Source: a virus. Taken from it: DNA of 26,650 bases. Positions 1 through 26,650 of this stretch are shown piece by piece. Below the pieces are notes generated by a model. The model was not told the origin of the DNA. It worked only from the letters and a program-made list of their open reading frames with translations, and ran no database searches. Position numbers and translations under genes: made by a program. Positions within the stretch are counted from its first letter, which is position 1; each line of letters starts with the position of its first letter. The stretch lies in IMG/VR virus record IMGVR_UViG_3300010158_000275, positions 1 to 26,650 of that record. One strand, 5' to 3'.

Positions 1-2
1 CG

Positions 3-41
3 CAGCAGTCAACAACAACAACGCAGAAGCAACCATCATGA
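3..41 (+). CDS. C-terminal tail of an upstream gene (partial)
   Basis: The third frame is open from the window edge and stops with TGA at 39-41. That stop overlaps the ATG of the next gene in an ATGA arrangement. The visible tail is polar and low in complexity (QQSTTTTQKQPS). ATGA overlaps are common in this window (for example 17545 and 19428), so a real gene probably ends here. An alternative is that the following gene extends upstream in its own frame, which is also open to the edge. No function can be assigned from 12 residues. Confidence 0.4.
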   Translation, partial: QQSTTTTQKQPS

Positions 42-301
42 GCACATACACAGTTAAAATCGCAGATCGTTCAGGTCACACAGAAATGGCGGACCTCACC
101 CTGGATCAGGCAGCTGACAACATTCTCGGTAATGCTGAGAACAATGCCCGTTGGGTATTCATCAACGGCGAAAAGTTCGAGTTCGAAGGAGCCAACTACC
201 GCTCAGAAGCCAACATCAATAACCTCAAAGCCAAGCTAGAGATGCAGGTCAAGCCCGAGATCGTGCTTACAGGTGTTCTGGTTGGTGGTACTAAAGCGTA
301 A
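38..301 (+). CDS. Small ubiquitin-like (beta-grasp) protein candidate, 87 aa
   Basis: Predicted order of elements is strand (residues 3-12, YTVKIADRSG), strand (15-20), helix (21-36), strand pair (38-51, WVFINGEKFEFE) and a last strand (74-82). The last strand runs into Gly83-Gly84, followed only by Thr-Lys-Ala. This is the beta-beta-alpha-beta-beta order of ubiquitin-like folds with a diglycine close to the C terminus. From memory, PRTRC protein C (the Prok_Ub family) also ends in a short Gly-Thr-Lys type tail. A JAMM peptidase and a ThiF/E1-like enzyme are encoded just downstream, which supports the reading. If correct, removal of TKA would expose the diglycine for adenylation. It is followed by its own terminator, so it may be expressed at a different level from the enzymes. 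The fold call is by eye; an unrelated small phage protein remains possible. Confidence 0.5.
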   Translation: MSTYTVKIADRSGHTEMADLTLDQAADNILGNAENNARWVFINGEKFEFEGANYRSEANINNLKAKLEMQVKPEIVLTGVLVGGTKA

Positions 302-323
302 TCGCTAGTCTCGTAACATCACA

Positions 324-356
324 GCCCCTGGTACATAGTGTGCCAGGGGCTTTTTT
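324..356 (+). terminator. Rho-independent terminator
   Basis: A perfect 8-bp GC-rich stem (GCCCCTGG at 324-331 with CCAGGGGC at 343-350) encloses an 11-nt loop and is followed by six T. It separates the ubiquitin-like gene from the downstream 717-aa gene. Confidence 0.85.
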
Positions 357-395
357 ATGCAGCAGCCACACCCACTTGTTAGACAACTATATAGT

Positions 396-2549
396 ATGAA
401 TATATCATTTAATTCTTTTAAGAAAATAAATAAAGAGTTCTCGCAACTAAGTAAATTGATTAAACCTGCAGAGATCGAGCTGAAATATACGTACGACTCG
501 AAGTACCAACCAATATACTACACACTATATAATGCTTGTGTATTTACTAGTGTAGCCAAGATGTTTGCGTTTGCGAAAGTTAAAAATATTCGCGTACATA
601 ACACTAAGGTTGTCGGTAACGCTACAGCAGTTTGGTGGGACGATGTTCAGCTTGGATATAAAGACTACATATACACGCTCGATGAGATCACGAATGCAAC
701 TCCTCAGCTTGTAAATACACTAAAGCTGGTTCCTGAGGCTATTGCCCCGAGCTACAGACCAAAGGTCATTCGTAATGCCCCTGTAGAAACTACTGAAGGT
801 AATTATACCTACAGGTTTGTGACTAGCTATGGTACGAAAATGGATAACTACCACACCGTCGGACACTGCATATCCATAATTGCCAGGAATGATGAGCCTT
901 TGTATGACTATCTAGACAAAGGTTTCTACATCAAGACTGTAGAGTATGAGAAGAAGAACCTGGAGAAAGCGTACACACATGTTGTAGCGAATGAGTATGA
1001 CTTGAATGTGGCACACATCTTCATGATGTGTGAAATGCAGCCTTCGCTAACTGAGATGCTTCGTGACGGTTGTTTTATCAATGTTTATGAAGCAGAGCTC
1101 TTGAGGCTCAAGATGCATAAAAAGATGATGAACCCTTACAAAGCCGATTATGCAAGAGCCAGTAAAGCTATCGAAGAAGACTACAAGAGGAATACAACCC
1201 TGCTTGTGGTGGGTAAGCTGATGAGTGGGGATGTTGAAAAGACTGTAATTAATAATATTACACTAACCAAAACATCTGCCACATATGATCAGGTATCTAT
1301 CGAAGCTGCTGACCTGCTGACTGTTTTGTATAAAAAGCTGAACTTCAATAGTGAGTTTGATATTTATACAATCACAGAAGCCTACTCCAAGCATATTGAA
1401 GAGGAGCTCACAAAAGAGCGTGAAGGTATGACCACTACAGCTAAAAAAGTTGAAGAGGAAGTAGTCACTGTTAATCTTAATGAGCATGACGCTCAGCTAG
1501 AGGGTGAGGAGGAAGAAGCTCCGGCGACTCTAAAAGAACTAACGACCTTTAAAATCAACGGAATTGAAATCACTCCCTCAGTATCGAATACCTACCAACG
1601 GTATCTCAACAAGGTAAGGATTAACAAAGAGGAGATTGGTAAAGCTATTCACAGAGCTTCATGCCACAGAACTCAAAACGACTACAAGTTGTTCCTGAAG
1701 AGTATTTGCAGGATGAGTATCAAGTGGCATGATATTATTGCCAACGGACTCCCTGTGAAGATCCACAACACCATAACTGGTAGCGAATATAAGAATGAAG
1801 AGGCAGGTGTTAACGCACCTGCGCTGAAATTCGTTATTGATAAGCTTGAGAAGTGTATCAAGATCCAGGTCGACAAAGAGCGTAGCGTAAAAATTAGCTT
1901 GAGTAAGCTTGTTAAAAAAGTAGCGACCCTGAACAAAAAGACTGATAACGTTTTCATCAGAAACAGGTGGCAAACCATACATTCATACAGAACCTTCGAC
2001 TGGTGTCAGCATGAACTGATCAAGGTTCTTATCGAGGCAGCTACATTCACAGTAAAGAGTGTGGATGCTGAAGGTAAGCCTGTAGAGACAAAAACGGTGT
2101 TGCTGACCAAAGATGACATTGTGAAGCTGCTTGAGGTATCCAACGAAGCCAAGAAAGCTGCTGTAAAAAGATCCAAAGAGTTCCTGAATACAGCTGTGAA
2201 GCTGACCAAAGCCGAGATCATCGACTTCATGGGTGAACACGCTTATAAGATCGAGGGCTCTCTCAGGACATACGCTGTGGTGATCAAGAACGCCAAGGTG
2301 TATGACTATGAGACGAAACAGTATCGTTGCATTGTTAACGACAGGCACTATGCAGGGGCAGGCTACGACGACATTGCAGCTCGTCTACTAGCTCTGAAGA
2401 ACGATAGTGTCATGCAGGATAAGATTGGTACGCTTCGTGGTGCAGCTCAACCTGGGGCAGAACATGTCCACAACAACTATAACCCTGAGCGAGACAACGT
2501 GTCTTCACGCTTGGAAGAAACTGTGGATAAGGCACTAGCCGCACTATAA
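396..2549 (+). CDS. Large protein of unknown function (717 aa) next to JAB and E1-like genes
   Basis: I do not recognise the family. The ATG at 357 lies at the end of the terminator T-run, so the ATG at 396, after the A/T-rich leader CTATATAGT, is preferred. The protein has two halves joined by a very acidic linker (about residues 344-383, including a run of four Glu). The C-terminal half is Lys-rich and contains several Cys and His. No signal peptide or membrane segment is seen. The gene ends one base before the JAB peptidase gene, so the two are probably co-transcribed and co-translated. By position it could be a conjugation (E2-like) component, a substrate or a scaffold of the adjacent ubiquitin-like pathway. 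None of these roles is shown by a motif. It could also be an unrelated replication protein, since ssDNA-binding and RecA genes follow. Confidence 0.85.
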   Translation: MNISFNSFKKINKEFSQLSKLIKPAEIELKYTYDSKYQPIYYTLYNACVFTSVAKMFAFAKVKNIRVHNTKVVGNATAVWWDDVQLGYKDYIYTLDEITNATPQLVNTLKLVPEAIAPSYRPKVIRNAPVETTEGNYTYRFVTSYGTKMDNYHTVGHCISIIARNDEPLYDYLDKGFYIKTVEYEKKNLEKAYTHVVANEYDLNVAHIFMMCEMQPSLTEMLRDGCFINVYEAELLRLKMHKKMMNPYKADYARASKAIEEDYKRNTTLLVVGKLMSGDVEKTVINNITLTKTSATYDQVSIEAADLLTVLYKKLNFNSEFDIYTITEAYSKHIEEELTKEREGMTTTAKKVEEEVVTVNLNEHDAQLEGEEEEAPATLKELTTFKINGIEITPSVSNTYQRYLNKVRINKEEIGKAIHRASCHRTQNDYKLFLKSICRMSIKWHDIIANGLPVKIHNTITGSEYKNEEAGVNAPALKFVIDKLEKCIKIQVDKERSVKISLSKLVKKVATLNKKTDNVFIRNRWQTIHSYRTFDWCQHELIKVLIEAATFTVKSVDAEGKPVETKTVLLTKDDIVKLLEVSNEAKKAAVKRSKEFLNTAVKLTKAEIIDFMGEHAYKIEGSLRTYAVVIKNAKVYDYETKQYRCIVNDRHYAGAGYDDIAARLLALKNDSVMQDKIGTLRGAAQPGAEHVHNNYNPERDNVSSRLEETVDKALAAL

Positions 2550-2550
2550 A

Positions 2551-2979
2551 ATGGATATCAAGAACAAATACCTGATCTCTGCAATTCTTGATGCTGCCGC
2601 TGAATGCACTCACCCTGTCGAGGAAGAGGGAGGCATCGTACTCAGCAAAAACGACGATTATGTTTTTGCTAAAGTTAAAAACATACACAGCGGAGAAAGT
2701 ATAGCTGCTGGGCTGTATGAAACTGATCAACAGGAACTTAAGGAAAAAGTTCTAGATAAAATCGCTGAGGGATGGACGATGTATGCTAGTTTTCATACAC
2801 ATCCGTCCTTCAGTCCAACACCAAGCACACTGGATCTGACAAAATTGTTTCAAGGGTTTAAATATAATATTATTTTTGCTCCAAGAACAAACATGTTCTC
2901 GTGCAGTGAATGGGTTGGAGAAAGAACCGCTATATACTACATACCTACTGAAACACTAAAACATCTACTCGAGAACTAA
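2551..2979 (+). CDS. JAMM/JAB (MPN) metallopeptidase, PRTRC protein A-like
   Basis: The zinc-binding JAMM signature is intact: an upstream Glu (residues 24-26, EEEGG), then His82-x-His84-Pro, six residues, Ser92-x-x-Asp95. This family hydrolyses isopeptide or peptide bonds after the C-terminal glycine of ubiquitin-like proteins, with the Glu as general base. At 142 aa it is a minimal stand-alone JAB domain with no tail-assembly NlpC/P60 partner domain, so it is not the lambda gpK type. It sits one base after the 717-aa gene, and its stop overlaps the start of the ThiF-like gene (TAATG at 2977-2981). Likely roles are trimming the 87-aa protein to expose Gly-Gly, or removing it from targets. 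The domain is clear; the substrate is inferred. Confidence 0.85.
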   Translation: MDIKNKYLISAILDAAAECTHPVEEEGGIVLSKNDDYVFAKVKNIHSGESIAAGLYETDQQELKEKVLDKIAEGWTMYASFHTHPSFSPTPSTLDLTKLFQGFKYNIIFAPRTNMFSCSEWVGERTAIYYIPTETLKHLLEN

Positions 2980-3575
2980 TGTCTATTAACAAAATCGCAA
3001 TCGCCGGAGCTGGAGGTATCGGAAGCAACCTACTGGCTATCCTGTTTGACTACGGATTCAACCGTAAGCAATTCGACTATAGTCAGTTGGAGATCGATAT
3101 CTACGACGACGACACGGTTGATGTAAAGAACCTGTTACATCAGAACTTCAAGCTTGACGATATTGGCAAGCATAAGGTAGCTGTGCTAGAAGACAAATAC
3201 GTGGTTAATGGAATCAAGAAACGGATGACCGTGAAAGACTTCAAGAACTACGATTTGCTCTTTAGTTGTGTTGACAGTATGACCTTTCGTAAGGCACTGT
3301 ATGAGTATGGCTGGGCAAAGAATGATGACAAACTGTTCTGGATTGATGGTAGGTGTACCAGTAGACAGGGAGCCATGTTCACTTCGGATATGTCCAAACA
3401 ATCCCTAGAGCCATACATCAATGACTCGCAAGAAGAAGGCGGGTGTCTTCTAGCTTTCGAGAAAGAAGAGAATATCAGTCATACGCTACCTACAGTGGTT
3501 GCAGCTATGATGGTGCAAGCGTTCCTCAATAAATTGAGACATCAGAAGACAAGTAAAATGATCTTCATGGTATAA
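2979..3575 (+). CDS. ThiF/E1-like adenylyltransferase
   Basis: A Rossmann-type ATP site lies at the N terminus (IAIAGAGGIGSN, residues 6-17). It is followed by the E1/ThiF acidic signature (YDDDTVDVKNLLHQNF, 42-57), GKHK at 63-66, and CVDS at 97-100, where the Asp corresponds to the conserved acidic residue of the adenylation site. Such enzymes adenylate the C-terminal glycine of ubiquitin-like proteins, and some then form a thioester or persulfide. Possible catalytic cysteines are Cys126 (DGRCTSRQG) and Cys156 (EGGCLL). At 198 aa it is a minimal domain, shorter than ThiF or MoeB (about 250 aa), with no rhodanese or ubiquitin-fold domain. The start overlaps the JAB stop, which implies translational coupling. 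The JAB-ThiF pair matches PRTRC A and PRTRC ThiF. Confidence 0.8.
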   Translation: MSINKIAIAGAGGIGSNLLAILFDYGFNRKQFDYSQLEIDIYDDDTVDVKNLLHQNFKLDDIGKHKVAVLEDKYVVNGIKKRMTVKDFKNYDLLFSCVDSMTFRKALYEYGWAKNDDKLFWIDGRCTSRQGAMFTSDMSKQSLEPYINDSQEEGGCLLAFEKEENISHTLPTVVAAMMVQAFLNKLRHQKTSKMIFMV

Positions 3576-3578
3576 CCG

Positions 3579-3881
3579 ATGCGTTTTCAATATAAGAAAA
3601 TAGATAACGCGCGCATTGAAACGATTAGGAAAAGAAAGGCTGAGAAACATCTCTACGCACTGCTTGACAAAGCTTGTCAGTCTGTAGATATTCAGCTCGG
3701 TGAATGGGATGTCGACAAGAAGCTGTTCATGGCGATCATAAGCAGCCCAAAAGCATCATCTCGTAAGAGTAGACAGTTATTTGTAGATTACGACAACAGT
3801 TATCTACTATTGAAAGAGTTAGAGATCAAAATCCCAACAAAATACAGTTGGTTCACAAGCACACTAGACCACATTCAGTAA
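3579..3881 (+). CDS. Unknown 100-aa protein after the E1-like gene
   Basis: No family is recognised. The N-terminal 30 residues are strongly basic (IRKRKAEKH) and probably helical. The rest is mixed alpha/beta with one Cys (residue 33). It starts three bases after the ThiF-like stop and ends 14 bases before the ssDNA-binding protein gene, so it bridges the ubiquitin-like module and the recombination genes. It could belong to either module. Confidence 0.75.
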   Translation: MRFQYKKIDNARIETIRKRKAEKHLYALLDKACQSVDIQLGEWDVDKKLFMAIISSPKASSRKSRQLFVDYDNSYLLLKELEIKIPTKYSWFTSTLDHIQ

Positions 3882-3895
3882 AACAAAACAACATT

Positions 3896-4888
3896 ATGGC
3901 AATCATCAAACCTACCCTTAAATTCGAAGGCAGCGATCTTAACCTCACGTCATCCGCAACACCATATATCAAAGAAGACGTACGTCGTGCAGTGTTTAAT
4001 AAAAGCACGAATCAGGAGGGTGCCTATCTATACTTCCTCCCGGCCTATCGCTCCGACAACTCTGGTGGTGGTATTTGGTACAAGAAGATCACTGTCCGCG
4101 ACAACTTCGGCACTAACTTCAAGGAAAAGTACTATGTAGCTAATCGTGCTCAGGATCCTGCAGAGTATTTCGCAAACAACTTCCGTATCCTGTACCCTGA
4201 AGACTCGAAAGTCGGTGAGGTTGAGGTTAACGGCAAGAAGTTCAAGAAGTATCCTGCTCATGGCCGTGCCACAGAGCGTGTAGTTTACAATGTGGCATTT
4301 GCGCAGAGCCTCGGTACTGGGGCACATGTACTGGATCTTCCTTTACGTAATGGTGCAGACATTCTTATGGGCTGGCTGGAAGGCAAGGATCTTATGGGTA
4401 ACTCCCGTCAGCCTATTAATGATCCTGAGCGCTGCGTACCTGTTTTCGTGAAACTAAAAGAAAACAGTGCAAATCCGTGGATGATTCAGGTTGAGAACAA
4501 TCAGCCTGTAGCCTTGCCGCAGCAACTCGCCGATAGCGATTATCTGTACGACTTGGATAATATCTTCGTATCAAAATCCAACGATGAAATCATTGGAAAA
4601 CTGAGGGAGATGTACTCGACAGATGTGTTCGATGACTGTATGAGTGGATATGCTGGTTTGAAAAAACCAACAGCGCAGGGAACCAGCTTCCAGACTCCTC
4701 CAGTTCCTGTGCGAGAGATTCCAAAGCCTGTAGCAGTACAAGCAATTGAAATCCCTAAAGCCACAATCAAGGCACCCACACAGGCAATCAACCCGCCAGC
4801 TGCAGCAGATATCTCCTCTCTACCAGCAAACCCTATGGGTAAGATGAGTAGGGAAGAAGCTATGCGCTTCATCTCGCAAAACGACTAA
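3896..4888 (+). CDS. gp32-like single-stranded DNA-binding protein
   Basis: The 330-aa product resembles T4 gp32-type SSBs in its core, with aromatic and basic residues around GIWYKKITVRDNFG and a YFANNFRILYP segment. A Pro/Ala-rich flexible linker (about residues 255-315) leads to a short C-terminal tail ending in SQND. Such proteins coat ssDNA and load recombinase and helicase. The open frame reaches back to 3848, but the ATG at 3896 follows an A-rich leader typical of this phage, and the extra N-terminal residues overlap the preceding gene. The RecA-like gene begins eight bases after its stop, the expected partner. Assignment rests on overall resemblance and context; zinc ligands of T4 gp32 are not obvious. 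Confidence 0.65.
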   Translation: MAIIKPTLKFEGSDLNLTSSATPYIKEDVRRAVFNKSTNQEGAYLYFLPAYRSDNSGGGIWYKKITVRDNFGTNFKEKYYVANRAQDPAEYFANNFRILYPEDSKVGEVEVNGKKFKKYPAHGRATERVVYNVAFAQSLGTGAHVLDLPLRNGADILMGWLEGKDLMGNSRQPINDPERCVPVFVKLKENSANPWMIQVENNQPVALPQQLADSDYLYDLDNIFVSKSNDEIIGKLREMYSTDVFDDCMSGYAGLKKPTAQGTSFQTPPVPVREIPKPVAVQAIEIPKATIKAPTQAINPPAAADISSLPANPMGKMSREEAMRFISQND

Positions 4889-4896
4889 ACTAAATT

Positions 4897-6114
4897 ATGG
4901 ATCTCGAAGCATACCTAAGCTCAATTAAGAAAGGTTTTGGAAAAACATTCAAAACCGAGGCAGTCAACCTTGACCTCAACACAGTAGACAAGGAGCTGCC
5001 ACCCACAGGTATTGTCGTCGATAATCCATTAATGGAGTATGCATTCGACCGTAGGTTTATGGCCTACGGTCGGTGCTATCTTCTTTATGGTAAAAAAGGC
5101 TGCAGTAAAACAACGCTATTGTTCGACCTTGCTAAAACCTTCCAGAAGGCTGGGGGCAAGATGTTCTGGATCGAGACTGAGAATGCTCCTGACTTCAGGT
5201 ATATGGCGCTTCAGGGTGTCGATCCGACAGGGGTGATCTATCACAACCCAAAAAGCATCGAAGAAGCATTGACCCTGGCTAAGATGGCCATCGAGAACTT
5301 CGCAAAATACAACGACGGCAAGACACCGATGTTGATTGCGTTGGACTCTATCGCTGGCGGTGCTACCGAGTATGAGCGTGACCAGGATGTTATTGGTCAG
5401 GCAAAACCTGGGGAGCATGCCAAGCTGATGGCAGCCTTCTATCGTCACATTATTCCATATCTAGAGTGTGAGAATATGGTGTTCGTGGCTACTAATCAGC
5501 TGCGTGATCAGATCGGTGGTATGCAAGGATTCGGTGCTGAGAAGCCTGAAGCCTTGCTGGGTGGTGAAGCTCAGAGGTTTAACAGCACCTATCAGTTCAA
5601 GGTTGCCCGTATCAGGGACAATCTGACTGAGGACCATATGGGCGTTAATCGCAAGAGCGGATCTACTCATACCCTTACTGTAAAGCGTAACAAACTAGGC
5701 CGTGAGGGTAACAGTCAGAAGATTGAGTTCGATGTGCATATCAATGGCGGTATTGACTGGAGTTCACCACTAGTAAGAAAGCTGGGGGAAGAATATCCTC
5801 CACTTGTAGGTAAAACAGGTGGTTGGTATAACTGGCGAAAAGCAGGTATGGAATACTGTATTGACGTAGAGGGATCGGAACCTATCCGAGGTAAGATAGA
5901 TCCTGACAAGAAATACAGAGAACAAGAACTAGGGATGCTTATCAAAAGCAGTCCTGAAGCTAAAGAAGAAATCAGAACGGCCTTCGGTATTCCTGATATG
6001 CCACCTCCTGAAGTAGAACAGGAAATCGCAGAAGTAAACAAAACTAGACGCAAAAAGAAAAGCGAGCTAGATGTAGATCAACCAGAACAGCAATACAGTC
6101 ACGACAATGAGTAA
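4897..6114 (+). CDS. RecA/UvsX-like recombinase
   Basis: The Walker A site is GKKGCSKT (residues 65-72), with the expected Lys-Thr. The catalytic-type Glu lies in WIETEN (about 91-96). Walker B is MLIALDS (Asp150), followed by a RecA-style L1/L2 region (ATNQLRDQIGGMQGFGAE ... LGGEAQRF). This family forms filaments on ssDNA and drives strand exchange. The length of 405 aa fits UvsX/RecA-type phage recombinases. The C-terminal 30 residues are charged and probably disordered. It directly follows the ssDNA-binding protein gene and overlaps the next gene by eight bases. A DnaB-type or RadA-type ATPase is less likely because of the TNQLRDQIG segment. Confidence 0.8.
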   Translation: MDLEAYLSSIKKGFGKTFKTEAVNLDLNTVDKELPPTGIVVDNPLMEYAFDRRFMAYGRCYLLYGKKGCSKTTLLFDLAKTFQKAGGKMFWIETENAPDFRYMALQGVDPTGVIYHNPKSIEEALTLAKMAIENFAKYNDGKTPMLIALDSIAGGATEYERDQDVIGQAKPGEHAKLMAAFYRHIIPYLECENMVFVATNQLRDQIGGMQGFGAEKPEALLGGEAQRFNSTYQFKVARIRDNLTEDHMGVNRKSGSTHTLTVKRNKLGREGNSQKIEFDVHINGGIDWSSPLVRKLGEEYPPLVGKTGGWYNWRKAGMEYCIDVEGSEPIRGKIDPDKKYREQELGMLIKSSPEAKEEIRTAFGIPDMPPPEVEQEIAEVNKTRRKKKSELDVDQPEQQYSHDNE

Positions 6115-6565
6115 AGAAAAGAGAACCTATAGTTTCAGCTACAACCCAGAAAATAACATCGTAACCAAAACCGATGTTGTTACAGGCAATAGCTGGAGTT
6201 ATCCATCTAGACCAAAGCCGGGCAAGCTTGTCTCTCCTACAAAAAACGGAGTGACAGTTGAGAAGCTTCAAGCTGCCGGACATAAAGTGAGGGTGAAGCA
6301 TATGCGTTGGGCTGTATATCTAAGACAGCGTTATGTGGGACCTGGGCTAAGGTTGATGGCGGTACCTTCTACATTCAGGAAGAATCCAAACTACTTCTTC
6401 GCAGCGAAGGGAGGATATACTCATGTGGTGATTCAGAGACCCTCAGGAGAGTATGTCTGCGTAAGTAGTGAGTGTGCTCCGGATGACCCCTTCAGCTATG
6501 CTGTAGGTGTGTCAACAGCACTAGACAGGCTTATTCCTAGTGAGCTGGAGTATCTTGGAGTCTAA
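6107..6565 (+). CDS. Conserved phage protein of unknown function (152 aa)
   Basis: It starts inside the 3' end of the recombinase gene (ATGAGTAA), so it is probably translationally coupled to it. The product is basic in its N-terminal half. It contains a VRVKHMRWAVYLRQRYVGPG segment, and then GGYTHVVIQRPSGEYVCVSSECAPDDPFSYAVG. I recall this Cys-Ser...Asp-x-Phe pattern from hypothetical proteins of other phages, but no function is known to me. Its position suggests a DNA-metabolism role. Confidence 0.75.
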   Translation: MSKEKRTYSFSYNPENNIVTKTDVVTGNSWSYPSRPKPGKLVSPTKNGVTVEKLQAAGHKVRVKHMRWAVYLRQRYVGPGLRLMAVPSTFRKNPNYFFAAKGGYTHVVIQRPSGEYVCVSSECAPDDPFSYAVGVSTALDRLIPSELEYLGV

Positions 6566-6568
6566 GAG

Positions 6569-6757
6569 ATGCGTAACGAGTATCTACTGACGCTCTCTGA
6601 AATAGAGAAACTGATATCGAAGATGGATCTTCCGATATACAGGAAAAAAGTGAAGCACAACGACGACGCCAGGTGGCTCAAAAACAACCTAGCTCTTAGA
6701 AATGCTTCACATAAAAACTACTCTAGAGTAGCAGAGCTTCTGAAAAAAATAGTCTAA
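6569..6757 (+). CDS. Small basic protein of unknown function (62 aa)
   Basis: The product is Lys/Arg-rich and likely all-helical (LTLSEIEKLISKMDLPIYRK at the N terminus). It starts three bases after the previous stop and ends just before a terminator-like hairpin, so it closes the recombinase operon. No family is recognised. Confidence 0.65.
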   Translation: MRNEYLLTLSEIEKLISKMDLPIYRKKVKHNDDARWLKNNLALRNASHKNYSRVAELLKKIV

Positions 6758-6760
6758 AAG

Positions 6761-6796
6761 AGCTTGCAGCAGGTCCGACCCCTGTTGTAGCTTTCT
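6761..6796 (+). terminator. Probable terminator hairpin
   Basis: AGCT plus GCAGCAGG (6761-6773, one bulged T) can pair with CCTGTTGTAGCT (6781-6792), including two G-U pairs. A short T-rich run (TTTCT) follows. It lies between the 62-aa gene and the RuvC-like gene. Confidence 0.5.
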
Positions 6797-6802
6797 AACT
6801 GT

Positions 6803-7306
6803 ATGTTATTTATAGGATTCGACAACGGTGTGACAAGCAACGGTATTGGTGTGGTTCCTGACAAAGGAGAGGCCAGACTATACAAGCTGCCTGTTAAAAA
6901 AGAGCTCAGCTATACCAAAGAAGCCAAGAATATTTCAAGAATAGACTACACAGGCTTGTGTGGTTTGCTTGGAGATATTGTGGCTGACTTTAACGACCAT
7001 GAAGTAATAGTGGGACTTGAAAGACCTATGGTCAACAGCGCCAGGTTCAATGCTTCTCTTAGCGCAATTCGAGCATTAGAGGCGACTCTGATAGCTCTGG
7101 AGAAGGCTATGTGGGCGTATGAATATATCGATAGCAAAGAATGGCAGAAAGTTCTATTACCTAACGGCATCAAAGGTAGTGATGAGCTCAAGAAAGCCAG
7201 CCTGGATATAGGCAAGAGGCTTTTCCCGAAGTTGGATATTAAAAAAGATGCAGATGGACTACTTATAGCAGAATACTTGAAGCGTAAAAAAACAAATCAA
7301 CTATGA
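6803..7306 (+). CDS. RuvC-like Holliday-junction resolvase
   Basis: The 167-aa length and spacing of acidic residues fit the RuvC/RNase H fold. Asp7 lies in the first strand (LFIGFDNG), Glu73 in VIVGLERP, and the C-terminal pair Asp149/Asp151 in KKDADGLLIAEYLK. This last segment matches the H-D-x-x-D-A-x-x-I-A pattern of RuvC. The enzyme would cut four-way junctions left by recombination, using two metal ions. It follows the SSB and RecA genes after a terminator-like hairpin, and precedes the glycosylase-like gene. Confidence 0.75.
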   Translation: MLFIGFDNGVTSNGIGVVPDKGEARLYKLPVKKELSYTKEAKNISRIDYTGLCGLLGDIVADFNDHEVIVGLERPMVNSARFNASLSAIRALEATLIALEKAMWAYEYIDSKEWQKVLLPNGIKGSDELKKASLDIGKRLFPKLDIKKDADGLLIAEYLKRKKTNQL

Positions 7307-7312
7307 GTAAAG

Positions 7313-8077
7313 ATGCAGCTTGATTTCCTAAGCAGCTATGAAAATGCATTGCCACCACCCGCCGATAGTGATCCTCAGTACATCTTCTGGGACAAAGACT
7401 ACAAAATTGTCCGTGCGGAAAGAAAAGTAAAATACACAGAAGTAGAAAAGTTCTTTAGAGAGCTAGACTACTCTAAAGTTCCAGTATACCGAGATTACTG
7501 GGAGGACATATCCCCAGAGAACGACAGCCAGCTATTCCAACGCTGGCTGTTTTCTTTTATGAGTGTGCATACATCCTGGAAAGCTAACGTTACAGGATAT
7601 AATGCAATCAAAGACTGGTGGGGTTGGTTAAACAGATGGGAAGAACTGCACAAGGCTATTGATGATAGCCGTGTAGGTATGCAGAATAATAGATTAAAAT
7701 ATCTGAAAGAGTTTGCTTACAACTTCTGGAAGAATCCCTCCGAGTACAGAAAAGGTAAAAATGAAAGCTGGATGGATCTGCGAGACAGATTAAAAAAGAT
7801 TACTCTAGGGCTTGGACCTGCGAAAACTAGCTTCGCTCTAGAGATGTGCTACCCTACCGAAGCAAAGGTAGTTTGCCTGGATACTCATATGTTTCAAGCG
7901 TACGGCTTGGATCAGGTTGAGGACAGTAAGAAGTATAAAGACATAGAAACCCATTGGGTGGATATGTGTAATATGTGGAACGTTCCCCCGTACATTGCAA
8001 GGTGCCTATATTGGGACACAAAACAAAACAAAACAACTAGCCGCTATTGGAGTTATGTATTCGAAAAAAATCAATAA
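7313..8077 (+). CDS. HhH-GPD-type DNA glycosylase-like protein
   Basis: Near residues 160-200 the protein reads LKKITLGLGPAKTSFALEM and then VVCLDTHMFQAYGL. This is the helix-hairpin-helix (LGxGPxKTxxAL) followed by the catalytic Asp in LDTHM seen in HhH-GPD base-excision glycosylases (OGG, AGOG, EndoIII). The Lys in GPAK could act as the Schiff-base lysine of a bifunctional glycosylase/lyase, but exact alignment is needed. No Fe-S cysteine cluster follows. The N-terminal half is rich in Trp and Tyr and has no recognised domain. The gene is in the recombination block, six bases after the RuvC-like gene. The base recognised cannot be inferred. Confidence 0.55.
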   Translation: MQLDFLSSYENALPPPADSDPQYIFWDKDYKIVRAERKVKYTEVEKFFRELDYSKVPVYRDYWEDISPENDSQLFQRWLFSFMSVHTSWKANVTGYNAIKDWWGWLNRWEELHKAIDDSRVGMQNNRLKYLKEFAYNFWKNPSEYRKGKNESWMDLRDRLKKITLGLGPAKTSFALEMCYPTEAKVVCLDTHMFQAYGLDQVEDSKKYKDIETHWVDMCNMWNVPPYIARCLYWDTKQNKTTSRYWSYVFEKNQ

Positions 8078-8537
8078 AGTCGTCAAGAATGAAACCCCCG
8101 AACAGCAGGTAATGCGTGTGGTGAGGGAAATGGTAGCATCAGGTGAACTGGTAACCAAAAAGAGTAAAGACGGTGAAACTCTATATAGCCTTCCTGAAAG
8201 GAAAGCGAAACCTCGAAAAGATAGTGCATCTGAACTACGTAGCGAGTCAGCCAAGAGGGCCTGGGTCACAATTCGAAAGAATAATGCTATCAAGGAAGCC
8301 GCTAATAAGCGCAGCGAGTCAGCCAAGAGGGCCTGGGTCACAATTCGAAAGAATAATGCTAAGCAAACTGAGTTGAAGGCGGCAGCTGTTAGCGAAACTG
8401 TGTCATCGATCATCGCTAGATTGCTTGTGCGCTATGAGACTAAGCTAGAAGGAATTAAAAAGAAAATAGCTAAGTGCGATACAGATCTCGCGGACTGGAC
8501 TGCAAGGAAAGCTAAAAAGGCTTTACGTGCCAAGTAG
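8055..8537 (+). CDS. Basic protein with a duplicated 24-residue unit (160 aa)
   Basis: The open frame begins at 7995 inside the glycosylase-like gene. The ATG at 8055 is preferred because it gives the usual short overlap. The N terminus (residues 10-50) looks like a small helical or winged-helix region. Two copies of RSESAKRAWVTIRKNNA follow, 24 residues apart. The copies are identical at the DNA level. A helical Lys-rich C terminus ends the protein. Ser-x-x-Ala-Lys-x-Ala-Trp motifs are common in phage proteins, but I know of no assigned function. The strong positive charge suggests nucleic-acid binding. Confidence 0.75.
   Translation: MYSKKINKVVKNETPEQQVMRVVREMVASGELVTKKSKDGETLYSLPERKAKPRKDSASELRSESAKRAWVTIRKNNAIKEAANKRSESAKRAWVTIRKNNAKQTELKAAAVSETVSSIIARLLVRYETKLEGIKKKIAKCDTDLADWTARKAKKALRAK
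8241..8361 (+). repeat. Direct repeat, two identical 49-bp copies
   Basis: Copies at 8241-8289 and 8313-8361 are identical over 49 bases and separated by 24 bases, giving a 72-bp period that keeps the reading frame. Perfect identity including synonymous positions indicates a recent duplication or homogenisation by recombination. Confidence 0.95.
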
Positions 8538-8557
8538 TCTTGTGATAATCCTGTGAT

Positions 8558-8797
8558 ATGGATGAAGAAGATCAAGATAATTGGGACGACAAGCCTCAAG
8601 AGCATAACCAACAACACGAACAAATTCAAAAGTTGTTCGCTGAGATGGAACTCAAGGCTAAGAAAGCAATGCAGTATCTGGTCACAGAAGGCTTCCTAGA
8701 ACCTACCGATACTCCAGGAAGGTACAAGTACACTCCTGAAGGTCTTGTACTGGCTCAGCAGCAGTACAAACAAATGAAAGAAGATGGCTTGCTTTAA
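8558..8797 (+). CDS. Small acidic protein, possible winged helix (79 aa)
   Basis: An acidic, Gln-rich N terminus (about residues 1-25) precedes a segment (KAMQYLVTEGFLEPTDTPGRYKYTPEGLVLAQQQ) that resembles the recognition helix and wing of small winged-helix domains. It could be a regulator, but this is a weak resemblance. It lies upstream of a long hairpin and the first tRNA gene. Confidence 0.65.
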   Translation: MDEEDQDNWDDKPQEHNQQHEQIQKLFAEMELKAKKAMQYLVTEGFLEPTDTPGRYKYTPEGLVLAQQQYKQMKEDGLL

Positions 8798-8818
8798 GTA
8801 GCAGGCCTTGGTAATCTG

Positions 8819-8850
8819 TTAGGCGCACTGGAGCAATCTGGTGCGCCTAA
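8819..8850 (+). other. Perfect 10-bp hairpin before tRNA
   Basis: TTAGGCGCAC (8819-8828) pairs perfectly with GTGCGCCTAA (8841-8850) around a 12-nt loop, and ends six bases before the tRNA. There is no T-run after it. It may be an RNA-processing signal, an operator or a weak terminator. Confidence 0.6.
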
Positions 8851-8856
8851 CAATAC

Positions 8857-8944
8857 GCCTTGTTGACCCGAATTGGCTAAGGGCCTCGATTTGTAATCGA
8901 GTATGAGGGAAACCTCTTTACGGGTTCGAGTCCCGTGCAAGGCT
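8857..8944 (+). tRNA. tRNA with anticodon UGU (Thr) and long variable arm
   Basis: The acceptor stem is GCCTTGT (8857-8863) with GCAAGGC (8937-8943). The anticodon stem CTCGA/TCGAG (8885-8889, 8897-8901) encloses TTTGTAA, which reads TGT. The T arm is ACGGG-TTCGAGT-CCCGT (8920-8936). The variable region is 18 nt and forms its own GAGG/CCTC stem, the class II form normal for Ser, Leu and Tyr but not Thr. The discriminator base is T, and CCA is not encoded (TCCC follows). The charging amino acid is therefore uncertain despite the Thr anticodon. Confidence 0.75.
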
Positions 8945-8952
8945 CCCCTTTT

Positions 8953-9198
8953 ATGTTCACCTGGATCTTCACATTTTTATCTGTATTTATAATAAACGTA
9001 GCCTACACCTATTACTTGAAGGCTGTACAAAAGGAGAAGCCTCTACTGGCTAGCTCCTGGTCCATGTTTATAAATCTTACAGCTAGTGTGGTAGCTATAG
9101 AGTACATCGCAAATCATTGGCTATTGATTCCCTCATGCCTTGGTTCATTCTGTGGCACATGGGTAGGTATGAAGGTAGCCAGAGAGAAATCTGAATAG
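8953..9198 (+). CDS. Small integral membrane protein (81 aa)
   Basis: Three hydrophobic segments are visible: about residues 2-22 (FTWIFTFLSVFIINVAYTYY), 33-52 and 56-73. Short charged loops and a charged C terminus (KVAREKSE) complete it. The open frame begins inside the tRNA at 8935; the ATG at 8953, after CCCCTTTT, is preferred. Similar three-helix proteins ending in a GxxxGTWxxMK-like motif are familiar from phage genomes as hypotheticals. It probably sits in the inner membrane; its role is unknown. Confidence 0.7.
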   Translation: MFTWIFTFLSVFIINVAYTYYLKAVQKEKPLLASSWSMFINLTASVVAIEYIANHWLLIPSCLGSFCGTWVGMKVAREKSE

Positions 9199-9202
9199 CT
9201 GT

Positions 9203-9763
9203 ATGGAACACTTTTACCAAGATATACAAGGCTGGTTTGACTTTGAGGATATCTATTCAGAGATGGTGGCCTCTGCAGCGAACGGAGCTAATTTTGTAGA
9301 GATAGGCTCCTGGAAAGGTAAAAGCAGCGCATACATGGCTGTAGAGATAGCCAATTCAAATAAAGATATTAAATTTTACTGCGTGGATACTTGGCTAGGT
9401 AGCATAGAGCACGCAGGGTTCGGTGAGGTTATGGATGATAGTTTGTATAATATCTTTCTAGATAATATGAAACCTGCAGCTGGTTACTTTCAGGCTGTTA
9501 GAATGCGTTCTGTAGAGGCAGCCTCTGTGATAAGAGATGGATTCTTTGATTTTATATTCATAGATGCATCCCATGAGTATAGTGACGTCGCAGCTGACCT
9601 GGAAAGCTGGTACCCTAAGCTAAAAACTGGAGGTGTACTAGCTGGTCATGATTACGAGCCTCGATGGGAGAGTGTGATAGCAGCAGCGGACGACTTTGCA
9701 AAAAATAAAAACTTAAAGGTCAGTAAAACTTCAAATATTTGTTTCAGGTTAGATAAACTTTAA
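9203..9763 (+). CDS. Class I SAM-dependent methyltransferase (Methyltransf_24 type)
   Basis: Motif I is FVEIGSWKGKSSAYMA (about residues 31-46), with the E-x-G-x-x-x-G SAM loop. It is followed by YCVDTW at the end of strand 2, FIFIDASHEY for strand 4, and LAGHDY for strand 5. This arrangement is typical of small phage and bacterial methyltransferases found in glycan or small-molecule modification clusters. At 186 aa it is a bare catalytic domain with no DNA-recognition region, so DNA methylation is unlikely. A second methyltransferase and a glycosyltransferase gene follow, separated only by a tRNA and a small gene. Confidence 0.8.
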   Translation: MEHFYQDIQGWFDFEDIYSEMVASAANGANFVEIGSWKGKSSAYMAVEIANSNKDIKFYCVDTWLGSIEHAGFGEVMDDSLYNIFLDNMKPAAGYFQAVRMRSVEAASVIRDGFFDFIFIDASHEYSDVAADLESWYPKLKTGGVLAGHDYEPRWESVIAAADDFAKNKNLKVSKTSNICFRLDKL

Positions 9764-9764
9764 C

Positions 9765-9840
9765 CGTGATGTCGCCTAGCGGCTATGGCACTTGCCTTGG
9801 GAGCAAGTTATCGAAGGTTCGAGTCCTTCCATCACGACCA
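9765..9840 (+). tRNA. tRNA-Pro (UGG)
   Basis: The acceptor stem is CGTGATG (9765-9771) with CATCACG (9830-9836), then discriminator A and an encoded CCA (9838-9840). The anticodon arm is CTTGC-CTTGGGA-GCAAG, giving TGG. The T arm AAGG/CCTT around TTCGAGT is present. It is a standard class I tRNA. Confidence 0.9.
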
Positions 9841-9849
9841 CTTTTAATA

Positions 9850-10131
9850 ATGCAAGAGAAATACGAAACATTAACAGGTCGGGTAGCTCTGCTATATAAT
9901 GAAAACGGATGCAGGGTCTTTTTGGTAAAATGCGACCTAGGAAAATTCAAGGTTGTAGACTATCAACCAGTACCTCTAGATAGAGAGATCTATTGGGACA
10001 ATGCATCTGGTAATATCTTAAACTCTAATAGTGCTGAGTATGCCATGGCCAGTGTGCTGGTTGATGGTTATATTGAAGGAGTTTATGAAAAGCTAGGTCC
10101 TGAAGAGCGTAAAAAATGGCCGTTGGTTTAA
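9850..10131 (+). CDS. Unknown 93-aa protein
   Basis: The open frame reaches back into tRNA-Pro, so the ATG at 9850 is chosen. The product has alternating beta-strand segments (GRVALLYNENGCRVFLVKCDLGKF) and an acidic middle. No family is recognised. It separates the two methyltransferase genes. Confidence 0.65.
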   Translation: MQEKYETLTGRVALLYNENGCRVFLVKCDLGKFKVVDYQPVPLDREIYWDNASGNILNSNSAEYAMASVLVDGYIEGVYEKLGPEERKKWPLV

Positions 10132-10151
10132 AATTAAATAAAACTAAACGT

Positions 10152-10748
10152 ATGACTAGAACAGACATAATTAACCTATTAGCCAAACACAATAATGCTT
10201 CAAGTTATCTCGAGGTAGGTGTTAGGGATACTGAAGAAAACTTCAATAAGATCATCTGTGAACTAAAGCATGGGGTAGATCCTGCGCTGGGGCCAGGCAG
10301 CTATACGCAAGGTATGGGCTATCAGACCTACTCAGACATCTACTTTGAATATATCAATAAAGATGTATTGTATGATATTATTCTAATCGACGGGCTACAT
10401 ACTGAAGAACAGGTCGACAAGGATATCAAGAACAGTCTAGATAGACTAACACCTTCAGGAGTTATCGTATTGCATGACTGCAGTCCTCCTAATGAAGAAT
10501 TTGAGCAGCCGCACTGGTGTGGTACTGTCTGGAGAAGTCTATACAAACTACATCGAGACACAACAGATCTGGAAATATGTGTGGTGGATACAGACTACGG
10601 ATGTGGTATTGTGCGTAAAGGAGATAAAGTTCGTATGAACGTCTCAGATCCTGAAGAATTGAGTTACGCTTTCCTGGATAATAATAGAAAAGAAGTATTG
10701 AATCTGATCAGCATAACGGAGTTTATACAGAAGATTATCAATGACTAA
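10152..10748 (+). CDS. Second SAM methyltransferase-like protein
   Basis: Motif I is YLEVGVRDTEENFNKI, with the strand-2 acid in GVDPA. YDIILIDGLHTEEQVDKDI covers strand 4 and the following helix, and VIVLHDCSPP is strand 5. The LIDGLH and LHDC pairs are characteristic of the Methyltransf_24/cephalosporin-hydroxylase-like group. The frame could start at 10116 inside the preceding gene, but the ATG at 10152 after an A-rich leader is preferred. It overlaps the glycosyltransferase gene by eight bases. The glycine-rich loop is less regular than in the 9203 gene, so the activity is less certain. Confidence 0.7.
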   Translation: MTRTDIINLLAKHNNASSYLEVGVRDTEENFNKIICELKHGVDPALGPGSYTQGMGYQTYSDIYFEYINKDVLYDIILIDGLHTEEQVDKDIKNSLDRLTPSGVIVLHDCSPPNEEFEQPHWCGTVWRSLYKLHRDTTDLEICVVDTDYGCGIVRKGDKVRMNVSDPEELSYAFLDNNRKEVLNLISITEFIQKIIND

Positions 10749-11496
10749 AGACAATCATATCGTACATTGCGTCTGGGTTGGTAGTGCTTTAAGTTTACTC
10801 GAGAAGTTGACAATTAAGTTACTGCTTTCGCATGGACATGAGGTACATTTATGGTCGTATGCAGTTATTGAGAATACCCCAGAAGGGGTAGTAAATAGAG
10901 ACGCTGGTGACATATTGCCATCGAGCTCTATGTTCAGGTATGATGGGGAGCCTCTAGATTGTTTACCTAACGGAGGCAAAGGCTCACTGTCTCACTGGTC
11001 AGATCAATTCCAGCTAAAACTGCTTGATAAGTATGGAGGAATCTATACTCAAATGGATGTGTCTCATCTAACTCCGTTGTGCTTCAAGAATAGTGTTGCG
11101 ATGCCTGTATGGAAGGGTGAGGATACCTGTGTAGCTCCCTACATAATGAAATGTCCTGCAGGCGAGGGATTCACGAAGCGGGCCTACGAGAAGACATCGA
11201 AGGTAATACATAAGGATACTCTATGGAATGGGATAGATTGGAACATATCCATGAGACTTATGGGAGAAGCTCTAGAGCAAACCTACGGTAATATTGAGGA
11301 ATGTTCGATAGATCTTTCCACTGCATGGGATCTAGGATGTAGAGATAATGGTCCTTTTTTCGAGGATATGGAAATACCTGATGACATAACAACCATACAC
11401 TGGTCTAATGCTACGGTTAACAAGCGTAAGGATGACCCGATAGTTGGTAGTACCTACTGGAGACTACTAAAAAAGATGAAGCTGATAGCTGACTAA
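10741..11496 (+). CDS. GT32-like glycosyltransferase
   Basis: The N terminus IVHCVWVGSALSLLEKL fits the opening of GT32-type (capsule/mannosyl) glycosyltransferases. HEVHLWSY and SDQFQLKLLDKYGGIYTQMDVSHLTPL follow. The second of these is the usual donor-site helix plus Y-G-G-I-Y motif. The DxD metal motif appears as Gln104-Met-Asp106, so the first Asp is replaced. At 251 aa it has a full catalytic domain and no membrane segment. With the two methyltransferases it may modify a surface glycan, a virion protein or a nucleotide; the acceptor is unknown. Confidence 0.65.
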   Translation: MTKDNHIVHCVWVGSALSLLEKLTIKLLLSHGHEVHLWSYAVIENTPEGVVNRDAGDILPSSSMFRYDGEPLDCLPNGGKGSLSHWSDQFQLKLLDKYGGIYTQMDVSHLTPLCFKNSVAMPVWKGEDTCVAPYIMKCPAGEGFTKRAYEKTSKVIHKDTLWNGIDWNISMRLMGEALEQTYGNIEECSIDLSTAWDLGCRDNGPFFEDMEIPDDITTIHWSNATVNKRKDDPIVGSTYWRLLKKMKLIAD

Positions 11497-11574
11497 CGGT
11501 AAATTTTTGTTGCATCCTTAGATGAAATAAAGAATACTGATAGAAGCTGATCTGCCATGTGTAGAAACAGTAAC
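11497..11574. other. Intergenic stretch, nothing identified
   Basis: A/T-rich noncoding sequence between the glycosyltransferase gene and the boxB-like hairpin. A promoter for the tRNA cluster could lie here, but no convincing consensus is seen. Confidence 0.4.
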
Positions 11575-11614
11575 GAGCTTGTTTGCTAAACCAGACAAGC
11601 TCAGCTCTTTAACA
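11575..11614 (+). promoter_or_regulatory. boxB-like hairpin plus rrn-type boxA antitermination site
   Basis: GAGCTTGT (11575-11582) pairs perfectly with ACAAGCTC (11595-11602). Two bases later comes GCTCTTTAACA (11604-11614), which matches the core of bacterial rRNA-leader boxA elements bound by NusB/NusE (S10). It lies seven bases upstream of a tRNA gene. The order hairpin then boxA is that of rrn leaders. It probably recruits host antitermination factors to keep polymerase moving through the structured, noncoding tRNA stretch. Confidence 0.6.
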
Positions 11615-11621
11615 TTTTAAT

Positions 11622-11695
11622 CGCGGGATAGTGAAGTGGTAAAACACCAGTCTCATAAGCTGGGGTCCCAGGTTCGATTCCTGGTCCTGCAACCA
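11622..11695 (+). tRNA. tRNA-Met (CAU) with initiator-type C1xA72 mismatch
   Basis: The acceptor stem is CGCGGGA (11622-11628) opposite TCCTGCA (11685-11691). The first pair is a C-A mismatch, then discriminator A and encoded CCA (11693-11695). The CCA and T-arm (CCAGG-TTCGATT-CCTGG) fix this register. The anticodon arm is CCAGT-CTCATAA-GCTGG, giving CAT. The mismatch and the GCAACCA end copy bacterial initiator tRNA, but the three consecutive G-C pairs of the initiator anticodon stem are absent. Elongator Met or Ile2 (modified CAU) are alternatives. Confidence 0.85.
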
Positions 11696-11702
11696 ATTTA
11701 TG

Positions 11703-11756
11703 CCTTGAGATCCTTCCTCTGTTGCACTCAACAGAGAGGCCTCAAGGTTTCTTTTC
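11703..11756 (+). terminator. Nested hairpin with T-rich tail
   Basis: The outer stem CCTTGAG (11703-11709) pairs with CTCAAGG (11741-11747). An inner stem of CTCTGTTG and CAACAGAG lies inside. TTTCTTTTCT follows. It looks like a rho-independent terminator or a processing structure after the CAU tRNA. Confidence 0.6.
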
Positions 11757-11991
11757 TCAGTAACCACGACCCCCCTGGTATATAGGTAAGATTGTGATTG
11801 GAATGTAACAATCCGTAAATCCTGCTGAGAATTGCGACACCTGCCATACTGGACTAATCCGGTATGTGTGGTCCGGGTTACTCGGGCGAAAAAGTGGTGT
11901 GACAACGGCGTGGAGAGACACGGACCAGTAAGACTGGGATGGCGACACCTGCCTAGAGTGGTGCGACACTGGGAGAGACTAGACAATTTAT
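11757..11991 (+). ncRNA. Unexplained structured noncoding region, possible ncRNA
   Basis: About 235 nt between two tRNAs without a credible gene, and visibly richer in G and C than its surroundings. Possible stems are CATACTGG/CCGGTATG (11845-11852 with 11859-11866, one G-T pair), TGGTCCG/CGGACCA (11869-11875 with 11921-11927) and CCAGT/ACTGG (11925-11929 with 11933-11937). The last two overlap and so are alternatives. GCGACACCTGCC occurs twice (11834-11845 and 11942-11953), and a related GTGCGACACTGG lies at 11961-11972. It does not fold as a normal tRNA by eye. It may be a small phage RNA or the remains of lost tRNA genes. Confidence 0.4.
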
Positions 11992-12063
11992 TCCTGGATA
12001 GCTCAATGGTAGAGCGCGAAACTGTTAATTTCGATGTTGTAGGTTCGAGGCCTACTCCAGGAG
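11992..12063 (+). tRNA. tRNA-Asn (GUU)
   Basis: The acceptor stem is TCCTGGA (11992-11998) with TCCAGGA (12056-12062), discriminator G. The D arm is GCTC-AATGGTA-GAGC. The anticodon arm CGAAA-CTGTTAA-TTTCG gives GTT. The T arm is GTAGG-TTCGAGG-CCTAC. CCA is not encoded, so a host or phage nucleotidyltransferase must add it. Confidence 0.9.
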
Positions 12064-12068
12064 CATAT

Positions 12069-12154
12069 GGGTAGTTATACTGTTAAGGACACAGTCCAGA
12101 CTGTAAATCTGGCGCAGAGATGCTGGGTGGGCTCGATCCCCACACTACCCACCA
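12069..12154 (+). tRNA. tRNA-Tyr (GUA)
   Basis: The acceptor stem is GGGTAGT (12069-12075) with ACTACCC (12144-12150), then A and encoded CCA (12152-12154). The anticodon arm CCAGA-CTGTAAA-TCTGG gives GTA. It has the extended variable arm expected for bacterial Tyr tRNA. The T arm is GTGGG-CTCGATC-CCCAC. It begins five bases after tRNA-Asn. Confidence 0.9.
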
Positions 12155-12185
12155 CTTAGTTTATGATATATTGATATTAAATAGC

Positions 12186-12422
12186 ATGAAACCTGACATA
12201 AAACCTAAAGTAGGTAAATTCTACTATATAGATTACGAAGATAAAGAAGAAGCGTCCGGCTCATACTTCGGTATAGCTGAATGCATCAAGACATACGAAA
12301 GAGATGAGGAAGGCAAACCAGTCGATCCTCCACTCTACGAGTTCATACATCCTCAACCAGACGGTAAAATGGTAAGGGCACTTTATTACGCGTCAGAGAT
12401 AACGACAGAGTTTAACTTTTAA
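12186..12422 (+). CDS. Unknown 78-aa acidic protein
   Basis: The frame extends back into tRNA-Tyr, so the ATG at 12186 is taken. The product has beta-rich segments (VGKFYYIDYEDKEE, GSYFGIAECIKTYERDEEGK) and resembles the small SH3-like or beta-barrel hypotheticals of phages, but the family is not recognised. It lies between two tRNA genes. Confidence 0.65.
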   Translation: MKPDIKPKVGKFYYIDYEDKEEASGSYFGIAECIKTYERDEEGKPVDPPLYEFIHPQPDGKMVRALYYASEITTEFNF

Positions 12423-12428
12423 CTTTTC

Positions 12429-12502
12429 TGGCCTTTGGTGTAATGGTAACACAGGAGATTTTGAATCTCTTATTCCAGGTTCGAGCCCTGGGAGGCCAAC
12501 CA
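12429..12502 (+). tRNA. tRNA-Gln (UUG)
   Basis: The acceptor stem is TGGCCTT (12429-12435) with GAGGCCA (12492-12498), then A and encoded CCA (12500-12502). The anticodon arm GGAGA-TTTTGAA-TCTCT gives TTG. The T arm is CCAGG-TTCGAGC-CCTGG. It starts six bases after the previous stop codon. Confidence 0.9.
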
Positions 12503-12537
12503 ATGTCAGTGAATAGTAAATAAACAAACAAATAAAT

Positions 12538-13293
12538 ATGAAAAAATACGGATGGATTAAAGATAAGCACGACGACAGAGACAAACCGTTTAAGGCAAAA
12601 GCCACTCCTCCCAAAGTATTCACACCCACAGATCTCAGGCCGTGGTGTCCGCCTGTACTCGATCAAGGGCAGCTGGGAGCTTGTACAGCTTTTGGTACAA
12701 CAGAAATGGTGCATTTTGTTCGCAATAAACAAAAGGCTCAAGATTTCACACCGGCTCCATTGTTCACGTACTATGCAACTAGGCAGATTGAGAACACTGT
12801 AAATGAAGATTCTGGGGCAATGGTTCGGAATGCTTTGAAAAGCGCCGTACTGTATGGCGTTGTGCAAGAAGAAAAGTGGCACTACGACATTGCGAAGTTT
12901 ACTGTCAAACCTACACCAGACATCTATGCAGAAGCTCTCAAGCACCAAACACTACAGTATCGCAGGATTAGTGACGGACTGATTCATGATATGCAGCAGT
13001 GCTTGTTCGAAGGTTATCCCTTCACATTCGGAGCTATTTTATTTGATAGCTTTGAAAGTCCTGCTGTGGCAAGGAACGGTGTTGTACCTATGCCTCATGC
13101 TGGTGAAGGTCAGCTTGGCGGGCATTGCATGCTTTGCGTCGGTTGGAAAGTTATCAGTGGACATAACTATTTCATTATTCAGAATAGCTGGGGTACGGGA
13201 TGGGGAGATCACGGCTTCTGCTATATTCCGTTCGAGTACATGGGTAATAGAAACCTAGTAAACGATCTCTGGACAATTCATCTTGAGGAGTAA
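12538..13293 (+). CDS. Papain-like (C1A) cysteine protease
   Basis: The catalytic set is complete: oxyanion Gln and nucleophile in DQGQLGACTAF (Cys49), His196 in GGHCMLCVGW, and Asn216 in IQNSWGTGWGDHGFCYIPFEY. The 251-aa length is a bare C1 peptidase domain with only a short N-terminal segment (WIKDKHDDRDKPF) and no signal peptide. It therefore should act inside the infected cell or in the virion. Related C1 proteases occur in bacteria and some large phages. The leader is A-rich (AAATAAACAAACAAATAAAT) with no Shine-Dalgarno. A strong terminator follows. Roles could be prohead maturation or cutting of a host protein; neither is shown by context. Confidence 0.85.
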   Translation: MKKYGWIKDKHDDRDKPFKAKATPPKVFTPTDLRPWCPPVLDQGQLGACTAFGTTEMVHFVRNKQKAQDFTPAPLFTYYATRQIENTVNEDSGAMVRNALKSAVLYGVVQEEKWHYDIAKFTVKPTPDIYAEALKHQTLQYRRISDGLIHDMQQCLFEGYPFTFGAILFDSFESPAVARNGVVPMPHAGEGQLGGHCMLCVGWKVISGHNYFIIQNSWGTGWGDHGFCYIPFEYMGNRNLVNDLWTIHLEE

Positions 13294-13313
13294 TATTTCC
13301 CCCTAATAAACAG

Positions 13314-13350
13314 GGCGGGTAGGGATTATTCTCTACCCGCCTTTTCTTTT
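13314..13350 (+). terminator. Strong rho-independent terminator
   Basis: The 9-bp stem GGCGGGTAG (13314-13322) and CTACCCGCC (13333-13341) has a 10-nt loop and is followed by TTTTCTTTT. It ends the protease transcript. Confidence 0.9.
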
Positions 13351-13358
13351 ATAAATAT

Positions 13359-13553
13359 ATGAGTGCATACACAATAACCTGGGAAACATACAGAGCAATG
13401 CAAGACAGAATCACTAGTCTTGAAAAACTAAACAAAGAGCTTACTCAACTCAAGCCAGACTATGAGGTAGCTGCTGAGATTATTCTATTGGAAGCTGAGC
13501 ATGAAATAGGACGGTTGAAGCAGGAAATTAAAAAATTAAAAGGAGAACAATAA
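13359..13553 (+). CDS. Small coiled-coil protein (64 aa)
   Basis: Almost the entire product is a charged helix with regularly spaced Leu/Ile (ITSLEKLNKELTQL, then EIGRLKQEIKKLKG), suggesting a coiled coil. It opens the operon after the terminator. One base separates its stop from the next ATG. Confidence 0.75.
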   Translation: MSAYTITWETYRAMQDRITSLEKLNKELTQLKPDYEVAAEIILLEAEHEIGRLKQEIKKLKGEQ

Positions 13554-13554
13554 T

Positions 13555-13755
13555 ATGTTAAGTACAGGCTTCCCAGACGACGAAGACCCAAACCTAGTTG
13601 ACGATCCTGAGTGTCCTACATGCGGGAACATCCTGGACGTAGGTAATGGTGAGGTTCTTTGTAAAAACTGTAATTTTCACGACGAAGTGGATATCCCCGA
13701 TCCTCCAGACTATTGGGACTACAACGGTCCCACACCTTACAACCACCTAGACTAA
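13555..13755 (+). CDS. Zinc-ribbon protein (66 aa)
   Basis: Two Cys pairs form a ribbon: CPTCG (about residues 20-24) and CKNC (about 39-42), separated by 15 residues (NILDVGNGEVL). The tails are acidic and Pro-rich (DIPDPPDYWDY). Probably a protein- or nucleic-acid-binding mini-domain. The start follows AGGAGAACAATAAT within the previous gene, one of the few Shine-Dalgarno-like strings here. Confidence 0.75.
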   Translation: MLSTGFPDDEDPNLVDDPECPTCGNILDVGNGEVLCKNCNFHDEVDIPDPPDYWDYNGPTPYNHLD

Positions 13756-13757
13756 AT

Positions 13758-14009
13758 ATGAGTAACGTAGACCATCCAGACCACTATAACCAGGGAGAGA
13801 TTGAGTGTATCGATGTTATCGAACAACTCAACTTGAGTTTCTGTCTAGGTAACGCCTTAAAGTACATTTGGCGCTGCAAAGACAAAGGTAGAATGATAGA
13901 AGATCTTAACAAGGCTATCTGGTATATCGACAGAGAGATAACAAACACACGAAAGGCTATTCATGTGGAGAAAGAGAGAAATAATGAGAAGAGCAAACTG
14001 GAATCATAA
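13758..14009 (+). CDS. DUF3310 family protein
   Basis: The sequence DHPDHYNQGEIECIDVIEQL ... GNALKYIWRCKDKGRMIEDLNKAIWYIDREI matches the phage DUF3310 family. It has the HPxHY motif and the conserved K-Y-x-x-R-x-x-x-K-G segment. A DUF3310-like domain occurs in T7 gp1.7, a nucleotide kinase, but short versions such as this 83-aa one have no proven activity. The open frame reaches 13713; the ATG at 13758, two bases after the previous stop, is chosen. Confidence 0.8.
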   Translation: MSNVDHPDHYNQGEIECIDVIEQLNLSFCLGNALKYIWRCKDKGRMIEDLNKAIWYIDREITNTRKAIHVEKERNNEKSKLES

Positions 14010-14520
14010 TCACCCACCCAAAGAACCTTCACATTTTGAAGTGTTCGATGATGGTGTATTGATATACTCTGGTAATTACGATGAAGGTATGAAGCTTATG
14101 GAAGAGGTTTCCCCTATCGCAATACTGAGGACTGAATTGGAGAAAACAAAACTACAGCTAGAGAAAGTCAAAGAAAGACTAGCCGTTGTAGAGAAACAGC
14201 GAGATGACGCATCTCAGCTATTGTCTGATCTAGACGATCTCAATAGCGGTGTAGACAGATCTACATGCGTACATTTTGTACCGTCGATTCTATCCTGTGA
14301 GGAATGTTCTAAAAACACACGTTCAACCCTCTCGGAGAAATACCTAGAACTATTGAGTCTTGTGGATGGAGCTAAAGACATAATAGAAATATATACCCCT
14401 GTAGGACCATATAACGCAGGTTGGAAAAGGCGCTGGCTCTCGAAGGTACATGAGCTACTAGCAGAATACGGCAGCAACAATAATAATAGTTATGAACAGA
14501 GAAGAACTGGAGAATCTTAG
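13984..14520 (+). CDS. Coiled-coil protein of unknown function (178 aa)
   Basis: Residues 40-90 form a long charged helix (LRTELEKTKLQLEKVKERLA...), a probable coiled coil. After it, CVHFVPSILSCEEC could bind zinc through Cys residues. The start at 13984, overlapping the DUF3310 gene by 26 bases, is preferred over one 21 bases upstream. The C terminus is Asn-rich. No family is recognised. Confidence 0.7.
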   Translation: MRRANWNHNHPPKEPSHFEVFDDGVLIYSGNYDEGMKLMEEVSPIAILRTELEKTKLQLEKVKERLAVVEKQRDDASQLLSDLDDLNSGVDRSTCVHFVPSILSCEECSKNTRSTLSEKYLELLSLVDGAKDIIEIYTPVGPYNAGWKRRWLSKVHELLAEYGSNNNNSYEQRRTGES

Positions 14521-14785
14521 AAACAAGGGACCCTGCAGCTGCAACCAGCCAGATTGCTGGTATTGTGCAGCTATCGGAGACTTTAAATTTCAATGGGTTC
14601 TAGCCAAAGGAGAAAGAGACATCTATGCAAACCAACTTGAAAGAGCTCTTGCAATAGCAGGTGCTCTGGCGGAATATAAAAACGACCCTGAACTTGCGGA
14701 AACTTGGGGAGTCATGCTAGATAATCTAGTTTCTGAAGTTCAAGGGAAACCTAAACAACTAGAAGAAAATGTCAGCGAAATTTAA
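14492..14785 (+). CDS. Small Cys-rich protein (97 aa)
   Basis: CSCNQPDCWYC (about residues 15-25) gives four closely spaced Cys, probably a zinc-binding knuckle. The rest is helical. It overlaps the genes on both sides (29 and 17 bases), which suggests coupling. The function is unknown. Confidence 0.7.
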   Translation: MNREELENLRNKGPCSCNQPDCWYCAAIGDFKFQWVLAKGERDIYANQLERALAIAGALAEYKNDPELAETWGVMLDNLVSEVQGKPKQLEENVSEI

Positions 14786-15182
14786 AAATATAGAAGTCAC
14801 AGAAGAGTTTTTAAATTCACAACCAAACGCGTATTTTGTATTCGGAGATAATACAATTAAAAAGGGTTTGGCAGGAGCAGCCAAGCTAAGGAACCATCCT
14901 AGAGCTATAGGCTTCGTAACTAAAAAAGCTCCAGATGGGAATCCTAAAAGCTGCTATACTCCAGATGAATATGCAAAAATATTCTTTGGCCAGTTGAAGC
15001 AGCTTGAGTCTCATGTTAAAGGAAACCCGCAGCGCAAGTTCTATGTATCCAAGCTAGGAGCTGGGCTAGCTAACAGATACTACATCTGGGAGACAGTGAT
15101 TCACCATAACCTGATAGCCGAGCTAGGAGCTTACGATAACGTAATCTTCTGTTGGGAACAAGAAAGACTAACATCAAACTAA
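14769..15182 (+). CDS. Conserved phage protein with FGDN motif (137 aa)
   Basis: The N-terminal half has AYFVFGDNTIKKGLAGAA, then RNHPRAIGFVTKKAPD and CYTPDEYAKIFF. This Gly-Asp-Asn ... Gly-x-x-x-Ala-Ala pattern is recurrent in phage and bacterial hypotheticals and recalls nucleotide- or ADP-ribose-binding loops. That functional guess is not established. It ends one base before the RNA ligase gene. Confidence 0.7.
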   Translation: MSAKFKNIEVTEEFLNSQPNAYFVFGDNTIKKGLAGAAKLRNHPRAIGFVTKKAPDGNPKSCYTPDEYAKIFFGQLKQLESHVKGNPQRKFYVSKLGAGLANRYYIWETVIHHNLIAELGAYDNVIFCWEQERLTSN

Positions 15183-15183
15183 T

Positions 15184-16245
15184 ATGGAAAAATTAGCAGC
15201 AATAGCGAAAGTATTAGAATTAGCTCCTATTGAGGGAGCGGATAGAATTGAACGAGCCACGGTTCTTGGTTGGCATACTGTGGTCAAGAAAGGATTACAC
15301 AAGGTCGGTGATCTTGTGGTAATGATATTCCCTGACTCATATGCACCTAAAAGATATGTCGATGACTCCTATGCTGGTGAGGAAAAAACCAGGATCAAGA
15401 CATTAAAGATGCGTGGGCAATATAGTGCAGGGTTAGTCCTGCCCTTATATGAACTAACGCAAGCAGCCTTAACCTCAGCAGACATTCCTCCAGAAACCTG
15501 GGAAGAAGGCATGGAGGTAAGTGTTTGGCTAGGTGTTGAGAAGTGGGTGGCTCCCGTTAGTGCCTCCGTTGGAGGAGAAACGAAAGGAGACTTCCCTACT
15601 AACATATTAAGAAAGACTGACGAACACAACTTCCGTAGTGAACCTCAGGCTCTAGAAGAAGCAAGGACATCAGAGAAGTTTGCTGATGTTGAATTCGTGG
15701 CTACCTTGAAGTGTGACGGTAGCAGCGGAACATTCATACTCAAAAATGGAGAGTTCCGTGTATGTGGGAGAAACAAAGAGTTTGTGGAAACTGAAAGTAA
15801 TAGTTTCTGGAAGATAGCCAAGAAGTATAAAATTGAAGAAATGCTGAGAGCTGCACCTGTAGAGATGGCCTTACAGGGAGAAGCTTGCGGTCCAGGTATT
15901 CAGAAGAATCCTCTTAAACTAGACGAGCTAACCTTCCTGGTCTTCCAGATCAGGGATGTTACGAATCACAAATGGTTCACTTGGGATCAAGTTAAAAAAA
16001 TATGTGAAACACACGGAATTCCTCACGTTCCTGAAGTAACTAGATTCAAGTTCTCGGGAGAGTCTCCGAGTATTGATGAGCTGCAAGAGTTGGCAAACAA
16101 CGCTAAGTATGACAATGGTAGAGCGAACGCTGAAGGAATTGTCATTCGTCCAGTGGTGCCAGTCAAATCAACCGTACTCCAGCAAGATTGTTGGAGTCTC
16201 AAGGTAATGAATCAACCGTACGACACGAAGAAAGGAAGAGAATAA
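15184..16245 (+). CDS. ATP-dependent RNA ligase, Rnl5 type
   Basis: The N-terminal domain (residues 1-115, LAAIAKVLELAPIEGADRIE ... WHTVVKKG) is the OB-like module of Rnl5-type ligases such as Naegleria NgrRnl. Motif I is Lys176 in TLKCDGSSG, the adenylated lysine. Motif IIIa lies in GEACGPGIQKNPL, motif IV in EGIVIRP and motif V in WSLKVMN. The 353-aa length fits the family. It seals 5'-phosphate/3'-OH RNA ends. With the kinase-phosphatase encoded at 21167 it can complete repair of cut tRNA. Its stop overlaps the next start (TAATG at 16243-16247). Confidence 0.85.
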   Translation: MEKLAAIAKVLELAPIEGADRIERATVLGWHTVVKKGLHKVGDLVVMIFPDSYAPKRYVDDSYAGEEKTRIKTLKMRGQYSAGLVLPLYELTQAALTSADIPPETWEEGMEVSVWLGVEKWVAPVSASVGGETKGDFPTNILRKTDEHNFRSEPQALEEARTSEKFADVEFVATLKCDGSSGTFILKNGEFRVCGRNKEFVETESNSFWKIAKKYKIEEMLRAAPVEMALQGEACGPGIQKNPLKLDELTFLVFQIRDVTNHKWFTWDQVKKICETHGIPHVPEVTRFKFSGESPSIDELQELANNAKYDNGRANAEGIVIRPVVPVKSTVLQQDCWSLKVMNQPYDTKKGRE

Positions 16246-16466
16246 TGAAACTATTACAATTAATTCAAGCAGACGACAATCAGTCGATTTTTATTAAAGC
16301 GGAAAATCTAATAGCGTTTTCTCCTTACGATGAGGGAGCAGCCATCGCATTAACCACAGGCGAAGGGTTTGTGGTAAAAGAATCACCTGAAACAATCATA
16401 GCTCTACTTAATATCGCTGCTGGCGGAAATCTAACCGTAATCGACAGTTCAGACATAACAATCTAA
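16245..16466 (+). CDS. Unknown 73-aa protein
   Basis: A beta-rich small protein (SIFIKAENLIAFSPYDEGAA, then TTGEGFVVKESPETIIALL). The arrangement resembles short Bacteroidota hypotheticals with an I-x-L-x-x-G-x-x-x-x-V-x-E-S pattern. The ATG at 16245 shares a base with the ligase stop, so translation is probably coupled. Confidence 0.7.
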   Translation: MKLLQLIQADDNQSIFIKAENLIAFSPYDEGAAIALTTGEGFVVKESPETIIALLNIAAGGNLTVIDSSDITI

Positions 16467-16470
16467 TAAT

Positions 16471-17103
16471 GTGAAAACAGAACTACAAGAGCAGCTATAT
16501 AAAGACTATCCTGATCTTTTTCAGGAGTCTAAGTTGGATATGACCCAGACATGTATGTGCTGGGGTATCGAATGTGGGGATGGTTGGGAACCGGTAATCC
16601 GTAACATGTGTAAGATGCTGTCCTGTAGAGGATATTCTGCTGTGAAACTTAAGCCTGTTTTCCCAAAGGCTGACAGGCTATGGATGATGGTTGTCAACGC
16701 GACTAAACCATTACTTCGACGGTTGGAGAAAAGGCTAAATCGCTCTCCTTACAGTCTACGGCTGCCCGAACCTAAAACGTATGACAGCTTCCCTGGCTGG
16801 GCAGTAAAGTTTACACAGATCAAAGAAAAGTTTGGCACTTTAAGAGTATATTACAGTGTATACTCTAAGGCCAACGATGAGCAACTCAAACGCTTCGATG
16901 CTGTTAGTGTTCGCGAGGCTGGTGAGCGCTTCTGGGGATATGTTGACGGAGTTACAAGCTTCGCTGAATATATTAGTAGTAGAACATGTGAGAAAGATGG
17001 TAATCCAGGAAGCCTTACCCGAGCAGGTTGGTGGCGTACGCTATGCGTAAATTGTGATAAAACTACACAAACAACCACAGACTTAGATAAAGAACAACCT
17101 TAG
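16471..17103 (+). CDS. Conserved hypothetical protein with CxWGIxCGDGW motif (210 aa)
   Basis: It starts with GTG, as the overlapping ATG two bases earlier runs straight into TGA. Motifs are CMCWGIECGDGWEPVI (about residues 28-43), VKFTQIKEKFGTLRVYY, and a C-terminal Cys-containing region (TCEKDGNPG ... GWWRTLCVNC) that looks like a degenerate zinc finger. I recognise this three-part pattern from widespread phage and bacterial hypotheticals of unknown function. Confidence 0.75.
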   Translation: MKTELQEQLYKDYPDLFQESKLDMTQTCMCWGIECGDGWEPVIRNMCKMLSCRGYSAVKLKPVFPKADRLWMMVVNATKPLLRRLEKRLNRSPYSLRLPEPKTYDSFPGWAVKFTQIKEKFGTLRVYYSVYSKANDEQLKRFDAVSVREAGERFWGYVDGVTSFAEYISSRTCEKDGNPGSLTRAGWWRTLCVNCDKTTQTTTDLDKEQP

Positions 17104-17110
17104 TTAAACA

Positions 17111-17548
17111 ATGCACGATATCTATTTTTCAAACAAAGGAATAACAAAGAAACTACAGATACCGAATCTTTGGCCGTCGAAAGAGACAAACAGAGCTACA
17201 AAAGAGTTCTTTGTTGGTAAGGATCTACTGTTGCTTATAGACCCTATACATGTGGACAAAGCTTATTATAAAGCTACGTTTCAAGTGTTTGACACAGAAA
17301 CAGTGACGTTTTTTGAAGCTAGAGACGGGCAGAGTTATATGTATTCGTACGGGTTCATGTGGGCTGATATCGAGAAAGGGCATATTACCATCAATACAAG
17401 GCTAATTGGAAGCGCGCCATTGATGCATCATATGACTGAGGTCGAAAAGAATAGGTTCTGGGCAATCAGAGACGAGGGTCTTAAATTGCTCAGGGCAGGT
17501 ATAGAAGAATTCAACAGATACTTTCCTGTACAGGAATATAAAAAATGA
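17111..17548 (+). CDS. Unknown 145-aa protein
   Basis: The product is mixed alpha/beta with many aromatics (YYKATFQVFDTETVTFFEAR, MYSYGFMWADIEKGH). No motif is recognised. Its TGA overlaps the next ATG (ATGA at 17545-17548). Confidence 0.7.
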   Translation: MHDIYFSNKGITKKLQIPNLWPSKETNRATKEFFVGKDLLLLIDPIHVDKAYYKATFQVFDTETVTFFEARDGQSYMYSYGFMWADIEKGHITINTRLIGSAPLMHHMTEVEKNRFWAIRDEGLKLLRAGIEEFNRYFPVQEYKK

Positions 17549-17943
17549 GAAAACTATTAGTAAATGCAATCGTCACTCCTGACGGTACACGACTACAGTC
17601 GATGAATACTCACGACTATGTAACACACACAGACGCTAACGGAGAGGAGTATATGCTTGATGGCGGTATAAGCTATGTGAGGAGAAGTGTGAATAAGATA
17701 CCTGCTGCAGATGCTTCTGTTTATTCCGATGATCCTCACGAAATTATTCGTACCTCATTTAATTGGGGTACCCGAGGGTGTGGCGGTGGTGAACCTTTAA
17801 AATGGAAAACACTGGACTCTTTAGATACAGATCACATTGAAGCAATATTAGCAACACAACATCACATAGGTGAAGTACTGAAAAAAGTATTTGTAGACGA
17901 ACTAACCTACAGAAAGACCATACTCAATGAAAAAAACAACTAG
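17545..17943 (+). CDS. Conserved phage protein of unknown function (132 aa)
   Basis: Motifs are TPDGTRLQSMNTHDYVTHTD, EEYMLDGGISYVRR and FNWGTRGCGGGEPLKW. I recognise them from a family common in phage genomes, with no proven function. It is coupled to the preceding gene by an ATGA overlap. A 30-codon ORF begins inside its 3' end. Confidence 0.75.
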   Translation: MRKLLVNAIVTPDGTRLQSMNTHDYVTHTDANGEEYMLDGGISYVRRSVNKIPAADASVYSDDPHEIIRTSFNWGTRGCGGGEPLKWKTLDSLDTDHIEAILATQHHIGEVLKKVFVDELTYRKTILNEKNN

Positions 17944-18019
17944 TCAGCGTGTAAGAACAGTGAAGCAGGGTAATGTAACGATTCGCAAGACTGTAACAGT
18001 CACAAGAACACGTAAGTAG
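17927..18019 (+). CDS. Very basic 30-aa peptide
   Basis: An ATG inside the 3' end of the previous gene opens 30 codons, and the stop is one base before the DNA ligase start. The product starts MKKTTSQRVRTVKQGN and ends in TVTVTRTRK. It has nine Lys/Arg, no acidic residue and Thr/Val-rich beta character. The tight fit between neighbours supports it as real. It could bind nucleic acid; no family is known to me. Confidence 0.6.
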   Translation: MKKTTSQRVRTVKQGNVTIRKTVTVTRTRK

Positions 18020-18020
18020 T

Positions 18021-19148
18021 ATGGAACTACCTAAACTATATAAAAAGACATCCACAGGAGCTACCCAAGAGTGGCAGATATTCGTAGAAGATGGATATTA
18101 CCACACAGTCAGTGGGCAGGTAGACGGTAAGAAAATAATCAATGCGCCTACCAGGTGTCTTGGTAAAAACATAGGTAAGAAGAATGAAACTACTCCTGAA
18201 GAGCAGGCAGAAGCTGAAGCCCAAGCCAAGTGGCAAAAGAAATTGGATGAGGGATATGTCCAAGATGTGGATAGTCTCGATGGTGCCAATCCTTTGCGGC
18301 TGGATCCTATGCTTGCTAAGGATTATGCGGACTACAAAGATAAGCTAGTGTTCCCTGTGTTCAGCCAGCCTAAACTAGATGGGTTGAGATGTATCGTTAC
18401 ACGAGAAGGGGCATTCAGCAGACAGTGGAAGCCCTTTGTTACATTACAACACATCAGAGACGCTGCTCAGCCGTTGTTTGATAAATATCCTGATCTTCTT
18501 GCTTTGGACGGAGAGATGTACTCGCATGAGCTTAAAGATAAGTTTGAGGAAATTGTGAGTATCGTAAAGCAGCCAAAAGCTTCACCTGAAGATATAGAGA
18601 AATGCAAGCAAAGCGTGCAGTACCATATGTACGACATCATCACAAAAAGGGACCACCTGTTTAATCAAAGGCAGATGGACTATAGGCTTCTTGTTAAAGA
18701 GGCTGCTGGCGATTATATAAAAGCTGCGGAATCTACACCTGCCCACAACCAGGAAGAGTTAGATAGTATCTATCAGCAATATATGGTTGAAGGGTACGAG
18801 GGCCAGATGATCCGCACGTGGAACAGCCCATACCAACATAAGCGTACAAAAGACCTACTGAAAAGAAAAGAGTTCCATGACGCGGAGTTTGAGATAGTGG
18901 GCTATAAAGACGGTAAAGGTAGTCGTGAAGGTTGTATCATCCTTCGGCTAGCAATGCCTGACGGTAAAGAATTCGATTCTGTTCCTGTAGGTGGAATCGA
19001 ATATCAGAAAAGATTGTGGACTCGTCGTCTAGAGATTCTGGGTTTGCAGGCAACTGTAAAGTATCAGAATCTCAGCAGTGACGGTATTCCACGGTTCAAT
19101 AACACAATTAAGATCAGAACAAGAGAGCTAGAAGAAGTTAACATTTAA
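18021..19148 (+). CDS. ATP-dependent DNA ligase
   Basis: Motif I is Lys118 in QPKLDGLRC, followed by LDGEMY (motif III), YHMYDI, and EGYEGQMIRTW (motif IV). KRTKDLLKRKEF is motif V, and a C-terminal OB domain contains GYKDGKGSREGCI. The N-terminal 75 residues resemble a small WGR-like domain (LYKKTSTGATQEWQIFVEDG) seen on other phage ligases. The enzyme seals nicks in DNA during replication and recombination. The length of 375 aa fits. The start is one base after the 30-aa ORF. Confidence 0.85.
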   Translation: MELPKLYKKTSTGATQEWQIFVEDGYYHTVSGQVDGKKIINAPTRCLGKNIGKKNETTPEEQAEAEAQAKWQKKLDEGYVQDVDSLDGANPLRLDPMLAKDYADYKDKLVFPVFSQPKLDGLRCIVTREGAFSRQWKPFVTLQHIRDAAQPLFDKYPDLLALDGEMYSHELKDKFEEIVSIVKQPKASPEDIEKCKQSVQYHMYDIITKRDHLFNQRQMDYRLLVKEAAGDYIKAAESTPAHNQEELDSIYQQYMVEGYEGQMIRTWNSPYQHKRTKDLLKRKEFHDAEFEIVGYKDGKGSREGCIILRLAMPDGKEFDSVPVGGIEYQKRLWTRRLEILGLQATVKYQNLSSDGIPRFNNTIKIRTRELEEVNI

Positions 19149-19155
19149 TAATATT

Positions 19156-19431
19156 ATGTCAGATTTGAAAATGTGGCCCAAAATTGGTAGCAAAGTGAAG
19201 TTCAAAGGTACACACATGTTCTGGTTCAAGAATATGGTTGATGATGCCAAAGAGCTTTTGAAAGTTGATAAAGATTATACGATCTCTGATTTAAGATTAT
19301 GCTCCAGCTGGTGCACTACGCGTTTGGAGGAATTCCCAGATAATAAATTCCCTCTAAGCTTCTTTGAGTACGACAAAGATCTAACAACAGAAGAAGAGAT
19401 GCTACGAGAAAGGACAAGTGTTGAAAAATGA
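19156..19431 (+). CDS. Conserved small phage protein (91 aa)
   Basis: GSKVKFKGTHMFWFKNMV ... LKVDKDYTISDLRLCSSWCTTRLEEFP ... FPLSFFEYD resembles the short SH3-like phage hypotheticals that begin with G-x-x-V-x-F. The function is unknown. It overlaps the following gene by ATGA at 19428-19431. Confidence 0.75.
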   Translation: MSDLKMWPKIGSKVKFKGTHMFWFKNMVDDAKELLKVDKDYTISDLRLCSSWCTTRLEEFPDNKFPLSFFEYDKDLTTEEEMLRERTSVEK

Positions 19432-19712
19432 GTAAACTAAAAGAACAGATTGACAGCTGGGTAGATGAAAACTACCCAGATCAAGAAATATTACTGGCTG
19501 ATAGTTTTGAGGAAGCTTTCGTAGGCGTAGCTACTCAGTTTGACAAACCTATCGCCGTGTTTGACAGACAGAAGTGTATCAAAATACTGATGCGGGATAT
19601 GAGTGAAGAGGATGCTTATGAGTACTTCGCTTTTAACATTGAAGGAGCGTATGTTGGAGAGCATACACCTGCCTTTATCGAATTCTTCTCTCCAGAAACA
19701 AAACAAGATTAA
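19428..19712 (+). CDS. Conserved small phage protein (94 aa)
   Basis: The C-terminal half (IAVFDRQKCIKILMRDMSEEDAYEYFAFNIEGAYVGEHTPAFIEFF) is a pattern I recognise from many phage genomes as a hypothetical. No activity is known to me. It is acidic and cytoplasmic. Confidence 0.75.
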   Translation: MSKLKEQIDSWVDENYPDQEILLADSFEEAFVGVATQFDKPIAVFDRQKCIKILMRDMSEEDAYEYFAFNIEGAYVGEHTPAFIEFFSPETKQD

Positions 19713-19722
19713 TTAGGTTAGA

Positions 19723-20067
19723 ATGAAGACAATATTATTAATATCGCTAGCGGCCATGGGTGTGGTTGCAGTAAGTCAGTCGTTTAACGGTCCCCAGTTA
19801 CCGTTGAAGCCTGCAAGAGTAGAGTTGCCTGAGGTGAGCATTAAAACACGCAAGGGCAGCTCCGAGACGTTCAATCCTGGACTGGCTTGTACAAGAGACA
19901 TTCCTTCAGGAGCAGTAATGAATAATTATAGTACCTCCTACCAGTATACTGACGACAACGGAGAAATCCATGTAACAAACCACTGCGTTAAATGTAACAC
20001 AGGTGTTTATGCTCCACATGAAGGAGAAGACTTCAAAACTTGTTCGTTTTGTGGAGAAAAAGAATAA
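19723..20067 (+). CDS. Exported or membrane-anchored protein with zinc ribbon (114 aa)
   Basis: The N terminus is a signal peptide or membrane anchor (MKTILLISLAAMGVVAVSQS; the Lys2 and hydrophobic core are clear, with no lipobox Cys). Near the C terminus, CVKC (about residues 88-91) and CSFC (about 107-110) form a rubredoxin-like zinc ribbon. A ribbon behind a signal sequence is uncommon. An N-in anchor would leave the ribbon in the periplasm. Confidence 0.65.
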   Translation: MKTILLISLAAMGVVAVSQSFNGPQLPLKPARVELPEVSIKTRKGSSETFNPGLACTRDIPSGAVMNNYSTSYQYTDDNGEIHVTNHCVKCNTGVYAPHEGEDFKTCSFCGEKE

Positions 20068-20068
20068 C

Positions 20069-20257
20069 ATGGAAAAGAAAATCGTTAATGATATATTGTG
20101 GACGCTAAACTATGTACACAACTCAGTAAAGATATATGGGCAAGATCACAACAACGATTGGTCTACCCATCTTATGCATCTCAAGAAGGCTGTAGCTAGC
20201 CTGGAGGAAGAGCAAGAAAACTACCTGGCAAGGAAAAATGAAAACGTTCCAAACTGA
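20069..20257 (+). CDS. Unknown 62-aa helical protein
   Basis: The ATG at 20069 follows the previous stop by one base, and the frame upstream of it lies within the previous gene. The helical, amphipathic product (HLMHLKKAVASLEEEQENYL) has no recognised family. A small membrane-peptide gene starts inside its 3' end. Confidence 0.65.
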   Translation: MEKKIVNDILWTLNYVHNSVKIYGQDHNNDWSTHLMHLKKAVASLEEEQENYLARKNENVPN

Positions 20258-20360
20258 TAAGCCTATTCTACGCTACGGGCTACTATTGCTCGGTGTTTTG
20301 ATAGGTTTTCTTACAGGAGTAATATCCTCGATACTACTCGGTGTAGTGATAGTTAAATAA
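20238..20360 (+). CDS. 40-aa single-pass membrane peptide
   Basis: After a polar N terminus (MKTFQTDKPILRY) comes one long hydrophobic segment (GLLLLGVLIGFLTGVISSIL and on to the C terminus), ending in Lys. It overlaps the previous gene by 20 bases and ends just before a strong terminator, closing the operon. Its size resembles phage lysis-regulator or superinfection-exclusion peptides, but nothing specific supports either. Confidence 0.65.
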   Translation: MKTFQTDKPILRYGLLLLGVLIGFLTGVISSILLGVVIVK

Positions 20361-20366
20361 TAGTAT

Positions 20367-20405
20367 AGCACCCCTGAACGGTTCAAGGTTCAGGGGTGCT
20401 TTTTA
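20367..20405 (+). terminator. Strong rho-independent terminator
   Basis: A 13-bp perfect stem (AGCACCCCTGAAC at 20367-20379 with GTTCAGGGGTGCT at 20388-20400) is followed by a run of T. Confidence 0.95.
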
Positions 20406-20417
20406 ATAGTCTTCAAC

Positions 20418-21164
20418 ATGAATATTCGAATATACATAGGTAAAAATGTAGATTTACCTAAGGTAGACTCTTCTTTTGCCTATATACAGACATGCTTGAA
20501 TTTAAATGGGTTCGATACCAGCTCTGTACAGGTAATCGAATCCTATTCAGATAAATTCGAATATCCTGCCCTAGATAAATGCTGGGTTGATAGTCAGACC
20601 AGCGAATTCTACGGACTATATCTGCACTGCAAGAGTGCAAGTAAAGTGGATGAAACCGAATTCATGAATGGTTTAGCCTGGTTGCGATATATGCTCTATG
20701 GTGTAGTGTGCCACAGCGAAGTCTGTATAGCCCATATGGATAAAGGGGCAGACCTTGTAGGTAGTATGTGGTACAGACATTTTAAAGGCAACTGCTTCTG
20801 GTTTAAAAGTAGTTATGTACGAGGTTTGATACGCCCAAACGCTTTAAATACAGCAGACAGATACATAGCCGAGTACTGGTGCTCTCAAGCGTACTGGTTC
20901 AACCAGGGTATAGCCTTGCCTAGAGTTAAAAATCTATTCTACTTACCTATAGAAAAAGACTCTGACTTCCTGGTATTGAGTGAGACTGGATATAATCCTG
21001 AATTGACTCAAATTACGTGTTGTAGCGATCTGACCAGCCTGGTAGCGAATCCGGATTATTCGGTTTTCGATAAGCTGGTCATCACCAAAGAAGAGAATGA
21101 TAGATACGCAGGCGAAATATTCAAATACATGAACTATGATGCATCAATTGCGGTAAAAAATTAA
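20418..21164 (+). CDS. Possible glycosyltransferase (248 aa)
   Basis: The central part reads FYGLYLHCKSASKVDETEFM, WLRYMLYGVV, GADLVGSMWYRHFKGNCFWFKSSYVRGL and later RYIAEYWCSQ. The combination of an H-x-K segment, a W-R-x-x-M helix, G-x-x-W and G-N-x-x-W/F-x-x-S-x-Y is one I associate with bacterial glycosyltransferase-like proteins of surface-glycan clusters. That is a resemblance only; no DxD is clear. It starts a new transcript after the terminator and ends three bases before the kinase-phosphatase gene. Confidence 0.45.
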   Translation: MNIRIYIGKNVDLPKVDSSFAYIQTCLNLNGFDTSSVQVIESYSDKFEYPALDKCWVDSQTSEFYGLYLHCKSASKVDETEFMNGLAWLRYMLYGVVCHSEVCIAHMDKGADLVGSMWYRHFKGNCFWFKSSYVRGLIRPNALNTADRYIAEYWCSQAYWFNQGIALPRVKNLFYLPIEKDSDFLVLSETGYNPELTQITCCSDLTSLVANPDYSVFDKLVITKEENDRYAGEIFKYMNYDASIAVKN

Positions 21165-21166
21165 AT

Positions 21167-22027
21167 ATGAAAACTAAAGTAATTGTTCTCAGAGGCCTCC
21201 CGGCCAGTGGTAAAAGCACATGGGCTAAAGACTTTATTAGCCGTAACTCAGGGTGGATGAGGATCAATAAAGATGATCTTAGGCTCATGATGCACGACAG
21301 CGACTGGAGTAAAGGTAATGAACGACAGGTTCTACTGATTCGAGATGCAGCTATCGAGATGGCGTTGACTAGCTGTTATAGTGTCGTTGTTGATGATACT
21401 AACTTCGCGAGTCATCATATCACGAGTATTCAGCAGCTTGCTGAGTATTGTAGCGCAGATTTCGAAGTTAAAGACTTTGATGTCTCATTATCCGAATGTT
21501 TATTACGTAACCGTAATAGAACCAATCAAGTGCCTGATAAGGTTATCATCGACATGTACAACAAGTATGTATTGCCTAACAAGCCGAAGGTAGCTAACAA
21601 CGAAAACTTGCCTCCTGCGATTGTCTGCGACCTCGATGGTACACTAGCTATTCATGTAAGCAGGGGACCGTTTGAACTCGAGAAGTGCTACGAAGATGCA
21701 GTAAATACTAGTGTGCTAGACTGTATCCAGAATCTTCGTAGAGCAGGATACAAGCTTATATTTGTAAGCGGTAGAGAAGACTCTTGCGCAACGGAGACCA
21801 AGAGGTGGCTGCACGATAAATGCGAGTTGAGTGACTCTTGCTATATTCTATATATGCGGGAGACAGGGGATAACCGTAAAGATAGTCTTGTGAAGGAAGA
21901 GATCTACAAACGAGATATTCTTCCTGAGTACTATGTCTCATTTGTTTTAGACGATCGTCAGCAGGTTGTTGACGCATTGAGAGAAATGGGATTGCAGGTA
22001 TGGCAGGTCGCACGAGGCGACTTCTAG
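21167..22027 (+). CDS. pseT: Polynucleotide kinase/3'-phosphatase (T4 PseT type)
   Basis: The N-terminal kinase has the P-loop GLPASGKST (residues 10-18), the DDLR segment and VVVDDTNF. The C-terminal HAD phosphatase has AIVCDLDGTL with nucleophile Asp155 and acid/base Asp157, FVSGRED, and VLDDRQQVVD. Domain order and the 286-aa length match T4 Pnkp (301 aa). It phosphorylates 5'-OH ends and removes 3'- or 2',3'-cyclic phosphates, healing RNA cut by host anticodon nucleases. The ligase at 15184 can then seal them. Confidence 0.9.
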   Translation: MKTKVIVLRGLPASGKSTWAKDFISRNSGWMRINKDDLRLMMHDSDWSKGNERQVLLIRDAAIEMALTSCYSVVVDDTNFASHHITSIQQLAEYCSADFEVKDFDVSLSECLLRNRNRTNQVPDKVIIDMYNKYVLPNKPKVANNENLPPAIVCDLDGTLAIHVSRGPFELEKCYEDAVNTSVLDCIQNLRRAGYKLIFVSGREDSCATETKRWLHDKCELSDSCYILYMRETGDNRKDSLVKEEIYKRDILPEYYVSFVLDDRQQVVDALREMGLQVWQVARGDF

Positions 22028-22037
22028 AAAAAACAAA

Positions 22038-22071
22038 GGGGGTGCGCATCTCTCACGCACATTTTATTATG
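22038..22071 (+). promoter_or_regulatory. 34-nt leader element, copy 1
   Basis: From GGGG to an ATG, this 34-nt segment matches 23577-23610 at 30 of 34 positions. It contains TGCG and CGCA (22043-22046, 22056-22059), able to form a short stem, and ends in ATTTTATTATG. Both copies end exactly on a start codon, so it is probably a promoter or a translation-control leader. Confidence 0.6.
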
Positions 22072-22113
22072 GCAAAAAAAATTAGTGCTGGACATAGAGA
22101 AAACCATGAGTAA
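22069..22113 (+). CDS. 14-codon ORF after leader element
   Basis: The ATG at the end of leader copy 1 opens MAKKISAGHRENHE and a TAA that overlaps the next ATG (ATGAGTAA at 22106-22113). It could be a leader peptide coupled to the zinc-ribbon gene. A run of eight A (22074-22081) follows the start, and a +1 shift there would join the ORF to the zinc-ribbon frame. Small and unproven. Confidence 0.35.
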   Translation: MAKKISAGHRENHE

Positions 22114-22297
22114 AGAAATTGACCATGATTTTACAAATCAAATTGTCTGCCCATACTGCGAAGAAGAGGTTTCAGACTCTTGGGAACTGGATGGGGAATG
22201 CGGAGAATTTGACTGCGAGAGTTGTGGGAACACCTACAAGTGGGAAAGAGTAGTAACTATTGAGTATTCAACAAGAAAGAAAAAAATAGACGAATAA
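22106..22297 (+). CDS. Zinc-ribbon protein, paralogue 1 (63 aa)
   Basis: CPYC (residues 15-18) and CESCG (about 36-40) form a four-Cys ribbon. The order is VCPYCEEEVSDSWE ... ECGEFDCESCGNTY ... TIEYSTRKKK. The same plan occurs in the gene at 25116. The start at 22106 overlaps a 14-codon ORF. The frame also extends upstream to join that ORF by a +1 shift. Function unknown. Confidence 0.75.
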   Translation: MSKEIDHDFTNQIVCPYCEEEVSDSWELDGECGEFDCESCGNTYKWERVVTIEYSTRKKKIDE

Positions 22298-22301
22298 TAT
22301 T

Positions 22302-22754
22302 ATGGGATTAGACATGTACTTGACTGCCGAACTATACATTTCGGAGTATGACGACAACAACATAGCGCTGATAAACAGCATCAAACAAACTGCGCCTCGA
22401 GGTTTGGGAGAATTTACTCCAAAGAACCTATCGTTTGAAATAGCTTACTGGCGCAAGGCCAACGCTATTCATGGCTGGTTTGTTAAGCATGTGCAAGACG
22501 GCTTAGACGAGTGTCAGACCAGACACGTTAGCCTTGAACAGCTTCAAAAGCTTAAAGACATTTGTGAAAAGGTACTAGCAGACATTAGTCTCGCTCCAGA
22601 GTTATTGCCTGCGACCAGAGGCTTCTTCTTTGGTGCTTACGAGTATGATGAGTGGTATACCACGGATTTACGGAATACTGTGGATAAGCTAGACAAGATT
22701 CTCAAGAATCCTGACGCAAAAAAGTGGTTTATCGAATATCGCTCAAGCTGGTAA
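22302..22754 (+). CDS. Conserved phage protein, MGLDMYL family (150 aa)
   Basis: The start MGLDMYLTAELYI and the segments FEIAYWRKANAIHGWFVKHVQDGLDECQ and FFFGAYEYDEWYTTDLRNT are a pattern I know from many phages and bacteria as a hypothetical protein. The Trp-Arg-Lys-x-Asn-x-x-H-x-W-F core is the most conserved part. No function is established to my knowledge. Confidence 0.8.
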   Translation: MGLDMYLTAELYISEYDDNNIALINSIKQTAPRGLGEFTPKNLSFEIAYWRKANAIHGWFVKHVQDGLDECQTRHVSLEQLQKLKDICEKVLADISLAPELLPATRGFFFGAYEYDEWYTTDLRNTVDKLDKILKNPDAKKWFIEYRSSW

Positions 22755-22758
22755 AAAT

Positions 22759-23568
22759 ATGAACAAAAAAGAAATACAGAAAAACATTAAAGATACAGTT
22801 GAAAAATGGACAGCTTCGATCACTGACGTTGGCATTAGAGGAGTTGTTAAGCGGGATCTCATTGTAACTGGAGGGTGTATCAGTAGCATGCTCCTGAATG
22901 AGCCTGTAAACGATTATGACATCTATCTAAGAAGTGTAGATACAGCGCGGCGTCTTACTAGATACTATGTGGCGTTGGCAGGTCGGCCTAGCACACCAAT
23001 AGAGTTCAACGGCTCAGGCGTAACAATACCTGCGGTCACTCCCATGAAGCCTTTAAAGCAGCTTGGGGAGTTAGCTGTCGTAGGTGCATATCAACCAGTC
23101 TACTTTTCAAAGAACGCTATTACGCTCACCTCAGGAATACAGATAGTGATCAGATTCTGTGGGGATGTAGAGAAGATCCACAAGACATTTGATTTTGCTC
23201 ACACCAAAAACTACTATACCCACGACGATGGACTGGTACTCAATCAGTTCAGTCTAGAGTCTATCCTTGCGAAAGAGCTGCATTACGCAGGTAGCGGGTT
23301 TCCGTTATGTGCGTTGTTCAGAGTAAATAAACTCATTAAACGTGGATGGAAGATTGGCGCTAACGAGTTGATGAAGATCAGCTACGATATCAGTATGCTG
23401 GACTTCAGCGATGACGATGTTATACGTGAGCAACTTGGTGGAGTTTATGGAGAAAGCATCGCATGTGCTGTTTCCGAACATAAAGGTAAAATGACAAGGG
23501 AAAAGTTCTTTGCGATAATGGAAGGCTACGATCCTATGCAGCCTGACGATTACGGAACGTACAACTAG
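22759..23568 (+). CDS. Nucleotidyltransferase-like protein (pol-beta superfamily)
   Basis: IVTGGCISSMLLNEPVNDYDIYL (about residues 32-54) matches the hG-G/S ... D-h-D-h signature of pol-beta-type nucleotidyltransferases, with Asp-Tyr-Asp as metal ligands. A third acidic residue may lie near GIQIVIRFCGDVE. A helical C-terminal region follows. The family covers CCA-adding enzymes, aminoglycoside and toxin nucleotidyltransferases. With tRNAs lacking CCA in this window, a tRNA role is possible but not shown. Confidence 0.6.
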   Translation: MNKKEIQKNIKDTVEKWTASITDVGIRGVVKRDLIVTGGCISSMLLNEPVNDYDIYLRSVDTARRLTRYYVALAGRPSTPIEFNGSGVTIPAVTPMKPLKQLGELAVVGAYQPVYFSKNAITLTSGIQIVIRFCGDVEKIHKTFDFAHTKNYYTHDDGLVLNQFSLESILAKELHYAGSGFPLCALFRVNKLIKRGWKIGANELMKISYDISMLDFSDDDVIREQLGGVYGESIACAVSEHKGKMTREKFFAIMEGYDPMQPDDYGTYN

Positions 23569-23576
23569 TCAATTGA

Positions 23577-23610
23577 GGGGATGCGCATCTTACACGCAAA
23601 TTTTATTATG
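23577..23610 (+). promoter_or_regulatory. 34-nt leader element, copy 2
   Basis: It matches copy 1 at 30 of 34 positions; differences are at element positions 5, 15, 16 and 23. It keeps TGCG...CGCA and the ATTTTATTATG end, here directly on the start of the 122-aa gene. Confidence 0.6.
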
Positions 23611-23976
23611 ATATCACTTAAAACATTAAAAGACGCAACCGAACAAGAAGTATTTGATCAGGTTGCAACACACATTCTAAAACAAAATGCACAGGCGCTC
23701 GTGGGTGCTTCGTGTGCATATCGAGGAGATGGAGGCCTCAAATGTGCAGCAGGTTGCCTTATCGGAGATGATGAGTATTCTAGAGAATGGGATGAAAATT
23801 TTATTAGTTGGCCAAGATTAGTTACGAAAGGTGTAGTTCCTCACCTGCACAGTGCATTGGTGGGTCGATTACAACAGATACACGATAGTTATGATCCAGA
23901 GCAATGGAAAGCTGAGCTAGCTAATGTTGCTGATTATTTCAAACTCAATACTAACGCATTACTTAACTTCAAATAA
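23608..23976 (+). CDS. Conserved phage protein with Cys motif (122 aa)
   Basis: The core GASCAYRGDGGLKCAAGCLIGDDEY (about residues 34-58) has three Cys and many Gly; I recognise it from phage hypotheticals. The frame starts upstream at 23581 inside the leader element, but the ATG at 23608 fits the element and the size of related proteins. The function is unknown. Confidence 0.75.
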   Translation: MISLKTLKDATEQEVFDQVATHILKQNAQALVGASCAYRGDGGLKCAAGCLIGDDEYSREWDENFISWPRLVTKGVVPHLHSALVGRLQQIHDSYDPEQWKAELANVADYFKLNTNALLNFK

Positions 23977-23977
23977 T

Positions 23978-24115
23978 ATGGAAATTAACCAAGAATTTCT
24001 CAGCTGGTTTAAAAATCGCTTGAACAAGAAACTGCACATTGATGAGTGGCAGAGACCTCTTCTTGTACGCCTTCTTAATACCTTGACTAGAAATAATGTT
24101 AGCAAAGAACTATAA
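23978..24115 (+). CDS. Unknown 45-aa basic protein
   Basis: The ATG is one base after the previous stop (TAATATG). The basic helical product (FLSWFKNRLNKKLHIDEWQR) has no known family. Placement between two one-base junctions supports it as real. Confidence 0.6.
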   Translation: MEINQEFLSWFKNRLNKKLHIDEWQRPLLVRLLNTLTRNNVSKEL

Positions 24116-24116
24116 T

Positions 24117-24308
24117 ATGGGAAAACAATTCAACTATGTTATCGGTTACCAATATGAAGATGGTGGCATTTGCACTTATATGGTGCACAGTCATGATGTA
24201 TTTCACGGCACACGAGAAGAAGCTGAAGACACTCTTAACATAGTAATGTGTGAGTCTGAAAGAGATGTAGATTGGAAGATCTTTGTAGTATCTGAATTAG
24301 AAGAATAA
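24117..24308 (+). CDS. Unknown 63-aa protein
   Basis: The beta-rich start FNYVIGYQYEDGGICTYMVH is followed by an acidic helical part and WKIFVVSELEE. TAATATG links it to both neighbours. No family is recognised. Confidence 0.65.
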   Translation: MGKQFNYVIGYQYEDGGICTYMVHSHDVFHGTREEAEDTLNIVMCESERDVDWKIFVVSELEE

Positions 24309-24309
24309 T

Positions 24310-24903
24310 ATGACTGACTTTATTGAAGTGCTAGAGGCAAAACATAAGGAGGCCATCAAAAGGATCAAACTCCTGATTGATGCGGATACTCATATATATC
24401 CTGAATACAAAGCGGCTGCCACACTCTGCAAGTTCCTGTACGATAGCGAAGATAGATACGCTATGCTGCATGAGCCTGATATGTTCAGCGGCTTCTACGA
24501 CAATGCTCAGGCTTTCGAGCAGTTGTGCGATAGCATACATCACTCACTAACTGACGATGGAGAGATTACATTTGCACAGGTCAACAACCACTGCCCTATC
24601 ATAGTATTCGAGAATCGTTGGGAACTAGAACGAGATGGTCTCGTAACAAAGATAGAATATGAGATTTATGAGAGATTAAATGCATTTAAAGAGAAAAGAG
24701 GCCTACCACCGACAGAACACAAGATCGTATTCTTTGAAGATGTGTACAGCTATATCGAAGCAGTTAAACAACAACGCAAGGACTACGAGATCGAGATCAA
24801 GCGATTGGAGGAATGGAGGAAGCTGAATAAAAGATTAGCTGATAGAGAAAAACCAAACCTGGATGAGGTAGACTTCGGAACACCTCATTTGAAAGAAGAA
24901 TAA
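24310..24903 (+). CDS. Unknown 197-aa acidic protein
   Basis: Mostly helical, with a charged C-terminal helix (YEIEIKRLEEWRKLNKRLAD) likely to be a coiled coil. Cys residues at about 37, 70 and 94 do not form a clear zinc site. No family is recognised. The start is one base after the previous stop. Confidence 0.7.
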   Translation: MTDFIEVLEAKHKEAIKRIKLLIDADTHIYPEYKAAATLCKFLYDSEDRYAMLHEPDMFSGFYDNAQAFEQLCDSIHHSLTDDGEITFAQVNNHCPIIVFENRWELERDGLVTKIEYEIYERLNAFKEKRGLPPTEHKIVFFEDVYSYIEAVKQQRKDYEIEIKRLEEWRKLNKRLADREKPNLDEVDFGTPHLKEE

Positions 24904-24904
24904 T

Positions 24905-25114
24905 ATGAGTTATAAATTCGAATCAAAAAGAGACGAGCTGTACTTTAGAAATTATCATGGTTTGAGGAAAGCCATCGAAGCTGTGAACGGATGCGGTGAT
25001 CTTGTAATCGAGAAAACGGCAGTAGCGTTGCTAGAAACACTAGCTTACAACGGCATTTTGTTAAACCCTGTAGTCTTAGATCGACTGCAGGACAATACGC
25101 AAAAAGAAGAATGA
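24905..25114 (+). CDS. Unknown 69-aa helical protein
   Basis: Charged N terminus (KFESKRDELYFRNYHGLRKA) followed by hydrophobic helices (VALLETLAYNGILL). It has one-base junctions on both sides. No family is recognised. Confidence 0.65.
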   Translation: MSYKFESKRDELYFRNYHGLRKAIEAVNGCGDLVIEKTAVALLETLAYNGILLNPVVLDRLQDNTQKEE

Positions 25115-25115
25115 T

Positions 25116-25328
25116 ATGGCACACGACGAAATTATACCTAGCGACGACTTCCCTCACGATCACACAGACGAAGTAGTTTGCCCTTATTGTCGGTATGAGT
25201 TTACAGATAGTTGGGAATTTAATGACACCCAAGACGAACAGCATGTAGAGTGTAATGAATGTGGAAAAGAATTTTTGCTTTACGTAATCATAAGTGTTGA
25301 TTACACCACTAGAAAAAAGAAAAAATAA
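25116..25328 (+). CDS. Zinc-ribbon protein, paralogue 2 (70 aa)
   Basis: It has the same plan as the gene at 22106: VVCPYCRYEFTDSWEFND, CNECGKEF, then IISVDYTTRKKKK. The four Cys (about residues 22, 25, 46 and 49) should bind zinc. The N terminus is acidic and His-rich. It precedes the ORF that seems to start with ACG. Confidence 0.75.
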   Translation: MAHDEIIPSDDFPHDHTDEVVCPYCRYEFTDSWEFNDTQDEQHVECNECGKEFLLYVIISVDYTTRKKKK

Positions 25329-25329
25329 T

Positions 25330-25581
25330 ACGAAAGAACGACGCTTTGCTTATCAGAATAAAAAGACTCACGAATGGTTAAAGATTCAACCTCAATTTAA
25401 AATATACAGCGAAGGATATGGATATGCATGTGGAGTCTATGATTCATTTGATAGATCTGTAATGTACGCTGCTAGGAATATTATTGAAGAGGACTTTTCT
25501 AAAACCAAAGTAAAGAACAGAGAAGATTGGGTGTTGATCGAAGTAGAGATTGAGTACACCTTCACTAGAGCTACAGTATGA
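25330..25581 (+). CDS. Unknown 83-aa protein with apparent ACG start
   Basis: The frame is coding in character (RRFAYQNKKTHEWLKIQPQF ... DWVLIEVEIEYTFTRATV), but the only in-frame ATG upstream, at 25294, lies inside the zinc-ribbon gene. Exactly where the recurrent stop-T-ATG junction puts a start, the sequence reads TAA-T-ACG (25326-25332). Either ACG is used, the 25294 start is used, or the start has been lost. I favour ACG by analogy with the nine other one-base junctions nearby. Confidence 0.55.
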   Translation, partial: TKERRFAYQNKKTHEWLKIQPQFKIYSEGYGYACGVYDSFDRSVMYAARNIIEEDFSKTKVKNREDWVLIEVEIEYTFTRATV

Positions 25582-25610
25582 GATTCCTAAACATTGGAGA
25601 ATTAACATGA
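25578..25610 (+). CDS. 10-codon micro-ORF linked by ATGA on both sides
   Basis: MRFLNIGELT starts in ATGA with the previous stop (25578-25581) and ends in ATGA with the next start (25607-25610). The double overlap suggests ribosome transfer rather than a functional peptide. Confidence 0.3.
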   Translation: MRFLNIGELT

Positions 25611-25702
25611 CACTAGTACAACAAATCACATTTTTAACATTCCCACTTGCTGCATTGATTGCAATGGTGTGGTATGTTGGAGATCAACTAAGCGCATATT
25701 GA
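25607..25702 (+). CDS. 31-aa membrane peptide
   Basis: MTLVQQITFLTFPLAALIAM and a short tail form one hydrophobic helix with a polar, acidic C terminus. The stop TGA is one base before the next ATG, the local junction rule. Probably a real small membrane protein; role unknown. Confidence 0.55.
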   Translation: MTLVQQITFLTFPLAALIAMVWYVGDQLSAY

Positions 25703-25703
25703 T

Positions 25704-25985
25704 ATGGAAATCAGAAAAGAACCTGTAGAGAAGGGCTTTGATGTTTATTACACCCTAGAAGAAGACTCTAAACAATTGTTCAAGATTAAAGGAAAGACTT
25801 TGTTTAAATTATATGCTCTCCATGGAGATGTAGGAATACTTAAGGGAGTAATACAGGCAATGGATCAAGGTACCGAATTGTCCAAAGCAGCTACTGATTA
25901 CTTTGTAGAAGAGACTTATAAAATGTTTATGGATAAATTACACGAGCGACGTCAAAGCTTATTTGCAAAAGGAGTCAAAGAATAA
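25704..25985 (+). CDS. Unknown 93-aa protein
   Basis: Mixed alpha/beta (KGFDVYYTLEEDSKQLFKIK) with a basic C-terminal helix. One-base junctions on both sides. No family is recognised. Confidence 0.7.
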   Translation: MEIRKEPVEKGFDVYYTLEEDSKQLFKIKGKTLFKLYALHGDVGILKGVIQAMDQGTELSKAATDYFVEETYKMFMDKLHERRQSLFAKGVKE

Positions 25986-25986
25986 T

Positions 25987-26043
25987 ATGGAAGAAACTGG
26001 CTTTGCTTATTTGAACCCAGACCTAATTGAAGTGGAAAAGTAA
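25987..26043 (+). CDS. 18-codon micro-ORF
   Basis: MEETGFAYLNPDLIEVEK lies between TAATATG upstream and a one-base gap downstream. It is acidic with no Cys. The position is that of a gene in the train, but the peptide may only serve coupling. Confidence 0.4.
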   Translation: MEETGFAYLNPDLIEVEK

Positions 26044-26044
26044 C

Positions 26045-26239
26045 ATGAAGCTATCTGAAGTTTTAAATTGGTGTATGTTAAACCCCGGCAGAGCAATATA
26101 CCGTGAACGCTTTGATTATTCATTTAAGTATGAGAATGGAAGCTTCTGGTGTATGAATAATGGGGGAGAGTGGATCAAAGCTCCTTGCTCGGAAAAAGAT
26201 GAATGGTACTTTAATAGTGTAGTAAGAAATGGAATTTAA
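26045..26239 (+). CDS. Unknown 64-aa protein
   Basis: Aromatic and polar (LSEVLNWCMLNPGRAIYRER, GSFWCMNNGGEWIKAPC). The pattern of L-S-E-V-L-N at the start resembles short phage hypotheticals of Bacteroidota and Bacillota. The frame reaches 26027, but the ATG at 26045 follows the previous stop. Confidence 0.65.
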   Translation: MKLSEVLNWCMLNPGRAIYRERFDYSFKYENGSFWCMNNGGEWIKAPCSEKDEWYFNSVVRNGI

Positions 26240-26240
26240 T

Positions 26241-26318
26241 ATGGTGACAAAAGAAGACATCACAGATCATGTGCTTTGGCATAAACAATATAAAACAGCT
26301 AACAATTATATCAATTAA
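26241..26318 (+). CDS. 25-aa micro-ORF
   Basis: It begins MVTKEDITDHVLWHKQYKTA and is flanked on both sides by stop-T-ATG junctions. The helical, charged peptide has no known family. Confidence 0.45.
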   Translation: MVTKEDITDHVLWHKQYKTANNYIN

Positions 26319-26319
26319 T

Positions 26320-26526
26320 ATGGGACACTCAAACTACGAACTAACTGACGAACAAAAGAAAGCATTAGACAAATTTGCTGAAGATATTATCGATGAAATC
26401 GAATCTCGATTAAGCAATGACATTGGAGGCATTCTAGATCCATACTACACCCCAAATGGTCTTATAGACAACAACAAGCTCACTAGAATGTTGTGGTATA
26501 TTGGTGATTACATTTCTGCTTCTTAA
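26320..26526 (+). CDS. Unknown 68-aa acidic protein
   Basis: Acidic helical protein (ELTDEQKKALDKFAEDIIDE) with a C-terminal aromatic segment. It starts one base after the previous stop; the longer frame from 26269 runs through the preceding ORF. No family is recognised. Confidence 0.65.
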   Translation: MGHSNYELTDEQKKALDKFAEDIIDEIESRLSNDIGGILDPYYTPNGLIDNNKLTRMLWYIGDYISAS

Positions 26527-26527
26527 A

Positions 26528-26650
26528 ATGAAATACGTTAAATTTATTGCCAAACCATATCAATTGTATAAAGAGGGTACGGAAGCTTTTATAGACACTA
26601 ACTACCCCAACCAGAATTCTTTTCATAGGTTTACTGTTGAAGAATTTGAA
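26528..26650 (+). CDS. Unknown protein, truncated by window end
   Basis: The ATG is one base after the previous stop (TAAAATG). Forty-one codons are visible before the edge (MKYVKFIAKPYQLYKEGTEA...), with no stop. The function cannot be read. Confidence 0.6.
   Translation, partial: MKYVKFIAKPYQLYKEGTEAFIDTNYPNQNSFHRFTVEEFE

Follow-up and report, generated by a model that had tools for sequence, protein, structure and literature searches.

Ubiquitin-like systems of bacteria are known mainly as anti-phage defences or as metabolic sulfur carriers. In type II CBASS, the E1–E2 fusion Cap2 acts on the C-terminus of a CD-NTase. In Bil (BilABCD) and polyUbl operons, the ubiquitin-like precursor is cleaved by a JAMM enzyme (PMC11354881). 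Sulfur carriers of the QbsE/PdtH/CysO type lie in metabolic operons with an E1 that is often fused to a rhodanese, and the pairs of ubiquitin-like (UBL) and JAB proteins known from phages serve in tail assembly and have no E1 (PMC1779556). We found no description in the open-licence literature of a phage module of the kind analysed here, which consists of four genes encoding a small Gly-Gly protein (UBL), a large partner protein (P717), a JAB/JAMM peptidase and a minimal ThiF/E1, with a RecA/UvsX gene downstream. The module occupies positions 38-3575 (plus strand) of the window, by which we mean the whole stretch analysed, a 26,650-base virus record (positions 1-26,650 of IMG/VR IMGVR_UViG_3300010158_000275). 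The left edge of the window falls within the UBL gene or slightly 5' of it. The features are listed below; lineages 1 and 2 are the two groups of relatives described further on.

38..301, plus strand: UBL87, a proposed ubiquitin-like tag with Gly83-Gly84 and then a predicted disposable Thr-Lys-Ala tail; an open reading frame whose N-terminus may continue past the left edge
323..356, plus strand: terminator-like hairpin and T-run in the gap between UBL and P717; hairpin present in 25/25 lineage-1 loci
396..2549, plus strand: P717, large partner protein, always in the four-gene core; Cys423 and Cys645 invariant
2551..2979, plus strand: JAB/JAMM peptidase (PF14464); ligands invariant in 36 sequences
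2979..3575, plus strand: minimal ThiF/E1 activating enzyme (PF00899); catalytic residues invariant in 36 sequences
3579..3881, plus strand: P100, a small accessory gene, not core
3896..4888, plus strand: neighbour gene in the SSB position, syntenic in lineage 1
4897..6114, plus strand: RecA/UvsX recombinase (PF00154, PHROG UvsX), a lineage-1 neighbour

A first-pass annotation made from the sequence placed these reading frames correctly, and the residues that it had singled out (the GGTKA end of the 87-aa protein, the JAMM residues, GAGGIGS and Asp99) are all present. It had also described SSB and RecA genes downstream. The RecA assignment was confirmed by Pfam (PF00154, 1.6e-20) and by the UvsX PHROG (4.6e-33), but the SSB assignment was not, as the gene at 3896-4888 had no Pfam or PHROGs match and the label denotes its position only. 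P100 is missing from several lineage-1 loci and was not seen in lineage 2. Further along, the part of the window from 8857 to 22027 carries five tRNA genes and, in order of position, genes for two methyltransferases (9203, 10116), a papain-like protease (12538), an RNA ligase (15184), an ATP-dependent DNA ligase (18021) and a polynucleotide kinase/phosphatase (21167).

Scanning IMG/VR with E1, P717 and RecA as baits, we found the same four genes together in 36 further contigs after removal of duplicates, giving 37 records including the window; one relative (L021) ends inside the module, and only its UBL and P717 are visible. With RecA as bait, all four genes were present in every locus with enough upstream DNA. 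The records fall into two lineages. In lineage 1, to which the window belongs, the order is UBL-P717-JAB-E1-(P100)-SSB position-RecA. Lineage 2, reached via P717 homologues of ~25-28% identity, has the order P717-UBL-(an extra gene in some)-JAB-E1 and different surroundings, in which neither an SSB nor a RecA neighbour was seen. Amino-acid change was well below synonymous change in the pairs of close relatives with enough changes to compare and, judged by these substitution patterns, the module genes are under purifying selection. The gene arrangement is far from chance, because 36 other viral contigs share it under such selection. Moreover, since the four-gene set outlasts rearrangement and a changed context, P717 appears to belong to the system and not merely to lie beside it. 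The association of UBL, JAB and ThiF genes, on which the first-pass reading depended, was kept in every related phage examined.

Additional genes lie within some of these loci. A gene read from its sequence as a predicted 3'-5' exonuclease-like gene is often found between P717 and JAB (L002 4908-5570, with equivalents in L004, L006, L007, L010, L012-L014 and L016-L018), and several lineage-2 phages carry an extra gene of ~270 aa between UBL and JAB (L162 9202-10023, L164 9066-9872). Most of the contigs are uncultivated and possibly incomplete. Their assignment to phages rests on the IMG/VR classification and on phage-type replication genes, and for lineage 2 also on tail genes read from the sequence; generic terminase or sheath families matched only a few or some of the large relatives. 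INPHARED phages held no relatives of UBL, P717 or JAB, and no E1 relative was confirmed in the genome contigs collection, which was scanned by two short patterns only.

The length of 87 aa for the window's UBL may be a minimum, because its reading frame is open up to the left window edge and relatives have Asn-rich N-terminal extensions. In the alignment, Gly83 and Gly84 are among the residues invariant in 37/37 UBLs (the Gly-Gly of L053, L055 and L174 was read separately). The Gly-Gly may be the end of the protein or be followed by 1 to 9 divergent residues or by 75 to ~155 residues; the long extensions belong to the UBL proteins encoded at L019 2922-3407, L053 2644-3375 and L157 6868-7548, and part of the extension is a domain shared by L019 and L053. 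In lineage 2, UBL terminates exactly at the Gly-Gly. An AlphaFold2 model built from a 26-member alignment (pLDDT 77.8, pTM 0.61) had the topology bb-a-bb-a-b, where b is a strand and a is a helix. Its PDB matches were mostly of the ubiquitin-like, SUMO, ISG15, MoaD, PB1 and protein G types and were all weak (best Foldseek E 0.039; no VIA Z above 4.8), which lends the fold support short of proof. With moderate confidence, the model suggests a beta-grasp-like UBL, in agreement with the first-pass annotation. Neither UBL nor P717 matched a Pfam or NCBIfam family above cut-off, and neither had a significant PHROGs or PADLOC match. A toxin-B domain match of UBL (Pfam E 0.013, below cut-off) was seen in 4/26 members only and was treated as chance.

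In 25/25 lineage-1 loci examined (the window and 24 relatives), a strong hairpin separates the UBL stop from the P717 start. These hairpins are mostly GC-rich and mostly followed by T-rich sequence, and their sequence differs between clades. Computed in 70-base windows, z was < -3 at this gap in 18/19 loci compared with 3/19 and 4/19 at two other cluster junctions, values that are approximate because the shuffles preserved base composition only. A terminator after the UBL gene would probably keep UBL in excess of the enzymes.

The JAB protein matched Prok-JAB (PF14464, 3.6e-8, 33.7 bits against a cut-off of 25) and has AfJAMM and Mov34/MPN as PDB relatives. Its signature, Glu25 and His82-x-His84-x7-Ser92-x2-Asp95, is invariant in 36 sequences. 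The gene is kept in lineage 2 although UBL has no tail there. Because JAB persists where UBL ends at the Gly-Gly, it is more likely to be deconjugating than only precursor-trimming, which argues for a predicted role beyond precursor maturation.

The E1 protein is 198 aa long with a single ThiF domain (PF00899, 3.5e-18, 66.1 bits against a cut-off of 28.1). Its nucleotide-binding motif reads GAGGIGS in the window, and GAGGIG, Asp43, Asp45, Asn51, Gln55, Lys66, Asp99, Arg125 and Cys156 are invariant in 36 sequences. The usual Arg of the NLxRQ motif of ThiF/E1 proteins, which contacts ATP in MoeB, is absent, the position being His54 in the window and lineage 1 and Tyr in lineage 2; PRTRC ThiF rows retain this Arg in the profile alignment. 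The invariant Arg125 might compensate for it. Pfam detected no rhodanese domain in E1, its sequence has no CxxC zinc pairs, and similarity to the PADLOC E1-E2 models was weak and partial. Profile comparison with PRTRC ThiF (hhalign 99.5%) covered the adenylation core and aligned Cys156 to a conserved PRTRC cysteine, and TIGR03736 (PRTRC ThiF) was the best NCBIfam match, scoring 49.7 bits where the cut-off is 144.75. In a maximum-likelihood tree, the phage E1s formed one clade (89/80) apart from PRTRC (96/92), and the nearest other E1s were the ThiF proteins of Flavobacterium phage Fpv3 and Dulem virus 41. The parallel with PRTRC cassettes drawn by the first-pass annotation thus extends to E1 only, and there to a match below cut-off that the tree separates. 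In L012 (4682-6456), the E1 gene is interrupted by ~1.15 kb after residue ~47; the insert, possibly an intron or other mobile element, had no Rfam match.

P717 accompanies the module even where gene order and neighbours differ. Its reading frame at 396-2549 encodes 717 aa; a 730-aa form would begin at 357, and the start at 396 is likelier because 357 lies directly after the T-run of the terminator-like hairpin. Cys423 and Cys645 are invariant in 37 P717 sequences, some of them only ~25% identical. The whole model (pLDDT 81, pTM 0.48) had no PDB fold match in a structural search and matched three viral models of 416-452 aa. In the whole-model VIA search, residues 571-684 aligned to several RWD/UBC-type chains at Z 2-4 only, among rows that also include the unrelated CapZ, frataxin and p32; an E2-like domain is possible on the basis of the model. 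Residues 594-651 (window 2175-2348) weakly resemble DUF7737 (PF24879, 17.5 bits against a cut-off of 27), a MolR-type domain found at the C-terminus of large bacterial proteins whose function is unknown. A weak match was seen in 20/24 P717 members (best E 0.0015), and hhalign gave 82% for 35 aligned columns that take in a shared Y-x-C-I-V motif.

No E2 or E3 was recognisable in the module by Pfam, PADLOC, NCBIfam or profile-profile comparison. A PRTRC-B-type E2 in P717 was not supported (profile-profile 0.2 to 0.5%); one forced C-terminal alignment placed Cys645 on the PRTRC-B cysteine, was not significant and was discounted as evidence. We propose P717, from its sequence, as a candidate transferase or target-recruiting enzyme. 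A bolder and more tentative idea, which we hold to be possible rather than probable, is that P717 founds a class of its own among thioester-forming ubiquitin-like transferases, uniting E2 and E3, with an active site at Cys645 or Cys423 and a sequence that shows no discernible relation to known E2s, which would give large phages self-contained tagging and untagging during infection.

The observations are the conservation of the four genes together and of their key residues; as predicted from its genes, the locus is probably a phage-encoded system of ubiquitin-like conjugation and deconjugation. In UBLs that have a short tail, JAB would cut it off behind Gly84, a step suggested by a Gly-Gly that never varies, a tail that does, and the adjoining JAMM gene. 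The ThiF-type E1 would then use ATP to adenylate the Gly-Gly carboxylate, probably forming a thioester on Cys156, as family chemistry and the invariance of the residues lead us to expect. In the weakest step of the scheme, P717 might take UBL on Cys645 or Cys423 or recruit the target, replacing a separate E2 and E3. UBL would be attached to amine groups of phage or host proteins, and JAB would also take the tag off, since lineage 2, with a UBL gene that already stops at the Gly-Gly, still has JAB. The first-pass annotation held that the phage makes its own ubiquitin-like tag and attaches it, perhaps to host defence or replication proteins. There is good support for a ubiquitin-like phage module that includes E1 and JAB, but we do not carry over the named targets, which are speculation; the idea of replication targets is further weakened because lineage 2 is without SSB and RecA neighbours.

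The main rival to conjugation is a sulfur carrier like those of the QbsE/PdtH/CysO type, in which E1 would turn UBL into a thiocarboxylate, the sulfur donor for a nucleoside, a tRNA or a metabolite; JAB would trim the precursor and P717 would be the sulfur-transfer or acceptor enzyme. Such systems also have a Gly-Gly with a short tail beside a JAMM gene (PMC1779556), and E1 is ThiF-like. We nevertheless find this reading unlikely: the 198-aa single-domain E1 has no fused rhodanese, and JAB is kept where no tail needs cutting. The window proteins scanned also contained no rhodanese or cysteine-desulfurase domain, although host enzymes could supply the sulfur. The constant presence of P717 and the lack of a recognisable E2 would also suit a dedicated pair: E1 would pass UBL without an E2 to P717 alone, and P717 would be a protein that acts in replication or binds DNA and is controlled by its tag. 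Part of the P717 model gave OB-fold/SSB-type Foldseek matches that would fit such a protein, but they were weak and not significant, and the two cysteines that never vary point to a chemical role for P717 more than to that of a passive substrate; we consider this arrangement quite unlikely.

Phages also offer a precedent for UBL and JAB proteins acting without E1-driven conjugation, in a structural or chaperone role like that of TAPI and TAPK in lambda tail assembly (PMC1779556), and JAB has a weak PHROGs match to a tail protein (2.1e-5). Such a role is very improbable for a module that lies outside a tail operon, has no NlpC domain and always includes an E1 with a conserved ATP site. That the phage simply carries a true PRTRC cassette was already disfavoured and seems extremely improbable. 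The order C-F-B-A-ThiF is colinear with UBL-P717-JAB-E1 and TIGR03736 is the best NCBIfam match of E1, but E1 scores far under the cut-off of that family and falls outside the PRTRC clade, and homology to PRTRC B, C, E and F was undetectable. HMM and profile-profile searches gave no match to PRTRC C (Prok_Ub), B (Prok-E2_D), E or F in a test insensitive enough to miss JAB against PRTRC_A. The comparison with Prok_Ub and Prok-E2 families that the first-pass annotation had suggested likewise detected no homology by Pfam, NCBIfam or profile-profile comparison, and the same was true of PRTRC_B.

If the conjugation reading is true, phages wield protein tagging themselves as a tool of infection, and the module would be a minimal system in which to study the evolution of ubiquitination. 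It makes testable which proteins the phage tags and whether P717 replaces E2/E3.

Set against the known systems, the module resembles QbsE/PdtH/CysO-type sulfur carriers in that a small Gly-Gly protein has an E1-like and a JAMM partner, but it is neither rhodanese-fused nor placed in a metabolic operon. Tail assembly in lambda and T1 likewise pairs a phage UBL with a JAB (PMC1779556); there, however, the genes sit in a tail operon and the JAB is fused to NlpC/P60. With type II CBASS it has in common E1-type activation and a JAB, as in Cap2/Cap3, whereas the phage E1 of 198 aa has no E2 part and UBL is separate; no CD-NTase was found among the window proteins scanned. Bil and polyUbl operons resemble it in having a UBL, an E1 and a JAMM peptidase. 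BilA, however, has two UBL domains and works with a separate E2, BilB, whereas the phage protein has one UBL domain of ~80 aa, and its module combines a 717-aa partner and a phage context with the lack of a recognisable E2. In Flavobacterium phage Fpv3, Dulem virus 41, Acinetobacter phage ME3 and Bacillus phage KLEB27-3, a related E1 gene also has a JAB or PRTRC_A-like gene next to it or close by, and no P717 homologue or Gly-Gly UBL was detected alongside in these cultured-phage loci. Five loci from cultured or named phages and a Lysinibacillus plasmid (L058, L059, L060, L165 and L166) have this pairing of ThiF with a nearby JAB or PRTRC_A-like gene without P717. The PRTRC cassette of plasmids (ParB-E-C-F-B-A-ThiF) is alike in placing a UBL-type gene first and JAB and ThiF last, and in an E1 that is homologous over the adenylation core and has the same conserved cysteine. 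It differs from the phage module in that P717 has no PRTRC counterpart by sequence, the phage E1s form their own clade below the PRTRC cut-off, and the phage tag ends in Gly-Gly where PRTRC C ends in a single Gly.
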